NCBI GenBank assembly: GCA_022574595.1
Contig: JACZRS010000020.1
Span: 1-64,000 of the forward strand
DNA from: Planctomycetota bacterium
GTDB lineage: Bacteria > Planctomycetota > Phycisphaerae > Phycisphaerales > SM1A02
Direction of reading: 5' to 3'
Length of the DNA stretch: 64,000 nucleotides
The first letter of the stretch is position 1; the number at the start of each line of letters is the position of its first letter. Positions 1-64,000 of the stretch are shown piece by piece. A program made the position numbers and the translations under genes. Under the pieces are notes generated by a model. The model had not been told where the DNA came from. It was given only the letters and a program-made list of their open reading frames with translations, and did no database searches.

Positions 1-63
1 GGCTGAGTCGGGTGCAGTGCTGACTACGATGATGGCAGCCAAGGCGAGGGCACGAATGGCCAT
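1..63 (-). CDS. N-terminus of a secreted protein (partial, runs off the left edge)
   Basis: Reading leftwards from an ATG at 61-63, 21 codons are open to the window edge. They encode a typical signal peptide: MAIR followed by the hydrophobic run ALALAAIIVVSTA. A strong Shine-Dalgarno (AGGAGG, about 6 nt from the ATG, at roughly 68-76 on the minus strand) supports this start. Only the export signal is visible, so the mature protein and its function cannot be named. It is transcribed in the same direction as the K+ channel gene upstream (307-1101). Confidence 0.65.
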   Translation of the reverse strand, partial: MAIRALALAAIIVVSTAPDSA

Positions 64-306
64 GCTTCCCTCCTGCTCGGTGGGAAAAGAACCTGCGCGT
101 CGCTCGCCATCTTAGGCCCCGCCCGTAGGCAAGTCAACGCAAAGGGGTAGCTGTTTGTAACTGCTGGGTCACGGTCGCAGATGTTTCCCGCAAAAATTAG
201 CCGGGAGATACTTGTAGCCCACAGAACACGTTCCCGAATCCGAAATCGACAGGGCACCATTCCATCTGGAGAAGGTTCGGGAATCCTAACAAATGCACAA
301 AAGTGT

Positions 307-1101
307 TCAATCGAACGCCTCGATTGTCTTTCCGCAATGCGGGCAGAGCGGAGGTGCAGCCTTCTGGGTTTGGAAAGTCGCAACGAATCCCGCTCCAATG
401 ATCGCAGTCGGCAAAGCAACCATACCTATACCAAGAACTGCGATTATTGCTCCAAGCATCCTTCCCGTGTCCGTTACAGGAAAGACATCTCCGTACCCAA
501 CCGTTGTAAGCGTAACGATCGCCCACCACATTGCCGCTGGAATGCTCCGAAACTCGTCCGGTTGTGCTACATGTTCGGCTTCGTACATTAGGCTGGCGGC
601 AATAATCAGTAATGCAACTAGAATCGTGAAGGCTGCAGCAAGCTCCTGGCGCTTGCCGTGCACGACTCGTCCAAGGAGCCGGAATGCCTCTGAGTATCGG
701 CCAAACTTGAGTATACGCAGAATCCTGAGGAGTCGCATAGCTCGCACAACTCGAAGATCCGGAAGAGCAAACGGAAGGTAAAATGGCGCAATGGCTAGTA
801 GATCAATCAAAGCAAGTGGTGTCAGGGCAAATCTTAGGCGACCATAGAGTGGTGAGCTGTACTGTTCATCGCTGGTGCACGACCAAATTCGCAACAGATA
901 CTCGATGGTGAAGATAGCTATCGAGACGACTTCAAACCACAAGAACATCTGGCCAAATCGAGCCTGTAATTCCTGAACAGACTCAAGGACTACTGCCAGA
1001 ACATTACATAGGACCAGGGTCATTATGAAAATATCGGTAGCACTGCTGACCTTGTCTCCGGGACGAGCCACTTCCAAGATCTCATAAATACGCTTCTTCA
1101 T
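307..1101 (-). CDS. Voltage-gated potassium channel, six-TM Kv type
   Basis: This is a 264-residue Kv-family ion channel subunit that should form tetramers in the cytoplasmic membrane. The sequence shows S1-S3 hydrophobic segments (about 20-110) and an S4 voltage sensor at 115-132 with basic residues at every third position (R117, R120, R123, R126, R129, K132). A pore loop carries the K+ selectivity filter TVGYGD (200-205), and S6 follows. The C-terminus ends in a small CPHCG motif that may bind metal and is not a normal part of the channel. I chose the internal ATG at 1101 because GGAG lies 7 nt upstream; an ATG at 1134 would add 11 residues. There is no cytoplasmic RCK/TrkA domain, so gating is likely by voltage alone. 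The family call is firm; its physiological role here is unknown. Confidence 0.9.
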   Translation of the reverse strand: MKKRIYEILEVARPGDKVSSATDIFIMTLVLCNVLAVVLESVQELQARFGQMFLWFEVVSIAIFTIEYLLRIWSCTSDEQYSSPLYGRLRFALTPLALIDLLAIAPFYLPFALPDLRVVRAMRLLRILRILKFGRYSEAFRLLGRVVHGKRQELAAAFTILVALLIIAASLMYEAEHVAQPDEFRSIPAAMWWAIVTLTTVGYGDVFPVTDTGRMLGAIIAVLGIGMVALPTAIIGAGFVATFQTQKAAPPLCPHCGKTIEAFD

Positions 1102-1268
1102 CGCTACACTCCATTTGCTCAGTGTCACTTGCACCTATCTGCGGCAACCTTTGGGGGCATCCTATTCCGCGCCCCCACCCAAGTCAACGCGGAGGGCGCG
1201 ATGACGGCGGAGCGGGACGCGGCGGACGGGAACTTGTTTGACTTGTTCGAGTAAAGCGGCGGGGAGCT

Positions 1269-1493
1269 CTACCAGCACAGATGGAAGCGCTTGCAACATT
1301 CACTACACAATTGAAACATACCTTTAGGTGTCTGAAACCACCGCTCCGCACGCCCCTCCGAACAATAAGAACAAGCAAAACAATTCCTGCGGCTTCTTTC
1401 CAACTTTCCAGAGCGTAGCACTCTTTGGTCGGGAGGAACGCCCTTGCCGCAGAACCATTCTTTTATCGCCTTCCGTTTTCCATCTAGGGGCAT
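1269..1493 (-). CDS. Small Cys-rich, possibly zinc-binding protein directly after gyrB (uncertain)
   Basis: This 74-residue reading frame has ten cysteines, including a CFACSYC cluster and a LCSECC cluster about 25 residues apart, the spacing of a four-Cys zinc ribbon. Its ATG (1491-1493) begins one base after the gyrB stop codon (TGA, 1495-1497), so translation could be coupled to gyrB. No clear Shine-Dalgarno precedes it. I do not recognise a family. The clustered cysteines argue for a real protein; the short length and weak start argue against. Small zinc-ribbon proteins are common in this window, for example at 30071-30304. Confidence 0.4.
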   Translation of the reverse strand: MPLDGKRKAIKEWFCGKGVPPDQRVLRSGKLERSRRNCFACSYCSEGRAERWFQTPKGMFQLCSECCKRFHLCW

Positions 1494-1494
1494 A

Positions 1495-4044
1495 TCAGAT
1501 ATCCAGGTTCTTTACTTCCAGGGCGTGGGCTTCTATGTAGGCTCTGCGGCTTTGGACGTTTTCGCCCATTAGGGTCGCAAATAGTTGGTCGGCATCGGAA
1601 GCAGTATCCCAGGTAACACGCAGAAGTGTTCGCTGCTCGGGGTCCATTGTGGTGTCCCACAATTGTTCGGGGTTCATTTCACCCAGACCTTTGAAGCGTT
1701 TGATTTCAATTCCGCGTCTACCAATATCGTGCAGTTGACTAAGAATTGACGGGATATTTGGCACATTGACCTTTTCAGGCTGATCTGAGGACTTGGAATC
1801 AACGATCCAGGCGTAGCGCGTATCCATCTTTTCGCCGGTCACAGATTCTTCCTGCACCAGGCTGTAATCTTCGATATTAATATCGTATTCTGCTAAACGC
1901 TCAAAGATGGTCCGGAGCTCGCTGTTTTCGTGTAGTTCACGCAGACTTGCCAAGTTGAGCGCACCGGTTGCTTGTTGCCCTTCACCCGCACGCAGATCAT
2001 CTAAAACCAGGTTGTTTTCGCTAATAACTTTTCTTGCTTCATCTTCCGACCAGCAAAGAACTTCCCCCTCAGGCCAGCGCAGAAGATGTGTTGGCAGTCT
2101 TCGGTTGCCTTGCGGATCCTTTTCGCGTGCTTCTAGGAGTGAAGTAAAATTAATGCCGCGTCTTTGGGAAATATTGATGAGTTGTTTTAAGCGTTCGACC
2201 ACACCAATGACTTGTTGCAGCGTAGTACCTTCAATTCGCCGTTTTTCATTGCCTTCATCATCGTGAATTGTCAGTACCGCACTGGATAGCGCTAACTCGG
2301 TCAGCACGCTTGATAGCTCAAGATCGTTAAGCACATATATACTTTTCTTATTGCGCGTAACCATATATAGAGGTGGCTGCGCAAGATATATATTGCCATG
2401 CCTGATAAGTTCCTGCATTTGCCTGAAGAAAAACGTAAGTAGAAGGGTACGGATATGCGAGCCGTCCACATCGGCGTCGGTCATTATTACAACTTTGCCG
2501 TAGCGGAGCTTTGAAATATCAAAGTCTTCTCCAATACCGCATTGCAGGGCTTGGATAAGGATTCGGATTTCCTCAAAGCCCAGCACTTTGTCCAGGCGTG
2601 CTTTTTCTACGTTCAGGATTTTGCCTCGTATTGGTAGGATTGCCTGGGTTTCATGGTCACGACCGCCTTTGGCGGATCCGCCCGCAGAATCGCCTTCGAC
2701 GATGAAAATTTCCGCACGATCCACATCTTTAGTAACGCAGTCCGCAAGTTTTTGTGGCATGCCACCGGAATCGAGAGCGCTTTTACGTTTGATCAATTCG
2801 CGTGCTTTACGAGCAGCTTCTCTTGCCTGCGCTGCAAGCACCGCTTTTAAGCAAAGCTGCTTGGCCTCCCCGGGATGCTCTTCAAGCCAGGAACCCAATT
2901 GCTTTGTAACTGCTACGGATACAGCGGTTTCCGCTTCGGGATTCAGCAGTTTTTCTTTAGTTTGGTTGTTAAACTGTGGTTCTAGTAGTTTTAAGGAAAT
3001 AACCGCAGTGAGTCCTTCACGTAGATCATCGCCGTTGGGTGTTATGTCTTTGAGAATTTTATTTCGCTTGGCATAGCTATTTATAGTTCTGGTAAGAGAA
3101 GTTTTAAACCCAGCTATGTGGGTTCCGCCATCGGGATTAAAAATGTTATTACCAAAGGCAAGCAGTAATTCGCTTGGCGAATCGGTGTACTGCATTGCAA
3201 TATCAAGTGAGATTCCAAGTTTTTCATCATTGCGTTGAATTCGGATGATTGGCCCTACGGTTGTCTTTGCTCTGTTTAGATGTTCGACGTAGCCATGCAA
3301 ACCATTTTCGTAGTGGTAGGTTTCTTCACGCAGCTTGCCAGATGCATCAACTCGTTCATCAATCAAACGAATCGTCGCACCTGGATTAAGGAATGCCAGT
3401 TCTCGCAAGCGGTGCTGCAATGTTTCAAATCGAAATACCGTATCGGGAAAAATTTCGGGATCGGGTAGGAAAGTGATCTTTGTACCGCTGAGTCGTTTTC
3501 CATCTTCTGCTGATTCATCATGAGTCGCAACCACATGCAGTTGGTTTACAATTTCGCCTCTTTCGAATGTGATGAGATAGATTTTGCCATCTTTAACAAC
3601 TTCGACTTCCGTCCATTTTGATAGCGCGTTAACGCATTTAACTCCTACGCCGTGCAATCCGCCTGAGACCTTGTAAGTGTTATCATCGAATTTACCACCT
3701 GCATGTAGCTCGGTCATGATGACTTCCACCGCAGGTCTGCCGCTGATGGTTGGGTTGTCATGCACCATTGGATCGACAGGCATGCCTCTGCCGTCGTCGA
3801 TCACTGAACACGAGCCATCAACTCCAAGCTGTATTGTTACAGTCGACGCGAAGCCAACCATTACCTCATCGATTGAGTTATCAACGCACTCATAGACCAG
3901 GTGGTGCAGGGCTGAGAGTCCTACTCCACCTACAAACATTCCCGGGCGCTTTCGTATCGCTTCCAGGCCTTCCAGCACCTGGATCGATTCTGAGGTGTAG
4001 TCGTCCGGCGTGGCTGTGGTAGGTCCGTGTTCGGCTTTTGTCAT
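1495..4044 (-). CDS. gyrB: DNA gyrase subunit B
   Basis: GyrB is the ATPase subunit of the A2B2 type II topoisomerase that introduces negative supercoils. The 849-residue product begins the GHKL ATPase region with LEGLEAIRKRPGMFVG (about 24-39) and has the DGRGMPV motif (84-90) and the GGLHGVG ATP-lid motif (128-134). The TOPRIM domain shows EGDSAGG (450-456) and DADVDG (523-528). A ~190-residue insertion follows in the C-terminal half (about 570-760), as in the long Gram-negative form; E. coli GyrB is 804 aa. The tail IKRFKGLGEMNPEQLW is also typical. gyrA is not in the window. The start ATG has no strong Shine-Dalgarno, but the N-terminus aligns with the family. ParE is the alternative, but the overall pattern and insertion favour GyrB. 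Confidence 0.95.
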   Translation of the reverse strand: MTKAEHGPTTATPDDYTSESIQVLEGLEAIRKRPGMFVGGVGLSALHHLVYECVDNSIDEVMVGFASTVTIQLGVDGSCSVIDDGRGMPVDPMVHDNPTISGRPAVEVIMTELHAGGKFDDNTYKVSGGLHGVGVKCVNALSKWTEVEVVKDGKIYLITFERGEIVNQLHVVATHDESAEDGKRLSGTKITFLPDPEIFPDTVFRFETLQHRLRELAFLNPGATIRLIDERVDASGKLREETYHYENGLHGYVEHLNRAKTTVGPIIRIQRNDEKLGISLDIAMQYTDSPSELLLAFGNNIFNPDGGTHIAGFKTSLTRTINSYAKRNKILKDITPNGDDLREGLTAVISLKLLEPQFNNQTKEKLLNPEAETAVSVAVTKQLGSWLEEHPGEAKQLCLKAVLAAQAREAARKARELIKRKSALDSGGMPQKLADCVTKDVDRAEIFIVEGDSAGGSAKGGRDHETQAILPIRGKILNVEKARLDKVLGFEEIRILIQALQCGIGEDFDISKLRYGKVVIMTDADVDGSHIRTLLLTFFFRQMQELIRHGNIYLAQPPLYMVTRNKKSIYVLNDLELSSVLTELALSSAVLTIHDDEGNEKRRIEGTTLQQVIGVVERLKQLINISQRRGINFTSLLEAREKDPQGNRRLPTHLLRWPEGEVLCWSEDEARKVISENNLVLDDLRAGEGQQATGALNLASLRELHENSELRTIFERLAEYDINIEDYSLVQEESVTGEKMDTRYAWIVDSKSSDQPEKVNVPNIPSILSQLHDIGRRGIEIKRFKGLGEMNPEQLWDTTMDPEQRTLLRVTWDTASDADQLFATLMGENVQSRRAYIEAHALEVKNLDI

Positions 4045-4522
4045 GGTACTAGAAATAGGGTGGTGAGAGTCTGTGAATCTGGCCTTTTATTATAGCCAAT
4101 TCAGCAGGTATTTGCAGGACTTTAAGCACATAAAATTCAATCAAAATATGTGACATAAAGCGTTTATTTTCAATGGGTTGCAACATTAGGCTGTGTATGT
4201 AGATTTGCTTCGAGAATCAATGCTTGCTCTTTTGGTTAGTATTGACTTTTTTGCATCTAATATTATGCAAAATTGAGCATGAATCTGAACCTGTGGAAAA
4301 GAAGTAATCGTAGAAAACGGTTCGCTGGCGCGATTGACAATGGGTGAATTTCACAAGCGCATTTTTTGTCATTCGCTGCTTTAAGAATGTCGAATCTATG
4401 ATGTGGATAGGTTTTACACGTAATTATTACATTTGCTGATCTAGTAGACTGGAGATGGCTACTAGTAGGGACCGATATCTTTCGTGTCAATTAAGTAAAC
4501 CATGTGAGATTGAGCATTCACG
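4045..4522. other. AT-rich intergenic region between divergent gyrB and the amidase gene
   Basis: This 478-bp gene-free stretch should hold both divergent promoters. It is clearly richer in A+T than the flanking genes. Two sequences one base away from the DnaA-box consensus TGTGNATAA occur at 4292-4300 (TGTGGAAAA) and 4402-4410 (TGTGGATAG). No cluster of perfect boxes, no dnaA/dnaN and no convincing hairpin terminator were seen. I therefore annotate only a regulatory spacer. Confidence 0.5.
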
Positions 4523-5284
4523 ATGAGTGAATTTGATCATCTTGACGACCCACAAGCTACGGAGTCTGTACTGGCATCTGCAACGCGCAGAGGTTTCTTG
4601 ATGTTGTCATTGGGTTTGCTTGCTGGTTGTGCCAAGAGCAAAGCACTGGTCAGGCTGCCAAACCCGCCCTGGCCTACGTTTGATTTTGAAAAGCCGCAGC
4701 AGCGGAAGACTTCACAGCGGCCAACTTCACATAGGCCTAAGCCTCTTGAGATAAGACCCGCACCTAAACCTGGTTGGCAAACGAGTTTGCTCTCGCGCAA
4801 TAAGTGGTCGCGTGGCAATCCCATCCCAACGCGCATGAGCAAGATGGCTCCTGTCAAGTACCTCACAGTCCACCATGAAGGAATGGACTCATTCCGTTAT
4901 TCAGATATTCGATCAACTGCTTCAAGAATTGAAGGCATTCGTAAAGCCCATCGTGGTCGTGGGTGGGGTGATATCGGTTATCACTTCATTGTTGATCGTG
5001 CAGGTAGAATTTGGGAAGGCAGGCCCATGCGTTTCCAAGGCGCGCATGTTAAGGACAAGAATATTGCAAACATCGGTGTCCTGGCACTAGGCAATTTTGA
5101 CTTGCAGCAGCCAACTCAAGAACAACTTGCAGCAGTTAGTCGATACTGTCAACAATTAATGCTTGATTTTAGAATCCCCATTAGCAAACTTAAAACGCAT
5201 CAAGAGTGGGCTCCAACTGCTTGCCCCGGGAGGCATTTGCAAAGCTACATGGATAGTGCGCGAAAAGGCGGAAGACTTAGCTAG
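4523..5284 (+). CDS. N-acetylmuramoyl-L-alanine amidase (PGRP/Amidase_2 family), predicted Tat lipoprotein
   Basis: The enzyme should cleave the amide bond between MurNAc and the stem peptide of peptidoglycan. The N-terminus has a twin-arginine-like motif (TRRGFLML, 21-28) followed by a lipobox LLAGC (Cys36), so it is probably exported folded by Tat and lipid-anchored. A Pro/Arg-rich linker (about 45-100) precedes the Amidase_2/PGRP domain (about 112-250). Zn2+ ligands appear intact: H117 (in VHHEG), H226 (in KTHQEW) and C234 (in ACPGR), with the catalytic-type Tyr153 in GYHF. Length and order fit bacterial PGRP-like amidases. It is divergent from gyrB. Peptidoglycan turnover or recycling is the likely role, by inference from the family. 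Confidence 0.88.
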   Translation: MSEFDHLDDPQATESVLASATRRGFLMLSLGLLAGCAKSKALVRLPNPPWPTFDFEKPQQRKTSQRPTSHRPKPLEIRPAPKPGWQTSLLSRNKWSRGNPIPTRMSKMAPVKYLTVHHEGMDSFRYSDIRSTASRIEGIRKAHRGRGWGDIGYHFIVDRAGRIWEGRPMRFQGAHVKDKNIANIGVLALGNFDLQQPTQEQLAAVSRYCQQLMLDFRIPISKLKTHQEWAPTACPGRHLQSYMDSARKGGRLS

Positions 5285-5351
5285 TTTTCTTCACTAAAAG
5301 CCACTTTGCCGGTCAAAACACAAACAAATTAGTTTAGCAGCCATAAAGCGC

Positions 5352-6053
5352 TTAATTCCAACTAATACCCTTTGGCCAGGCCTTAAAACTTTGCTGCTCC
5401 GCTTGACCAACAAGTTGATGCAGGTTGGTTAATTGCTTAAGAATCATATCAGCCCGTCTAGTTGCGTCCGCCTCTGCTAAAAGCTGATATCTAATTTCGC
5501 CATCACCTAACATGGCAAAGCTAATTAGTTCCAGCAGCGCATGCGTTGGTACATCATCCTTTTCAAACCAATTCATCACAGTCTTGACACAGCGCATTCG
5601 CTTAAGGTATCTGCTACCTAGAAGCCCAATTAGTTCATCACGAACCTGTGGCAAGAGTGGAAGTGGATCATCCAGAGATTCTAGCGGGGTAATTTGCGCC
5701 CTTAAATATGAACAATCCTCATCGGGATCAATCAATTCTGCAATTTTAGCTCTGCATATTCCCTGCACTAAAACGTCATGCTGATCGGAAGGCAAATATG
5801 CGTGCTGCACAATATGCCCCACACAAACAGCAGGTCGCAAGCTGGATGAATCAAATGACGAAGTTTGATTTCGCTGGTTGATGTAACTTGCCATAGCGAT
5901 TTGGCGAGTGCTTTGAAGTGAGTCTTCTATAAGCTGATAAAAGTGAGATTCAAAGACGTGAATTGGTAGTAGTGCATGCGGAAGCAATACTTCATCAGGC
6001 AGGGGGAAGACCGGCATAGGTTGCGAAAAGTTTACATGCACAGCTTTGGACAT
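5352..6053 (-). CDS. Lon N-terminal (substrate-binding) domain protein
   Basis: The product is a stand-alone LonN (PUA-like) domain protein without the AAA+ or protease parts of Lon. The diagnostic start FPLPDEVLLPHALLPIHVFE (about residues 16-35) and the later VGHIVQHAYLPSDQ...LVQGICRAKI pattern match this family. Stand-alone LonN proteins are widespread, but their function is mostly unproven. I chose the ATG at 6053 (MSKAVH...); an upstream ATG at 6095 would add 14 residues and neither has a strong Shine-Dalgarno. It lies downstream of the HDOD gene on the same strand and converges on the amidase gene. Confidence 0.82.
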   Translation of the reverse strand: MSKAVHVNFSQPMPVFPLPDEVLLPHALLPIHVFESHFYQLIEDSLQSTRQIAMASYINQRNQTSSFDSSSLRPAVCVGHIVQHAYLPSDQHDVLVQGICRAKIAELIDPDEDCSYLRAQITPLESLDDPLPLLPQVRDELIGLLGSRYLKRMRCVKTVMNWFEKDDVPTHALLELISFAMLGDGEIRYQLLAEADATRRADMILKQLTNLHQLVGQAEQQSFKAWPKGISWN

Positions 6054-6153
6054 ACACCATGATATGCCTACATCGATCACGAAACGAAAACGCATGGCAT
6101 CGAAGCCACATTGGGCCTTTAGGATTATTTTTCTAAGGGTTTAGCTAAATCAA

Positions 6154-7041
6154 TCAACCGAACATTGCTTCGATTTCTTCAAACGCTTCAGGAAGATTGC
6201 TCTTAATAACCGCTAGTTTTTCCGCAGAAAGTTGGATTTCATCTAGTACATCTGGGACGATTTCAAGGCTCTCAAGATCGCCACGGAATCCATAGTCAGC
6301 CTGGCCTGCAAGTCGATCTGCTACATACACGATAGAAGTAAGTGTACGGTTGGGTTCGGGTAGTTCCGTGGGGTCATGGTGATGTCCAGTCACATATGAA
6401 AACGACTGTGGGAACTTCCATGCATCACATAGACCCGCTCCAAATGCTTGATGGTCTGCACCAAGAATGCGAGTTTCAATCTCACGCATATTGCATGTTG
6501 GAACGTTATCATCATCAAAAGTCATTTCTTCAAAGACTGTTACGAGTTCATGTCTCATGGCTTGAACTTCGACCATGATTCCAATGTCATGGATAAGGCC
6601 AGCCAGGAACGCTTCATCTGCCAGACCCATTTTTAATTCATCACAGATGAGTTTGCTGCCTGCTGCTACTGCTATGGAATGAGTCCATAAGTCACGAGCA
6701 GCAAATTGTGGGCACATCTCGCCGCCACGGAAAAGCTTGGTCAGACTCGCAGCAATGGCGATATTCTTGACCGCATTAAGACCCAACAACACGATCGCTC
6801 GATTGATAGAGCCAATCTGCCTGGGCAAACCATAGAACGCTGAATTCACGACTTTGAGAATACGACTGCACAACGCCTGGTCATTTGAGATGATGTTGTG
6901 TAAGTCCTGAGCAGTGCTCGTGGGATCTTCCACCAACTCGATGATCTTCAGCGTTATCTCCGGCAAAGTGGCAATATGACTAATGCCGGCGATGGCGGTG
7001 TCTACGACAGCTTGCTTTTCTTCGCTTTCAATGGCGTCCAT
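6154..7041 (-). CDS. HDOD domain signalling protein
   Basis: This ~295-residue cytoplasmic protein is an HDOD domain (an HD-related fold lacking full catalytic residues) over nearly its entire length. It begins with the typical LPEITLKIIELVEDP and follows with SRILKVVNSAFYGLPRQIGSI and RAIVLLGLNAVKNIA. A LIHDIGIMVE segment then resembles the HD motif. HDOD proteins act in signal transduction, often with c-di-GMP or chemotaxis systems, but no partner domain is fused here. The start at 7041 is favoured by AGGGG 9 nt upstream; the frame continues upstream to 7110. It is downstream of neuC by ~120 bp and may or may not share its transcript. Confidence 0.87.
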   Translation of the reverse strand: MDAIESEEKQAVVDTAIAGISHIATLPEITLKIIELVEDPTSTAQDLHNIISNDQALCSRILKVVNSAFYGLPRQIGSINRAIVLLGLNAVKNIAIAASLTKLFRGGEMCPQFAARDLWTHSIAVAAGSKLICDELKMGLADEAFLAGLIHDIGIMVEVQAMRHELVTVFEEMTFDDDNVPTCNMREIETRILGADHQAFGAGLCDAWKFPQSFSYVTGHHHDPTELPEPNRTLTSIVYVADRLAGQADYGFRGDLESLEIVPDVLDEIQLSAEKLAVIKSNLPEAFEEIEAMFG

Positions 7042-7159
7042 GTAGCTACCCCTGTGCATTATGGGTATGAAAACCCTGCTCAAGGGAAGATCGACCGCTG
7101 AGTCAACCAACTTGATCTAAGGTCCGGAAAATACTGGTTCTTGGCCTAGTTTTTGGGTC

Positions 7160-8272
7160 CTAGAACGTGTTGCGCTTAGTAATCGGGTATTGATCCATAT
7201 CAAGTGTCGCTAATAAATTGGCGGTTCTCACACCTGTTGCACCATCTCCGTAAGGGTGCTTGACTGGCTCGATTTCATAAGCAAGCCCACGAGCAATTGC
7301 TGGGAATATCTGGTGGCTCTTAGCTTCGGGAACATCAATCACATTAGCGCACAATTCGCGTCCTGCTTGTCTTGGACCAACATTGACGCATCTAACACCA
7401 AGGGCTGCACACTCAATTAATCCTGCACTGGAATTTCCTACGATCACTCTTACTCGCTGCAACAGACCGATAAAGTCTTTTCGCGGAAGATGCTCTCGAT
7501 ACTCGCATCCTGATTCTAGGATCACTTGCAGGATTCCTTCCCGTCCGGGATCGTGATTGGGATATAACGCAAGAACTTTCCCCGATTCTTGTGATAGATC
7601 CATCAATCGTTTAGCTAAATCCTGCTCAAAGTCAAAATCTCCGCCGGTTGGATGTAATAAATAGACAATCTCCGGCCAACCTAGCTCATTGAACTTCTCA
7701 TCACTAAGTGGAGGCGTATCGTCAAGATCATCAACCGCAGGTGAACCAACGGTATGAATTCGCTTGGGATCTTCTCCAAGATCAACAATGCGTTGAGCGG
7801 ATTGTTCACTGGCGGGAAGATGTATGTGCGCCAACTTTGTTATTGCGTGTCGCATTGCTTCATCTGCGATACCTTGTGCTCTATCACCTCCGTGCATGTG
7901 CACAAGATGAATTCCTCCAACTGATGCTGCGGATGCTGCTGCGAACGCTTCGATGCGATCACCAAGAACCAGCACAAAATCAACTTTGCGTTTGGAAAAT
8001 TCCTCAGCCAGTCCACTTATACCTCTACCAAGTGCGTTTGCATCTGCTAAGCGCGTAGTTTCGCCCGGTCTTTGCATGGTGATAGTACAGCTAATTTGAA
8101 AGTTCTTTGCGACTTCTTCAGATGTAGGGTCTGGTTCCAGTAGATGTGTGCCGGTTACAAATGTGAGCAGTTCCAGCTCCGGATGCTTGTCTATTGCGCG
8201 CATGACAGACCTGAGCAGTCCGTAATCTGCCCTTGAACCTGTAACAACTGCAACTGTTCGCCCATTGGCCAT
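7160..8272 (-). CDS. neuC: UDP-N-acetylglucosamine 2-epimerase, hydrolysing (NeuC/LegG type)
   Basis: NeuC-type enzymes convert UDP-GlcNAc to ManNAc and UDP, the first step toward sialic acid; LegG does the same on a di-N-acetylated sugar for legionaminic acid. The 370-residue product starts with the family signature TGSRADYGLL. It also carries the HMHGGDRAQG and VGNSSAGLIECAALGVRCVN motifs that contact UDP. It is the last gene of a minus-strand set (Maf fusion, neuA, neuB, neuC), 56 bp after neuB. No genes for the UDP-diNAcBac precursor are nearby, so Neu5Ac is the simplest product, but the legionaminic version cannot be excluded from sequence reading alone. Confidence 0.88.
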   Translation of the reverse strand: MANGRTVAVVTGSRADYGLLRSVMRAIDKHPELELLTFVTGTHLLEPDPTSEEVAKNFQISCTITMQRPGETTRLADANALGRGISGLAEEFSKRKVDFVLVLGDRIEAFAAASAASVGGIHLVHMHGGDRAQGIADEAMRHAITKLAHIHLPASEQSAQRIVDLGEDPKRIHTVGSPAVDDLDDTPPLSDEKFNELGWPEIVYLLHPTGGDFDFEQDLAKRLMDLSQESGKVLALYPNHDPGREGILQVILESGCEYREHLPRKDFIGLLQRVRVIVGNSSAGLIECAALGVRCVNVGPRQAGRELCANVIDVPEAKSHQIFPAIARGLAYEIEPVKHPYGDGATGVRTANLLATLDMDQYPITKRNTF

Positions 8273-8328
8273 CCAAACAGTTTACAAATTAGCTGGCATT
8301 GGTCTATTGGACTATTTTTATCTATAGG

Positions 8329-9411
8329 TTATGTAGGAGCGACCTGGCTGGTTTTTGCTGTAATAGCAGTGTCGCAGACATCAGGCTTCTTTAAGTCTGT
8401 TTCCAAAAGAAGTGTATCTGCCTCAAGCGCATGGGAAAGTTGTTGGCCAAGAATCTCTTTTAGCCTATATGGTTCTATCCCAGTGCCGGGACGTTTTATG
8501 GTCAAATCGCTCTCGGTTAATATGTGGCCGGCATCTAGCTTATGCTTAGTGATAATAGATTGGCGTGAGACGTTTCGTACATCATGCTCGATTGCATCAG
8601 GCTCTTTGGTTTGGCTACCTAACATTGAAAACGCTCTTTTAATATCCTGTACATACTCCCCAAACTCATCAGGTTCAAACGAGGCTGCGTGGTCAGGCCC
8701 GGGCGCATTTCGGTCATAGGTTATGTGCTTTTCAATAATCGAAGCACCAGTTGCAACAGCTAAAGCGCCCGTATCTACCGACGTTGTATGGTCGGAATAA
8801 CCAACTGCAACCGAAAAATTCTGCATTAGTATTCTGATACCCGCAAGATGCGCAGAACCATTTGGGGTTGGATAGGCACTTACACATTGAAGCAGTGCAA
8901 AGGGATAATTACCAAGCCAATCTACTGCGCGTTTAACTTCCGCTAAGGTAGCTGCACCGGTACTTAGAATGATCGGCTTTGATGTAGCTTTCATTGCCTG
9001 AATAAGCGGGCGATTAATTATATCGGTTGAAGCTATTTTTAGAGCTGCCCAATCAATTAAAGCTGCAACTTGCACTAATTCAACGGAATACACCGTAACG
9101 ATAGGATGCAGATTCTTTGTTACTGCGTAAGCAGCAAGTAGCTTCATGTCAGCGATAGACAATTCGAGTTTGCGTAGTAATTCTGATGCGTCAGCAATTC
9201 CGGGGGAAGCTTGATATGTAGCTAATTTTGATGCACTACTTAACAAGCGATCAGTTTCAAAGAATTGCAGTTTGACGGCATCTGCACCGGCTTGGCTTGC
9301 GTGATCGATCAACTCTTGTGCGCGCGTAACAGATCCATCGTGATTTACGCCGATTTCTGCAATTACATAAGGCTCGTATGCAGAACCAATTTCGCGAGTT
9401 CCAATTTTCAT
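8329..9411 (-). CDS. neuB: N-acetylneuraminate (nonulosonate) synthase
   Basis: NeuB condenses ManNAc (or a related hexose) with phosphoenolpyruvate to make a nine-carbon acid. The 360-residue protein has a TIM-barrel domain beginning AEIGVNHDGS (about 18-27), with ADAVKLQFF and STGAATLAEV, and then YSDHT and EKHIT motifs. A C-terminal SAF (antifreeze-like) domain spans about 285-345 (SIITKHKLDAGHILTESDL). Its ATG overlaps the neuA stop by four bases (ATGA), so the two are likely translationally coupled. Legionaminate synthase (NeuB2/LegI) is the alternative name. Confidence 0.9.
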   Translation of the reverse strand: MKIGTREIGSAYEPYVIAEIGVNHDGSVTRAQELIDHASQAGADAVKLQFFETDRLLSSASKLATYQASPGIADASELLRKLELSIADMKLLAAYAVTKNLHPIVTVYSVELVQVAALIDWAALKIASTDIINRPLIQAMKATSKPIILSTGAATLAEVKRAVDWLGNYPFALLQCVSAYPTPNGSAHLAGIRILMQNFSVAVGYSDHTTSVDTGALAVATGASIIEKHITYDRNAPGPDHAASFEPDEFGEYVQDIKRAFSMLGSQTKEPDAIEHDVRNVSRQSIITKHKLDAGHILTESDLTIKRPGTGIEPYRLKEILGQQLSHALEADTLLLETDLKKPDVCDTAITAKTSQVAPT

Positions 9412-10124
9412 GTTATTGCCCCAGCTGGTTCACGCATCAAAATCGCTTGCGCTAACGCTAAATCAACTGCATCATCAATATCAACTACCGCACCTGGAGG
9501 AGTTTGTATTCCACGACGATCTTTACCAAGAAATGTATGTGGATCCTTCGGAATAGCAGATTGCAAACTCGCTTTAGTTACAGCTATCACGCCGCCGTTT
9601 GGCAAAAATAATTTCGGCAAGTCCTGTCTTCGATCTATCTTATTTTCAATATACGCGCTGATTCGATTCTCATTATCTATGCGACACATCCAAAACGGAT
9701 GATGCTTTGAAACATCACTGTAAGATTGAACACTGTCCGCCCCCGTCGTAATTAGTAATTCAACGGCGTGGTCAATCAGATCGGCTGGGCGAATCGGCAC
9801 GTTTGCATATAACACTACTATTACAGCTTCATCTGAGTTGCTTTGCTCTACGGCATGATTAACAACTTCACTTACTGTTGCGGTATCAGTAGCAAGCTCA
9901 GGCGGCCTGTCAATTACCTGCACATCCATCCCACTGGCAGCGGAAGCAATATCCTGGCCATCTGTCGAAACGACAATCCGCGTTACACTTTGAGCAGCTT
10001 TGGCGTGCTCAATAGTGTGGCAAATCATGGACTTGCCCGCTAATTTGAGGGAATTCTTGCCCGGCAGTCCCTTACTACCAGCTCGTCCAATCACAACCGC
10101 AATTACACCAGTTTGGCTTATCAT
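9408..10124 (-). CDS. neuA: CMP-N-acylneuraminate cytidylyltransferase
   Basis: NeuA activates the nonulosonate as its CMP-sugar. The 238-residue protein has the CMP-synthetase P-loop-like start VIGRAGSKGLPGKN (about 11-24) and later the family-typical LYANVPIRPADLID. It keeps the R-x-GSKG-x-PGKN core needed for CTP binding. It overlaps both neighbours by four bases: its ATG lies in the stop of the Maf fusion gene, and its stop lies in the neuB start. This tight coupling of sugar activation with the presumed transferase suggests one pathway that delivers CMP-sugar to the Maf protein. Confidence 0.88.
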   Translation of the reverse strand: MISQTGVIAVVIGRAGSKGLPGKNSLKLAGKSMICHTIEHAKAAQSVTRIVVSTDGQDIASAASGMDVQVIDRPPELATDTATVSEVVNHAVEQSNSDEAVIVVLYANVPIRPADLIDHAVELLITTGADSVQSYSDVSKHHPFWMCRIDNENRISAYIENKIDRRQDLPKLFLPNGGVIAVTKASLQSAIPKDPHTFLGKDRRGIQTPPGAVVDIDDAVDLALAQAILMREPAGAIT

Positions 10125-13100
10125 GGCAATACTACCCAGTCCGGCAACTCATCATATTTTAACTGCGATGCAAGCTCATTGCGCTTAGCTACTAACTTTT
10201 TCCACAAGTCGCTAACTGATGAATCCTTAACATTACCCACACAATCCAAGCCTTGTGCATCAAATTCACTAACAGGAACAGACCCATCGCAAAGAATCAT
10301 CATTCTGCATCTGCCTACGTCGATCATAACGCGACTCGGGGGCGCGGTTTCCGTCAAATTGTCCTGGCCATCTTTTAATAAATCTTCTTTGGTGCATGGT
10401 TCAATTACCGCTGCACCCAATGTCATCTGCCAGCGATCAAAGAAGGATTCGATGTCTTGATAAGTTGTGCAGCAACGCTTTATGCGGGGCACAATCCAGG
10501 GAATTGCAAAGGCAGCATTGGGGGAGTGGTTGGTCAATCGTTTTCTATTAGCCAGCAAGTACTGCATGTTTTCCAGTACTTCACGAAAACCATCAACTCC
10601 CATCATCTGCTTATATGTTTCAGCGCGATCCGCATTAAGATCAATACTTACAACATCAAGCGGGCATTTTAATAAACGATCTAGTGTTGTTTGGTTTGTG
10701 AGCAGTTCGGTCCTCAGATGAATTCCGCTAATACCCGATGATTTTGCGAGATTTATAATTTCATCAAATTGATTGTGTAGAAGTGGATCCCCTGTGCCAT
10801 GCAGTGTCAGAACGCAATCGCCTTCTTCGCCCAGCGTTTGGAAGATTCTCTTTGTCAGGTCGATTGATATTGGGCTGCGCGAAGGAGTATTGCTCTTACT
10901 TTTGCGCTGGCAATTAAGTTCTAGTATTACATGCTGAGGCAAATGTGTTGCTTTACTGGAATCATATTCAGTAATAGCTTCTACTATCTGTGCTGATGTA
11001 ACTTTGCCAAGGGATAATTTGGGTTCGATGATTTGCTTGATTGCTCTTTTGTAGCGAGGAGCATCAAACGTAGCGCGGATGCGCGAACGGGTTATATCAT
11101 GATCAATCTGTATGTTGGCATCTCGCGCTATGGTGTCAGGTTGGGGTGCATTGGGTTGATAAACAAGCAAGCCGCCTACGGTTGAAACTCTATTGCGAAT
11201 CGAAAGTTCCTGCATAAGCCCAGCACTTAACAAGCATCCGCAAAGCCCAGGCGGAGCTTGTGTGAATACCAGGCCGTGCTGATCAGGCATTTGCAAATGT
11301 CTCTCGATCACTGCATCGCAACCAGCCTCGCTTGAGACATCTATAAGAGGCCAATCCGGCCCAACAATTAGTGCAGCGGTAAGCTCGCGTTTTTTCATTA
11401 CTTGCGACATTATCTGCGGGCAAAGCACTTCATCATAAACGCTCATACCCCCAATACCTCCTCGCCAAGATGTTGGGCACCATTTTCTGGCAGCGGCAAC
11501 GGCTGGAAATTCGCTGCCAAATGGCGAGCCATCACAATGCTCAATTTCAACTGGCAAACCAATTTTGCTGCGATCGATAAGCGCTTCGACATCAAAATCA
11601 TGCGGAGATATAAGGATAATCTCCTTTAGCTGCTGGGAAGTACCTAGTTTTTGTAATGTTGTTTGTAAGACAGTTTGGCCGGCAAATTGCTCTGCGAGTG
11701 ATCGCTTAACTCCCAGGCTGTTCTGCAGAGGATCAATGGGAACAAGCGCAGCAATTTTTGAAGCGCGTTTGGTTTTGTGTTTGCCATCAATGTTTACAAG
11801 ATTAGTTGGGGCATTGTTTGATGTATCAATCTGCTTACCTTGTAGAATCAAACTGGATTGTTTTAGCTGACAGCTCATTTCATCTGCAGCATCTGCTATC
11901 CATATTACGTTTTGCAGATCGCGATCAAGCTGAGCTTTTTGTCGTTCTATGGGATCAAGATCTTCTTGCATTTGCAAACGTCGATCAGCCTTAAAGCGAT
12001 TAAAAACCCCAAGCTGATTAAGATGGCTGAGTATTTCAAAGGTACTAAAGCGCTCCTGCACATCTTTGCGGTATTTTTCAATTTTCTTGAAGTGCTTCTC
12101 CATCTTCTGGTGATCAAGTTGATCGCGCAGCATTTTTCGAATAATCGATGCGGTCTTTTTGGATGTTTGCTTAAGTTGCGTAATTTCACCAAGCACTTCA
12201 TTTACACGCTCATTAGCAATGTTCAGACGCTTTGAATCCAATTCCGTGGAAGGGATAGGAATTTCAGGCAGCGGTTTAGTTGCATATTTTTCCAGTACTT
12301 CAGCAAGTGTTTTATTTTCAACTCGCTGCTTGGCAACCCCGCCTTCGGTTGCATCAATGATCTTTACATCTTCATCCTGGTAGTTTGCGAAATCTCGCTC
12401 GAATTGATTTAGATAGGTTGTCATCTGCAAATCGCTGTAGATAGAGCGGCCATGCACATCTACCATTTTCTGCAAGTGTGATCTATGGCGAACAATACGC
12501 TGCCACTCCATCATCTCGATGGTGTTAAATGGATTCAGCTCAGGCGCCCAAACTTCATGAATAGCAGTGCCCGGCGTGTAATACAAACCATCAGTAAAAC
12601 CCAAGTCCTGGCCTATAAATGAAATTGGATTGCACCCAAGATGTCGAGCTAAATATAGCGCAAGGTGGGCAACAGTAGCACCTGCGGGGATGTTGCCCAT
12701 TGGCCGTTTGTGTTCGCCTAATAGTTGATCCAAGAATCCAGCTCCGCAACATCTAATTGCCCCGGGAAAAGAATCCAAAATGGCTGGATGCGCCTTTGGT
12801 TCTGCTACTAAAGTCACTCCCTGCACCATTTGGGGAGTTATTCCCTCATAGAAACGCTTGGATATCTGATGGTAATCCAGTGCGGTAACAAAGTGCGGTC
12901 GAATACCTAGATCAAGCAGCGGCCTCAAGGTCGTCTGCGCAGCGATAATTACGCAACGATCCCTTACTCCAGGCTGAGCGAGCAGATGAACGTTCTTACG
13001 CAAACTTGGGCCCGCTGAAACAACAACCGCAGGATATCCCTTTGCTATATTCTCAATATCATCAATTCCCGCACCGGCAGCGTAATGATCAAAATTAAGC

Positions 13101-13729
13101 AGGTTATTGCGAATGGTATCGATCGAGCGCATTAATGTAGTTAAGAGTGTTGTCTTAGCGGCTGAAACATGTTTGGAAAAGGTTTCAACAAACGTTGCTG
13201 ATTGCTTCGACAGCCTGCTGCGGCTATTGGGGTGCTCAAGAAAATGAACGCCTTGGGCAATGATAGATTCAGAACCATCCAGCAAGCGTGCTAGCTCCCC
13301 GCTATCTGATGGATCGGTAACCCAAACCACAAGAGAGTTTTTGATCCATTGGGAATGATCAATATTTTCAAATACAGCGCGTAGCAACTTCAAATCTGAT
13401 TCAAAGACAATGATGATGCCCGTTCTTTGCATCCGCTCAGCAAGCAACTTAACGTGATAGCCCGCACCAAATCCAAGTACAACCACGACGGCATTTTCTA
13501 CAAGATCAATGGATTCGGTGAGACGCTGGGCTTCATCTATGGGGCGGTGCTTGGAGCAGAGTCCTTTGCCTTGAATAATCACTGCTGGTGCACTTTGCTG
13601 TGTGTCTATAATCGATATGTCCGTGTATGGCTCAGCCTGTCTGATTTTCTTAGCAAAGTCAGCATTGCGCTCGCCCATATGCTGAAGATTCCTCTCCAGC
13701 GGGGATTCAATTGCAATAGTTGTTGTCAT
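10121..13729 (-). CDS. Maf/DUF115 nonulosonate transferase-like protein fused to a SpsF-like domain and a degenerate radical-SAM/SPASM-like domain
   Basis: The product has 1202 residues and three recognisable parts. Residues ~60-480 are a Maf/MptE-like region (DUF115), with VVLGFGAGYH (83-92), VVVSAGPSLRKN (235-246) and ISFIGQDLGFTDGLYY (369-384); Maf proteins attach nonulosonates to flagellin. A helical linker (500-620) follows. Residues ~658-860 resemble a SpsF/NeuA-type nucleotidyltransferase (LVPIDPLQNSLGVKRSL; later GPDWPLID). Residues ~932-1180 follow a radical-SAM/SPASM layout (VILELNC, LHGTGDPLLH, then DGSVPVSEFD...GNVKDSSVSDLW). The CX3CX2C cluster motif is absent, with only Cys940 at that site, and the SPASM cysteines are also missing, so this part is probably not a working Fe-S enzyme. 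It heads the neuA-neuB-neuC set with ATGA coupling, which suggests it uses the CMP-sugar. The exact acceptor is unknown. Confidence 0.8.
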   Translation of the reverse strand: MTTTIAIESPLERNLQHMGERNADFAKKIRQAEPYTDISIIDTQQSAPAVIIQGKGLCSKHRPIDEAQRLTESIDLVENAVVVVLGFGAGYHVKLLAERMQRTGIIIVFESDLKLLRAVFENIDHSQWIKNSLVVWVTDPSDSGELARLLDGSESIIAQGVHFLEHPNSRSRLSKQSATFVETFSKHVSAAKTTLLTTLMRSIDTIRNNLLNFDHYAAGAGIDDIENIAKGYPAVVVSAGPSLRKNVHLLAQPGVRDRCVIIAAQTTLRPLLDLGIRPHFVTALDYHQISKRFYEGITPQMVQGVTLVAEPKAHPAILDSFPGAIRCCGAGFLDQLLGEHKRPMGNIPAGATVAHLALYLARHLGCNPISFIGQDLGFTDGLYYTPGTAIHEVWAPELNPFNTIEMMEWQRIVRHRSHLQKMVDVHGRSIYSDLQMTTYLNQFERDFANYQDEDVKIIDATEGGVAKQRVENKTLAEVLEKYATKPLPEIPIPSTELDSKRLNIANERVNEVLGEITQLKQTSKKTASIIRKMLRDQLDHQKMEKHFKKIEKYRKDVQERFSTFEILSHLNQLGVFNRFKADRRLQMQEDLDPIERQKAQLDRDLQNVIWIADAADEMSCQLKQSSLILQGKQIDTSNNAPTNLVNIDGKHKTKRASKIAALVPIDPLQNSLGVKRSLAEQFAGQTVLQTTLQKLGTSQQLKEIILISPHDFDVEALIDRSKIGLPVEIEHCDGSPFGSEFPAVAAARKWCPTSWRGGIGGMSVYDEVLCPQIMSQVMKKRELTAALIVGPDWPLIDVSSEAGCDAVIERHLQMPDQHGLVFTQAPPGLCGCLLSAGLMQELSIRNRVSTVGGLLVYQPNAPQPDTIARDANIQIDHDITRSRIRATFDAPRYKRAIKQIIEPKLSLGKVTSAQIVEAITEYDSSKATHLPQHVILELNCQRKSKSNTPSRSPISIDLTKRIFQTLGEEGDCVLTLHGTGDPLLHNQFDEIINLAKSSGISGIHLRTELLTNQTTLDRLLKCPLDVVSIDLNADRAETYKQMMGVDGFREVLENMQYLLANRKRLTNHSPNAAFAIPWIVPRIKRCCTTYQDIESFFDRWQMTLGAAVIEPCTKEDLLKDGQDNLTETAPPSRVMIDVGRCRMMILCDGSVPVSEFDAQGLDCVGNVKDSSVSDLWKKLVAKRNELASQLKYDELPDWVVLP

Positions 13730-13821
13730 CTGCAGCGTATCTCAACCTTTTAGCACAAGAGTGCGTATGAGATATCGGAAGAACAGCATTTCGTGCTGCA
13801 AATAGCGAGCTAAGATTACTT

Positions 13822-14418
13822 ATGCCAGATCCGCCGAATGTAGGACTATTTACCCGCTTCGTATTGGAAAATCCCTATCCAATCGCGGTTGTTGCAATTG
13901 TAGTGGGGGCGGGGTTGCTTATTAGTGGGCTTCGTGAAGGGCTGCGGAATCGCCAAAGAATTGGAATTCTAGGAATCTCAATTGCGATTGCAGTGTTGAT
14001 CATTGCCTGGTCGGTCACTACCTCAGGGGAACACGCCAAGGCATTGACCCGTTCACTTGTAGAGGCGACCGCCCAGGCAGATGCAATAAAAGTGATGTCT
14101 CACTTCACCTCTGATGCAACCATGTCCTTTTCATCGCCAACCAATCCAGGCTATCCGATTAACTTTATTGAAGCTCAAGCAATTCGTTTAGAAAGTCAAT
14201 TCAGTATCGAATCCAACAGGATCAGATCGTTAAAAGGTTTCACGCAGTCGGCAAACTCAGCCATCGTACATTTATCTTGTTCTACAACAATAGCAGGTGG
14301 GTATGTCGCTACACCTAGTAGTTGGGTGCTGCGTATTGAACGTCAAGATGATGACTCATGGAAAATCGTACATTTCACATGGGTGTCAATACTGAATCGG
14401 CCCCCTCCAGAATTGTAA
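13822..14418 (+). CDS. Two-TM membrane protein with an NTF2/SnoaL-like outer domain
   Basis: The 198-residue product has two hydrophobic segments (about 16-35 and 48-66), separated by a short basic loop (REGLRNRQR). The remaining ~130 residues, probably outside the membrane, resemble an NTF2-like (SnoaL) fold. The clues are LTRSLVEATAQADAIKVMSHF (helix with the ageing cone-fold start), then FSSP and a final WKIVHFTW strand. I do not recognise a named family. It is divergent from the Maf fusion gene, and its stop lies close to the convergent large secreted protein at 14448. Its function is unknown. Confidence 0.7.
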   Translation: MPDPPNVGLFTRFVLENPYPIAVVAIVVGAGLLISGLREGLRNRQRIGILGISIAIAVLIIAWSVTTSGEHAKALTRSLVEATAQADAIKVMSHFTSDATMSFSSPTNPGYPINFIEAQAIRLESQFSIESNRIRSLKGFTQSANSAIVHLSCSTTIAGGYVATPSSWVLRIERQDDDSWKIVHFTWVSILNRPPPEL

Positions 14419-14447
14419 TACCAGCCAAACGAATTAGAGCAATTTGT

Positions 14448-17183
14448 TTATTTAGAACCGGAAGATATCAGATCGTTTTCTTTCTCAAGTTCAATAAACG
14501 GAGGTATATAAAGTATCTGGTTCAATCTGGCGTTTCCGCCTCTCTCTATCACACCTACTCTGATTTCTTTGCCTGCTAAGAGTCTTGCGCCGTCTTTGAT
14601 TCTAAATACCTTGACCGAAGTTCGATTAGGCGCCAAAGTCGCAATACTTCTTCGTTGTCGAGGCATTTGCGGAGCTGAGATATAACCATCCAGGCTAATT
14701 GGTTGCTTGCCCGTATTGGTAATATATTGCGTGATATGCAAATCATAAGTACCTGTATCGGGGTTGTGGACAGCTTGCCAATGTGCAGACATTCGTGCTT
14801 CTTCTAGACCAACTTCTAATTCGACATATACACTTAGTTTATAGTCCCTATCAGCTGAGAGCTCGATTTGTGCTTCAACAAATGTGCGCTCTGCAACAAC
14901 TCCCGGATCGAATGTAAGAGTCACAGGTTGGCTAATCACTTCGCCTGGCTGAATTGTTACTCTATGTCTTCGTGGCGAAATGCGCCAACTCTCCGGCGCA
15001 ATAAGTCTGATATCAACTGAGATCGGAACATCCCAAGGGTTTGAGAGTTTAATTTCATGTTCGTGTTGCTGGCGGCGGGCTGGTATGAAGCTGGGAGTGA
15101 ATTGGAAACCAGCTCGGAATTTCGCCAAGTTTATATCAACGCCTTCTATAAAAACAGGCAAATTATCCAGCTCAATAGTGTGGTAGCCATCTTCAACATA
15201 TACTATCTTGCGATTACCAAATACATCCTTAACTACAACAGGGCCATCCGCTAGTAGCATTTTAATAACGGACTTTTCTGTTGTAGTTTGTTCATTCCAG
15301 GCAGCGAGAACAGTATCACCGGGTCTAGCGCCTTTGATCAGCCAACCACGTAACCCCTCGCCCAGGGGCAAATCACCAGCATAAGATCGACGGCCGAGCT
15401 GGTTAGCCAGAATATGCCAGGGGCCATATGCAATATCTGGCACAAGCTGGGCGCGTCCTCTACCACGCATATTCCAAGGAGCTTGAATTGTTGGTTGCTT
15501 TATCCCAGCCCGCCAGCCGTAAAGTGTACGAAGTACAAGATCAATAATGCGATCACGTGGCGAATATAGTTCAGGTGGCAGCGACTGATATGTGACAGAG
15601 AGAATTGTTGCATCAAATAACCATGCGGGCGCAAATTCCTCAAGTGATTCCGCTTGTATGTTATAGGGGAGCAAGATACTGTAACCGTGTGGTGATGGAA
15701 TGGGCGGTGGCTCACGCTCAACCGGCCAGGGTATGTTCACAATCGGTCCGGGCACAAAATTCTTCAGTGACCGATCCATATTTCCAATCAGAGCGTTAAG
15801 GTTCCGTGGATTTATTACCTCAAACGCAGAGGCATTTCCAATTTGCCATCTTTGTGAGATAGCCCCAAAATTAACTAATAAGCTATCGAGTGAATCACTC
15901 TCACCTAGTTCCTGGTCATTGGCAGATAAGTTATTATTGCTGAACTGAGAATGCATTTCATCGAGAAGGAATGTCAGTTCAATTGCATCTGCTAGTAATA
16001 TCTTTGCTGCTCTACGCACCGCTTGTGGGGGCGTAACCTTTGGTTCGTTAAAGCCAGACTGAGTGTCAAGTTTATCCAGTGACATTATAACTCTGGCAAC
16101 TCCTAATTGTCGAAGTAAATGTACAACCGTATCTATGTGGACGACAGGCGTGGGTGGAAGAATCACTCCAAAGGAGTTTTCATGCGCACGGGACCCAAGT
16201 AAATCATCAGGCATTACCACAAAGTCAAGCAAACGTCGATCAATGTCGCCATTGCCTTCACGAATATCAAGCACAGCTCGATACCATCCGCATTGCAATT
16301 GGCTTAAATCAATGATTCTGCGCGTGGTGCCACGTTCTATTTCAAATACTTCATCCAGCAGAGTATTGCTGTTTAAATCCAGGATTCGAAGCTTGCCGCT
16401 AAGATCTTCGCCAGTCAGGTCGCGCACTAAGACATTGAATTTAGGTTCCGCAGAAACAGTCACCACATTTCCAGGCGAGGACGTAGATAATTCAATGCGA
16501 GGCTGATGCCAAATGGTAATTTCATCAAACCACGCTTGCCCCGACATATCTTCCAGCAGCGGTTCGCCATGAATACGCTTGCTGCCGATAAACTGATTTG
16601 GCTGCAATAATTGAAGATCAAGAACCAAGTCAGCTGCCTTATTAAAGTCACCAAATAAAAGTATAGAGATATCCTGCCAGGTGTCACCAGTTCTTGCTAA
16701 CGAAGAGTTAATGCGGCTATCTTCAATAATTTTTCCTGTTTCATCATTGAACCAAGCAGATATCCTGGCGCGTGCATGATTTAACCCTTTGGTTCGCACT
16801 TTGGCAGTAATCATGTAATCACTACCCGGCAGAACCGGAATTACCGCAGTGGGGATCTTTGCGGATAATGAACCACCATCTAAATTAAAGCCAAAGGACC
16901 AGTTACCTCCAGCTGCAAATTCATTTGTCAGTTTCATCTTTCCAAAAGCGGGAAAGCCTTTGCCCGGCTCTATGTGTCGATAGAAATTGATCGGCATCTC
17001 GTAAGGAGCTTTCTGCGCTTCTTCGAAATCAAAATGCCTCAATAACCGCCTGAAAGAAGAAAGCCCGGAGCTATTAAATTTAATTTGATCCTGTCTAGCA
17101 ATTACCTGAGCTATACATGGCCCAGCTAAAGATAACGCGCAAAGAGATGCTGCAATTAAACGCCATTGACCAAGGAGATTCAT
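14448..17183 (-). CDS. Large secreted protein with CBM-like and NEW3-like domains, function unknown
   Basis: About 911 residues follow a clear signal peptide (MNLLGQWRLIAASLCALSLA-GPCIAQ). An N-terminal beta-sandwich resembling carbohydrate-binding modules covers about 60-230 (WSFGFNLDGGS...YMITAKVRTKG...GDTWQDISILLFG). A central region (about 330-640) contains a glycosidase-like layout but no catalytic motif I can name. The C-terminal third resembles a NEW3/NPCBM-associated fold (EIKLSNPWDVPISVDIRL...VTIQPGEVISQPVTLTF). The ATG at 17183 was preferred over 17219 because it puts the signal peptide at the start; neither has a good Shine-Dalgarno. It is divergent from 17271. A role on cell-surface or environmental polysaccharide is only a guess. 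Confidence 0.72.
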   Translation of the reverse strand: MNLLGQWRLIAASLCALSLAGPCIAQVIARQDQIKFNSSGLSSFRRLLRHFDFEEAQKAPYEMPINFYRHIEPGKGFPAFGKMKLTNEFAAGGNWSFGFNLDGGSLSAKIPTAVIPVLPGSDYMITAKVRTKGLNHARARISAWFNDETGKIIEDSRINSSLARTGDTWQDISILLFGDFNKAADLVLDLQLLQPNQFIGSKRIHGEPLLEDMSGQAWFDEITIWHQPRIELSTSSPGNVVTVSAEPKFNVLVRDLTGEDLSGKLRILDLNSNTLLDEVFEIERGTTRRIIDLSQLQCGWYRAVLDIREGNGDIDRRLLDFVVMPDDLLGSRAHENSFGVILPPTPVVHIDTVVHLLRQLGVARVIMSLDKLDTQSGFNEPKVTPPQAVRRAAKILLADAIELTFLLDEMHSQFSNNNLSANDQELGESDSLDSLLVNFGAISQRWQIGNASAFEVINPRNLNALIGNMDRSLKNFVPGPIVNIPWPVEREPPPIPSPHGYSILLPYNIQAESLEEFAPAWLFDATILSVTYQSLPPELYSPRDRIIDLVLRTLYGWRAGIKQPTIQAPWNMRGRGRAQLVPDIAYGPWHILANQLGRRSYAGDLPLGEGLRGWLIKGARPGDTVLAAWNEQTTTEKSVIKMLLADGPVVVKDVFGNRKIVYVEDGYHTIELDNLPVFIEGVDINLAKFRAGFQFTPSFIPARRQQHEHEIKLSNPWDVPISVDIRLIAPESWRISPRRHRVTIQPGEVISQPVTLTFDPGVVAERTFVEAQIELSADRDYKLSVYVELEVGLEEARMSAHWQAVHNPDTGTYDLHITQYITNTGKQPISLDGYISAPQMPRQRRSIATLAPNRTSVKVFRIKDGARLLAGKEIRVGVIERGGNARLNQILYIPPFIELEKENDLISSGSK

Positions 17184-17270
17184 CAACTTGTTATCGGTCG
17201 ATTGGCCTAGAGGCTCCATGTTTGCCGATGTTCATATCTACGGTTTATTTAACTACATAGGGGAATTATT

Positions 17271-18002
17271 GTGGCCGCGATTGTTCGCATTACTCTTTTA
17301 ACTTCAATCCTCGCAGGTCTTGTCCTGCTGGGATATTGGCGAGTTTCTGTTGACCTCAAACAACGGGAAATCCAAGAGCTGCAAGCCTTAAACCAGCAGA
17401 TGCAATCGCAGCTTCAAGCAAGGGCCGCAATGATTGCGCGTTTGGATCGCTCCAAACGAATCGCACACATTCAGATTCTCGATCAACGAAAAGATAGTAG
17501 TGGGCAAATCACTGAGACAGATCTATTGTTTGTTGAACTAGATGATGCAGGAAGCGAAATAGCGCGCCAGGCAATCACCATACCCGGCAACGTGCTTTAC
17601 ATTGATGCTTGGACAGTCAAATTCAAACAAGAAGATGTCGCAGAAGGTCATCCCTTAAGAGGTAGAACACTTGTTCTGCTTCGGCGTATTTATTCAGATC
17701 GCTTGGCGCCACGAGATGGCATTGAAATTGACACTCCTGGTGCTGTACCGGCTGCTTATGCGGTTAGTGAGTTTGCGGAATTTCAGCAAAAGCTTTGGAA
17801 ACACTTTTGGGATATAGCTACGGATAGGGAATTGGCTGCTAACATGGGAGTTAAAGTAGCCCAAGGCGAAGCGGTCTACAAACCCGTTAGAACTGGCGAA
17901 GTACTGGAGTTAGTTGTTGATGCAGCTGGCGGGATGAATCTTTCTCAATATGTCGATGAAAATGCGGCTGTAAGGCACGTTGATGCCCAAACCCACAACT
18001 AA
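17271..18002 (+). CDS. Single-TM protein with coiled coil, function unknown
   Basis: The 243-residue product starts at GTG, preceded by AGGGGAATTATT. It has one N-terminal TM helix (about 5-23) and then a Gln-rich coiled coil (LKQREIQELQALNQQMQSQL, about 29-48). A ~180-residue domain lies probably on the outer side and includes ETDLLFVELDDAG and YIDAWTVKFKQ. No enzyme motif is visible. The gene overlaps the uracil-DNA glycosylase gene by 20 bp, so the two are probably co-transcribed. I do not recognise the family. Confidence 0.72.
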   Translation: MAAIVRITLLTSILAGLVLLGYWRVSVDLKQREIQELQALNQQMQSQLQARAAMIARLDRSKRIAHIQILDQRKDSSGQITETDLLFVELDDAGSEIARQAITIPGNVLYIDAWTVKFKQEDVAEGHPLRGRTLVLLRRIYSDRLAPRDGIEIDTPGAVPAAYAVSEFAEFQQKLWKHFWDIATDRELAANMGVKVAQGEAVYKPVRTGEVLELVVDAAGGMNLSQYVDENAAVRHVDAQTHN

Positions 18003-18705
18003 GCAGTTTAAGTCTCTCAAAGATATAAATAGCCAAGTTGTAAAGTGCGAGCTTTGCCCTGAACTTCGTGAGTATTGTAAAAAAATAGCTACGGAAAAAA
18101 GACGGTCATTTGCGGACTGGAATTATTGGGGCAAACCCGTACCAGCCTTTGGCGATCACAACGCTAAAGTAATGATCGTCGGTCTGGCGCCAGCTGCCCA
18201 CGGAGCAAATAGAACAGGCAGAATGTTTACCGGCGATCGATCGGGTGATTTCCTCTACGCTGGTTTATATAGAGCGGGACTGGCTAATCAGCCAAACTCA
18301 ACAGATTGTGATGATGGTTTAGAGCTTACCGGCATATATATAACTGCTGCGTGCCGCTGCGCTCCGCCTGCAAACAAACTCTCGCCCGCGCAGCTAGCAA
18401 ATTGCCGTAATTACTTGACAAACGAAATATTGATAATGAAACCACTGGTTATCATGTGTCTTGGTATGGTGGGGTGGAATGCAACAATTGCTGCGCTGCG
18501 TGATATTGGAATGAATTTGCCTCGCCCCAAGCCGAAGTTTGCTCATGGCTCTGTTTGTAAGCTGGATCGTATTACTTTATTAGGGTGCTATCATGTATCG
18601 CAGCAGAACACCTTTACTGGCAAACTCACGGAAAATATGCTTGATGAAGTCTTAAATGTCGCAAAGCAATTAGTAAAACCTGAACTCAAACAAAAACCAC
18701 TCTAA
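17983..18705 (+). CDS. Uracil-DNA glycosylase, family 5 (UdgB-like)
   Basis: The 240-residue protein should remove uracil and some other deaminated bases from DNA. The family-5 signature is clear. Fe-S cluster-type cysteines CELCPELREYC lie near the start (about 18-28). The active-site motif 1 is GLAPAAHGANRTGRMFTGDRSG, in which the usual catalytic Asp/Asn of other UDG families is Ala, as is known for family 5. Motif 3 is CYHVSQQNTFTGKL. Two further cysteines (ACRCAPPANK) complete the four cluster ligands. The true ATG is at 17983; AAGG lies upstream. Family 4 (UdgA) is the alternative, but the GLAPAAHG motif favours family 5. Confidence 0.88.
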   Translation: MPKPTTKQFKSLKDINSQVVKCELCPELREYCKKIATEKRRSFADWNYWGKPVPAFGDHNAKVMIVGLAPAAHGANRTGRMFTGDRSGDFLYAGLYRAGLANQPNSTDCDDGLELTGIYITAACRCAPPANKLSPAQLANCRNYLTNEILIMKPLVIMCLGMVGWNATIAALRDIGMNLPRPKPKFAHGSVCKLDRITLLGCYHVSQQNTFTGKLTENMLDEVLNVAKQLVKPELKQKPL

Positions 18706-18727
18706 AACAACGATCGAAACACGGACT

Positions 18728-20533
18728 ATGCGAATTCTAATTACAGGTGCAACAGGTCTCATAGGCAGGCGGCTAACGCTTGATCGGCTTGAGCGGGAAG
18801 ATCAAGTTGTAGTTGTGTCGCGTAATGCTGCAAGTGCAGAACGCTTATTTGCTGCACATGCCAACCAGAACATAACAGTTATATCAGGTGACACATCTTA
18901 TCCAGGTGATTGGCAGGAAGCAGTCAATGGGTGCGATGCTGTAATACATTTAGCAGGTGCTGGCATAGCAGATCAACGGTGGAGCAAGCAATACAAGAAA
19001 ACTATTTTCAGTAGCCGCATTGATAGCACGCATCAAGTTGTGCAAGCAATCGAAGCAGCCAAAAAGCGTCCGCAAGTACTTATCAACGCATCAGCAGTTG
19101 GGTACTACGGCTACACAGGGCAAGTTGAAGTTGATGAAACCGCTCCCAGGGGTAATGATTTTCTAGCAAACCTTACAATTAAGTGGGAAAAGCAAGCTCG
19201 TAAAGCCGAGCTGCTTATTGAGCGCGTAGTCATGCTTCGACTTGGTATTGTATTAGATGATAGAGGCGGCGCATTTGAGCAAATGTGTAAGCCTTTTAAG
19301 TTTATGATGGGTGGACCCTTAGGTTCTGGAAAACAATATATGCCTTGGGTTCATTGGCGAGATGTTGTTGGTCTTATTGATCTTGCATTAAAGAATAAAC
19401 AGTTGATAGGGCCTGTGAATATTGTTGCCCCGGAAGCGACGACGAATCGTACATTTGCGTCAGCGCTAGGCTCAGTTTTGCGCAAGCCTGCATTGCTTCC
19501 AACTCCTCGAATTGCGCTAAGACTAGTAGTTGGTGAATTCGCCAAATATATAACAATGTCGCAAAGAATAGCGCCCGCCAAGGCTCAAGCGCATGGCTAT
19601 AGCTTCCTTTATCCCCAATTGCGACCAGCCCTTGGATCGTTAATTAATCCTACTCCGCCTGCAGATCCAAAGAATGATATCAGTTTATCAAGTGTTTTAG
19701 AATCAACTAAAGAAGTGGCTAAGCAAGTACCAAACGATATTAAACTTTTAGCAATTGATGTTGATGGCACATTGCTGCGCTCTGACTTGCGGATTTGCCA
19801 AGGTGCGGCCCAAGCGTGTCGCGCTGCTGAACGAGCTGGCTGTGTTGTGGTACTAGCTACTTCAAGAGGGCCTCGATTAACCAGTTGGATCATCCAGGCC
19901 CTTGATCTTACTGCTCCGACAATAAATTATAACGGTGCGGTAATTTGGAATCCACTAGACAACGTCCCACAGTTTCATCAACCACTCGATCAGGAAATTG
20001 CCAGCAAGATCATTGAAACCGCACGCACAATTGATCCTAAAATTATGGTGGCTATTGAAGTATTGGATCGTTGGTATACCGATCGAGTTGATCGCAGATT
20101 TGATCAGCTTACTGATCCAGATCTAATAGAACCTTTAGAGCGTTTTTTAACCGCTCCTATCACCAGGCTAACTTTTCTTGGGAAGCCTGAGCAAATTCAA
20201 ATCGTATTGGAACCTTTGCGTAATCAATTCTGGAAACAGCGAACCATAGCATTGCACACCCCGGATTCTCAGATTATCCAGATTACCCATCCTCTTGCGG
20301 ATAAAGTAATAGCCTTGCAGCGTGTGGCGCAGCGACTAGGCGCTGGCCGCGAGCAAGTTATGGTTATTGGTGATGCGGACAATGATCTAGCCATGATGGA
20401 ATGGGCGGGTTTTAGTGTTGCGGTGGATAATGCAACGGATAAAATCAAAAAAGCCGCAGATGCAATCGTTCCTAGCAATGATGACCAAGGCGTGGCGCGT
20501 GCCATACACCGTTTTATTCTCACAAGACATTAG
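18728..20533 (+). CDS. Fusion: TIGR01777-type SDR epimerase + Cof-type HAD-IIB phosphatase
   Basis: The 601-residue protein joins two normally separate enzymes. Residues 1-~305 are an extended SDR of the TIGR01777/YfcH family: GATGLIG (7-13) binds NAD(P), HLAGAGIADQRW (74-85) and NASAVGYYG (120-128) are diagnostic, and the DUF1731-like end is about 255-300. After a short linker, residues 338-601 form a Cof/HAD-IIB sugar-phosphatase-like domain with DVDGT (344-348), the Thr/Ser motif ATSRG (377-381), and GDADNDLAMM (548-557). All HAD catalytic motifs look intact. The substrate of either half is unknown. It follows the UDG gene by only ~22 bp. A sequencing frameshift is not needed to explain the fusion: the frame is continuous. 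Confidence 0.9.
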   Translation: MRILITGATGLIGRRLTLDRLEREDQVVVVSRNAASAERLFAAHANQNITVISGDTSYPGDWQEAVNGCDAVIHLAGAGIADQRWSKQYKKTIFSSRIDSTHQVVQAIEAAKKRPQVLINASAVGYYGYTGQVEVDETAPRGNDFLANLTIKWEKQARKAELLIERVVMLRLGIVLDDRGGAFEQMCKPFKFMMGGPLGSGKQYMPWVHWRDVVGLIDLALKNKQLIGPVNIVAPEATTNRTFASALGSVLRKPALLPTPRIALRLVVGEFAKYITMSQRIAPAKAQAHGYSFLYPQLRPALGSLINPTPPADPKNDISLSSVLESTKEVAKQVPNDIKLLAIDVDGTLLRSDLRICQGAAQACRAAERAGCVVVLATSRGPRLTSWIIQALDLTAPTINYNGAVIWNPLDNVPQFHQPLDQEIASKIIETARTIDPKIMVAIEVLDRWYTDRVDRRFDQLTDPDLIEPLERFLTAPITRLTFLGKPEQIQIVLEPLRNQFWKQRTIALHTPDSQIIQITHPLADKVIALQRVAQRLGAGREQVMVIGDADNDLAMMEWAGFSVAVDNATDKIKKAADAIVPSNDDQGVARAIHRFILTRH

Positions 20534-20631
20534 GTTGCAACATCCCCTATAATACGGGCATGAATTCTATTACAGACACTGACGTAACTTGTACGGTACA
20601 ATCTCCAGATCATGCAGATGAAAGGAGATCA

Positions 20632-21504
20632 ATGCCCAAGGTGTGGTTAGATGGCGAATTTGTGGATTCTGATCAAGCGAAAGTTTCGATCTTTGATCAC
20701 GGGGTTTTATATGGCGACGGCTGCTTCGAGGGAATCCGTGCATATAACGGCCGAATATTTAAACTCGATTCACACCTAAAACGAATGTACGAATCAGCTG
20801 GTCGCCTACGCCTCAAACCAGCTTATTCGCGCCAAGAAATCGCAAGTGCCATACGACAAACTCTCAAGATCAACGAACTCAGCGATGCTTATATTCGCCT
20901 GGTGTTTACACGCGGTGTGGGCACGTTGGGGTTACATCCATTTAAATGCCCTAAGCCATCTACATTTATTATTACAGCCAGCATCGAGCTTTATCCACAA
21001 GAACTTTATGACAGCGGAATGAAGGTGATCTTAGCCAAGCACCGCAGAGTGCCTGCGAATTCGCTCGATCCTGCGATTAAAAGTCTCAACTATCTAAATA
21101 ACATTCTGGCAAAAATTGAAGCGATAGATGCGGACGTTTTAGAAGCCATAATGCTCAATGCAGATGATTATGTCAGCGAATGTACAGGCGACAACATCTT
21201 TATTATTAAAGATGGACAAATAATTACACCCTCAACCGAAGCAGGTATGCTACATGGTGTTACTCGTCGTTTTGTTATCGATGAGTTGGCGCCTAAGCTG
21301 GGATACAGTGTTAGCGAGCGGATGATGAAGATTGATGAAGTGTATGCTGCTGATGAGATATTTCTTACGGGTACCGCTGCAGAAATCATAGGCGTTATCG
21401 GAGTGGACGAGCATATAGTGGGATCGGGGAAAGTTGGGCCTATGACTCAGGCATTGGCTCAGGAGTTCCGTCGGCGCGTGAGCCAGGACGCACCGGAGGA
21501 TTGA
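20632..21504 (+). CDS. ilvE: Branched-chain amino acid aminotransferase (PLP fold type IV)
   Basis: IlvE catalyses the last step of Leu, Ile and Val synthesis using pyridoxal phosphate and glutamate. The ~290-residue product begins PKVWLDGEFVDSDQAKVSIFDHGVLYGDG, the class-IV start, and carries CFEGIRAYNG. Its PLP lysine lies in the motif IKSLNYLNNILAK, and the ligand region ECTGDNIFII follows. I chose the ATG at 20632 because AAGGAG precedes it by ~6 nt; an upstream ATG (20560) would add 24 unrelated residues. Upstream of this start the sequence is leader, not coding. D-alanine aminotransferase is the nearest alternative; the pattern better fits the short IlvE type. Confidence 0.88.
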   Translation: MPKVWLDGEFVDSDQAKVSIFDHGVLYGDGCFEGIRAYNGRIFKLDSHLKRMYESAGRLRLKPAYSRQEIASAIRQTLKINELSDAYIRLVFTRGVGTLGLHPFKCPKPSTFIITASIELYPQELYDSGMKVILAKHRRVPANSLDPAIKSLNYLNNILAKIEAIDADVLEAIMLNADDYVSECTGDNIFIIKDGQIITPSTEAGMLHGVTRRFVIDELAPKLGYSVSERMMKIDEVYAADEIFLTGTAAEIIGVIGVDEHIVGSGKVGPMTQALAQEFRRRVSQDAPED

Positions 21505-21546
21505 CAATAAGATCGAATTGTTCCCTGTGCTGTAGGGGGATCCACC

Positions 21547-23079
21547 ATGCGCTGCAAAAATTGCGATTACCCATTATGGAACATCAAGGTACGAATATGT
21601 CCGGAGTGCGGCCAGGGGTTTCGACCGACTGACTACGACTTTGTGCCTCACTCGGTGGCCTTTCATTGCCCGCATTGTGAGCAGAACTACTTTGGAACGG
21701 ATAAACGCGGCCATTTGGAGCCACTTCAGTTTCAGTGCGCCAAGTGCCGAAAGCTAATACACATGGATCAGATGGTCGTAGCACCGGCTGAGGGTATTGA
21801 TGAGAAAGAAGCGCGCTCGGACCACATGCCTTGGTTGGAGCGCAGCGAAGGAGGCATCATCAAGTCCTGGTTTGCCACCATCAAGTGGGCCATGCTCGAA
21901 CCACATAGGCTGATTCGCGCTACTCCAGTCGATATCCCATTCGGTCGAGCCTGGATATTTGCGCTCATTACAATGACGCTATTTCTCTCGATTGGCTTAT
22001 ACATTCCTATTCTCATCTACGGTGCAGCCGTTTCGTTTGGTCCGGGACAGAGTGGCTTGTCTGGTGTGTGGTTCTCCATCGGAGGATTTACCGCACTCCC
22101 GATTGGCATTGTTTGTATAGGCTTGTACCTGCTTATCTGGGCTGGGGTCGCGCACCTCTTTCTAATAATAACAGGCAAGACCGCCCATACTTTTCGTCGA
22201 ACATGCCACGCAATCTACTACAGCGCACCGGCAGGTGTTGTCTTGTTAATACCATGTTGCAACCTTATGTTTGGACTCGTGTGGTGGATTGCTAGCGCTG
22301 CGATCATGATCAGGGAGTCGCAAAAAGTTCATGGCGTCCGAGCAGCAATTGCGGTTTTCGCTTGGCCCTTTGTCTCTGTATATCTCCTGCAAATAATAAC
22401 TGGCATACAAAGTTTACTCTTTATGGCGATGATCTTGCCTCTCGCTGTGGGCGGCTTTAGAGGCGGTCTCGGCGGGCCTGGCTTCAGAGGCGGTATGCAG
22501 ATGTCGCCAACTACTTCTATGGTCGCGCGATCAGTCCTTACCTCTGCTAATTCAAGCAGTGGGACCGGACCAACCCATGCACTAGAGCTAACGCTAAGCA
22601 ACAATATGATCACGACATCTTGGGGTTCGAACTTCTGTGAACCGAGTACACAGACTACCACTGCCGATATCCCCGTTGGTGATGGCACACTTGCGGATTT
22701 CATCAACAGCTCGCTAAGTTCGCAGCTTGGCACACTCAAGGATGTCATTGATGCGTTACCCAGTAATGTCGTCGCCCATAGATTTGGTGATTATGTTTTT
22801 ACCTATCACGGGGCAACGTTAAATACCTGGGATACGCAGCTATGGATTGTCGTCATGATCCCCGACCCTGATGCCAACAGCCCTCCCAACCCCAACGATA
22901 CCATCTACTTAGCAACTGCTGATTACAGCGTGACGCAGACGACGTTTGGACAACTGCCAGCGCTGATTAAAATACAAAATCAGCACCGCGCAACTTTAGG
23001 TCTGCCACCGCTACCGGACTTGACAACGGTGACGCATTCCAACCCGGCAGTAGCGGAATCCCAAGACAGCAGTGATTGA
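21547..23079 (+). CDS. N-terminal zinc-ribbon, Yip1-like multi-TM membrane protein
   Basis: The 510-residue protein opens with three CxxC knuckle pairs (CKNC/CPEC at 3-21, CPHC at ~39, CAKC at ~61), suggesting two zinc ribbons on the cytoplasmic side. A Yip1-like region follows (about 100-290), with roughly five TM helices, starting PHRLIRATPVDIPFGRAWIFAL and containing HLFLIITGKTAHTFRRTCHAIYYS. The C-terminal ~190 residues (after a Gly-rich GGFRGGLGGPGF stretch) are soluble and Ser/Thr-rich, with no known motif. It is the first gene in a run of five zinc-ribbon membrane proteins, all on the plus strand. Its function is unknown. Confidence 0.75.
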   Translation: MRCKNCDYPLWNIKVRICPECGQGFRPTDYDFVPHSVAFHCPHCEQNYFGTDKRGHLEPLQFQCAKCRKLIHMDQMVVAPAEGIDEKEARSDHMPWLERSEGGIIKSWFATIKWAMLEPHRLIRATPVDIPFGRAWIFALITMTLFLSIGLYIPILIYGAAVSFGPGQSGLSGVWFSIGGFTALPIGIVCIGLYLLIWAGVAHLFLIITGKTAHTFRRTCHAIYYSAPAGVVLLIPCCNLMFGLVWWIASAAIMIRESQKVHGVRAAIAVFAWPFVSVYLLQIITGIQSLLFMAMILPLAVGGFRGGLGGPGFRGGMQMSPTTSMVARSVLTSANSSSGTGPTHALELTLSNNMITTSWGSNFCEPSTQTTTADIPVGDGTLADFINSSLSSQLGTLKDVIDALPSNVVAHRFGDYVFTYHGATLNTWDTQLWIVVMIPDPDANSPPNPNDTIYLATADYSVTQTTFGQLPALIKIQNQHRATLGLPPLPDLTTVTHSNPAVAESQDSSD

Positions 23080-23101
23080 CTCTTACGAGTAGAATCTATT
23101 T

Positions 23102-23935
23102 ATGCGATTGCGCACTACTTTTTTATGGTCGATGATAGGCTCTCTATCCCTTGCTGCGTTACTTGGGATTGTCGCGCTACTGTTACCCGATCTAATAGGT
23201 AAAGATGAGGAAATACTTCTCTCCACTTTATTGTTTGCTATTTATAGCTTGTTAGCTCTTTGCTGCGCCATTGTTGCGGAAAAACGCAGGATAGTAATGT
23301 TAATGTGGATTGGTATCGGCTCATCAGTGATCAGCTTGCTGATTTGGCTGGTACTAATCTGGCTTGAATCCAATTGGAGTTTTAGGGTTAGAGAAAATGT
23401 TACGCAAGCAGGCGGAACATTCTCTGCAACTGCTACAGTTATAGCGCTTAGCGGTTTGCTGGCCTTGCCTCGCTTAGATGGCTTTAGTGCTAACAATCTT
23501 CGAAGGGCAACCATCGGAGTCTCGGTTTTATTGGGCGCTTGTATCGTAATAATGCTTTGGTGGCATCAATGGATTTATGATAATGTCAAGCTTGATTTGG
23601 TTGAACGAGGTTTGGGGGTATTAGCAATCCTGTCTGCTTGCGGAACGCTTGTTACGCCGATTGTTTGGAAGGTGCAGGGTATTCGCCGAGCTACGGTTGG
23701 CGAATCTCTACCAATGCACATTCGAATAGAAGTTGTTTGCCCGCGCTGTAAAACTCATCAGCAATTATTAGCTGGCCCAGGCAAATGTGAAAACTGCAAA
23801 CTTCGAATTAAAATCATAGTCGAAGAACCGCGCTGCGCATGTGGCTATCAGCTTTATCACCTAAAAAGCAACAACTGCCCGGAATGTGGTAAGGAAGTCC
23901 CCGAATCCGACCGTTGGGCGGCAATTCCCGTTTAG
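23102..23935 (+). CDS. Multi-TM membrane protein with double C-terminal zinc ribbon (long type)
   Basis: The 277-residue protein has about six hydrophobic segments in the first ~200 residues and then a tail with eight cysteines: CPRC, CENC, CACGYQLYHL, and CPECGKEVPESDRWA. The tail is thus one ribbon (CPRC...CENC) joined to a second (CxCG...CPECG). Paralogues with the same tail lie at 24735 and 26454. The protein sits between the Yip1-like gene and the first short-long pair. No catalytic residues are visible. A regulatory or protein-binding role at the membrane is a guess from the architecture. Confidence 0.75.
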   Translation: MRLRTTFLWSMIGSLSLAALLGIVALLLPDLIGKDEEILLSTLLFAIYSLLALCCAIVAEKRRIVMLMWIGIGSSVISLLIWLVLIWLESNWSFRVRENVTQAGGTFSATATVIALSGLLALPRLDGFSANNLRRATIGVSVLLGACIVIMLWWHQWIYDNVKLDLVERGLGVLAILSACGTLVTPIVWKVQGIRRATVGESLPMHIRIEVVCPRCKTHQQLLAGPGKCENCKLRIKIIVEEPRCACGYQLYHLKSNNCPECGKEVPESDRWAAIPV

Positions 23936-24018
23936 ATTGATGCCAAAGCCGCCAAACCAGAGTAGAATTGAATTGACTTCTACAAGCCAAGCTGCAGGAT
24001 CAAGAGGGAGTTTCTAAA

Positions 24019-24738
24019 GTGAAACTTAGCCGAATACTTCGCGGGACATTCTTAATTTCGTTACTGATTGGTATTGGTTTATCAATCTTCTCAGGGATGT
24101 TCTACTTTGCAGCAATGCCCAGCTGGGGGTTTTTGATCGGCCCAACATTTGTGATCGCACTATTTTCAGCTGTTTCACTGGCGTGTGCATTAACAATTGA
24201 ACGGGGACGTTTCGAAAAGTTGCTTTGGAGTGGAATTGCAACCGCAGTAATAGCAGCAACAGGTTGGAGTTTTGGAATATGGCTTGACGCATTTCTTAGC
24301 GATACCGATAAAGTATTATGCGTTTACATTTTAGCGCCTATCACATCGTGGTCTTTATTGTGTGCTATAACTGCAGTTCTTCTAAGAAACCGAATCACGA
24401 ATTTGGCTGCCCGCATAACTTGCTCTATAACAATCATATCCTTTGCACTACTTGCTGTGTTAGTTGTGATCGTAGTGTCGAGGACAGTAGCAGCAAGTCA
24501 CATTAATAATGATGCATTCGTTAAACCTATTTTGTACACTACCGTAATTGCAGTAACTAATCTGCTGCTAACTGTAATCCTATCTAATATCAAACAAATT
24601 CAAGGAGCCACAGAAGTAGATGTAATAAAAATTGAAATGGGTGTTTCTTGCCCGCGCTGTGAGCTAAAACAGATCATTATGACTGGTGGAGCATCGTGCA
24701 ACCGTTGCGGATTGCGCATCAAGGTGAGTATTCCATGA
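24019..24738 (+). CDS. Multi-TM membrane protein with single zinc ribbon (short type, pair A)
   Basis: This 239-residue paralogue starts at GTG after GAGGGAG. It has about six TM segments (first: ILRGTFLISLLIGIGLSIF) and ends with a single four-Cys ribbon, CPRCELKQIIMTGGASCNRC, just before the C-terminus (GLRIKVSIP). It therefore stops where the long paralogues continue into their second ribbon. Its stop codon overlaps the ATG of the next gene (ATGA at 24735-24738), a sign of coupled translation and perhaps an equal-amount complex. Confidence 0.75.
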   Translation: MKLSRILRGTFLISLLIGIGLSIFSGMFYFAAMPSWGFLIGPTFVIALFSAVSLACALTIERGRFEKLLWSGIATAVIAATGWSFGIWLDAFLSDTDKVLCVYILAPITSWSLLCAITAVLLRNRITNLAARITCSITIISFALLAVLVVIVVSRTVAASHINNDAFVKPILYTTVIAVTNLLLTVILSNIKQIQGATEVDVIKIEMGVSCPRCELKQIIMTGGASCNRCGLRIKVSIP

Positions 24739-25601
24739 CACAAACACCGCCACGTGATGCGATAATACTTCGAAGGTTTTTTCTGATCTTACTTGTAAGC
24801 GCATTAGGACTTGCATGTGTTGGCAGTGTAGTCGCAATAGCTAAAGGCGGTATCGATGACGCTCAAATGCTTCAGTTAATGGTGTATTCGCCTCTTGTTT
24901 TCTTACTTTGCGGGGCTATAGGGTTATCGGGAACTATGATATTACAACGCGGCCGCTTGGTTATATATATTCGCGTATTGTTAATCTTGCTTCTATTTAC
25001 CTGCGCTATTGGCCTTACTCTCCTTTTGAGTCCTCAACTTCAGAGATCAAGCGATGCTGATTTGTACTTAGTGTTGATTGGAAATTTGACACTGATCGTA
25101 TTTTCGATGCTTATGATGGCGCAGCTGCTTATTCTAAAAACCAGGAATATATTAATACGTTGCAGTTCAGTATTACTGATTATTTCCCAGTGCGCAGCTA
25201 TTGCAATTGTATTGATATTGTCCTGGACAGAAATTTTAGATGTGTATGCAAATATATTTGGTAGTATGCTTACCTTTTGGATTATCTTAAATTTACTTGG
25301 AATATTGCTTGTGCCGCAAATTTCTCGCCATATTGACAAACCTAAAACACAAAAATCTGAAACCATAGAGTCCAAAGCAACATTGAATTTAACTTGCCCT
25401 GAATGTGAAACGCAGCAAAGTCTTCCCGCAGGGCTTGTGCGCTGCTCAAAGTGCAAGTTCACAATGATCATCGAACTTGAAGAGCCGCGCTGCGAATGTG
25501 GATATCAGCTTTTCAACTTACAAAGTAACTATTGCCCTGAATGTGGCAAAGAAATCCCCGAGTCCGATCGCTGGGCCGCTGAGAGCGCCCTGGAAATCTA
25601 A
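24735..25601 (+). CDS. Multi-TM membrane protein with double zinc ribbon (long type, pair A)
   Basis: This 288-residue paralogue begins MTQTPPRDA; the ATG is within the stop of the preceding gene. About six TM helices (the first LILLVSALGLACVGSVVAIA) are followed by the tail CPECETQQSL...CSKC and CECGYQLFNLQSNYCPECG. The tail ends KEIPESDRWA, nearly the same as in the 23102 gene (KEVPESDRWA), showing common descent. The TM part is more diverged than the tail. Function unknown; see the neighbouring pair at 25702/26454. Confidence 0.75.
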   Translation: MTQTPPRDAIILRRFFLILLVSALGLACVGSVVAIAKGGIDDAQMLQLMVYSPLVFLLCGAIGLSGTMILQRGRLVIYIRVLLILLLFTCAIGLTLLLSPQLQRSSDADLYLVLIGNLTLIVFSMLMMAQLLILKTRNILIRCSSVLLIISQCAAIAIVLILSWTEILDVYANIFGSMLTFWIILNLLGILLVPQISRHIDKPKTQKSETIESKATLNLTCPECETQQSLPAGLVRCSKCKFTMIIELEEPRCECGYQLFNLQSNYCPECGKEIPESDRWAAESALEI

Positions 25602-25701
25602 AAAATAAGGTTTCTTGCTAAAGGCGCTCGTTTTTACTGCCAACTCATCTTCCCAGATAGCTTTGATTTCCATTTAAGTGTAAATGGTATATCCTATAAG
25701 C

Positions 25702-26457
25702 ATGAAGCTTTCCAAGTTGTGTCTCTGGGCAATTGCGGGAACTGTTGTATTAATAATCGGCACTTATGTTCTTGCTATACTTCTGCCATTTTACCAATTT
25801 GAGGTAAGACAATTTGTTATTGCAGAGATTTATATACTGTTTTATTTATGCGCTGCGTTTGGTTGTGCAGTTGCATTAGAAAAAGGTAGATTGCCCAGGC
25901 TCATGCGCAGCGGTATTGCGGTTGGAGCGATAGCATTGGTGGGATGGATCGCAGAAAATATATATAATGATTACAGCGTAGAATGGGTTTGGTATACGAT
26001 ATTGATTTGGCCTACAAATTGGGCAAGCTTGATGATGATAGTGGGCTTGCTCCTACTACCCGAGCCGAGAGCAAAATGGTGGATGCAGCTTCGTCGCATA
26101 ACGATCGGGTTGTTTGCATTGCTCGCTGCAATTATCTGCTATGCAATTACATTTCATCCGCGGGAGGGCCTGTTGGCACTAACAGGGATATACGATTCTG
26201 AGATGTGGCTGCTTACTGGGGGGTACGAGGAAATTGCTTCTAAGTTAGGCTATGTAATTGGGCTATTAGCATGCGGCGGCGCACTTTTTGTTTGGTTGGC
26301 TGCTGCGTTTATTAAGCCAAAGCAAGATATGGAGTCAATTATAGAGATAACTGAGTATTGGTTAAGTTGCCCGCGCTGTGGTTTGCAGCAGCAAGCTATG
26401 ACAGGCTTAGATAAGTGCGATCAATGTAGCTTGCAAATTAGGGTACAACTAGCGTGA
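25702..26457 (+). CDS. Multi-TM membrane protein with single zinc ribbon (short type, pair B)
   Basis: This 251-residue paralogue of the 24019 protein begins MKLSKLCLWAIAGTVV, like MKLSRILRGTF of its relative. For that reason I chose 25702 rather than the ATG at 25684. It has about six TM helices and ends in one ribbon, CPRCGLQQQAMTGLDKCDQC, then LQIRVQLA. The stop overlaps the next start (GTGA at 26454-26457), exactly the arrangement of pair A. No enzyme motif is visible. Confidence 0.72.
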   Translation: MKLSKLCLWAIAGTVVLIIGTYVLAILLPFYQFEVRQFVIAEIYILFYLCAAFGCAVALEKGRLPRLMRSGIAVGAIALVGWIAENIYNDYSVEWVWYTILIWPTNWASLMMIVGLLLLPEPRAKWWMQLRRITIGLFALLAAIICYAITFHPREGLLALTGIYDSEMWLLTGGYEEIASKLGYVIGLLACGGALFVWLAAAFIKPKQDMESIIEITEYWLSCPRCGLQQQAMTGLDKCDQCSLQIRVQLA

Positions 26458-27344
26458 GCGCGCAACCATCATCTCTAAAGGGATCATTTTTTAAGAAGGT
26501 GATTATTGCCTTTGTTGTTTTAGTTTGTATCACCATTCTCCTATTAATCGCATTAACTCTAGAACTGAATGATGATTGGATGGAGAAACTGACAGCTGTA
26601 TCGGCAATGCTTACTTTGTGCTTTGGTGTTTTCGTTTCTGCTGGTGCTGTTATTCGCCGCAAACACATTGCGTCACTTATGTGGCTAAGTTGCGTTTTGG
26701 CAGTCGTTGGTACATTTTTTGCATTTATCTTAATTTGGGGAGATCACTATTACGATGCAGAAGAGACTGTAGGCCGCTTCACGATTACTTCTTTCGCGCT
26801 GAGCATCGCCCTAGCGCACAGTGGGATTTTTTCCATAGTTTCGACACATACTCGCTTGCTGTTTTTCACGAAATTAGCAACGATGGTATGCGTTTGGCTT
26901 TGCGGAACAGTTATCATTGTGATGTTTTGGTACGAAGACTTATTTTGGTCCATGGGTGGAATATTCTGGACTATATTATACATAGCTTCATTTTCAACTC
27001 TTGCAAGCATAGTTGGAACAATAATCGTACCCATAGCAATGGTAAGCCACGCTAACAAGGAATACATAGTAAACGAATCAATCTCATCGCGTGTAAAGAT
27101 TCTCCTGGAATGTCCAAAATGCGCCAAACGCCAGGAGCTATCCTCCGGCAATGTGCGGTGCAGTGATTGCAAAGCATCAATCTTCATTGAAATCGAAGAA
27201 CCACGCTGTGAATGTGGTTACTTGCTTTATCAACTGCAAGGAAATAATTGCCCTGAATGTGGGCGCCTGGTTCGGGAATCTGAAAAATGGGAACCAACTT
27301 CAGTTGGGATTGATTTGGAAACAGCCAAGCCAGATGTAGAATAA
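26454..27344 (+). CDS. Multi-TM membrane protein with double zinc ribbon (long type, pair B)
   Basis: This 296-residue paralogue starts at GTG inside the stop of the short partner. Six or so TM helices precede the tail CPKCAKRQELSSGNVRCSDC, then CECGYLLYQL and CPECGRLVRESEKWE. It closes the five-gene array and is convergent with mqnC, only 9 bp from its stop. The repeated short-long order (24019/24735, 25702/26454) indicates that a two-gene unit was duplicated. Confidence 0.75.
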   Translation: MSAQPSSLKGSFFKKVIIAFVVLVCITILLLIALTLELNDDWMEKLTAVSAMLTLCFGVFVSAGAVIRRKHIASLMWLSCVLAVVGTFFAFILIWGDHYYDAEETVGRFTITSFALSIALAHSGIFSIVSTHTRLLFFTKLATMVCVWLCGTVIIVMFWYEDLFWSMGGIFWTILYIASFSTLASIVGTIIVPIAMVSHANKEYIVNESISSRVKILLECPKCAKRQELSSGNVRCSDCKASIFIEIEEPRCECGYLLYQLQGNNCPECGRLVRESEKWEPTSVGIDLETAKPDVE

Positions 27345-27353
27345 AACTGACTT

Positions 27354-28754
27354 CTAAGATGATAGCTGTCTGTCATTAACTGTAATAACCACCGGCTCTG
27401 GCTGCTCATCTACCGTTTCAACGTGCAGCTTCTGTTTGCGCAGCTTGGACCAATCATTTATGCAAAGATCAGGTGAATTGTTATCAACATGAACTTTCAG
27501 CAGGTTATATTGGTTGTTGCGCTGAGCGGGGGTGAACCCACAATCGCGAATCAAGCGACATATCATCGGTTCATCGAGGCAATAAGTTGTACCGGCTGCG
27601 CTAACTACATTTTCTTCCATCATCACTGAACCCATATCGTTAGCGCCATAAGTAAGCGCCAATTGCCCTATGCTAGGCCCCATGGTTACCCAACTGGAAC
27701 CGATCGAGTAAAAATTGTCCAGATATAATCTACTAATAGCTTGTGTGCGAAGGTAATCCGTTGAACCAGCCATGCGCACACGTTTGCCAAATAGTGGATG
27801 CGCGCTTTTTGAACCGGTTCCATCGAGTTTGGCTACGACATCGCCGGGGAACGGTTGATTTAGATCATCACCCTCAGCCTGTCCCCATTCTTTGCAGCGG
27901 CCGAGCGGCGTATTTTCTTTTTGGAACGGCCAGGAGATAAAGGCTTTGTATCGCCCGCCCCCATCTGCTGCGAAATCGTTTATTGCTTTATCTTGCCAAG
28001 TTCTGCAAAGATCCATGTGATGGATACGGTCAGCTATTCCTTCGATGTGGCCGAACATCATGGTTGCCGACGTATTCATGCCAAGTTGATGTGCAACGCG
28101 CATTGTAGTAAGCCACTGTGTTGTATCACACTTTCCAAGACCGATCTTGATTCTGACCGCATCAGCAAATATCTCGCCTCCACCCCCAGGTATCGAGTCA
28201 AGCCCAGCTTTTTGCATTTGCTTCATTACCCAGTGAAGTTTTAGTTCCAGACTATCACCTGGTGGATCAAAGAAGCGTACAAACTCTATGAACTCAGGCG
28301 GGCTGAATGCATGGATATGAACCTGTGGGAATCGCTCCTTAATTGTGCTAAGTAGATCCAGATACCACTCAAACGGCAGATCAGGATTCATCCCTCCCTG
28401 CATTAGAATCTGAGTCCCCCCAATATCTACCAGCTCCTGAACCTTGGTTAATAGCTCATCATATTCGAGTGTATAAGCATCATGCTCATCACCATCTCGA
28501 CGAAACGCGCAAAAAGTGCACTTGGCGGTGCAGATGTTGGTGTAGTTGATATTACGATCAATTACATAGGTACGTATGTGTTCGCCATGTAGCCGTTTGC
28601 ATGCTGCATCCGCCCATCTGCCAAGTTCATACAGCGGCAGCTTGTGATAGATCTTCAGCGCCTGGGCCGGGCTTAGACGCAGTTGGCCTGCTACTACAGC
28701 CTCTAATACTGCTGGATCGAGAATATCAAGCTCTTGGCGAATCAATGCTGGCAT
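27354..28754 (-). CDS. mqnC: Cyclic dehypoxanthinyl futalosine synthase (menaquinone, futalosine route)
   Basis: MqnC is a radical-SAM enzyme that cyclises dehypoxanthinyl futalosine in menaquinone synthesis. The 466-residue product has the cluster motif CTAKCTFC (C75, C79, C82), preceded by DRNINYTNI. It then has the MqnC-typical ELVDIGGTQILMQGGMNPDLP and FSPPEF. The later IGQLALTYGANDMGSVMMEENVVSAAG is also diagnostic. An insertion of about 45 residues (284-329) between FQKENT and the YLRT helix is not usual for the family. The ATG at 28754 has AGGA about 7 nt upstream. MqnE (aminofutalosine synthase) is related but has a different cysteine context. No other mqn gene is in the window. Confidence 0.9.
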   Translation of the reverse strand: MPALIRQELDILDPAVLEAVVAGQLRLSPAQALKIYHKLPLYELGRWADAACKRLHGEHIRTYVIDRNINYTNICTAKCTFCAFRRDGDEHDAYTLEYDELLTKVQELVDIGGTQILMQGGMNPDLPFEWYLDLLSTIKERFPQVHIHAFSPPEFIEFVRFFDPPGDSLELKLHWVMKQMQKAGLDSIPGGGGEIFADAVRIKIGLGKCDTTQWLTTMRVAHQLGMNTSATMMFGHIEGIADRIHHMDLCRTWQDKAINDFAADGGGRYKAFISWPFQKENTPLGRCKEWGQAEGDDLNQPFPGDVVAKLDGTGSKSAHPLFGKRVRMAGSTDYLRTQAISRLYLDNFYSIGSSWVTMGPSIGQLALTYGANDMGSVMMEENVVSAAGTTYCLDEPMICRLIRDCGFTPAQRNNQYNLLKVHVDNNSPDLCINDWSKLRKQKLHVETVDEQPEPVVITVNDRQLSS

Positions 28755-28963
28755 TTGCGCTTCCTGCGAGCTATATGGGGGAATCTCGCTAGTGAGTAAT
28801 GGCCTTCAATAAGCATGATATGAGGGGCTAGGCGTTTGTCGAGCGAACTAATCGACGATTCGCAATGCAATAGCAGATTTCACTTATCGCCCCCTTTTGG
28901 ACTGCCGATCAAATCAATTACAGGCTGCACCATTGATGGTGTTGCCCAAATGAGGTGTAAACT

Positions 28964-29887
28964 ATGTCAGCCCAGACCCGTCCCCCTGATCTACCAATGA
29001 GAATCGCCCACGGCCAACTGCGTTTTATTGTACTGGCATGTTGTTGGCTCATCGGCCTCTCCCTGGTTACTCAGATTTTTGTCTGGTCTATTATTACGTT
29101 TACAGATATTAGAAGCACAATACCGCAAGCATCTTCCCCGGATGTGCCGTTGGTCGTAATAGCTGATGAGCCAACTGAGCCTTCAATTTTCAGCCCCGCG
29201 GAGGCTGCACGTATGCAAAATGAAGCAGCCACAGGCAGATCAACCACCAAAGCTTTTAGCTTAAGCCAATACGATCGATTCTTAAGTGCTGCAACATCCG
29301 CAGCAAGAACGCTAGGAACGCTAGGAGTTCTTACTCTTTGTCCCTTGGTTGCGATTGGATTGCTGCTTTCTGCAATATGCGGTGCGTATCGACTTGATCT
29401 AGGTATCTCCTCATTTTCCTGGTCAATTGTTTTGGCGCTTCTTATCCTACCCATTGGAAGCTGGATAGGTTTGCCTTGGTCTGAGGGCGCGCTTAGTACT
29501 TATTCAGCTATGCTTCGTGAAGTCGAAGCAGCAAAGTATGCAGTAGCGGGAATTGGCTTTGATCTTCAGTTCTATTCGCGGTTCTTGTTGCTGCCTAGTC
29601 TTTGTTTATTAGGTTTCATATTGCTGGGAATTCGGTTTAGTGGTTCTGTTCAAGGGCTTCTGGTTGTAAAGGAATCACACAAGCTAGACCCAGCTTTGGA
29701 ACAAGAAATCGCAAACATGAAAGCGACAAGCTTGCATAGTAGTGGCAGAAGATTTACCGGTGCTTTGAAGCGTATGGTAAACAAGAACGCTGAATCAGCA
29801 GAAGAAAAGCCAATAACTAAAGAACCATCTCAGATGCCTACCGCTACTAAAGTTTCAACAGGCGATACTCCCAAGAGATTGATATGA
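28964..29887 (+). CDS. Multi-TM membrane protein of unknown function
   Basis: The 307-residue product has a good start (GAGGTG 8 nt before the ATG). It contains about four TM helices: about 21-46, 120-142, 150-168 and 205-228. A polar, probably periplasmic loop (about 50-110) lies between the first two, and the ~80-residue tail is charged and cytoplasmic (LDPALEQEIANMKATSLH...). I do not recognise a family. Upstream (28755-28963) is a 209-bp spacer divergent to mqnC, and a structured repeat (29899-30020) follows the stop codon. Confidence 0.68.
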   Translation: MSAQTRPPDLPMRIAHGQLRFIVLACCWLIGLSLVTQIFVWSIITFTDIRSTIPQASSPDVPLVVIADEPTEPSIFSPAEAARMQNEAATGRSTTKAFSLSQYDRFLSAATSAARTLGTLGVLTLCPLVAIGLLLSAICGAYRLDLGISSFSWSIVLALLILPIGSWIGLPWSEGALSTYSAMLREVEAAKYAVAGIGFDLQFYSRFLLLPSLCLLGFILLGIRFSGSVQGLLVVKESHKLDPALEQEIANMKATSLHSSGRRFTGALKRMVNKNAESAEEKPITKEPSQMPTATKVSTGDTPKRLI

Positions 29888-29898
29888 GAAGATATCAC

Positions 29899-30020
29899 GG
29901 GTGCCACTGACAGCGAGTCTTCGAGTCGTCGGTGTAGTTCGCATAACAAACTTTTTATCGCACTGACGACTTCGCTGCGCTACGCTAGAACTTGTCCCGA
30001 TTCCATCGGGAGTGGCACCC
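29899..30020 (+). repeat. Structured intergenic repeat, copy 1 (complete, with outer inverted repeat)
   Basis: The element is bounded by a perfect 10-bp inverted repeat: GGGTGCCACT at 29899-29908 and AGTGGCACCC at 30011-30020. Inside are a hairpin CACTGAC (29905-29911) / GTCGGTG (29928-29934) with a 16-nt loop, the block CGCACTGACGACT (29959-29971), the block AGAACTTGTCCC (29987-29998), and a short hairpin TCCCGAT/ATCGGGA (about 29994-30010). A second copy lies at 42996-43095 with identical spacing between blocks (47 and 28 nt). Stem changes between copies keep pairing. No coding frame is apparent. Confidence 0.8.
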
Positions 30021-30070
30021 GATTACTTGCACTTTCTTAAAGCTGACCGCTGACCGCTGATCGCTACTCT

Positions 30071-30304
30071 TCACATCGCTTCAAACATGCGATTATCTGT
30101 TCCTTCACTGCCAATTAAAGCATGTACAGATCTACCACATTTGGGGCATCTGCCGGTGTACTGGGTTTTCTCATCATTGGCGTACATGCGGCCATACACA
30201 TTGCAGCAGCGATACATGACCGACAAGAACTTTTGGCGAGGCCCCAGCGGTAATTTTTCATCTCTGGCCTTATCAACGTGTTGATTGTCTCTGCGACTAT
30301 TCAC
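30071..30304 (-). CDS. Small zinc-ribbon protein
   Basis: The 77-residue product starts at GTG (30302-30304). It holds a likely four-Cys zinc site: MYRCCNVYGRMYANDEK then YTGRCPKCGRSVHALIG. The C-terminal half is well-ordered and similar in style to small zinc-ribbon proteins that recur in planctomycetes; the N-terminal 25 residues are charged and variable-looking. No Shine-Dalgarno is evident. Its function is unknown; nucleic-acid or protein binding would be typical for the fold. Confidence 0.68.
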   Translation of the reverse strand: MNSRRDNQHVDKARDEKLPLGPRQKFLSVMYRCCNVYGRMYANDEKTQYTGRCPKCGRSVHALIGSEGTDNRMFEAM

Positions 30305-30376
30305 ACGATTTGTATCGGTTGCACTGGCACGGTTTCTTCAAACGCGGATATGAAACCCAACAACTAATGATCTGAA

Positions 30377-30985
30377 TCAAACTTTGCAAGCCTGCTCGAT
30401 CTCACAGCAAACATTGGCAGCTTGACTCAGTATGTCTTGGATTTGCGATTCATATTCCGTTGCCTTATTTTCTGATTTTAACAATGGCAGGTTGATCCGC
30501 ACATTCCAGGCTGCGGACTTTACGCCTGTTTCAGCTAATAGTGCAGCAATTGCTGCATCGCTTCTCAGGTTGGAAACAATTGCGCCATTTAAGCGTTTTA
30601 GTAAATTCAATATCTCAATACCTACATCCATAACTCGCTTCGGTACTTCGATCGCGCCTTGCACTGCTTTGGCCCATTTGGCAATACGCTTTGGATCATC
30701 CTCAGCCAGCCCCCAAAGTGAAGATAATTGCTCAAATGCTTTTGCATCCGCATCGCCAAGTGCGATCGCTTCATCTTTTAACTTACTAAGTCCTGCAAGC
30801 GCTTCATCATGCAGCTCGCTGAATTCGCTTAGTGCCTTTTTACCTAATGAATAATTAAGAGCCATGAGCGCTAATGCTGCTGCACTAGCTGTAGTTATAG
30901 CAGCAACCGCTCCGCCTCCAGGCGCAGGTGTTTTCGCAGCTAGCGAATTGAGATACTCATCAACAGATAGCTTAGCTATTGTCAA
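30377..30985 (-). CDS. Cyclodeaminase/cyclohydrolase family protein (FTCD_C/FchA-like)
   Basis: The 202-residue, all-helical protein matches the formiminotetrahydrofolate cyclodeaminase / methenyl-THF cyclohydrolase family, which acts on one-carbon tetrahydrofolate derivatives. The signature TPAPGGGAVAAITTASAAAL lies at about 18-37. It starts at TTG (30983-30985), ten bases after the pheT stop, and probably shares the pheT transcript. Stand-alone versions like this exist in many bacteria (FchA, serine-glyoxylate pathway). Which reaction it runs cannot be told from the sequence. Confidence 0.85.
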   Translation of the reverse strand: MTIAKLSVDEYLNSLAAKTPAPGGGAVAAITTASAAALALMALNYSLGKKALSEFSELHDEALAGLSKLKDEAIALGDADAKAFEQLSSLWGLAEDDPKRIAKWAKAVQGAIEVPKRVMDVGIEILNLLKRLNGAIVSNLRSDAAIAALLAETGVKSAAWNVRINLPLLKSENKATEYESQIQDILSQAANVCCEIEQACKV

Positions 30986-30994
30986 GAAACTTGC

Positions 30995-33022
30995 CTACTT
31001 TCTAATTTCTGCTTTTAGCTGCGATTTTAGTGCGTTTATAACTTGTTCAAATTGAACATCCACATCTTCGTGGGTTAAAGTTCGATCCTGTGCGCGGAAG
31101 CGAAGCCTTAGCGTTACAGATTTCTTGCCCGCACCAATTTGCTTGCCTCGAAATGTGGTGACGAATTCTATTGCTTCAAGTAATTGGATATTTAACTTAT
31201 TTACTACAACATCAATTTCCGCCCAGGCAAGCTTTTCGCCAACAATTGCAGATATGTCGCGCTCTACCGCAGGAAAAGTAGCCAAAGCGTGAGCTTCCCT
31301 TTCAGGCGGATAGTTTTTATAGAGTTCAGGTAGATCAAGCTCCGCAACTGCGATTGCGCTATCAAGATCAAACTGCGTTGCTACTTCCCGTGATAAAAGC
31401 CCCATTACTCCCATTGCTTTGCCATTGATCTTTACAATAGCGCCCGGTTGAAGCCATGCTGTATTACTGCACGGCTCGACCTCAACAGAAATTTCAGGTC
31501 CAAGCAATACTTCCGCCAGCCGATTAACAACTCCTCGCATTGACCTTATACCTTCGCTGCCGTCATCGATATCAGCAGTCATAGCAATGCGAAAATTCTC
31601 ATAATGCCCGCCGTCTTTTGTTCCAAATGTTGAAGCGGACTCAAATAGCTTTAGATCCTGGACACCGTTGTCACGATTATGTCTGCGAATCCTAAGCAAA
31701 CTTGGGATAATGCTAGGCCTAAGCACCGGCTCAGCTTTTGCGCGATCATCATCAACACGAAGTGTTGCGGTTTCCCTAGGCACAAATGGCTCCGCTGCCT
31801 TATCGCTAATTAAGGAATGAGTGATCGTCTCGACAAATCCCATACCAACTAGCGCATTAGCGATCGCCTGCCTTGCCAGCTGTATAGATTGAGGCGGTGC
31901 AATGCGAATCTGCATGGTTTCAGTTACAGGGATATTGTCGTGGCCGAACATTCGACTCACTTCTTCTATCAAGTCAATCTCACGCTCGATATCAAATCGG
32001 TAAATTGGAGCTAGACATTTAATTACATCTCCATCGACAGTTGGCTGAAACTCTAATGCTTCAAGCCACTTCAGCATTTGATCTGTGGAAATTTCTACTC
32101 CCAAAATCTTGCGACATCGCTGCGGCCTCATGCTTACCGCAATCGAATCTGGTATTGGATCACCATCAACTACAACCCCTTCACAAAGTTCACCGCCACA
32201 AAGCTCTAATATCAACTCCGCCAAGCGCTCAGCTGCGTTATCAACTTGACCCGCATGAACTCCTCGCTCAAAGCGGTAGCTTGAATCGCTAGCGATATTA
32301 TGTCTTCTACTAGTATTACGAACCATTACTCGATTGAAAGTCGCAGCTTCGATAACGATGTCAGTTGTAGTGTCGGTTACCGCGGTTTCAGCTCCACCTT
32401 TAACTCCAGCAATTGCAACTGCTCGATTCGCATCAGCAATCACCAGATCTTGTGCGCTAAGCTTTACAGATTTTTCCCCTTCACCAATCGGCAGGAAAGG
32501 TTCATCCTTATTTGCTTTGCGCACAATGATCTTTGATCCCTGGAGTTTTGCTAAATCAAAAACATGTGTAGGCTGCCCTAATTCAAACAGCACATAGTTA
32601 GTTGCATCGACAAGGTTGTTGCGCGGGATTTGATTGATAGCGGTCAATCGATCTGCGAGCCACTTTGGTGATGGGCCGACTTTTAAGCCTCGGATAACTC
32701 TGGCGGTATATCGCGGGCATGCCTTTGGCTCATTGTTGGTAACTTTGATGACTTCACTAGCTTGGCTGCCTGATACTTTCGGATTTGGTTTAGGCAGCTT
32801 CAGCGTTCTGCCTGAGATCGCAGCAATTTCCCGCGCTAAACCCACATGACAGACGCAATCGCCCCGATTAGAGGTCATCTCGAAGTCTTGTTGTATGTCG
32901 CCGTTCGGGAAATCCTGCCTGCCTTCCAGGGGAAAACCAGCGCGTGTAAGAAGTGCTGCCTGCTCATCAGCAGCGGCAGGGGGGTCGAGATATTCATTGA
33001 GCCAGTTAACGCTTGCGTACAT
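30995..33022 (-). CDS. pheT: Phenylalanine--tRNA ligase beta subunit, short form
   Basis: PheT is the beta subunit of the alpha2-beta2 enzyme that charges tRNA-Phe. The 675-residue product starts YASVNWLNEYLDPP. It passes directly from GFPLEGRQ (about 29-36) to FEMTSNRGDCVCHVGLAREIAA, so the EMAPII-like tRNA-binding (B2) domain, normally about residues 40-150, is missing. B3/B4 editing, B5 (ISTDQMLKWLEALEF), the core and the C-terminal anticodon-like FDX-ACB domain (LATFPAVERDIS...LTHEDVDVQFEQVINALKSQL) are all present. The usual length is near 800 residues; the shortfall is accounted for by the missing domain. pheS is not in the window. Confidence 0.93.
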   Translation of the reverse strand: MYASVNWLNEYLDPPAAADEQAALLTRAGFPLEGRQDFPNGDIQQDFEMTSNRGDCVCHVGLAREIAAISGRTLKLPKPNPKVSGSQASEVIKVTNNEPKACPRYTARVIRGLKVGPSPKWLADRLTAINQIPRNNLVDATNYVLFELGQPTHVFDLAKLQGSKIIVRKANKDEPFLPIGEGEKSVKLSAQDLVIADANRAVAIAGVKGGAETAVTDTTTDIVIEAATFNRVMVRNTSRRHNIASDSSYRFERGVHAGQVDNAAERLAELILELCGGELCEGVVVDGDPIPDSIAVSMRPQRCRKILGVEISTDQMLKWLEALEFQPTVDGDVIKCLAPIYRFDIEREIDLIEEVSRMFGHDNIPVTETMQIRIAPPQSIQLARQAIANALVGMGFVETITHSLISDKAAEPFVPRETATLRVDDDRAKAEPVLRPSIIPSLLRIRRHNRDNGVQDLKLFESASTFGTKDGGHYENFRIAMTADIDDGSEGIRSMRGVVNRLAEVLLGPEISVEVEPCSNTAWLQPGAIVKINGKAMGVMGLLSREVATQFDLDSAIAVAELDLPELYKNYPPEREAHALATFPAVERDISAIVGEKLAWAEIDVVVNKLNIQLLEAIEFVTTFRGKQIGAGKKSVTLRLRFRAQDRTLTHEDVDVQFEQVINALKSQLKAEIRK

Positions 33023-33128
33023 TTAGCTGCACAAGGTACACAACCAAGGACCAAACGACAAAAAGGCATCCTTATAGAGATAGCTTTGAGCGACTTGCAG
33101 TTGAAGCTGCGAACCGTAAACTCATGTA

Positions 33129-33731
33129 ATGCCTAAATTCAGACTTAGCCTGTTTTTCTGCTTTTTTGCCTTGTATTTCAGTGGCTGCGCTGCTCAGCAG
33201 CAGTATGCAAGGGATCCGCTGGGGGATGCTCCCAGCGATTTTTCGGTAGATTTAACCGTGCTAGGCTCTAAAGAGCAGATGGATTCGGCAAAATTAGTTC
33301 AGCCAAGCCGCTTTGTTCTTTATGCAGACGGCTCACTTCACTGGGGCATTGATGAAGGTCGCGGCACAGCTTGGATTCCACCACTTAGAAGAACACTTTC
33401 CAGAGAGCAAGTAGCTGGCGTTTGGTCCTACGCCAAGCAATTGGGGCTAACTGATTCAGCAAACGCCAAGCCCCAGGGCAATCTCAAGCGAATGTCAAAT
33501 CCACCTTCTGGAAGCGTTATGTTTGTATTGGATTTTACAGGCAGAGGCGATAGGTGGGGTTATCTTCAAGAAATGAATGTAAAGGACGCATCGAGTTCTG
33601 CGATAAATGATTTTGCAAGAAAACTAGCTGACCTTGCCTGGGCGGGCGATTTATCTTTTGATAAAAGACTAATTGAGCCACGTCGCTACGACTTTGGTTC
33701 CGATCCCTATGCACAATATCGACAAAAGTGA
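33129..33731 (+). CDS. Predicted lipoprotein, paralogue 1
   Basis: The 200-residue product has a lipoprotein signal (MPKFRLSLFFCFFALYFSGC, Cys20). The mature part is a small domain with YADGSLHWGIDEGRG (about 67-81) followed by LSREQVAGVWSYAKQLGL. The next gene (33741) shows the same pattern (DGSIHFGGG...LTQEDVEQLRALLTENGW), so the two are paralogues, nine bases apart and probably an operon. I do not recognise a named family. It is divergent from pheT. Confidence 0.7.
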   Translation: MPKFRLSLFFCFFALYFSGCAAQQQYARDPLGDAPSDFSVDLTVLGSKEQMDSAKLVQPSRFVLYADGSLHWGIDEGRGTAWIPPLRRTLSREQVAGVWSYAKQLGLTDSANAKPQGNLKRMSNPPSGSVMFVLDFTGRGDRWGYLQEMNVKDASSSAINDFARKLADLAWAGDLSFDKRLIEPRRYDFGSDPYAQYRQK

Positions 33732-33740
33732 TCTACAAAA

Positions 33741-34256
33741 GTGATTGAAGAACACTTACTAATAATACATCGCTGCATGCAATCAATTGTGCTAGTCATT
33801 GTATTATCAGTTTGCCTTGGCTGCTCGTCTACAAGTGCTGTGAAAGCTAATTCACCAACCGGTGGGCTAAGCTTGAAAATGTCTATAACAGGCAAGGACA
33901 ATCTTGCTGCGCTTTACCGAGTAGAGCAGGATGGGTCTATCCATTTTGGTGGGGGACAAGATGCGCAGCTCAATAAAACATCCTGGACAGGCCAACTTAC
34001 CCAAGAAGATGTCGAGCAACTTCGAGCTTTACTAACTGAGAATGGTTGGTTTACTGCTGAACCTGCTGCTTCATCAACAGATGCAGATCGAAAATATCAT
34101 ATTGATCTGCGTTGGCCCGGTGGCAATAGGAGCTTCAAAGTCACAGGCAAAGGCTCAATGATTGCTCCAATCGAAGATCTACTAGCCAAGATCGCAAACC
34201 GGCGGCACGATTTATTCCTAGAGTCTTTGCCCAAGGCTTCAGAGCCACCAGACTAG
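33741..34256 (+). CDS. Predicted lipoprotein, paralogue 2
   Basis: The 171-residue product (from GTG at 33741) carries a lipoprotein signal ending VLSVCLGCSST. An ATG at 33777 would put the hydrophobic stretch at the very start but leave no positive residue before it, so the start is open. The body resembles the upstream lipoprotein: a DGSIHFGGG turn, then LTQEDVEQLRALLTENGWF and a final LRWPGGNRSFKVTG strand. The function is unknown; both could sit in the outer or inner membrane facing the periplasm. Confidence 0.65.
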   Translation: MIEEHLLIIHRCMQSIVLVIVLSVCLGCSSTSAVKANSPTGGLSLKMSITGKDNLAALYRVEQDGSIHFGGGQDAQLNKTSWTGQLTQEDVEQLRALLTENGWFTAEPAASSTDADRKYHIDLRWPGGNRSFKVTGKGSMIAPIEDLLAKIANRRHDLFLESLPKASEPPD

Positions 34257-34351
34257 TTTTTTGCTTCTAGAATGAGGCCATGCAGTCAACACAGCCCTAA
34301 AACACAGCGAATCCGATCGTATTACGCCAATTTGTGGTGTATGATCACAGC

Positions 34352-35167
34352 ATGGAACATTTCACTTATAGAGCGTTCTCCTTGATTGGAATGATGGTCT
34401 CCCTGGTCATTATGCTGGTGCTCTCAGTACTCCTGCTTAATGGGCTAAATGATGCAACCACCGGCCAGAAGTCCGCCAAGGTCGGGACCGTTGCGTCTTT
34501 AAGGGATAAGGAATATCTGCGCGGTCTCTTTCAAGGGATGGCGTACTCGCATAACGATCTTTCGGGATCGAAAAATAGTTATTACTTAACACCCAGCATC
34601 GTTGCAGGCGACGATGATATTTCGCGTAACACCACAGCAAATCTTTATTCCGCAATGATCATACAACGCTACACCGTTCCTCAAAATCTAATCTCCGGCA
34701 ACGAATATAATCCGGATATTTGGATGGATGAAGATTACAACATGAACGCTTACGATCCCTACAATGGGGTATTTTGGGATACAAACTTCAAAGCCGATCT
34801 CGCTAAAGAGTCAAACGTTTCATTCGCGCACATGCCCTTATATGGCAAGCGCTATCAACAACATTGGAAATTCACAGTCGATTCTCGATCCGTATTATTC
34901 GGCAACCGCGGACCCGCAGCCGGTGTAGATAATCCCGACTCACTTACATACGGCCGAAACAAACAGTGGGGGGGCCACATCGTTTTCGGTGACGGCCACG
35001 TCGATTTTGTGACAACATTCTTCGCCCCCGGCGTATCATTTTCCCTAGATGGAGTAGATACCGCAGACAATATCTTCGCCATGGAAGATGGCGAAGAAGG
35101 CATCGACGCCATCCTCAGCTTCACAAAGCTAATGCACGAATACGGCCCGGAATTGCAGTATGATTAG
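34352..35167 (+). CDS. Pseudopilin-like secreted protein (type II secretion/H-X9-DG style)
   Basis: The 271-residue product has a prepilin-like N-terminus, FSLIGMMVSLVIMLVLSVLLL (FSLIxxMV style). The +5 glutamate of classic type IV prepilins is replaced (FSLIG rather than FTLIE), so processing is uncertain. The C-terminal part has GGHIVFGDGHVDFVTTFF, the GDGHV-type motif common in planctomycete pseudopilins (the H-X9-DG group). The ATG at 34352 is preferred because it starts close to the hydrophobic segment; a GTG at 34334 would add six residues. The gene is followed by a strong terminator (35187-35206). Confidence 0.65.
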   Translation: MEHFTYRAFSLIGMMVSLVIMLVLSVLLLNGLNDATTGQKSAKVGTVASLRDKEYLRGLFQGMAYSHNDLSGSKNSYYLTPSIVAGDDDISRNTTANLYSAMIIQRYTVPQNLISGNEYNPDIWMDEDYNMNAYDPYNGVFWDTNFKADLAKESNVSFAHMPLYGKRYQQHWKFTVDSRSVLFGNRGPAAGVDNPDSLTYGRNKQWGGHIVFGDGHVDFVTTFFAPGVSFSLDGVDTADNIFAMEDGEEGIDAILSFTKLMHEYGPELQYD

Positions 35168-35186
35168 TAATTAAGTGGCAAAAAGC

Positions 35187-35212
35187 CCAGGCACTCCCAT
35201 GCCTGGACTTTA
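35187..35212 (+). terminator. Hairpin terminator after the pseudopilin gene
   Basis: CCAGGCA (35187-35193) pairs with TGCCTGG (35200-35206) over a 6-nt loop (CTCCCA). A-rich bases lie on the left and TTTATATTT on the right. The arrangement suits the end of the plus-strand gene and could also serve the minus strand. Confidence 0.65.
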
Positions 35213-35225
35213 TATTTCTCTTATC

Positions 35226-35248
35226 CCCCTCTCCCCCCGGGAGAGGGG
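35226..35248. repeat. Palindrome CCCCTCTCCC/GGGAGAGGGG
   Basis: A perfect 10-bp stem (35226-35235 with 35239-35248) closes a 3-nt CCC loop. It lies between convergent genes, just beyond the terminator above. This kind of palindrome (CCCTCTCCC...GGGAGAGGG followed by TTAGGG) is a recurrent intergenic repeat in many bacterial genomes. Only one copy is seen in this window. Confidence 0.6.
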
Positions 35249-35282
35249 TTAGGGCTCTTCTCTTACTCAATGCCCCGATGTA

Positions 35283-36365
35283 TTATTCAGGACACAATCC
35301 CCAGTTTGCAAACAGTTCTAGCAGATCACTCGTGTTGATCTCACCACCGCTATTGGAGTCCATTAGCAGGGGGGTAGCCCCACCTGCGCCACATGGTGGC
35401 GTTAAGGCTAATACCGTTTCGGTGGAATTGAAGCCAGCAAGCTCGCCGCCTATCAAGTAAATCCGGCCATCCTTCCCCAAAGTAAGGCCTAAGACACCCC
35501 GGCCTTCGGGCAACGCCGTCCATGGCTCCCACGTTTCCGTGTCTGGATCGAACCTGACTAATCGGTTGGCATATCCGGGAAGCCAACCACCAGCTACATA
35601 GATACGCCCATCGGCACCTAGTACTGAGTAATCCTGTTGCGAAGCCTTGCCAGGAATATCTTCGGTGAGGACCACCCATCCCTCCTCAGGGTTGCACGGA
35701 TCAAACCGTTCAACGCTGACGATGTGGGCAGTGTCAGTTGCGCCCCCAATGGCATAAATCCTGCCAAGGCGGTCAGTCACAACGCCAGCAATGGCCCGGG
35801 CAATGTTGAGTTCGGGTCCGGGAGCCCAACCGAATTCAGGTCGTGCGGGATCATAAATCTCGACGGAACTAAGAGAGGTTAATGGTTTGCCCGCTGCGTA
35901 TCCCCCTACGACCCAGATTCGCCCCCACTTATCGATAGTAGAGCCGGGGAAATACCTGGCAACGTTCAGATCCGGCATGTAGCCTGCGTCCCAGGTGGGA
36001 GCCTTAGCTGTCGTGTCATACCGTTCCACGGACGCCAATACTCCGAGGTCGTCGATTCCGCCAATTGCGTAGATGAACCCATTGACACAGGCAACCGTAT
36101 GTGCATATCGAGCGGTTGTCATCGGTGCGACCTCAAGCCATGCCTCTGCGTAGCCGGTCACGGAGTCGAATTTCAGTATCTCTACCGAGTCAAAAATATC
36201 CGCATCGACGCCTCCGACAGCATAGATGTCGCCGCAGGGAGAGGTACATACTCCATGGAACCCGCGTGCAACATTCAACGATGGTCCCGGTGTCCAATCC
36301 GCTGCCAGTGAGATAGTTGTGCAGCAGGCTAATCCGACTGCTACGATTGTTGATTGCAACTTCAT
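35283..36365 (-). CDS. Secreted Kelch-repeat protein with dockerin-like C-terminal tail
   Basis: The 360-residue protein has a signal peptide (KLQSTIVAVGLACCTTISLA) and then about six Kelch-type repeats of a beta-propeller. Each repeat has the form IYAIGGxD...VERYD (for example GFIYAIGGIDD, RIYAIGGATDT, RIYLIGGELAG). The last ~25 residues (NSGGEINTSDLLELFANWGLCP) are a single dockerin/EF-hand-like motif as found on many secreted Phycisphaerae proteins. The start has GAGGAG upstream. It is probably a secreted scaffold or surface protein; no catalytic site is seen. Confidence 0.82.
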   Translation of the reverse strand: MKLQSTIVAVGLACCTTISLAADWTPGPSLNVARGFHGVCTSPCGDIYAVGGVDADIFDSVEILKFDSVTGYAEAWLEVAPMTTARYAHTVACVNGFIYAIGGIDDLGVLASVERYDTTAKAPTWDAGYMPDLNVARYFPGSTIDKWGRIWVVGGYAAGKPLTSLSSVEIYDPARPEFGWAPGPELNIARAIAGVVTDRLGRIYAIGGATDTAHIVSVERFDPCNPEEGWVVLTEDIPGKASQQDYSVLGADGRIYVAGGWLPGYANRLVRFDPDTETWEPWTALPEGRGVLGLTLGKDGRIYLIGGELAGFNSTETVLALTPPCGAGGATPLLMDSNSGGEINTSDLLELFANWGLCPE

Positions 36366-36527
36366 ATTAAAGTCTCCTCATTCAGATTCCCCAACTTTAT
36401 TGCTTTGGAAGACGCGGTTGGGATCGCTGTCTCCACTAGCAACTACGGATCAAGTATGACGATCGGGCAGCGAGGGCATAAATTATTTTTGAGTTTGCTA
36501 TAGATTCCCATGGGGGATTTGGGCGGA

Positions 36528-38708
36528 TCAATCGTCAATTTCCGCAGGTGTGGATGGATTTCCAACAATTGGCGGAAGGTCGCCGAGGTAGAACATATCT
36601 GGCGGTGGGAGTGTGTCTCCAGCCCGCTTGTAGGGGTCGTTTATTATGCGCAGCTCTCGCTGTTCAACGCCATTCTCGTTAATCAACCAGCTTAGGGCTG
36701 CATTAGGTGCGTTTGCAAACGGGAGATGTAAGCGCACTTGACGGCCAGGTTCATTATCTGAGGTCGGACGAATGAGTTTTCGCTGCCCAAATATATCGGA
36801 TGCTTCGGGGGGAAGGATGCACTTGTACCAAGGCACAATCTCGTCGCCCTGAGTGGTAATCCATTCGTGGGCAATATGGCCTTCTCGAGGCTTCACGCCG
36901 AACACAACCAATGGGTGGGCTTTCTTCACTTCGGAGTAACCGCGATCACCCCAATAGGCCCGTGCATCAAGACCCGAAAAGACGAGCAACTCCGCATCCG
37001 ACATCCAATATAACGAATTGACTCCACCGTCCTGCCACAACTGGAACAACAGTTCCCCCGTCAGATCATAGATGCGAATGATGCCCGCTGAGTACGGGCC
37101 GTGTTTGAACGATGTCACAATTTCCGGCCCTGGAAACTCCTGAAAAACATCAATCAGCTTGCTGAAATGAACTCCAAACTGCTGGCCGGTAAAGTCTCGG
37201 GCAATGAGTTCAGGCAAGATATCTTTCGTCTCGACTCGTTTGCTCCAAACGGGTTCATCCAGATCACCTTGGATATGGAAGGCATTGAGCGAACCCAGCA
37301 GTTTGCTCTGGTCCAACTGCGAGAACCCTATTATGGCCAGCATACCGCCGCCAAGATAGGCAGGTCGATCTACCAGAGTTGCATCACTGATGCCGTGCTC
37401 AGCTTCGGACCGCCATGTATGCAGTATCCTGCCGCTGATAGAGATAAGTCTGGCTTCACGGCGGTCAGGTGTTATCACTATCTCATACGGTCGGAAATTC
37501 AAAAACCATACAGACAATGATGTTGCACCAACCGTTAATATCGCAATCAACAAACATGCGGCGGTGGTTGTCATCACAGGGTGGTGGGTAACCCAGCGCA
37601 TGGTTAGGGACCAGCGTGATGGTGGGCGGGCATCTATTGGTTCGCCTGCTAAATATCTGCGAATTTCTTTGCAAAGTTCTGCGGTTGATTGATAACGCTG
37701 TTCACGCTTCTTATTGAGTGCTTTTAGTACGATTGCTTCGATATCGCCTCTCAGGGTTTTGCTTATTGTGCTGGGGCGAGGGGGATCACACTCCTGTACC
37801 ATTCGCGTGGCGTGGGGGAGTGCGGTATCGTGAAGATCGTAAGGTAGTTGCTTACACAATAGTTCATATAACACTATGCCTAGCGAATATATGTCGCTGC
37901 GGATGTCTATGTCGTGTGGGTCGCCTGAGCATTGTTCGGGGCTCATGTACTGTAGTGTGCCGATCAGTTCGCGTACGTCGGTTTGTAGGGTTGTGATTGC
38001 GATATCGCTATCGGTAGCGCGTGCTATGCCGAAGTCTATGATTTTGACCAGACCGCCCCCGGAATTGCTCTCAGAAACGCTCGCGGCTTTGCGTTCCCTC
38101 AGACCGCGACCACTGGTCGCGGCTTTACATGGTTGGCCCCCGGTGTGTTCACCGGGGGCTAAATTGTCGGTGCATTCCACCAATATGTTTGCGGGTTTCA
38201 GGTCGCGGTGGATTATGCCTTTTTGGTGGCCGTGATGGACTGCATCACAAACTTGTGTGAACAGATTTAGCCGCTCTCTAATTGAAAGTTTGTGTTCAGT
38301 AGCGTATTGGGTAATAGTTTTTGCGTGTGGGATGTATTCCATTGCAAAGTAGGGGACCGCTTCGTTGCTGTCGGGATCCTGGTGTGTGCCTGCTTGGTAG
38401 ATTTCCGCAATCCCGGGATGTCGCAGTCGTGCTAGTACAGCTGCCTCGTGATCAAATCTGCGTAGTACGGTTCGTGAGACTATGCCTCGTTTGAGGATTT
38501 TCAGCGCTACCACGCGCTCAGGATTCTCCTGCAGAGCTTCATAAACACTTCCCATTCCTCCGGTTGCGATGAGGCTTAGGATGCGATATTGGCCGATGTT
38601 CTGCGGAAGTGGGGGGTGGGGGACTTCTGGAGTCTCTTGAGGCGCATCTTCATCATCGTCCAGCAAGTGCTGAGCCAAATTCCTGGCCTGTTGATGCGTC
38701 AACGGCAT
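36528..38708 (-). CDS. Membrane Ser/Thr protein kinase (PknB/Hanks type) with an in-frame REP insertion
   Basis: The 726-residue kinase has a cytoplasmic catalytic domain (about 40-350), a TM helix (about 379-403) and a ~320-residue outer domain of propeller-like strands. The key motifs are intact: GGMGSVYEA (50-58), VALK (67-70), HRDLKPAN (167-174), DFGIAR (225-230) and SPEQ. Between HRDLKPANILV and VKIIDFG, where a few residues are normal, there is an insertion of ~42 residues (178-219) made from palindromic repeat DNA. The start is at 38708: AGGAA lies 8 nt upstream, and the frame continues to 38738. It is divergent from an ECF sigma factor gene, the usual arrangement in planctomycetes. 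Whether the insertion is tolerated by the enzyme is unknown. Confidence 0.9.
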   Translation of the reverse strand: MPLTHQQARNLAQHLLDDDEDAPQETPEVPHPPLPQNIGQYRILSLIATGGMGSVYEALQENPERVVALKILKRGIVSRTVLRRFDHEAAVLARLRHPGIAEIYQAGTHQDPDSNEAVPYFAMEYIPHAKTITQYATEHKLSIRERLNLFTQVCDAVHHGHQKGIIHRDLKPANILVECTDNLAPGEHTGGQPCKAATSGRGLRERKAASVSESNSGGGLVKIIDFGIARATDSDIAITTLQTDVRELIGTLQYMSPEQCSGDPHDIDIRSDIYSLGIVLYELLCKQLPYDLHDTALPHATRMVQECDPPRPSTISKTLRGDIEAIVLKALNKKREQRYQSTAELCKEIRRYLAGEPIDARPPSRWSLTMRWVTHHPVMTTTAACLLIAILTVGATSLSVWFLNFRPYEIVITPDRREARLISISGRILHTWRSEAEHGISDATLVDRPAYLGGGMLAIIGFSQLDQSKLLGSLNAFHIQGDLDEPVWSKRVETKDILPELIARDFTGQQFGVHFSKLIDVFQEFPGPEIVTSFKHGPYSAGIIRIYDLTGELLFQLWQDGGVNSLYWMSDAELLVFSGLDARAYWGDRGYSEVKKAHPLVVFGVKPREGHIAHEWITTQGDEIVPWYKCILPPEASDIFGQRKLIRPTSDNEPGRQVRLHLPFANAPNAALSWLINENGVEQRELRIINDPYKRAGDTLPPPDMFYLGDLPPIVGNPSTPAEIDD
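38104..38122. repeat. Palindrome inside the kinase insertion
   Basis: CCGCGACCA (38104-38112) pairs with TGGTCGCGG (38114-38122). The flanking decamer TCGCGGCTTT occurs twice, at 38081-38090 and 38117-38126. This is a second palindromic unit next to the REP hairpin at 38136-38159, and both are translated as part of the kinase insertion. Confidence 0.7.
38136..38159 (+). repeat. REP-like hairpin 1, inside the kinase gene
   Basis: GCCCCCGGTG (38136-38145) pairs perfectly with CACCGGGGGC (38150-38159) across a TGTT loop, followed by TAAAT. It belongs to the same family as the hairpins near 58.9, 60.8, 61.5 and 61.6 kb. On the minus strand it is read as NLAPGEHTGG, that is in the frame where its built-in TAG is out of phase. 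Confidence 0.85.
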
Positions 38709-38800
38709 GGTGTATTTCCTCGCGCCCGTCATATACAATAACTACGGCAGAGGATCAACGATATAGCATCGAAAAACTCAACTTCTTTCAAGGGGAAGAG

Positions 38801-39526
38801 ATGGACCAGCATCCCACCGCAAGTCGCTTTAAGACCACTAGTTGGACACTTATTGTTCGCGCCAGGGGTAGTGCGGATGATCTTGAGCAGCTCCTTGGGA
38901 TGTATTGGAGCCCTTGTTATGCATTCCTTCGCAGGCAAGGTCACAGTTCGCACGATGCTCAAGACCTTACCCAGGGGTTTCTCACAGAGATTGTGCTGGA
39001 ACGCGATCTCATAAAGCGCGCAGATCCGGAACGCGGCAAGTTCCGCTCATTTTTAGTTTCCGCATTAAGCAAGTTTGTTATAGATGAATATCGTAAAGAT
39101 CGTGGGCGCGATGGTAAACGAACGCGCGTGATGGTTCCTAAAGACCCTTTGGTGTTAGCCCTTGCTGAGCCAAATACTGCTGAGGATCCTGCACAGGCGT
39201 TTGAAAGACAATGGGCAGCCACGGTTCTGGATATTGCAATGTGCAGGCTGGAAGAATCCTGCAATCGTGAGGGTCTTGGCCAGCATTGGATTGCCTTTGA
39301 GGCGCGGGTCAAGGGTCCAGCAGTATATGGAACTGAGCCAGCTTCGATTGATTCATTATTAAAAGCGCTGGATGCAAGTGGGCCGGAGGAGATATCGAGC
39401 ATGCTCCATACCGTAAAGCGAAAGTTCCGGAGTATATATCGAGATGTTGTTGCAGAGACAATAGTTGATCCTGATCAGCTTGATGAGGAGTTACAGCAGC
39501 TAAGAGAGTTTTTATCTATTGGATAG
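38801..39526 (+). CDS. ECF-type RNA polymerase sigma factor linked to the kinase
   Basis: The 241-residue protein matches a planctomycete ECF sigma group. The sigma-2 region covers about 20-100 (SADDLEQLLGMYWSPCYAFLRRQG, then HDAQDLTQGFLTEI), and RGKFRSFLVSALSKFVIDEYRK is typical. The sigma-4 part (about 160-235) is diverged: SSMLHTVKRKFRSIYRDVV is the helix-turn-helix-like end. Such sigmas often sit next to Hanks kinases, as here, and may be controlled by phosphorylation rather than by an anti-sigma factor; no anti-sigma gene is seen. The start at 38801 has AGGGGAAGAG directly upstream; the frame is open further upstream to 38609 but overlaps the kinase start. Confidence 0.82.
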   Translation: MDQHPTASRFKTTSWTLIVRARGSADDLEQLLGMYWSPCYAFLRRQGHSSHDAQDLTQGFLTEIVLERDLIKRADPERGKFRSFLVSALSKFVIDEYRKDRGRDGKRTRVMVPKDPLVLALAEPNTAEDPAQAFERQWAATVLDIAMCRLEESCNREGLGQHWIAFEARVKGPAVYGTEPASIDSLLKALDASGPEEISSMLHTVKRKFRSIYRDVVAETIVDPDQLDEELQQLREFLSIG

Positions 39527-39569
39527 GCGTGGATGATCGAGGTGTAGGGTTAGTAATGCGCATAAAAAA

Positions 39570-39602
39570 ATCCCACGCGAACCCCCTTCGGTCGCGTGGG
39601 AT
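39570..39602. terminator. Bidirectional terminator between convergent genes
   Basis: ATCCCACGCGA (39570-39580) pairs perfectly with TCGCGTGGGAT (39592-39602) across an 11-nt loop. A run of A (39564-39570) gives a T run on the minus strand. It lies between the sigma factor gene and the coiled-coil lipoprotein gene and can end both transcripts. Confidence 0.85.
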
Positions 39603-39631
39603 ATAAATTCAAATTGTTGCGCTAAAGACTA

Positions 39632-42445
39632 TTAGTCGTCAAAATCGCTATTAGTAGGAACCTCTACGATCGTACTCTTTGGAAGAGCCTCTATTGTCAG
39701 ATCGTGTGAGGGGATACCCGGGGTTTGGGCTCTACGCTGATTAGGATCGTAATATTTCAATCCTGCCAGGCGTGCATCCCAATTTTTAAGGGCAGCCTCT
39801 TGTGTAAGGTTCTGCTGCTTTCTAAGTTCAGCTAATCGAGCACGAGATACTGCACGTGCTGATTCCGCCTGCGCCAGTGCAGCTTCCAGATTAGTGCGTC
39901 TATGCAGAACATCTCTGAACTGCTTGGTTGCTTCACGAACTCGTGCAGCATCAGCCTGAACAATACGAGCACCAAAGAGTGCTTCGACAGCAGACTGACG
40001 GGCGCTTGCTATTTGTCGCTGTGCTTTTGCTTCTGCTCGAGCGACATGAGTATCAGCCTGGATTGCTGCCTGGGCAGCGTCGGCCACAGCTTCAAGGTGC
40101 TGTCGGTCAGAGTGTGCTGAAGCTAACATACGATCAGCCTGGGCTTCTGCTCGAAGTGAATCCGAGAAGATGAGGTTTCGTGTATGTTCGATCTCAGCAG
40201 ATGCAACTGCTCGTTCCATCTCGTTACGAGCTTCGAATCTGCTGATCTCGATATCGGTCTTTCTTGAAAAGACATGTGCACGGGCCATGGATTCATCGAA
40301 ATTGGCTTGAGCGATTGCAATACCTGATTCGACTGATCGGTCAAGCTTTGCAAGTTCAGCTTTGAGAGTACGATCTGCAGCTGTGATTTGCGCTTCAAGC
40401 TCGGATGCCAAGGCATTTTCCGATTGCTCAACGCTGTCAGCTTCAACTAATAGACGATTAACCTGGGCGTTGCCTCGGCTTTTATTAGCTTTAAATTCAG
40501 CATTCAGTGCTACTGCTTCACTCTTACCATTTAGTGCCATGGCTTGAGACTCAGCTCTGAATTGCTCAGCCTTAGCCACTGCTAGTTCCAGCATTTCCTT
40601 TGCCGCAGCGCGGGTATCTGTCGCTTGAGCGGTAGCGTCCTTACGGAAACTTTCCGCTTCGACGATCTCACGATTGTAAGTAGACTCTGCAACAGCTAAT
40701 GCGGATGAAACACGGGCCTTGGCTTCATCAACTTGCGCTCTTGCTTGAGTTTCAATGGTGTCAGCTAATGCTTGTTCTTCAGCACTAACAGCCAGCTCTT
40801 GTTTGAGTACAGCTTCCGCTTTGGATTTATTCTCATTAAACGATGCCTGAATCGCTAACTCCTGTGAATTAGCAATGGAGCGATCACGCATTACTTCTGC
40901 TAAGGTTGAGCGGAACGCAGCAATATGCTCAGGCTCCATCTGAGGTGTAACTGCATCAACAGTTGGTCCATCTGGCACTTCATGCAACCCTTCGGGCATT
41001 GGTGTTGGTGCACCAGTCTTTGAGTCAAAGTCAACTCGGCCATCCTTTTGCTTATTGGCTAGCTCATCAATAATCTTTGCACGAAGAGTAGCTGCTTCAG
41101 CTTCTGAGTCCGCGATAATTTCCTTCATCTGGGCGTTTGCAAGCTCCTGGCTGTGAAGGGCAGTTTCACGAATCGCCTGGGCGCGAGCTTCTGCTTCTGC
41201 TTTAACAAATTCAGCTCGGGCAACTTCCTCAGCCCGGACAGAACGGATGCGAAGCTTTTCAACCTCAGCGTTCTGGCTATCGTACCAAGCCTTAAGCTCG
41301 CCCGCACTCTTATCAAAGTCAGCTTGGGCTTCATTGGCAAACCAAGTTGCATCAGCTCGAAGTCGATCGATTTCTGCAACTGCACGAGCAAATTTGGTCT
41401 GAGCGCTAGTCTGAGCTTTGTCTGCTGCTGCCTGTGATGCACGCCAATGCATTTCTGCTGCACTAACTTTAAGGTTAAACTGCTCTTTAGAAGCTTGAGC
41501 CATGATTGCAGTAGCGCGGGCGTTTAGTACCTGAGCCTCAGCACGGGCGTCGCCTTCGATAGCATTTGCCTGTGCAGCTAGCTTGGATGATTCAGCTTCG
41601 CTTCGTTTGCGTACGGTTTTAATTAGAATATCAAGTTCATCAGATCGGGCATTCATGCCCTCTTTGGTTGCGGATGCTTCTGCGCGAAGTGCATCTGCAG
41701 TCGCATTAGCTCGGCTGCGTGTTGCTAATGATCGCTCACGCATATCTTCAATAGCCGCAAATCCTTCAGCTTCTGTTGTCTGACGAATTGTGCGAAGCTT
41801 GTCAAGACGAGCCTGAGCTTGAGTAAACTCAGCATCAGTTAGGCTAGTCATATCAGAATAAGTCGTCTCGCGCTCTTTAAGCAAGGAATTAACCAGCGAC
41901 TCATTTGTTAGGACAGAACTTTCAAGTTCACGCTGACGCGCAGAAACGCTTGCGTACATCTTGCTTTGTTTAGCAGTTGCTTGCTGGCGAAGATTGTCAG
42001 CATCTGCGATTGCCATCTGCTCTCTAGATTCAGCGGTCTTACGTCTGGCGGTAATCCTGGCTTGTGCTTCACGAGCCTCGGCGATACTTTCCATTTCTAT
42101 TGCTCGAGCATCTGCTAGGTTGCGTTCGACTTCTGCCATCCCAATGCGGGCTTCAGAGACGAACTGCTCTGGCAAGTCTGTTGCTTTTGCAGTGGATTTG
42201 ATTAGGCTGCGAGTTTTGTCAAGGCGCTGGCCTTCTTCACCAAATTCTAAACCCGCATCTGACCTGGACGACTGATTCGTCCAATCTGAGCCAAAACCGT
42301 CCCACGTACTGCATCCAGCGACCAGGACAACCAGCGATGCTGCAACGTTAGACGTTATCAGCCATACGCGACGACGACCGGAACGAACAGCTTTACTGCT
42401 CTTATCATTACGTCCAGCCTTGTTGAATGAGAAGTGGGCCTCCAT
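39632..42445 (-). CDS. Very long Ala-rich coiled-coil lipoprotein
   Basis: The 937-residue product has a basic N-region (RSGRRRVW), a hydrophobic stretch and a lipobox LVAGC (Cys45), so it should be a lipoprotein. After that almost the whole chain (about 80-890) is rich in Ala, Glu, Arg, Gln and Lys with few prolines and no breaks, typical of a continuous alpha-helical coiled coil (for example MAEVERNLADARAIEMESIA). One short Pro/Gly break lies near 480-510 (SKTGAPTPMPEGLHEVPDGP). The C-terminal ~45 residues are not helical. GGAG lies 9 nt before the start. It is likely an elongated periplasmic or outer-membrane strut; no enzymatic motif exists. The family is not recognised. Confidence 0.78.
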   Translation of the reverse strand: MEAHFSFNKAGRNDKSSKAVRSGRRRVWLITSNVAASLVVLVAGCSTWDGFGSDWTNQSSRSDAGLEFGEEGQRLDKTRSLIKSTAKATDLPEQFVSEARIGMAEVERNLADARAIEMESIAEAREAQARITARRKTAESREQMAIADADNLRQQATAKQSKMYASVSARQRELESSVLTNESLVNSLLKERETTYSDMTSLTDAEFTQAQARLDKLRTIRQTTEAEGFAAIEDMRERSLATRSRANATADALRAEASATKEGMNARSDELDILIKTVRKRSEAESSKLAAQANAIEGDARAEAQVLNARATAIMAQASKEQFNLKVSAAEMHWRASQAAADKAQTSAQTKFARAVAEIDRLRADATWFANEAQADFDKSAGELKAWYDSQNAEVEKLRIRSVRAEEVARAEFVKAEAEARAQAIRETALHSQELANAQMKEIIADSEAEAATLRAKIIDELANKQKDGRVDFDSKTGAPTPMPEGLHEVPDGPTVDAVTPQMEPEHIAAFRSTLAEVMRDRSIANSQELAIQASFNENKSKAEAVLKQELAVSAEEQALADTIETQARAQVDEAKARVSSALAVAESTYNREIVEAESFRKDATAQATDTRAAAKEMLELAVAKAEQFRAESQAMALNGKSEAVALNAEFKANKSRGNAQVNRLLVEADSVEQSENALASELEAQITAADRTLKAELAKLDRSVESGIAIAQANFDESMARAHVFSRKTDIEISRFEARNEMERAVASAEIEHTRNLIFSDSLRAEAQADRMLASAHSDRQHLEAVADAAQAAIQADTHVARAEAKAQRQIASARQSAVEALFGARIVQADAARVREATKQFRDVLHRRTNLEAALAQAESARAVSRARLAELRKQQNLTQEAALKNWDARLAGLKYYDPNQRRAQTPGIPSHDLTIEALPKSTIVEVPTNSDFDD

Positions 42446-43168
42446 AAGGCTATCTCCAAATCAGAAGTTAAAGGACATATACACCCTGTGCTTACATCAG
42501 CGCAGCGGTGAGTCCCATCATGGTTCGGCTATGCAAGGTGTTATATTTAGTTGAATCGTGCGATACGCAGCGATCTAATCAAGACCAGCGAAACAAATTC
42601 CAATAGTGCAGCTAATACACCTATTTGGAAGCTGGCTGTGCGTTACTTTGTGCGGTTAGATTCACTTAGGTAATTAATTCGCTAGGGCCCACAAAAATAT
42701 AGGACTTGAGAAACTTGCTCGCGCCAATATTGCGCAGCTTGCCGCCTTCTTCCCTTGATGCCGCTAGTTCCGGCTTTGCGAAACCAGTGCAACTCATCGC
42801 GGGCATTCACTTCCTAATCCTCGGCGACGGATTGAAGTGATTACCAGACTTGAAGTCTTGCCTAGGTACGACAATAGGCTAGGTTACCCCATCAGATTCT
42901 GATGTTAACACGGTATTCCAGGATAGCGGGTCGATCCTAATATAGGAGATGTCAGGTTGAATAATTTATACAACAACCCATAACTTGGGTTTCAGGGGTG
43001 CCACACACAGCTAGTCTTCGAGTCGTGTGTGCAAATTGTACTATGAACTTCCAAACGCACTGACGACTCCGCGACGCTTCGCGAGAACTTGTCCCCTTTA
43101 ATTCTTTAATCCTCTCTTACGCTTTTGTCCCTCTGCATAAATGGGGTTCGAATTCTTAGGATCTGCCC
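42446..43168. other. Long intergenic region with structured repeat and short palindromes
   Basis: This 723-bp stretch has no convincing coding frame. It contains four short palindromes in ~100 nt (42846-42858, 42861-42883, 42891-42903, 42935-42947) and copy 2 of the structured intergenic repeat (42996-43095). The promoter and leader of the lipoprotein gene at 42445 should lie near its left end. Confidence 0.6.
42996..43095 (+). repeat. Structured intergenic repeat, copy 2 (right arm lost)
   Basis: It starts with GGGTGCCAC (42996-43004) and has the hairpin CACACAC (43002-43008) / GTGTGTG (43025-43031). The 16-nt loop differs from copy 1 (29899-30020) by a single base. The blocks CGCACTGACGACT (43056-43068) and AGAACTTGTCCC (43084-43095) are at the same spacing as in copy 1. 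The closing AGTGGCACCC arm is absent here. Confidence 0.78.
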
Positions 43169-43876
43169 CTATTCGGGTCCAGAAAAATTCTTGTCATCGA
43201 CTGAGATTCCTATCTCAGGTGTGTATTCGGTTATTCTCTGAATCTCGTTATCAAGCATGGATTCCTGTTGTCGTCTGATTAGAAATGTTTGCTTGTCTAT
43301 ATCTAGCCAGATCGATCCGACTTCTGTATCACCCTTAACGTGATAGCAAGGAAAACCATCGATAGTCGTGTCATCACCACGAGAAAGATTGGACATATCG
43401 GCCGAGTCGTTAAAAATCTCTGCACCGATGGTATTTGGAAGCAAGAGTGCCGGCGCATCAGATACGCCCGTTGCAACCCCTGCGAGTGCCATTGAAAGGC
43501 TCTCATCAGGTCCGGTCAGTTCCGCAAATTTTTCATCATCTGACCAACTGAATGCTCCCTCCTCGTTTGCATATACGACGAAGCGGTAAGAGTAATTTTC
43601 AGTCGGAGTGGTACCCTCAATTCTTAAGTCAAGTCGAAACTTATTCGGCCTTATAAAAGCAGTCTCGAATTTGATTGTCTTAGTAGTACCGTACATCGAT
43701 GTCTTAGTAAGACCCTTGTCCTGATAAGTTTCGCAATTGGCATACGCTTGAAGCATATGTTCCACAATTTCCATAGCAGTAAGTGGTGTTGGAGAAGACG
43801 AATCTTCACTGCATCCGGTTAGCCCACTAGTAACAAAGATCAATGCAGTAACTTTAATAACTCTTCGTGATAGCAT
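43169..43876 (-). CDS. Periplasmic lipoprotein of the LolA/DUF2092-like type
   Basis: The 235-residue product has a lipoprotein signal (VIKVTALIFVTSGLTGC, Cys about 22). The mature part resembles the LolA/DUF2092 beta-sheet fold: an N-terminal helix (MEIVEHMLQAYANCETYQDKG), then strands such as FRLDLRIEG and YRFVVYANEEGAFSW. It ends with FPCYHVKGDTEVGSIWLDIDKQTFLIRR, the pattern of proteins that bind lipid-like cargo. No obvious partner gene is adjacent. The name is inference from the pattern. Confidence 0.68.
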   Translation of the reverse strand: MLSRRVIKVTALIFVTSGLTGCSEDSSSPTPLTAMEIVEHMLQAYANCETYQDKGLTKTSMYGTTKTIKFETAFIRPNKFRLDLRIEGTTPTENYSYRFVVYANEEGAFSWSDDEKFAELTGPDESLSMALAGVATGVSDAPALLLPNTIGAEIFNDSADMSNLSRGDDTTIDGFPCYHVKGDTEVGSIWLDIDKQTFLIRRQQESMLDNEIQRITEYTPEIGISVDDKNFSGPE

Positions 43877-44010
43877 TTTAAATTATTACTCATTCTATGT
43901 GGTTAGAAATAGATACTGGTGGGAAAAGGCTCGTTAAAGGTGTAAGGAATACTATCTTGAAATATTATATCTACACATGGCTGTACATTATCTTTCCTTC
44001 TTTTTCAAAT

Positions 44011-46779
44011 TTACTTTACAAAGTAAGCTTCAGCGCTTGGCTTTACTGCACGGGCAAACCATAGCGGCCTGCGCAAATTGTCAGGTCCGGGGGCGGGGCG
44101 TGTTTTTGTTAGCCACTCTCGGAAAACTTCCATGGACTTGTTTGTGTCTACTACTACGTCGCCGTATTTGTCATTGGGGTCTGCGGGTTTTATGGTTACG
44201 CATTGGTGCCAACAGTGCATGCCTGAAACTGGGTCGGGTTGAACGGGGAAAGTCATATTCTGATGCACTCCGCCATCGGTCCACCAGATGCGCTGCGTAT
44301 CGGGGTCTTTGCTTTTGTAGGCTTTGATGTTTTCGGTACGGCGGAACCTGCAAACGCCTGGCGCTAATTCTTCTTTGATAACCTTTGCGCTACCCCAGCG
44401 ATCGGCCCCAACATCATCATATAAGCGCCATCTGCCTAGATGGTGCGAACAAGCAATTACACCCGGTCGCATCCCCTCTGTAACCCAAACCTTATTGACA
44501 AAGTGGCCGATTCTTGTTGAAACCCTTATTAAATCAGTGGTTTTAAAGCCAAAACGATCCGCATCTTCCGGATGAATCCAAACCGGATTGGTATTAGATA
44601 ATTCATAAAGCCATTTGGCATTGGAAGAACGAGTGTGAATTAAGGTAGGCAAGCGGAAAGTTGGGATTAGAACAAATTCACCCTTAGCGCGATCCATGTG
44701 TTTGCGGTGAATGTGACTTTCGATATAACCAGGCAGAGAATGTTCCGGCCACTTCCAATCAATTAACGTATTACTCAATAATTCCAGGCGGCGAGAAGGT
44801 GTATTGAATCCAACGCAAGGTTTGCCATCTATTTCAACGCCGATGGCTTTACCGTCTTTAGAGATCGTGCCATCATCCTGTGTCTGAGAATCCAGAAGTT
44901 TATCGCTTGGCAATTCAGCTCGATAAGTATCGTAAACATCTTCGGTTATTAGGAATGCCCCAAATTTCCGCATATACTCAAGGGGCTTAAGGTCATGCTT
45001 GGCTGCTTCTTCAGGCAGGCCGGGCACGCTATTTTCAAAGATCCACTGGTAATATTCACTAACAGTGATCTTCTCGCCCTTGCGGTAGGGCGATTCGTAG
45101 TATTTTCGTATCCCAAGCGAACCATCGGGATCGATTCGCCAAGACAGCTCTATCCAGAACTCATCTTCTTCCCAGACTTCGCCGGGGTTTGCCTGGTATG
45201 TAAACTCAAACTTCTCGCCTAACTTTTCTTTAGCGACACGCATAACAGGTTGGCGGAACCCTATCCATTTTGCCCCGTGCGTTTCCGCACTGAAAATATC
45301 ATGTCTTTCAGTTGCAACTCCCATAGGCAGGACATAATCCGCATACTGCGCGGTTTCGTTCCAAGTTGGGGTAAGGGCTGCGTGCAACTGTACTTTGGAC
45401 TCATCTGCCAGCATTTTCTGCCACATCATCCCATCAGGGTTGGTCCATATTGGGTTATATACACGGGTAAAGTAAACATCAATCTTGCCACGCCCTTCTT
45501 CGAGAAAATGGGGCAACAGGTATGAAAGCTCATGATAAGCCAGTGGATATTCAAGCGGATACAGCAGCTCATTCCAAATATTTTGCGGGGGTGGCTTTAG
45601 AAACGGTGGAGGAACAAATTTATTATCCGAATTAAGGCCAGTGCCTCCTTTAGTGCCAACAGCGCCTGTAAGAACCACAAGAAGCTGTAAGCTGCGTGCG
45701 ATTTGCCAGCCGCCCAGGTTTCCCGATGCTGCACTTCGCCAAATATGAGTCGCAAGAGCGCTGCCTGCTGCACCAATTTCGCGGGCGATTGTTCTGATAA
45801 GTTCCGCATCAACGCCACATTCTTTTTCCGCAGCCTCAGGCGTTGCGTATGCATAATGTTTTTTAAGCTCTTCTATAAACAAATCAAATGTCTTCGGCGA
45901 ATCCGGGCATTGCTTAGATAAAAACTCGCGCCAATTCACCCATTGCTCAAGGAATTTGTGATCAAAGAGGTTTTCATTAAGTATCACATGCGCGAAGGCG
46001 AGGAGGAGCATGGCTTCGGTGCCTGGGTATGGAGCTAACCAGTAATCAGCCATGGACGCGGTGTTTGATAGTCTTACATCAATTGCGCAAATCTTCGCAC
46101 CGTTAGCTTTGGCTTCGATGATTCTTTGTGCGTGTGGATTGAAGTAGTGGCCGGTTTCTAAATGCGCAGACAGTAAAAGGATGAACTTAGCGTTGGCGTG
46201 ATCGGGCGAAGGTCTGTCAGCGCCTGCCCAAAGTGTGTAGCCGACGCGTGCGGATGATGAGCAAACATTTGTGTGTGAGTTGTGGCCATCAATCCCCCAC
46301 GATTGAAGCACGCGATCCATATACCCATCAGCTCCGGGCCTGCCTACGTGATACATGATTTCGTTTCTTCGATCTTCAACTAGGGCGGTACGGATTCTCT
46401 TTGCAAATACATCAAGCACGTGATCCCAGGTTGTGCGCTCAAATTTTCCTGAGCCGCGCTCACCAACTCGTTTTAGTGGATACAAAATCCTATTGGGATC
46501 GTGTATCTGATTGATAGTCGCAGGGCCTTTAGCGCAATTTCTCCCACGCGAACCCGGGTGATAAGGATTGCCTTCGAGCCTTTGAACCTGCATGGTATCT
46601 TTATCAATATAAGCAACAAGCCCACATGCTGCTTCACAGTTAAAGCAAGTTGTAGGCACAAGCATGTAGTTTTTCTTAACCTTTTTGGGCCAAGCTTTAG
46701 CATCATATTCAACCCAATCATCCCACTTATCAATGGGCGGGAATGATTCGAGAGGTGTGATGGAAAAATCATTTGCCAT
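44011..46779 (-). CDS. Molybdopterin oxidoreductase catalytic subunit (DMSO reductase family)
   Basis: The 922-residue protein binds bis-MGD and an N-terminal [4Fe-4S] cluster: C45-x2-C48-x3-C52 and C82 (in CFNCEAAC and NCAKGP). The Mo ligand is probably Cys173 in NVCSSSARVG, as in polysulfide/thiosulfate reductases and nitrate reductases. There is no Tat signal, so it should work on the cytoplasmic side. The ATG at 46779 (MANDFSITPL) is favoured because it lies just after the upstream stop; a start at 46824 would overlap that gene by 41 bp. Its partner is the ferredoxin-NrfD fusion upstream. The substrate cannot be told: the sequence does not match formate dehydrogenase, arsenate or DMSO reductase motifs clearly enough to choose. 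Confidence 0.87.
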   Translation of the reverse strand: MANDFSITPLESFPPIDKWDDWVEYDAKAWPKKVKKNYMLVPTTCFNCEAACGLVAYIDKDTMQVQRLEGNPYHPGSRGRNCAKGPATINQIHDPNRILYPLKRVGERGSGKFERTTWDHVLDVFAKRIRTALVEDRRNEIMYHVGRPGADGYMDRVLQSWGIDGHNSHTNVCSSSARVGYTLWAGADRPSPDHANAKFILLLSAHLETGHYFNPHAQRIIEAKANGAKICAIDVRLSNTASMADYWLAPYPGTEAMLLLAFAHVILNENLFDHKFLEQWVNWREFLSKQCPDSPKTFDLFIEELKKHYAYATPEAAEKECGVDAELIRTIAREIGAAGSALATHIWRSAASGNLGGWQIARSLQLLVVLTGAVGTKGGTGLNSDNKFVPPPFLKPPPQNIWNELLYPLEYPLAYHELSYLLPHFLEEGRGKIDVYFTRVYNPIWTNPDGMMWQKMLADESKVQLHAALTPTWNETAQYADYVLPMGVATERHDIFSAETHGAKWIGFRQPVMRVAKEKLGEKFEFTYQANPGEVWEEDEFWIELSWRIDPDGSLGIRKYYESPYRKGEKITVSEYYQWIFENSVPGLPEEAAKHDLKPLEYMRKFGAFLITEDVYDTYRAELPSDKLLDSQTQDDGTISKDGKAIGVEIDGKPCVGFNTPSRRLELLSNTLIDWKWPEHSLPGYIESHIHRKHMDRAKGEFVLIPTFRLPTLIHTRSSNAKWLYELSNTNPVWIHPEDADRFGFKTTDLIRVSTRIGHFVNKVWVTEGMRPGVIACSHHLGRWRLYDDVGADRWGSAKVIKEELAPGVCRFRRTENIKAYKSKDPDTQRIWWTDGGVHQNMTFPVQPDPVSGMHCWHQCVTIKPADPNDKYGDVVVDTNKSMEVFREWLTKTRPAPGPDNLRRPLWFARAVKPSAEAYFVK

Positions 46780-46783
46780 AGGT

Positions 46784-48256
46784 TTAAGAAAGCGGCGGTA
46801 ATTGTGCAGCTCTAATGTATGCATATTCGTAACAGAATAAGCCTAGCAGAGCAGGGATAAAAACTATTTGGGGAATGATAAAAACAAGTAACAGTGATAA
46901 AAGGACAGCTAGTATAAGGCCGTCGCGAAAGGCTTTAAGAGGGCCTATGCGGATAATTGTTAGAAACGCAGCTGCTTGCCGTGCGTTGTCAGTTTCGTGT
47001 CCACCGTATCTTTCGGCAAGGGCAAACACTAAATGCGCGACAATACTAATTGCGAAGATCAGTTTTAGTGTGAGGCTGGATGGCGCTAAGGTCAAGAAGC
47101 ACACGCTGCCGCAAACAAGCGCTTGAACCAACAAATGTGGCAATAGCAATTTACCTTCCCAAAGGTCTCTGCCTTTACATTGTGCGAAAAGGAATGCGGT
47201 ATAACCCGCAGCCGCGATTGCTGTGATTGCTGAGAATATTCTTACGGCATCCGCAGCACCTTGCATCTTTAGAAGTCTTAAAACTAGCGCAAGAGTAACC
47301 AGCAAACCAAATATTGTGAGAACTATCCCACCTTTGACCAACCAGCTTTTGAAGTTTGGTCTTGTCAACATTCTAAAGAACATCAAGGGCTTTGCTAGGT
47401 CTTCAATTAATAATAAGCAGGTCAAAGCCGTAAATGATAGTGCAACAATTTCAGGAAAGTAGTTAGCTCCAAAGCCAACCAATCCAAACATCGCAGCAAA
47501 TGGTGCGAGCAAAGCTGCGCCTGCTGCGATTGATTTAGTTAATAAATATAGCGCAACTGGCCAACCCCATTGAACCTTATGTCCTACATCTAAAACGGTC
47601 ATGGAGTTAGGCTCAAGTAGAACTGAAACTGGCCAAGGCTCTGGTTTGTGAGGTGGGCGATCACTCCAGATATATGTTTCGGGGCGAGCAGCTTTACCGG
47701 GGCTTAGCGCAACTTTATCTACGCCTATGTAATGAACGTTGGGCTTTGTTCCTTGCTCAGGTCGGCGAACAACAGTTTCGTTTTCAGCAATAAGCTTGGA
47801 TGGCTTAGAGTTTGGGTTATGTAAATCACCTGCGATGATTGCTTGCACGGGGCAAACAACAACACACGCAGGCTCAAGACCATTATCAACTCGGTGGGCG
47901 CAGAAGTGGCATTTTTCAACCGCTCCCAGATCCTCGTTGAGGTAAAGAGCATCATATGGACATGCCTGCATACAAGCTTTGCAACCGATGCAGGCATCAC
48001 GATCAACATCCACAATGCCATCAATTCGTTTTTCCAGGGCATTGACCGGGCAGATTGTCACACAAGGCGCATCGGTGCATTGATTGCAACGAAGTACAGC
48101 AAAGTTCCTCTTTACATCAGGAAATTGCCCAACTTCGGTGTATTTAACCCAGGTGCGAAAGTCGCCCACCGGAACATCGTTCTCCGCTTTGCAGGCAACA
48201 GTGCAGGCGTGGCAACCAATACACTTATCGTGATCTATTACAAATCCGTACTGCAT
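46784..48256 (-). CDS. Fused ferredoxin (four 4Fe-4S) and NrfD-type membrane anchor
   Basis: The 490-residue protein combines the usual B and C subunits of a molybdoenzyme complex. Residues 1-~170 are a DmsB/PsrB-like ferredoxin with four cysteine sets: CIGCHACTVAC, CNQCTDAPCVTIC, CIGCKACMQAC and CHFC...CVVVC. After a linker, residues ~225-490 contain about eight TM helices of the NrfD/PsrC type (WGWPVALYLLTKSIAAGAAL), which exchange electrons with the quinone pool. The product should link menaquinone, made with MqnC elsewhere in the window, to the catalytic subunit encoded directly downstream. The frame is continuous across the junction. Confidence 0.88.
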   Translation of the reverse strand: MQYGFVIDHDKCIGCHACTVACKAENDVPVGDFRTWVKYTEVGQFPDVKRNFAVLRCNQCTDAPCVTICPVNALEKRIDGIVDVDRDACIGCKACMQACPYDALYLNEDLGAVEKCHFCAHRVDNGLEPACVVVCPVQAIIAGDLHNPNSKPSKLIAENETVVRRPEQGTKPNVHYIGVDKVALSPGKAARPETYIWSDRPPHKPEPWPVSVLLEPNSMTVLDVGHKVQWGWPVALYLLTKSIAAGAALLAPFAAMFGLVGFGANYFPEIVALSFTALTCLLLIEDLAKPLMFFRMLTRPNFKSWLVKGGIVLTIFGLLVTLALVLRLLKMQGAADAVRIFSAITAIAAAGYTAFLFAQCKGRDLWEGKLLLPHLLVQALVCGSVCFLTLAPSSLTLKLIFAISIVAHLVFALAERYGGHETDNARQAAAFLTIIRIGPLKAFRDGLILAVLLSLLLVFIIPQIVFIPALLGLFCYEYAYIRAAQLPPLS

Positions 48257-48325
48257 GCGACTAGTGTACAGATAGTAGCTTTTAGGTGGGGGATGTTTAA
48301 ATTAGTCATAGTTTGTCATATTATA

Positions 48326-48352
48326 GAAAAACCCCCCAGCACTAGCTGAGGG
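48326..48352 (-). terminator. Intrinsic terminator downstream of the FG-GAP gene
   Basis: On the minus strand CCCTCAGC...GCTGGGGGG (one mismatch in the stem) is followed by TTTTTCTA. This is a classic Rho-independent terminator for the gene at 48418-49935. A second hairpin lies between it and the gene. Confidence 0.75.
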
Positions 48353-48383
48353 TATAAAATTTACTTTATGTAATAAACGAAAA

Positions 48384-48403
48384 CCACTGATTGCTATCAG
48401 TGG
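48384..48403 (-). terminator. Second, gene-proximal terminator of the FG-GAP gene
   Basis: CCACTGAT (48384-48391) pairs perfectly with ATCAGTGG (48396-48403). On the minus strand the stem is followed by TTTTCGTTT, so two terminators stand in tandem after the FG-GAP gene. Confidence 0.7.
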
Positions 48404-48417
48404 GTGTCACTAATTGT

Positions 48418-49935
48418 TTATACGCAGGGGCCCCAGTTTGCAAAGAGTAGCAGCAAGTCGGCGGTATTAACTGTACCGTTGCCATCAATGTCAGCTGGTC
48501 CACCTCCACCCTGGTGGCCCCAAGCTGCGAACATGGCCAGCAGGTCGCTGGTATTAACTGTGTCATCGCCATCAATGTCACCATCACAAGTTGCCTTGCA
48601 TATGCTACCTGGTCCTTGGTTGATCCAAATTGTTGTTCCTGTGCAGTTGCCGATTATAAGGTCAAGCCAGCAGTCACCATCGATATCAAATACCGCAATA
48701 TCGTGTACACCGTTGAGCGCGGTACCTCCTCCAATGGGGGGGTCCGGCAAGCTGCCGAGATCTCTCACGAAAGTGACATTCGGCGCATTGCCTTGGTTGT
48801 GATGAATGTCAAGTCGTTGATCACAGCTAGGAAGATCGACATCGACATCTGTGATCAGGATGTCTTTCCAACCATCATTATCCAGGTCAGCGATAACTGT
48901 GTTGTTGTCAAAACCACCAGTACTATTTGGCAGGAAAATTTCATGCCAATTGACCTTGCCGTTGGCTAAGTTGCCTTGATTTAAGTAGTACCGGTCGCTC
49001 GCATCATCAGCTTCGATCATGTCAAGTCTTCCATCATTATTTAAATCGTCAACCGCTACAAAGTAGTCAGTACATGTGCAAACAATCTGGACATCTGATT
49101 GCGGGAAGACTCCTTCTACATCAGGATCGTTGTAACTGATCTTAAAGTCATATGGCCCCAGGCCTGAGTTTTTGATGATATCGTTAACACCATCTTGGTT
49201 TATATCGATAATTACCGCATGTACAGCAAAGGATGAGGAAGTCAACAAAGTGCTTACGCGCGCTGCTGTTTGATCAGTGAAGAAACCAATACCGTTGTTA
49301 ATAAGTAATCGGTCTTCCATGTCTTGGTTATAGTCGGTGAAATAGATATCAGGAGCACCGTTACCTGTGACATCACCAACTGCCACACCACAGAAGTTTG
49401 GTACTTCTGGGAACGAGGGCATTCGCACTTGCTCTAAGACAAAACCTTGCCAAACACCTTCCACTGAGCCCTGGTTCATATATATTCGTGGTAGTAGTCC
49501 CGCATTTGGAGCACAACCGTTACACGCAGTTGCGGTGACAATATCAAGCCAACCATCTCCATCCAGATCTGCAAGTGCAGCATCACGGTCATTTGTTAAG
49601 TTAAAAAATCCAGGGATCATATTACTTCTATCAACGAGCACGCCATTGATTTTGTGACCTTCAGCAATTCCTTCATTCATAAAAAGAACGTTGCGATACC
49701 CAATTGAGTTTGTGCCTACTAGCTTACGGACAACAATCAAATCTATGTCGCCGTCCTGGTCAATATCACCCCAGGAGTAATCCTTTTCGCGTGGATCTTG
49801 TAAACCAATCCCGACATCAGATATCAATCTCTGATGAGACTCGTTAGCAAATGTTACCCAGTCTCCAGCTTGTGCGCTGGGTGCTAAACATAGGAGCACG
49901 GTTGATAAAGCAATTCTTTGATAAGTTCTGACCAT
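48418..49935 (-). CDS. Secreted FG-GAP/VCBS repeat protein with two dockerin-like motifs
   Basis: The 505-residue product has a signal peptide ending SAQA-GDW. Roughly seven FG-GAP-like, Ca2+-binding repeats (DIDQDGDIDLIV, DLDGDGWLDIV, DLNNDGRLDMIE, DLDNDGWKDILIT) probably form a beta-propeller. The C-terminus holds two EF-hand/dockerin motifs (CDGDIDGDDTVNTSDLLAMF and DIDGNGTVNTADLLLLFANW). AAGGACG precedes the ATG. It is likely an exported, calcium-binding adhesion or binding protein. Confidence 0.82.
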   Translation of the reverse strand: MVRTYQRIALSTVLLCLAPSAQAGDWVTFANESHQRLISDVGIGLQDPREKDYSWGDIDQDGDIDLIVVRKLVGTNSIGYRNVLFMNEGIAEGHKINGVLVDRSNMIPGFFNLTNDRDAALADLDGDGWLDIVTATACNGCAPNAGLLPRIYMNQGSVEGVWQGFVLEQVRMPSFPEVPNFCGVAVGDVTGNGAPDIYFTDYNQDMEDRLLINNGIGFFTDQTAARVSTLLTSSSFAVHAVIIDINQDGVNDIIKNSGLGPYDFKISYNDPDVEGVFPQSDVQIVCTCTDYFVAVDDLNNDGRLDMIEADDASDRYYLNQGNLANGKVNWHEIFLPNSTGGFDNNTVIADLDNDGWKDILITDVDVDLPSCDQRLDIHHNQGNAPNVTFVRDLGSLPDPPIGGGTALNGVHDIAVFDIDGDCWLDLIIGNCTGTTIWINQGPGSICKATCDGDIDGDDTVNTSDLLAMFAAWGHQGGGGPADIDGNGTVNTADLLLLFANWGPCV

Positions 49936-50059
49936 AGTATGTATCGTCCTTACTTACTAAGTGGGTTTTAGTAGAGGCATCCTAGAAAAAATAACTACTA
50001 CGCCTTCAGCGTAGCCATGAACATTAGAATCCCTTGCCCATATTTTTCGTGATAATACC

Positions 50060-51907
50060 TTACTTTGTGCAAGAACCCCAGTTTGCAAACAATATAAGTA
50101 AGTCAGCAATTCCAACCATGCCGTCGCCGTTAAAATCAGCCGGATTTAGTGGATTTGGGCCCCAATTGGCAAAGAGGGTAAGCAAGTCGTTGGTATTGAC
50201 AGTGCCATTGCCATCCAAATCTCCTGTGCAGCATTCATCAGGTAGTCCATCTTCATTCAAATCAAGACTTGTGCCGTTGATGATATCGATGATATCCAAT
50301 ATGCCGTTGTCATTACAGTCAGTCATTGTGCCGGTATATACAGTCAAAAATACCTCAAAATCCGTCATATCAACCAGGCCATTCTGATCTACATCATCAA
50401 TAGCGCACAGATCATCAGGTGTATAAGGCCCACCACCGAAGCAAGAAACAAAGACCAGAAAATCTTCCATTGTGACGACATCATCGATACCATCGTCAAT
50501 GTTAGCATGATTGAATTCACGACGTCCCAGCGATTCAAGGAATGCAATCACCTGACCACGCTCAATATCATTAAGCCCACCCTTAACTGGTGCTGGACAA
50601 TCTGGACATGGTGGAAAATTTGGATCAAAGCCACAGAACTCCGGCGTAATCCCATTTAAGAACAATCGCGCCGAGTCACTTGTTTGGCTATCTGCATAAC
50701 AGTGATAAGCAACCGCAATCATGATTCGATCTTCAAATGAGAATCCAGCCACTCTGCCATCATGAATAATTGGATCACGTGTGCGAATACCCGCCAGCGG
50801 GGCTGTTTTCATTTCAGTGATACCGGCTGCCCCTTGTTCGATCAGATCACCAAGGCCGCCAACATCATGCAATAAAAAGTCGCCATATGGCTTAACCACT
50901 TTGTTGCGAAGGAAAGATTCCAACTCAGGATCATCTGCTGTAGTAAACGATGGAACGTGGCAATCACCACAACCAATATCCATAAAAATAGTTTCGCCTG
51001 TCATACCCGATTTAGGCGTTTGTGGAAATGGTGCCAGAAATCTCTGAAAATCGGTAACAACATCAATAAACTCACGATCAACACCATTACCCAAACTAAA
51101 GTTGTCTTCGTAAGGCCTATCCGGTACCTCATCACATTCTCTTAATGATGGCGGAAAGATGCCGTTGGGATCCTGGTCATCGGGAAGGAAGCGGTTGGTA
51201 AGCCCCATCTCGTTATTTGCTGCATCAGCAGAGAACGTAAGCACAGTTGCAACTTGAGCCTTCCAGCCGAATCGCCCTACACGTAATGGACTCTTTGGCG
51301 GGTCTTCAAACGCACCGACCATGTGCGCTTCACCTGGAGTATTAATGTTTGGTGGATTTGCTACTAAATCCAAAAACGCTTGATCAGGAATTGCTTCAAT
51401 CAAACCAAACGCCAGGGCTGAGTTTGTCATTCGATCTGCAAAAACATTTGCTTCTGGCGGAGGTATTTCCCTACATTCTTCTTCGTTAGATTCTAATTGG
51501 AAAAGTGAGCCACCAAAATCAGTAAGCGGATCAAACACACCTCCCATTAGGTGACCACCACGGAGTACCGGAACATTGCCCGTGCCGCCTATTGGATTGT
51601 TGTGGCAGCTAGCACAACTGTCTTGATTCCAAATTGGTCCAAGCCCGTCTTCTACCGAAAGAATCTGTGTGAATCGCGCTTGACCAACAAAGAAGCGATC
51701 AAGCTGTGCTGGTGACAGGCCATGAAGAGGCTGGCCAGCCGCGGGTTGTGCGAGAATAGGTCCGTCTGCCAGCGCAGGTTGCACCACCACCACCATTGAG
51801 GTTCCAACAATTGCCCAAAGGCCAACGGTCGCTCCCAGTAGACTCTTGCCGCGTTTACCACGCTTAGAATTACTATTGGAAGTCTTACTTCTTTGAAGGT
51901 TGCTCAT
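50060..51907 (-). CDS. Dihaem peroxidase-like (thiol-oxidoreductase) protein with dockerin-like tail
   Basis: The 615-residue protein is a di-haem cytochrome c of the DHOR/DUF1111 family (PF06537). The two haem sites are CASCH (C98, C101, H102) and CGDCH (C313, C316, H317). The N-terminus is a positively charged signal followed by a TM-like stretch (SLLGATVGLWAIVGTSMVVVV), so it is exported. The last ~150 residues hold EF-hand-like segments (DDGIDDVV..., DVDQNGLVDMTDF, then DLDGNGTVNTNDLLTLFANW and DFNGDGMVGIADLLILFANW). The ATG at 51907 is preferred because GGAG lies 9 nt upstream. The electron partner and reaction (peroxide, or an unknown thiol) are unknown. Confidence 0.85.
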   Translation of the reverse strand: MSNLQRSKTSNSNSKRGKRGKSLLGATVGLWAIVGTSMVVVVQPALADGPILAQPAAGQPLHGLSPAQLDRFFVGQARFTQILSVEDGLGPIWNQDSCASCHNNPIGGTGNVPVLRGGHLMGGVFDPLTDFGGSLFQLESNEEECREIPPPEANVFADRMTNSALAFGLIEAIPDQAFLDLVANPPNINTPGEAHMVGAFEDPPKSPLRVGRFGWKAQVATVLTFSADAANNEMGLTNRFLPDDQDPNGIFPPSLRECDEVPDRPYEDNFSLGNGVDREFIDVVTDFQRFLAPFPQTPKSGMTGETIFMDIGCGDCHVPSFTTADDPELESFLRNKVVKPYGDFLLHDVGGLGDLIEQGAAGITEMKTAPLAGIRTRDPIIHDGRVAGFSFEDRIMIAVAYHCYADSQTSDSARLFLNGITPEFCGFDPNFPPCPDCPAPVKGGLNDIERGQVIAFLESLGRREFNHANIDDGIDDVVTMEDFLVFVSCFGGGPYTPDDLCAIDDVDQNGLVDMTDFEVFLTVYTGTMTDCNDNGILDIIDIINGTSLDLNEDGLPDECCTGDLDGNGTVNTNDLLTLFANWGPNPLNPADFNGDGMVGIADLLILFANWGSCTK

Positions 51908-52271
51908 ATTATCGAACTCCATAATTCGCTTAGGGTATGTGTTACAGGGTGTGAGTGTTGAGCTATACCATTAGCTCTCAATCTCCCTGAAAGTGGGTTC
52001 TTCTCCTACCTATTCCGATGAAGGTAGGCTGTATTGTTGACAACAAATTCGTCAGAATAGATACAATTTACCTCACATAGGCTCTTACTGCCATATTTTT
52101 CCTGAGGAATAGGTACGGTTTTTTTCTATTTTTCTTCCTCAATAGCACTTTCGTAATAAGTATCATTACGGTTTCGAGTGCTTAAAGCAATAGATGCGGT
52201 CTAAACTGATCTGCTCAAAATTAATAAGATTAATTGCCCTTTTACCTAACTTTCCACCTCAGGAACCTATC
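51908..52271. other. AT-rich intergenic region between divergent genes
   Basis: About 360 bp contain no plausible gene unless the downstream TPR gene starts at 52194 rather than 52272. The region is AT-rich and should hold the promoters of the divergent genes. No clear terminator, repeat or RNA was seen. Confidence 0.5.
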
Positions 52272-53153
52272 TTGACCTCGATTCTTAGAACCATATCAGC
52301 CTTGATACTGCTATTAGCACCCTTTTTGTGCAGCGGATGTAAGGACGAAAGCTCAGCACTGAGCCCACGCCAAGGTAACCAAACTCCACATCAACAAAGC
52401 AACAAAACTCCTACTCAAAGAGAAAAAACTCCCCACCAGGATAATCAACCGCCTCCGCAGGCTACAGCTACGCTTCAACCGCCACTTAACTCTATATTTC
52501 GGATGATCGCGCAAGGCGGCTTTGAGCCAGCCAGGCAGCAGCTTGCAGCTTATCTATTAGAGAATCCCAAAAGTGGCGAAGCTAAATTCCTCTTGGGATT
52601 GTCGTTTCACCGCCAAAAAAGATACGCACTAGCGAAACCTCACTTTGAGGAAGCAGCCAAGCTTAGCCCGTTCTTTCATCCAACCTTTCATTTCCAGGGG
52701 TGGTGCCTTTATTACCTGGGGGAAATCGATGATTCTTATGCAGCTTTCAAAGAGCATGTCAAGCTAGATCCCAAAGAAGGTGATTCAATCTTCGGCATGG
52801 GGCTTATTGAAATGGAACTAGATAAGCTGGATGATGCGGAAAGTCATTTTCAAACCGCAATCGATTTGCAGAAAGATAATCCAAGACGTGTCCGAGACGT
52901 TGCGAAAATTCATGCAAGGTTGGCGGATATATTTATTCGAAGAGAGAATTTTAGCAAAGCGGAAGAAGAGCTAATGCAAGCCCTGAAGCTTTGGCCGCAA
53001 CACTATATTGCTCACTACAAATTGTATGTAGTACTTAATCGACTTGGTAAGGAACAAGAAGCTCAAGAAGCCTTTAAGCTTTACAAACGTGGACAAGCTC
53101 AAGCTGCAATCAGGAGAGGTGTTCCGGGGGTTCCGGGGGTTCCGGGGCAATGA
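52272..53153 (+). CDS. TPR lipoprotein of the first TPR-CRTAC1 unit
   Basis: The ~293-residue product (TTG start at 52272 with AGGAA 6 nt upstream) has a lipoprotein signal LTSILRTISALILLLAPFLC-SGC. An ATG at 52194 would extend it by 26 residues and weaken the signal. A Gln/Pro/Thr-rich linker leads to at least three TPR repeats (about 120-300), such as AEAKFLLGLSFHRQKRYALA and DAESHFQTAIDLQKDNPRR. The C-terminus is VPGVPGVPGQ, encoded by three tandem 9-nt units. The stop overlaps the next ATG (ATGA). TPR proteins scaffold complexes; the partner is probably the CRTAC1-type protein encoded next. Confidence 0.78.
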   Translation: MTSILRTISALILLLAPFLCSGCKDESSALSPRQGNQTPHQQSNKTPTQREKTPHQDNQPPPQATATLQPPLNSIFRMIAQGGFEPARQQLAAYLLENPKSGEAKFLLGLSFHRQKRYALAKPHFEEAAKLSPFFHPTFHFQGWCLYYLGEIDDSYAAFKEHVKLDPKEGDSIFGMGLIEMELDKLDDAESHFQTAIDLQKDNPRRVRDVAKIHARLADIFIRRENFSKAEEELMQALKLWPQHYIAHYKLYVVLNRLGKEQEAQEAFKLYKRGQAQAAIRRGVPGVPGVPGQ

Positions 53154-54826
53154 TGAGAATGCAATCAATTACTCGTGGTTTTGTTACAGTTGTTTTCTGC
53201 ACGTTATTAATGTGCAGCAGTGCGGAAACCAATTTCTCAGGCGAATCTGCTTTTAACTTTACTACCTTGAAAAGTAGTGAATCGGGAATAGATCTCATCC
53301 TAACCAGTGGGAAACAACCAACCAGCGAAATACTAGAAGTAAACGGCGGAGGATTGGCGCTTATCGATTTTGATAACGATGGGGATCAAGATCTCTTTAT
53401 CACAAATGGCGCAACACTAAAAAACCCAGAGGCTGGCCCGGGTTCAAGGCTCTACGAAAACCTTGGCAACCTTAAGTTCCGAGACGTTACGCAATCTGCA
53501 GGAATTAACCTTTTCCGCTGGGCAATGGGAGCAGCGGTAGGCGACTATAACGGTGACGGTTTTGATGACATCTTTGTAACCTGCTATGGAGCAAATGTAT
53601 TATTGCGAAATAATGGCGACAAAACTTTTACGGATGTTACTTCGCAAGCTGGTTTGGCTGACAATCGCTGGGGTACAAGTAGCGCATTTTCAGATCTTGA
53701 TAACGATGGGGATCTGGACTTGTATGTAGTTAATTACCTCGTATTTGATGTGGATAATCCGCCAAACCCGTCAAATTTCAAGGGTGTTGAAGTTATGGCT
53801 GGTCCCAGTGGTCTACCTCCCCAACACGATATCCTTTACGAGAATCTTGGTAACGGCACATTTGCCGACATCACTCAAAAGTCCGGTTGCCTAAAAGTGC
53901 CACCATCATTTGGCCTGGGCGTGATAATTATTGACTTTGATCTTGATGGCAAACAAGACATATTCGTCGGTAACGATTCGATGATCAATTTCTTCTTTCA
54001 CAATAAGGGGAATTTGCAATTTGAGGAAAAAGGATTGTTCAGCGGGTTGGCTGCCAATATCGAAGGTGGGGAACAAGCAACAATGGGGATCGCAATTGCG
54101 GATGTTGATGGCAACGGCTATCCCGATGTGTTTACGACTAATTTCTCAAGCGATACAAACACACTACACCTGAACGTAAACGGTTCATTTTTTGATGATA
54201 GAACGCAGCAATATGGGTTAGCTATGGTCTCGCGAACGTACCTGGGGTGGTCTGCGGGATTTGCTGATTTTGATCTGGATGGCGATGAGGACCTGCTCTT
54301 TTTTAACGGTCACGTATATCCCCAGGCAACTATGGGAAACATGGAATCCGACTACCATCAGAAGCCCTTGTTATTTGAACGAATTGGTAGAAGATTTTCC
54401 AGGGTGACAGATTTTAAAGCTGCGCCATTTCTTGAAGAAACTAGATCACACCGCACCGCTCTCTTTGCAGATTTAGATCAAGATGGTGATATTGATATTG
54501 TTACTACCCAACTGGGTGGGCCTGTAAAAATAGTGCGAAACGATCAGACTGCAGGCAATTGGCTAAGCATCCAATTGCAGGATAAACGCAGCCAAACACA
54601 AAACCGCCGTGGGTTGGGAAGCACTGTGAAAATTACTTATGAAGATTCATCACAGCTAAGGTGGATTTACACAGGTGGTTACCAGGCCTCTAACGCACCA
54701 ATCGCACACTTTGGACTGCCCGAAAACTTATCCAAAGTCTCTATCCAGATCACCTGGCCTGATGGATATACCCAGCTGATTGATGGTTTAAACACAAAAT
54801 CTCACCACAGCATTAAGCGTGATTGA
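53150..54826 (+). CDS. FG-GAP/ASPIC-UnbV (CRTAC1-type) secreted protein, unit 1
   Basis: The 558-residue protein has a signal (SITRGFVTVVFCTLLMCSSA). A row of FG-GAP repeats forms a likely seven-blade propeller (DFDNDGDQDLFITNGA, DYNGDGFDDIFVTC, DLDNDGDLDLYVVNY and others). A C-terminal ASPIC/UnbV domain follows (NRRGLGSTVKITY...ITWPDGYTQLIDGL). CRTAC1-type proteins are calcium-binding extracellular proteins. The ATG overlaps the stop of the TPR gene. A homologous pair (54933/56444) lies directly downstream. Confidence 0.85.
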   Translation: MMRMQSITRGFVTVVFCTLLMCSSAETNFSGESAFNFTTLKSSESGIDLILTSGKQPTSEILEVNGGGLALIDFDNDGDQDLFITNGATLKNPEAGPGSRLYENLGNLKFRDVTQSAGINLFRWAMGAAVGDYNGDGFDDIFVTCYGANVLLRNNGDKTFTDVTSQAGLADNRWGTSSAFSDLDNDGDLDLYVVNYLVFDVDNPPNPSNFKGVEVMAGPSGLPPQHDILYENLGNGTFADITQKSGCLKVPPSFGLGVIIIDFDLDGKQDIFVGNDSMINFFFHNKGNLQFEEKGLFSGLAANIEGGEQATMGIAIADVDGNGYPDVFTTNFSSDTNTLHLNVNGSFFDDRTQQYGLAMVSRTYLGWSAGFADFDLDGDEDLLFFNGHVYPQATMGNMESDYHQKPLLFERIGRRFSRVTDFKAAPFLEETRSHRTALFADLDQDGDIDIVTTQLGGPVKIVRNDQTAGNWLSIQLQDKRSQTQNRRGLGSTVKITYEDSSQLRWIYTGGYQASNAPIAHFGLPENLSKVSIQITWPDGYTQLIDGLNTKSHHSIKRD

Positions 54827-54932
54827 GTTCCTGCCATCTTAGATCTCTATCTCTGAGTGATGGTGAGTTGCAGAGTGTGTTGAGGCGATCCCGGCACTGA
54901 TAGCGTCCGTTTAGGATATAGTTCACATTACC

Positions 54933-56447
54933 GTGACTGATTCCAAGCAACAACCCGGCAATCCTCAAGAGCATGACAAACAGCCAAACCAAAATGGTGG
55001 TGAAGGCTGGTCAGTTGCGGTGATTGTCACGGTAGTTATCGTCATCGGCATCGGGCTTTATAGTCTATCGCGCTTTCAGATCGCACGAAAAACCCAAGGG
55101 GTGCGCAACCTCTACATTCCTCGCGTTCCCTTGCCAAGCGATTTGACGTTGTTGTCCCCACAACTGCGCCCAATCGTGATAGAAGCGGCACAGCTATGTG
55201 AGAATAATCCTGGCGATCCGGAGCCTTTTGTGCAGATTGGACGAATCTATCACGCCAATCGTGAGACCCAGCTTGCGATACAGTCCTATGAGATTGCCCT
55301 GACGCTTGGCGCAGATGATGCGCGCACGCCTTATCTGCTCGGGCTTCTTCATATGGATATCGGCGAAAGCCAACAAGCAATCACTCGGTTTCATGAGTCA
55401 ATCGCGCGCGACAATACCTACGCACCGGCGCATAACAACTTAGGTTTGAATTTACTTGAAGTGGGGCGCATCGACAAAGCGCTCCAGGAGATTAGCCAAG
55501 CTATTACTCTCAACCCTGATGATCCAATCTTTCACACTTCCCTGGCAATAGCCTATCGCCAAGCGGATCGATTAGATGAGGCTGCGACCTCTCTGCGCAC
55601 TGCGCTTAAACTGGATCCAAAACTTGCATCAGCTCATCAACTGCTTGGGCTGACACTCAAGGCCATGGGCGAAAGTGATACCGCTCGCAAGCACCTGAAT
55701 CAGATTACGCGCTATGCGACTGAGATTATTAAGGATCCCTGGTTAGCGGAGCTTCAAGATCTTGTTGTCTCGCTTCAAATTATCTTGGATCAAGCGGAAG
55801 CGCATCTATCAGCTGGTCGGCCGGGCAGTGCTGTTAATGCGTTAATGAAAGCGCGCAGCCTTTTTCCCGACAAGGCAAGTTTATTCAAGGTACTTGGACG
55901 CGCTTACCAACAGCTAGGCCAATCTCAGCAAGCTGTTGATTCGTATGTCCAAGCGCTTACCCTCGAGCCGGATGATGCTGATATGCGCGCTCAATTGGCG
56001 GCGATTCTCTTTGATCACGACAATCTTATTCAGGCGGATCGTGAAGCACAAAAGGCTATTGAAATCGAACCAAATCATGCGCAAGCTCATATTATCAAAG
56101 GCGCTCTGGCTCTACAGCAGGAAAATTATGCCAAGGCAATCGATATCCTAAAATCAGTCATCGCGCGACGCGGCGATCTGGTTGCAGCACATGTTCTGCT
56201 GGGGCAAGCCAAAGAGGCCTTGGGGAAATTGGAAGAGGCTGCTGAAGCGTATGAGCAGGCGCTGAAGATGGAGCAGGATCTTGAAGTCGCCCATCGAAGG
56301 CTTGGTATGGTGTATCGCAAGCTCAAGCGTTTTGACGAGGCACAACGTGAACTTGAGGCAGCCGCTAAGCTCGATCCATCAATCAGCGAGACGCATGAGC
56401 AGTTGAGGTTACTCGAAATGCAGCGAAAGGATTTAGGCGATTCATGA
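54933..56447 (+). CDS. TPR membrane protein of the second TPR-CRTAC1 unit
   Basis: The 504-residue protein (GTG start) has a short polar N-terminus, one TM helix (about 27-45, VAVIVTVVIVIGIGLYSL), and then about ten TPR repeats. Examples are DPEPFVQIGRIYHANRETQL, APAHNNLGLNLLEVGRIDKA and LVAAHVLLGQAKEALGKLEE. The stop overlaps the ATG of the next gene (56444-56447), as in the first unit. The spacing between the two units is ~110 bp, so all four genes may be co-transcribed. Confidence 0.8.
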   Translation: MTDSKQQPGNPQEHDKQPNQNGGEGWSVAVIVTVVIVIGIGLYSLSRFQIARKTQGVRNLYIPRVPLPSDLTLLSPQLRPIVIEAAQLCENNPGDPEPFVQIGRIYHANRETQLAIQSYEIALTLGADDARTPYLLGLLHMDIGESQQAITRFHESIARDNTYAPAHNNLGLNLLEVGRIDKALQEISQAITLNPDDPIFHTSLAIAYRQADRLDEAATSLRTALKLDPKLASAHQLLGLTLKAMGESDTARKHLNQITRYATEIIKDPWLAELQDLVVSLQIILDQAEAHLSAGRPGSAVNALMKARSLFPDKASLFKVLGRAYQQLGQSQQAVDSYVQALTLEPDDADMRAQLAAILFDHDNLIQADREAQKAIEIEPNHAQAHIIKGALALQQENYAKAIDILKSVIARRGDLVAAHVLLGQAKEALGKLEEAAEAYEQALKMEQDLEVAHRRLGMVYRKLKRFDEAQRELEAAAKLDPSISETHEQLRLLEMQRKDLGDS

Positions 56448-58126
56448 TGAGTCGATTAGTCGTCATTGCAAGTTTCTCGCTGCTGCTATTCTCCTGTGAA
56501 CAACGTGTTGGGACTGAGTCACCTGAGATTTCGACGCTATTTACTGATGTTGCTCAAGAAAGCGGATTATCTTTCATTCACGAATCAGGCGCAGCGGGCG
56601 AATTTCTACTGCCGGAGATCATGGCCGGTGGGGCAGGATTCTTTGATTATGATGGAGATGGCTTTTTAGATATCTATCTTGTTCAATCCGGGCATATGGG
56701 ATCGCCGGATTCTAAACTTGCCAACCGCTTATATAGAAATACCGGCGATGGACACTTTGTCGATGTCACCGAGAGCGCTAACGTAGGAAACACTGGCTAT
56801 GGCATGGGTTGTGCTGCCGGTGATTATGATAACGACGGCGATATTGATCTATACATCACCAATCTTGGCGCAAATGTGTTTTATGTAAATAACGGTGATG
56901 GCACTTTCACTGACGCGACAATTGAAACTGCAACCGCAGGCGACAGTTGGTCAACCAGCGCTGCATTTGTGGATTATGATGCGGACGGCGATCTTGATCT
57001 CTTTGTTACGAACTATGTGAATTGGGAAAATACTAAAGCGTTTACTAAACGCAAATGTTTCGCAGTTAGTGGCACGCGCGATTACTGCTCGCCACAAGCT
57101 TACGCAGCACCTTCTTTTGATCGACTATATCGTAATGATTTAGAATCAGGTAAAGCTACATTTGTTGATGTGAGCCAAGCTGCGGGAATTCGTGACAAAG
57201 CCGGTACTGGGCTAGGCGTAGTTTGCACTGATTTAAATAATGATGGCAATGTCGATATTTATGTCGCAAATGATCAGATGCCTAGCTTTGCCTGGATCAA
57301 TGATGGGCAAGGTCACTTCACCGAGCAGGCTGTTTCGCTGGGTATTGCGGTAGATCACACCGGAAGATCTCAAGCGGGAATGGGGGTTGACAGCGGCGAT
57401 ATCGATGGTGATGGCGACTTTGACCTCTGGAAAGTGCATCTGATGCGCGAGTCGCACATTCTCTATATCAACCAGGGAGAATTCTTTGACGACAAAACAA
57501 TTCGTTGGGGTTTGGCATCACCAACAAGACGATTCACAGGCTTCGGTACAGCCATGTTTGACTTTGATCTTGATGGATTGCTCGATGTGTTTATAGCCAA
57601 TGGGCGTGTGCAATATGAGGCCTCCTCTGAGGATGTTGATGATCCGTATGCTGAGCCGAACCAGTTGCTGCGCCAAGTTGAGCCTGGGCGATTTATAGAT
57701 ATTACTTCCTCAACAGGTGCGGCGATGAAACTAATTGAAAATAGCCGCGCTGCCGCCTTCGGCGATTACGATAACGATGGCGATATTGATATTCTCATCG
57801 CTAATCGTAATGGACCTGTGCGATTACTCCGCAACGATGTTAATCGTCGTGGGGCATTTCTAACACTTCGTGTAATCGATAGACACGGCCGCGATGCCTA
57901 TGGAGCAATTGTTAAATGCGTGATTGGTGAGACAACGCGTTCATTTGAAGTTCGTGCAGCTTACAGCTATTGTGCCACCAACGATCCACGGGTCCACATC
58001 GGACTTGGCGAGGCAACAAGTGTTGAGCGAGTTGAAGTACTCTGGCCGGACGGACACACCGAATCGTTCGGCCCATTTGAGAAAAACACGCAAATTACGA
58101 TCCGTCAGTCATCGACTGCTCCTTAG
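56444..58126 (+). CDS. FG-GAP/ASPIC-UnbV (CRTAC1-type) lipoprotein, unit 2
   Basis: The 560-residue product has a lipoprotein signal (RLVVIASFSLLLFSC, Cys about 18). FG-GAP repeats (DYDGDGFLDIYLVQSG, DYDNDGDIDLYITN, DYDADGDLDLFVTNY) are followed by an ASPIC/UnbV end (GRDAYGAIVKCVIGETTRSF...LWPDGHTESFGPF). It resembles the 53150 protein throughout but is lipid-anchored rather than simply exported, because only this copy has the lipobox. Confidence 0.85.
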   Translation: MMSRLVVIASFSLLLFSCEQRVGTESPEISTLFTDVAQESGLSFIHESGAAGEFLLPEIMAGGAGFFDYDGDGFLDIYLVQSGHMGSPDSKLANRLYRNTGDGHFVDVTESANVGNTGYGMGCAAGDYDNDGDIDLYITNLGANVFYVNNGDGTFTDATIETATAGDSWSTSAAFVDYDADGDLDLFVTNYVNWENTKAFTKRKCFAVSGTRDYCSPQAYAAPSFDRLYRNDLESGKATFVDVSQAAGIRDKAGTGLGVVCTDLNNDGNVDIYVANDQMPSFAWINDGQGHFTEQAVSLGIAVDHTGRSQAGMGVDSGDIDGDGDFDLWKVHLMRESHILYINQGEFFDDKTIRWGLASPTRRFTGFGTAMFDFDLDGLLDVFIANGRVQYEASSEDVDDPYAEPNQLLRQVEPGRFIDITSSTGAAMKLIENSRAAAFGDYDNDGDIDILIANRNGPVRLLRNDVNRRGAFLTLRVIDRHGRDAYGAIVKCVIGETTRSFEVRAAYSYCATNDPRVHIGLGEATSVERVEVLWPDGHTESFGPFEKNTQITIRQSSTAP

Positions 58127-58165
58127 CGCAAATTATGGTGTCAGCTATGAGTATTGCTAAAAAAA

Positions 58166-58239
58166 CACCCCGAGCAGGGCTCGAACCTGCGACCTGCGGT
58201 TTAGAAGACCGCCGCTCTATCCAACTGAGCTATCGGGGC
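58166..58239 (-). tRNA. tRNA-Arg (anticodon UCU)
   Basis: A complete 74-nt cloverleaf reads on the minus strand. The 7-bp acceptor stem (GCCCCGA/TCGGGGT) ends in one G-U pair, and G73 is the discriminator. The D-arm is GCTC...GAGC. The anticodon arm is GCGGT-CTTCTAA-ACCGC, with UCU at the centre. The T-arm is GCAGG-TTCGAGC-CCTGC. No CCA is encoded. A T7 run follows, likely the transcription stop. Confidence 0.95.
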
Positions 58240-58399
58240 AATTCCATCTATCAAACAGCTTACCTAACTGAGCTTTTATGATATCCACTTGTTCAGACGA
58301 TTCTCGGCTGATTTGGTTCGCAAACTATGAGATTCACGCCGCATCGCCGCCATTGACGATCTTCACCACCAGCCTTAAGTACAGGCCAAGGAGTGAATC

Positions 58400-58891
58400 A
58401 TGACCGATCAGCAGCGTATAGAAATCCTCGAAACCCAGGTCCGCAGACTCCGCTGGGTATTTATTGGCGTCGTACTGTTTGCATCAATTGCCATAGCCCT
58501 AATCGTTACTCGTCCAAAGGTTATGCCTGATGTTATTAAGGCTGGTGCTTTTGAAGTTGTAGATGCCAGCGGGCGAGTCGTGGCGAAAATGGGGCATCAT
58601 CTTAATAATGGTGGCATTTGGATCTTCAACGACCAGGGAAACTCCGCAGCCTTCTTAACAATTGATGAATTCGGTGCTGGTTCTCTATCCTTATATAACG
58701 GCAAAGATCCGCGCAAGCCCACCGACCACAAAGTGCTGTTTGCTCTTTCAAGTGATAATGCCCAGCAAGCAATTATGCGAATCCTATCAGATCAAGGCCA
58801 CGGCCTGAAACTCCTCGGCGATTCAGATAGCACAGTAGGAAGAATTGAAACGATAAATGATCAAGGCGAAACGATCGATACTTGGCCGTGA
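58400..58891 (+). CDS. Single-TM protein with outer beta-rich domain, function unknown
   Basis: The 163-residue product has a short coiled coil (IEILETQVRRLRW), one TM helix (about 20-40) and a beta-rich domain with FEVVDASGRVVAKMG and GGIWIFNDQGNSAAF. This VDxxGxVxAxxG strand pattern is repeated in many planctomycete membrane proteins. AGGAG lies 7 nt before the ATG. It is probably a real gene, but the function is unknown. Confidence 0.72.
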   Translation: MTDQQRIEILETQVRRLRWVFIGVVLFASIAIALIVTRPKVMPDVIKAGAFEVVDASGRVVAKMGHHLNNGGIWIFNDQGNSAAFLTIDEFGAGSLSLYNGKDPRKPTDHKVLFALSSDNAQQAIMRILSDQGHGLKLLGDSDSTVGRIETINDQGETIDTWP

Positions 58892-58941
58892 TGGATTTGG
58901 AATGATGCGCCATATTCGGGGTTAGCGATTAAACACGCTTC

Positions 58942-58965
58942 GCCCCAGGTGTATTCACCTGGGGC
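58942..58965 (+). repeat. REP-like hairpin 2
   Basis: GCCCCAGGTG (58942-58951) pairs with CACCTGGGGC (58956-58965) across a TATT loop, followed by TAAAT. On the minus strand the ATTTAG just beyond the stem gives the last codon (Ile) and the stop (TAG) of the zinc-ribbon gene at 58963-59402. Confidence 0.85.
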
Positions 58966-59402
58966 TAAATGGGGGTGGTATATTCGTTCCCACACTCCGG
59001 GCATTTTTCATGTTCCGCCCCGTGCAGGTCATAGCCGCAAGTCTGACAGTGATCCGGCCCAAATTGCCGGTCATGTTTGAATGCCAGGATCGTGGCTACT
59101 CCGACAATAAGAAGTGGAATCCAAAGCGGCATAAAGAGGTGCGTTGTTCGCGCGGCATTGAATCTGCCGTGGATGATCTTGGGCAGCCAATAAGTTTCGT
59201 AGGGCTGCCACACTGCGAACCATCCATGCTTTGGCGAGCTTTTGGGGAATAAAGATATTTCAAAGCATCCGACGCTCAGATTGACAGCCACAGTATTGGC
59301 CTGGTATCCCAACGCCGACCAGAACGCGCCAATCCAAGCGCATAATAATAAAGCACATGCAGCCAGCCCGACCCATTTAACACTCCGCCGCCTAAACTTC
59401 AT
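58965..59402 (-). CDS. Two-TM membrane protein with C-terminal zinc ribbon
   Basis: The ~145-residue protein has two TM helices (about 12-32 and 88-108). Its C-terminal ribbon is CQTCGYDLHGAEHEKCPECG, typical of a planctomycete family with CxxCGYDLRG. It ends TTPI, where the Ile and the stop come from REP hairpin 2. The ATG at 59402 is favoured by GAGG upstream. A relative with the same tail (CIKCGYDLRG...CPECGN) lies at 60797-61423. The function is unknown. Confidence 0.72.
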   Translation of the reverse strand: MKFRRRSVKWVGLAACALLLCAWIGAFWSALGYQANTVAVNLSVGCFEISLFPKSSPKHGWFAVWQPYETYWLPKIIHGRFNAARTTHLFMPLWIPLLIVGVATILAFKHDRQFGPDHCQTCGYDLHGAEHEKCPECGNEYTTPI

Positions 59403-59499
59403 TGCTTCGCCTCTTCGCAAAGTTCCTTACCACACTCCGGGCAACCTGAAGGGTATAGATGATTGTCCCAACTTTTCACACAAGCATTTTGGTTGGTAA

Positions 59500-60621
59500 T
59501 CAGCGTACGGCTTGGTAATCTTCTTTAAGTTTGTTTTTTGAGTATACGATTTGCCAGACTTCTATTTGGTTTGCCCTGAAGTTTCCAGCGCAAAATAGAA
59601 TGTAGTAGTTCCACATAAGGTAAAACCTTACATCGTATTTGTCTTTCAGTTTATTCCAGTTATCAATAAAATTTTTGTGCCAGGCCATAAGAGTCTTATC
59701 ATAATAAATTCCTCCAAAGTTATGCCAATCTTGAAGCACGAAAAGCCTATGGGCTGCAGCAGTAATTTGCTTTTTAGATGGAAGTTGACAGTTTGGGAAA
59801 ATATATTTTAAAAGCCACCTGTCTAATCCTTTTACCCACCCCTTATCTCCAATAGTATGCAGCATGAATAGTCCATCAGATATAAGAAGTCGATGAACCG
59901 TTTTCATAAGGGTTTTGTAATTTTTCTCTCCGACAGATTCTAACAGTCCTATCGCTACTATCCTATCAAATTTCCCATTGACATCTCTGTAATCTTGAAA
60001 TCGTATATCAACTGGAAGTCCTTGACACAGCTTTTTACCTAGTTTTACTTGCTCCTTTGAAATGGTTACGCCAACAACTTCAACTTTGTATTTCTCTGCT
60101 GCATATTTCGCAAAGCTTCCCCAACCACAACCAATATCCAAGACTTTCATACCTGGTTTTAATTTCATTTTCTTGCACACCAAATCCAATTTATCCTCTT
60201 GAGCTTGGTCCAAGGTTTTTGCTTTTTTCCAATAGCCACAGGTGTAGACCATTCGTTTGTCTAACATATTGGAATAGAGATCATTTCCTAAATCATAATG
60301 CTTCTCTCCCACTATATTGGAACGCGTTTTACTTTGCAGATTGATTAACTTTGATTTTAGGACATGCCACATTAAATGAGCATTCTGAACATTCTTTTTT
60401 ATGTCAATGCTTGAAATCTTATAGAAGAATTGATCAAGGTTTTTACAATCCCACCATCCATCCATATAAGACTCGCCCAGCCCGATAGATTGTCCGGCTA
60501 ATACCTTAGAAAAGAATTTGGGATTATGAACTTGTATATCCCAAGCTCTGTTGCCATTAATTCTAATATCTGCTGTTGATAAAAGATTTTGGATAACGCG
60601 TTTTGCTTTTTCTGGAGACAT
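59500..60621 (-). CDS. cfa: Cyclopropane-fatty-acyl-phospholipid synthase, probably acquired
   Basis: The 373-residue enzyme should add a methylene from S-adenosylmethionine to unsaturated acyl chains of membrane lipids. It has the CFA-type N-terminal helical part (LAGQSIGLGESYMDGWWDC), then GEKHYDLGNDLYSNMLDKRMVYTCGYW and the SAM-binding DIGCGWGSFAKYAA. The active-site-type CGYWKKAKTLDQAQ is intact. Its DNA is clearly AT-richer and its protein Lys/Asn-richer than the neighbours. It sits between two zinc-ribbon genes that each end in a REP hairpin, which suggests recent gain. ATG at 60621 with a modest GCGAG upstream. Confidence 0.9.
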   Translation of the reverse strand: MSPEKAKRVIQNLLSTADIRINGNRAWDIQVHNPKFFSKVLAGQSIGLGESYMDGWWDCKNLDQFFYKISSIDIKKNVQNAHLMWHVLKSKLINLQSKTRSNIVGEKHYDLGNDLYSNMLDKRMVYTCGYWKKAKTLDQAQEDKLDLVCKKMKLKPGMKVLDIGCGWGSFAKYAAEKYKVEVVGVTISKEQVKLGKKLCQGLPVDIRFQDYRDVNGKFDRIVAIGLLESVGEKNYKTLMKTVHRLLISDGLFMLHTIGDKGWVKGLDRWLLKYIFPNCQLPSKKQITAAAHRLFVLQDWHNFGGIYYDKTLMAWHKNFIDNWNKLKDKYDVRFYLMWNYYILFCAGNFRANQIEVWQIVYSKNKLKEDYQAVR

Positions 60622-60772
60622 TTGCAACTCGCTAAGAATAAATAGAACTGCAATTCAATGCAGTGAGCGTTTACAAGATGACAAATGATATTCCCCCCAT
60701 TAGCCCCCGGCTTCGCCGTGGATAATTACAGGTTGATTACTCTCTAACAGGCTTCCAACGCAAGTTCCGCTC

Positions 60773-60798
60773 AGCCCCGGGTGTGTTCACCCAGGGCT
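60773..60798 (+). repeat. REP-like hairpin 3
   Basis: AGCCCCGGGTG (60773-60783) pairs with CACCCAGGGCT (60788-60798) over a TGTT loop, with a single C-A mismatch, followed by AAAT. Its ATTTAG on the minus strand ends the zinc-ribbon gene at 60797-61423 with Ile-stop. Confidence 0.8.
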
Positions 60799-61423
60799 AA
60801 ATGGGTGGTTGCGACGTTTCATTGCCGCACTCCGGGCAAACCTCACCCCCGGAATTGCCGCGCAGGTCGTAGCCGCATTTGATGCAATGGTTGCGCTTGC
60901 GACGGATGATTCGGCGCGCAGTGAACGGGCCAAGTGTTAGTAGCCAAAGAATTGTTGCATAGAAGATCGTGTTGATTGCAAAGCCGGGCCAGATCGGTTG
61001 CCGTGGCAAGCGCGGCCGAGCGCTGAGTAATCGCCACCGCTCAGGCAAGATGAGAGATGGGTAGATGATTCTGGTCGTCCACCGCCGTGTTTCGTTCGAA
61101 CCCTTGGCATTTCCAAGACAACTCCGCATGGGCCATCCCGCCCTAATCGTGTCCGAAATAAACATGGTTCGAAGGGGACTGGAGTTCCCTTCCACGATGA
61201 GGCGGCCGTCCGCTGTTTCACCTATAATCTCATAATCTTGATGTTGAATTACTACGCGGCGCAATGTGTATCCGAATCCTACCAGATCGCGTAAGAATGG
61301 TGAGTCCGCAACACGAGCCTCGTGTGTAGTCGGTGACCACATCGCACATCCCCAAGCCACCGCAACATTAACAATCGCGCCGAGGAGTAAAAACAATACG
61401 AGTTTGAACAGGCGGCGTTTCAT
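60797..61423 (-). CDS. Membrane protein with C-terminal zinc ribbon (CIKCGYDLRG)
   Basis: The 208-residue product (ATG at 61423) begins MKRRLFKLVLFLLLGAIVNV, a TM/signal helix. A ~110-residue outer domain is followed by a second TM (about 150-172) and the ribbon CIKCGYDLRGNSGGEVCPECG. It ends SQPPI, with the stop inside REP hairpin 3. The frame upstream of 61423 extends to 61549 but crosses REP hairpin 4, so it is not used. It is related in its tail to 58965-59402. Confidence 0.72.
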   Translation of the reverse strand: MKRRLFKLVLFLLLGAIVNVAVAWGCAMWSPTTHEARVADSPFLRDLVGFGYTLRRVVIQHQDYEIIGETADGRLIVEGNSSPLRTMFISDTIRAGWPMRSCLGNAKGSNETRRWTTRIIYPSLILPERWRLLSARPRLPRQPIWPGFAINTIFYATILWLLTLGPFTARRIIRRKRNHCIKCGYDLRGNSGGEVCPECGNETSQPPI

Positions 61424-61485
61424 GGTAATACAGTATACATCAACAATATAATTTGGGTTGAGATATAACGTTTTATCCCCATTTA

Positions 61486-61509
61486 GCCCGCCGTGAATAC
61501 ACGGCGGGC
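61486..61509 (-). repeat. REP-like hairpin 4 (inverted)
   Basis: GCCCGCCGTG (61486-61495) pairs with CACGGCGGGC (61500-61509) over AATA, preceded by ATTTA. It is the same family in the opposite orientation to the other four. It lies 62 bp upstream of the zinc-ribbon gene start (61423). Confidence 0.85.
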
Positions 61510-61609
61510 AGAGTGTGCGAATTTCAAATAACGTACGCAAACGCAGCAAACGTTGGCACGCAATGGTTTATTGTGGAATCGAACATATTTGTGTTTGCGG
61601 GCGCGCTTC

Positions 61610-61633
61610 GCCCCAGGTGTATTCACCTGGGGC
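61610..61633 (+). repeat. REP-like hairpin 5
   Basis: GCCCCAGGTG (61610-61619) pairs with CACCTGGGGC (61624-61633) over TATT, followed by TAAAT. It has the same stem as hairpin 2. Its ATTTAG on the minus strand gives Ile-stop for the sigma-54 activator gene. Confidence 0.85.
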
Positions 61634-63150
61634 TAAATGGGACGCGTTAGACCATAGCGTTTTACTCTATAGCGTAATATGTCACGCGTTATCCCTAGTT
61701 GTCTTGATGCTGCGGATTGGTTCCAGTTGTTTTGTTGAAGGGCTTCAAGGACTAGTTTGCGTTCCTGGTCTGCTAGTGCTGATGTATTAACTTCAGTTTG
61801 ATCGATACTATTTGCCTGGACAATTTCCGGGTGTAAGTGTTCGTTGCGTACTTCGCCATCTGACAAGAGTAGTGCTCGTTCAATGACATTACGAAGCTCG
61901 CGCACATTTCCCGGCCAGTTGTAGCCGCGCATTTTTGCAAACGCTTCATCACTTATAGTTGGAGCCTCAATTCCCAAAGATGGCACAACTTGGGCCATGA
62001 TATGTTCTATTAACAGTGATAAATCATCGATGCGTTCACGCAGGGCGGGCAGTTTGATTGGAAAAACATTTAGCCGATAGAACAAATCCTCACGAAAGCG
62101 CCCGGCATCTGTTTCAGCTTTTAGATCACGATTCGAAGCTGCAATAACTCGCACATCACAATAAACCGGCTCGGTGCCACCAACGCGCATAAACTCCTTT
62201 TCCTCAAGCACGCGCAGCAACTTAGCCTGCATATTAATTTCAAGCTCGCCGATCTCATCCAGCAGAAGTGTTCCGCCATCTGCGATTTCAAATTTCCCTA
62301 AGCGTTGTTTTGTTGCGCCGGTGAATGCACCTTGCTCGTGGCCGAAGAGTTCGCTTTCGATTAATGATTCAGGTAGGGCTGCACAGTTCACAGCTATGAA
62401 AGGTTGATCATGCCTCGGCGACAAATCATGTATCGCTCGGGCGGCCATCTCTTTACCCGTTCCGGTTTCGCCTGTAAGTAAAACAGTAATCAATTGTGGT
62501 GCGACTTTCTCACACATCTCAAGCGCCTGGCAAAATGCTTGGGACTTACCAATAAAATTCGCAGTCGGAAGTGATTCGCGCAGCCCACGATTTTCCTTGC
62601 CAAGTCGATCAAACGATTCTGCATTTTTCGCAGCACCCGCAACGAGATTGGCAAATATCTCAAGCAGCTTAAGATCTTCATCACTAAAATCGGTTCCATC
62701 TTTGCGGTTTACTACTTCTAGAACGCCGAGAACCTCATCGCAGTGAATTAGCGGCGCAGCCATAAGACTTTGCGTTTTCGTCTTGGTCATTAAATCGACA
62801 CCCGCATAAAAATTGCTGTTATCCCTAGCGTTTTCAATACGGACTGAACGACGAGTTTTAATAACCTGTCCCGCAACTCCCTTATCAGCTGGGAAGCGAT
62901 GGCCGCGGGCGATATCCGAACTCGTTGGATCGACCATTGTCTGGAAAACAAGCTCACTTCGATTTGTATCTAGTAATAGAACACTTGCACCTTGGGCTTT
63001 AAGTACCTTTGCTGCGTGGGTAGCAACAAGTTCACAAACTTCACTTGGTTTGATTGCGTCATTAATAGCGCGACTGGCCTGGAGCAATGCACTAAGCGTT
63101 TGTTTATTAAGTCGATCGATTGCGGTTTGGGATGATGATGAATCAGCCAT
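61633..63150 (-). CDS. GAF-domain sigma-54-dependent transcriptional activator (bEBP)
   Basis: The 505-residue protein has an N-terminal GAF sensor domain (about 30-185) and a sigma-54 AAA+ domain (about 198-435). The AAA+ part shows Walker A GETGTGKE (227-234), the sigma-54 contact loop GAFTGA (274-279) and Walker B LLLDEIGE (295-302). A C-terminal Fis-type helix-turn-helix (about 465-500, [20 protein letters not shown]) completes it. There is no receiver domain, so it likely senses a small molecule or redox state. ATG at 63150 (MADSSSSQ). The stop comes from REP hairpin 5. The regulated genes are not identifiable; I found no good -24/-12 site in the window. Confidence 0.92.
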
Positions 63151-63171
63151 GGTGTTAATCTTACCGAGCAA

Positions 63172-63623
63172 TTACAAGCCCGCCCACATATCGATTGACT
63201 AAAGCACTAATGGGTAGTGACCCACAGCTAGGTGGGGAAAAATCCCCAATTTGGGTGTATGAACTGAGCTATTGGCAGCTGCTACTTATTAAAGGTAGAG
63301 AATTATTCGCTGCATACCTCGAATCCCAAAACAGCTCTAATTGACTTCTAAGGCTGATAAGCAAGCAAATTTTCCTCGAAATCCAACATTGCTTGATGCT
63401 GTATTTTTGTTTTTTAAGTAATCCCTCTGGTTATTGGCAAGGGCGCTGCTTTATCTCAAAGCGTTACCCGTTACAGCAGGCCATGAGACGAATCATCGCT
63501 TCCTCCGACCGGTAACGAAGCAGTGAAACAAAAGTTTGACACTCACAAGAAAAGAACGAACTAACGCCCGTTGACAGATTTCAATGGGAACCCCTTAATC
63601 AACCTTGCAAAAGGAGCAAAGAC
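63172..63623. other. Intergenic region with a possible structured leader
   Basis: The ~450 bp hold no gene. Within it two nested helices can form: CTGCTT (63446-63451) with AAGCAG (63518-63523), and CGTTACC (63462-63468) with GGTAACG (63511-63517). These would give a leader RNA about 100 nt before the start codon at 63624. I do not recognise a known riboswitch class. Confidence 0.45.
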
Positions 63624-64000
63624 ATGTTCACCAACCTCAAGAACCAAAGAAGCGTCGCGATGAGCTTAATTGTAATTGCAATCATCAACATCGCCTTTAC
63701 GAACTTAGCAATCGCACAGCAACAGCCAACCGTGCCAAACCCCAGCAACACCGAATGGATTCCCATTGATCCGCCGCTGGATTACGACTTCTGGTGGTGG
63801 CAGGGGAGTTCACAAAGAGGGGCTTACGGGACGATTTGCTTTTCAGCACCGGGCGGGAGTATTGCATGCAATAACCCAGCGAGCACCTCGATCACGATAA
63901 CCCAGGGTACACAACTTACGGGTGGATTATCCATAGCAGGCGTATCGATTGGTGTAGGCAAGACTTTTCAAACCCAACAGAAATTCCCATTCAATGGTAA
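63624..64000 (+). CDS. Secreted protein, N-terminal part (runs off the right edge)
   Basis: 125 codons are open to the window edge. The start has AAAGGAG 6-8 nt upstream. A signal peptide (SLIVIAIINIAFTNLAIA-QQ) is followed by a Pro/Thr-rich and then Gly/Thr-rich mature part with two Cys (TICF and IACN) and a WWWQG stretch. No family is recognised and the rest is outside the window. Confidence 0.72.
   Translation, partial: MFTNLKNQRSVAMSLIVIAIINIAFTNLAIAQQQPTVPNPSNTEWIPIDPPLDYDFWWWQGSSQRGAYGTICFSAPGGSIACNNPASTSITITQGTQLTGGLSIAGVSIGVGKTFQTQQKFPFNG

Follow-up and report, generated by a model that had tools for sequence, protein, structure and literature searches.

The window, a 64,000-nucleotide stretch of a planctomycete genome, encodes a protein in which a Maf-type transferase is followed by what appear to be two former enzymes, both apparently without catalytic activity. 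The 1202-residue chain comprises Maf (residues 1-640), an SpsF-like fold (655-890) and a radical-SAM/SPASM fold (931-1202); we refer to the last two together as the module. The module is best read as a non-redox accessory part, a double pseudoenzyme that would bind a CMP-sugar, NeuA or flagellin for Maf. Our best explanation overall, to which we give about an even chance, is a Maf transferase with an attached binding module that would hand on CMP-nonulosonate. The coordinates of all features are collected in Table 1.

Table 1. Features of the fused gene and its neighbours, in window coordinates.
Feature	Position	Strand	Basis
Fused gene, 1202 aa: Maf + SpsF-like + radical-SAM/SPASM-like	10121..13729	-	ORF; fused homologues
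Maf transferase part, residues 1-640	11810..13729	-	PF01973, PseD model, 5mu5 matches
MptE-like/Maf core, residues 208-380	12590-13108	-	PF01973
SpsF-like cytidylyltransferase-fold domain, residues 655-890	11060..11767	-	Family profile, structure model, alignment columns
Radical-SAM-like barrel without CX3CX2C, residues 931-1120	10370..10939	-	Pfam, motif census, structure model, conserved columns
Arg942, column of first cluster Cys	10904..10906	-	Arg in 31/31 fused, window's included
Cys940, two residues ahead of cluster column	10910..10912	-	Alignment; no cluster ligand position
SPASM-like tail lacking the four cysteines, residues 1121-1202	10124..10369	-	Motif census; relaxed dN/dS; no column at least 97% identical
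neuA, CMP-nonulosonate synthetase	9408..10124	-	4-nt ATGA overlap with fused gene
neuB, nonulosonate synthase	8329..9411	-	4-nt ATGA overlap with neuA
neuC, UDP-GlcNAc 2-epimerase	7160..8272	-	TIGR03568, 295.2 bits (cut-off 235.9)
HDOD-domain gene after neuC	6154..7110	-	Same place in several relatives

We confirmed the single 1202-residue frame given in a preliminary description of this DNA (10121-13729, minus strand). That description had proposed a search in other planctomycetes, where the fusion indeed recurs: the same frame was found in 31 census proteins, the window's included, and in seven more outside our length filter. This recurrence is far beyond chance, and it rules out a fusion confined to the window genome. 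That genome is a draft of 31 contigs, which could prompt the suspicion of an assembly or reading-frame artefact. We regard such an artefact as practically negligible, given that the single frame occurs in 31 census proteins forming one clade and that the fused proteins L010 (genome G009) and L005 (genome G031) come from one-contig genomes.

The structure model (pLDDT 87.7, pTM 0.89) matched the Leptospira cytidylyltransferase 6oew (Z 20.9), SuiB (20.2), MoaA (19.4), BtrN (18.3) and 9ftc (14.7). Failure to predict a fold at residues 930-1180 would have spoken against the preliminary description; a TIM-barrel/SPASM fold was predicted there. Pfam matches, the profiles of relatives and the model all support the proposed order of Maf, nucleotidyltransferase-like and radical-SAM/SPASM parts.

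The Maf core scored 125.8 bits with PF01973 against a gathering cut-off of 34.6 (E 2e-36) and is the genome's only match to that family at E 0.001. Maf_flag10_N matched below threshold (18.7 bits; cut-off 23.5), and a phmmer comparison of the Maf part with the Maf structure 5mu5 gave E 0.0024. The PseD model NF050051 aligned over residues 81-594 (E 1.2e-25) with 90.2 bits, far below its cut-off of 670, so we treat the protein as Maf-like and outside that model's membership. Like other Maf/MptE-like flagellin glycosyltransferases (PF01973, PseD, 5mu5), it has a core over the Pfam cut-off and adjoining nonulosonate genes; unlike them, it carries about 550 extra C-terminal residues with two enzyme folds. 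Flagellin matches are present in the window genome. Judged from these and from the neuA-neuB-neuC context, the fused gene probably encodes the flagellin nonulosonate transferase (Maf) of this genome, acting with sialic-acid-like sugars.

The nucleotidyltransferase-like region of the window protein gave no Pfam match at E 1. Its earlier identification is nevertheless backed by the relative L059, which passes the cut-offs of both CTP_transf_3 and NTP_transf_3, by a family profile that finds 6oew at E 7e-9, and by the model, which superimposes on 6oew over 221 residues with an rmsd of 2.9. This cytidylyltransferase fold is common to 6oew, CMP-Kdo synthetase (Z about 15) and the CMP-Pse5Ac7Ac synthetase 9ftc, as are both putative metal aspartates. 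In contrast to those enzymes, the protein lacks the CTP-loop residues that we take to bind CTP. The two arginine columns hold Asp666 (31/31 fused proteins) and Gly673 (25/31), and the lysine column holds Arg676 (arginine in 27/31); this comparison covers the planctomycete members, the spirochaete rows being gapped there. Asp792, presumably a metal ligand as in KdsB, is kept in 30/31 fused, 29/45 unfused planctomycete and 19/32 spirochaete proteins, and Asp889, to which we assign the same role, in 28/31, 40/45 and 14/32. Because the CTP-loop arginine positions are changed and the two aspartates that would bind the metal of a nucleotide-sugar complex are mostly kept, the domain probably makes no CMP-sugar. 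Given the uneven retention of the aspartates outside the fused set, CMP-sugar binding may not extend to the whole family.

The barrel passed the Radical_SAM cut-off (PF04055 at 940-1061, E 6e-9, 36.6 bits against 29.5), joining the profile only from profile position 14, and its fold was recovered in the match to MoaA. The CX3CX2C cluster motif is absent. The preliminary description took Cys940 for the one cysteine left of it, and this assignment has to be corrected: MAFFT alignments of the loop against spirochaete members with CX3CX2C place Arg942 in the first cluster-cysteine column and Cys940 two residues earlier, which rules out Cys940 as a remnant cluster ligand. The motif was present in 7/33 spirochaete members and in neither the unfused (0/45) nor the fused (0/31) planctomycete proteins, that is, in 0/76 planctomycete members in all. 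Loss of the first cluster was thus not caused by fusion, since unfused planctomycete members are also without CX3CX2C, and it is not special to the window's fusion. Retention of the motif by seven spirochaete homologues makes the proposed former radical-SAM domain likely. Orthologues with an intact motif had been named as evidence against that proposal; some spirochaete homologues are indeed intact, but we read them as an indication that the domain was once an enzyme, not as a refutation. The barrel and SPASM-like fold are common to BtrN, SuiB, SkfB and anSME, with MoaA for the barrel (Z 18-20), whereas the window protein has neither the radical-SAM cluster motif nor the SPASM cysteines of such enzymes. 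We infer that the module, without ligands for either Fe-S cluster, does no radical chemistry.

SPASM PF13186 stayed below its cut-off in the window protein (E 0.19, 12.5 bits against 21.5) and passed it in 8 of 10 unfused relatives scanned. None of the four SPASM cysteines remains in the window protein, as had been noted before. All four are present in 32/33 spirochaete and 37/45 unfused planctomycete members and in none of the 31 fused proteins. Cluster loss across these groups is graded. The feature that accompanies the fusion is loss of the SPASM cysteines, not loss of the radical-SAM cluster. In our tree, the fused rows lie within a single clade of 33 members (local support 99). The tree calls for a single main fusion, and most of the SPASM loss maps to the branch of that fusion.

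Other planctomycetes, and spirochaetes too, encode the C-terminal half by a gene of its own. It is a separate family, kin to NCBIfam TIGR04321 ("spiro-SPASM") and below its cut-off. The window protein reached 48.9 bits, where the cut-off is 250, aligned over profile positions 179-483; no match over the cut-off was found in 294 planctomycete genomes, the best planctomycete scores being 158-159 bits. Unfused relatives have the TIGR04321-like order of nucleotidyltransferase, barrel and SPASM parts and align with most of the profile (positions 75-506 of 510 for L052). This fold order is common to the spirochaete members, and CX3CX2C is missing from 26/33 of those too. They differ in that the spirochaete genes examined stand alone and retain their SPASM cysteines, and some also keep CX3CX2C.

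We calculated dN/dS for L003 against L109, L111 and L114, pairs whose dS is near saturation (1.2-1.7; the window's own pairs are saturated). Values were 0.16-0.17 for Maf, 0.14-0.15 for the nucleotidyltransferase, 0.18-0.20 for the barrel and 0.30-0.32 for the SPASM tail, which rose to 0.66-1.04 in close pairs. Purifying selection acts on the nucleotidyltransferase and barrel regions, and the SPASM tail is relaxed. A module that was passive baggage of the fusion, in decay, would account for the loss of both clusters and for this tail, which has a low mean identity (0.32) and no column at or above 97%. We find it very improbable that this is the whole story. It fits the SPASM tail only, the other two regions have dN/dS near that of Maf, and the fused frame is still open over divergence so deep that pairwise nucleotidyltransferase identity reaches down to 0.26.

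Both ATGA overlaps described earlier, fused gene/neuA and neuA/neuB, are real, and neuC does lie close by, 56 nt from neuB. NeuB and NeuA passed Pfam cut-offs and missed NCBIfam equivalog cut-offs; NeuC was over its NCBIfam cut-off. Maf is fused or adjacent to the module at 75/78 planctomycete loci with enough flank, and neuA lies downstream at 56/70; no neu gene was found downstream of 11/45 planctomycete modules with 3.5 kb of downstream sequence. At 15 of 20 spirochaete loci read with Pfam, a cytidylyltransferase gene follows the module gene. When the window's proteins served as phmmer queries, neither Maf nor a neu gene turned up next to the module gene at the 20 spirochaete loci, though the cytidylyltransferases found by Pfam were missed in this search as well. 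PseG-like similarity was seen in 8 of 13 neighbouring proteins scanned.

The module might instead recognise the acceptor and hold flagellin, alone or with a chaperone, its conserved pockets being protein contacts. Across 81 genomes, module and flagellin co-occur strongly (both 58, module only 3, flagellin only 4, neither 16; Fisher p 1.2e-10, kinship ignored), which also supports the binding of CMP-nonulosonate for Maf, and the good fold matches include the peptide-modifying SPASM enzymes SuiB and SkfB. According to PMC7591256, Caulobacter FlmG is a flagellin transferase with a second, non-transferase module in its chain; FlmG's module is N-terminal, standing before the transferase, and binds flagellin, and the likeness drawn here is one of architecture. 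An acceptor role is nonetheless rather unlikely in our estimation. The cytidylyltransferase fold and kept aspartate pair favour a nucleotide sugar over a protein, and the module gene adjoins CMP-sugar genes in both phyla. Moreover, in the related proteins L047, L048 and L049 the module is retained although the Maf half has decayed, and no flagellin match was found in two of these three genomes; this counts against a hand-over of CMP-nonulosonate to Maf as well. According to PMC11339370, a weak resemblance to FliS/flagellin is already present in the C-terminal helical domain of Maf itself.

The binding or docking role suggested in the preliminary description fits a nucleotidyltransferase and barrel under purifying selection, with the putative metal aspartates mostly kept and the CTP-loop residues changed. 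The module would bind CMP-nonulosonate, or NeuA carrying it, and would pass CMP-nonulosonate to the Maf active site of the same chain. The barrel may provide a second, metal-free pocket, for which the conserved residues Glu937, Arg942, Gly980-Asp981-Pro982, Thr1007 and Arg1085 are candidates.

Such a pocket could also belong to an enzyme that still catalyses a cluster-free reaction, for example an acid-base step on a CMP-sugar or sugar at a new site around Arg942, Asp981 and residues near them. In the fused set, mean pairwise identity of the barrel is 0.43 and 8 of its 190 columns are at least 97% identical, including several where the cluster loop and the GGE-like motif used to be. BtrN, BlsE and DesII, which are sugar-acting radical-SAM enzymes, are among the fold and profile matches. 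Conservation by itself, however, is no proof of catalysis, and the searches made gave no metal-free enzyme of the same fold. We judge residual catalysis improbable.

The ancestor of the module was probably a radical-SAM/SPASM protein that operated alongside CMP-sugar genes. Planctomycete members would have lost the first cluster, and the SPASM cluster would have gone at about the date of the fusion to Maf, which took place in one lineage within the order of the window's organism. We tentatively propose, with somewhat less confidence than the binding role, that a radical-SAM fold has turned into a metal-free, selected part of flagellin sialylation in planctomycetes and spirochaetes, carrying CMP-nonulosonate for Maf-type glycosylation; the radical-SAM cluster would have gone first, then the SPASM cluster, and transferase fusion would have come last, with arginine replacing the first cluster cysteine. 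If this is true, proteins with both clusters, with SPASM only, with none, and fused form a graded natural series from Fe-S enzyme to cluster-free binding module. It would also identify a probable third participant in the Maf-dependent glycosylation of flagellin in both phyla, and give the spiro-SPASM family a testable context in CMP-sugar activation for protein glycosylation. In one open-access library, we found no paper mentioning "spiro-SPASM" or TIGR04321 and none joining planctomycetes, nonulosonic acids and flagella; among the matches listed, judged by title and abstract opening, none concerned radical-SAM/SPASM proteins in flagellin glycosylation.

Promoter and terminator patterns between 5900 and 14200 were no commoner than in shuffled sequence, and no relatives were found among viral contigs. 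A wide TIGR04321 tally in planctomycetes (209/294 genomes, with matches also in 8/14 control genomes) was set aside as a measure of distribution, since it counts many other radical-SAM/SPASM proteins that align over the C-terminal half only. The census also left out rows below 95 bits and L064, a CX3CX2C-bearing radical-SAM/SPASM protein with an N-terminal part unlike the nucleotidyltransferase domain. The length filter removed L150, which has three of the four SPASM cysteines and no CX3CX2C, and the fused L014, L015, L017, L022, L024, L045 and L050. None of these seven carries CX3CX2C, and each has one SPASM cysteine or none, in agreement with the census.

The fused gene is a new combination of known kinds of protein, a Maf transferase and a cluster-free relative of the spiro-SPASM family (TIGR04321). 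A search of one open-access library found no paper on such a fusion. The reading frame is genuine, and the gene order that follows is neuA, neuB, neuC and an HDOD-domain gene. As had been described, the fused gene and neuA share a 4-nt ATGA overlap, neuB is coupled by ATGA too, and neuC is close, lying 56 nt beyond neuB. The HDOD gene perhaps links the operon to regulation. Relatives L186-L191, L193 and L194 also have an HDOD-domain gene downstream of neuC. The 923-aa protein upstream gave no match in a Pfam search at E 1e-5.

Coordinates of the fused gene and other features in the window
Feature	Position	Strand	Source
Fused gene, 1202 aa, ATG start	10121-13729	minus	ORF
HDOD-domain gene after neuC	6154-7110		
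923-aa protein upstream of fused gene	14448-17219	minus	Pfam scan
Two FG-GAP/UnbV_ASPIC proteins with a TPR protein between them	53150-58126	plus	

The Maf region was recovered at residues 208-380 by PF01973 (E 2e-36) and at residues 81-594 by the PseD model NF050051 (E 1.2e-25, a score under that model's high cut-off). The Maf structure 5mu5 was matched with E 0.0024. The fused gene is the sole PF01973 match in its genome at E 0.001, and the same genome has four Flagellin_N matches. According to PMC11339370, Maf has three domains, the last one helical and weakly FliS- or flagellin-like. By analogy, the stretch at residues ~480-640 that separates the Maf core from the extra module would correspond to this helical third domain.

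The C-terminal module had been described as a nucleotidyltransferase-like domain followed by a part with radical-SAM and SPASM order, and both folds were found. A 27-sequence module profile matched the solved chains of BtrN (E 1.5e-11), the Leptospira cytidylyltransferase 6oew (7e-9) and BlsE (3.6e-6). An AlphaFold2 model of residues 652-1202, built from 30 rows, had pLDDT 87.7 and pTM 0.89, with low confidence at ~1128-1138 and 1194-1202. Compared using Foldseek and VIA-align, it matched 6oew (VIA-align Z 20.9), SuiB (20.2), MoaA (19.4), SkfB (18.9), anSME (18.4) and BtrN (18.3), with CMP-Kdo synthetases at Z ~15 and CMP-Pse5Ac7Ac synthetase at 14.7. Because of the model and these matches, the objection that this part might lack a TIM-barrel-like or SPASM fold fails.

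The cluster ligands are lost. The first 81 related genomes yielded 51 rows, representing 50 distinct proteins, and all of them lack CX3CX2C in the C-terminal part. A census then gathered 109 family-like proteins, from which L064 was removed. Neither CX3CX2C nor four SPASM cysteines occurred in any of the 31 fused proteins, the window's included, upholding the earlier claim that the SPASM cysteines are gone; each has at most one cysteine in or near the SPASM columns. Seven more fused proteins, removed by the length filter, have no CX3CX2C and at most one SPASM cysteine. CX3CX2C was also absent from the 45 unfused planctomycete members, which retain four SPASM cysteines in 37 cases, three in 4 and none in 4 (L036, L039, L108 and, at a contig edge, L051). 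All 32 spirochaete members have four SPASM cysteines and seven have CX3CX2C (L129, L130, L138, L144, L145, L147, L174); with L150, which was aligned but removed by the length filter (three of four SPASM cysteines, no CX3CX2C), the counts become 32/33 and 7/33. With this motif intact, these seven may still be active radical-SAM enzymes of the ancestral type.

The preliminary description was right about the loss of CX3CX2C but not about Cys940 as its remnant: that residue lies two positions before the first cluster-cysteine column, occupied by Arg942, although the placement of this loop is alignment-dependent. Arginine fills the column in 31/31 fused and 30/45 unfused planctomycete members, and threonine replaces Cys940 in 25/31 fused members. 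Pfam agrees with the census in part. The Radical_SAM match is over cut-off at residues 940-1061 and begins only at profile position 14, compared with position 1-3 in five intact spirochaete members scanned and in L148, though L148 lacks CX3CX2C. SPASM is weak in the window protein (E 0.19) and over the cut-off in 10/10 spirochaete and 8/10 unfused planctomycete proteins scanned, the exceptions (L059, L034) having four cysteines. TIGR04321 matched residues 876-1179 with E 4e-13, far under cut-off, and none of 294 planctomycete genomes had a match above the NCBIfam cut-off of 250 bits, so the family would go unannotated there under this model.

In a FastTree phylogeny of 108 rows, with SPASM columns left out, all 31 fused proteins fell inside a single 33-member clade with a local support of 99, together with L039, which is split, and L051. 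Fusion and SPASM loss each need three changes; the branch that carries the fusion also carries the main SPASM loss, and L036 and L108 lost these cysteines separately. From the superfamily-wide motif we infer that the radical-SAM cluster went first and the SPASM cluster second, with caution since FastTree readily joins long branches and the root was not inferred.

Constraint is lowest in the SPASM part. For L003 against L109, L111 and L114, dN/dS was 0.16-0.17 in Maf 1-480, 0.19-0.26 in 481-650, 0.14-0.15 in the nucleotidyltransferase, 0.18-0.20 in the barrel and 0.30-0.32 in SPASM, rough values because dS was 1.2-1.7. Three close pairs, with few changes, gave 0.66-1.04 for SPASM and 0.13-0.29 elsewhere; pairs with the window protein were saturated. 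Columns at least 97% identical in the fused set number 9/236 in the nucleotidyltransferase, 8/190 in the barrel (Glu937, Arg942, Gly980, Asp981, Pro982, Thr1007, Arg1085, Trp1100) and 0/82 in SPASM.

Of 81 distinct module genes from planctomycetes, 78 have enough upstream sequence, and in 75 of these Maf is either fused or immediately upstream. Downstream, neuA follows in 56/70 (at least 1.4 kb available) and any neu gene in 34/45 (at least 3.5 kb). Across the 81 related genomes, protein and flagellin were both present in 58, protein only in 3 (G024, G038 and G043, the last with a partial match), flagellin only in 4 and neither in 16 (Fisher p 1.2e-10, ignoring kinship; weak matches in G029 and G060 were scored as absent). 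Fused proteins L047, L048 and L049 (L206, L204 and L205 in the wider set) have a weak or shortened Maf half (34-114 bits) and a well-preserved module (392-552 bits). No neu genes were detected near them, and two of their three genomes (G024, G038) had no flagellin match.

Among 100 spirochaete genomes, reached via the genome of a Leptospirales record, TIGR04321 was present in 96 (89 above cut-off), PF01973 in 99 and NeuB in 96. At 20 selected loci, a phmmer search that used the window's proteins as queries detected neither Maf nor a neu gene next to the module gene, a limited search because it missed the spirochaete cytidylyltransferases. A PF02348-type cytidylyltransferase lies downstream on the same strand, in first or second place, at 15/20 loci (5 checked with Pfam). 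Excluding free-standing cytidylyltransferases, 8/13 neighbouring proteins scanned showed PseG-like similarity, all under the model cut-off, and many of the 13 had a methyltransferase domain. Given these neighbours and the planctomycete neu genes, the module is linked to CMP-sugar activation in spirochaetes and planctomycetes alike. The gene groups downstream of the spiro-SPASM gene (L156-L174 loci) have cytidylyltransferase, PseG-like and methyltransferase parts, joined in one 819-903-aa protein in several genomes.

In alignment, the CTP-loop Arg, Arg and Lys of 6oew correspond to Asp666, Gly673 and Arg676 in the window protein; the neighbouring NeuA translation keeps what we take to be the canonical CTP loop. 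The simplest reading of these sequences would be a division of labour in which NeuA makes CMP-nonulosonate, the module binds it without making it and hands it over, and Maf transfers its sugar. Alternatively, the module may bind the acceptor instead of the CMP-sugar, for which FlmG (PMC7591256) is a good precedent. The folds, the missing ligands, the gene order and the constraint are observations; the ligand, the hand-over and the absence of catalysis are inferred. Asp792 and Asp889, putatively the metal-holding pair by analogy with KdsB, are kept in 30/31 and 28/31 fused, 29/45 and 40/45 unfused planctomycete, and 19/32 and 14/32 spirochaete members, respectively.
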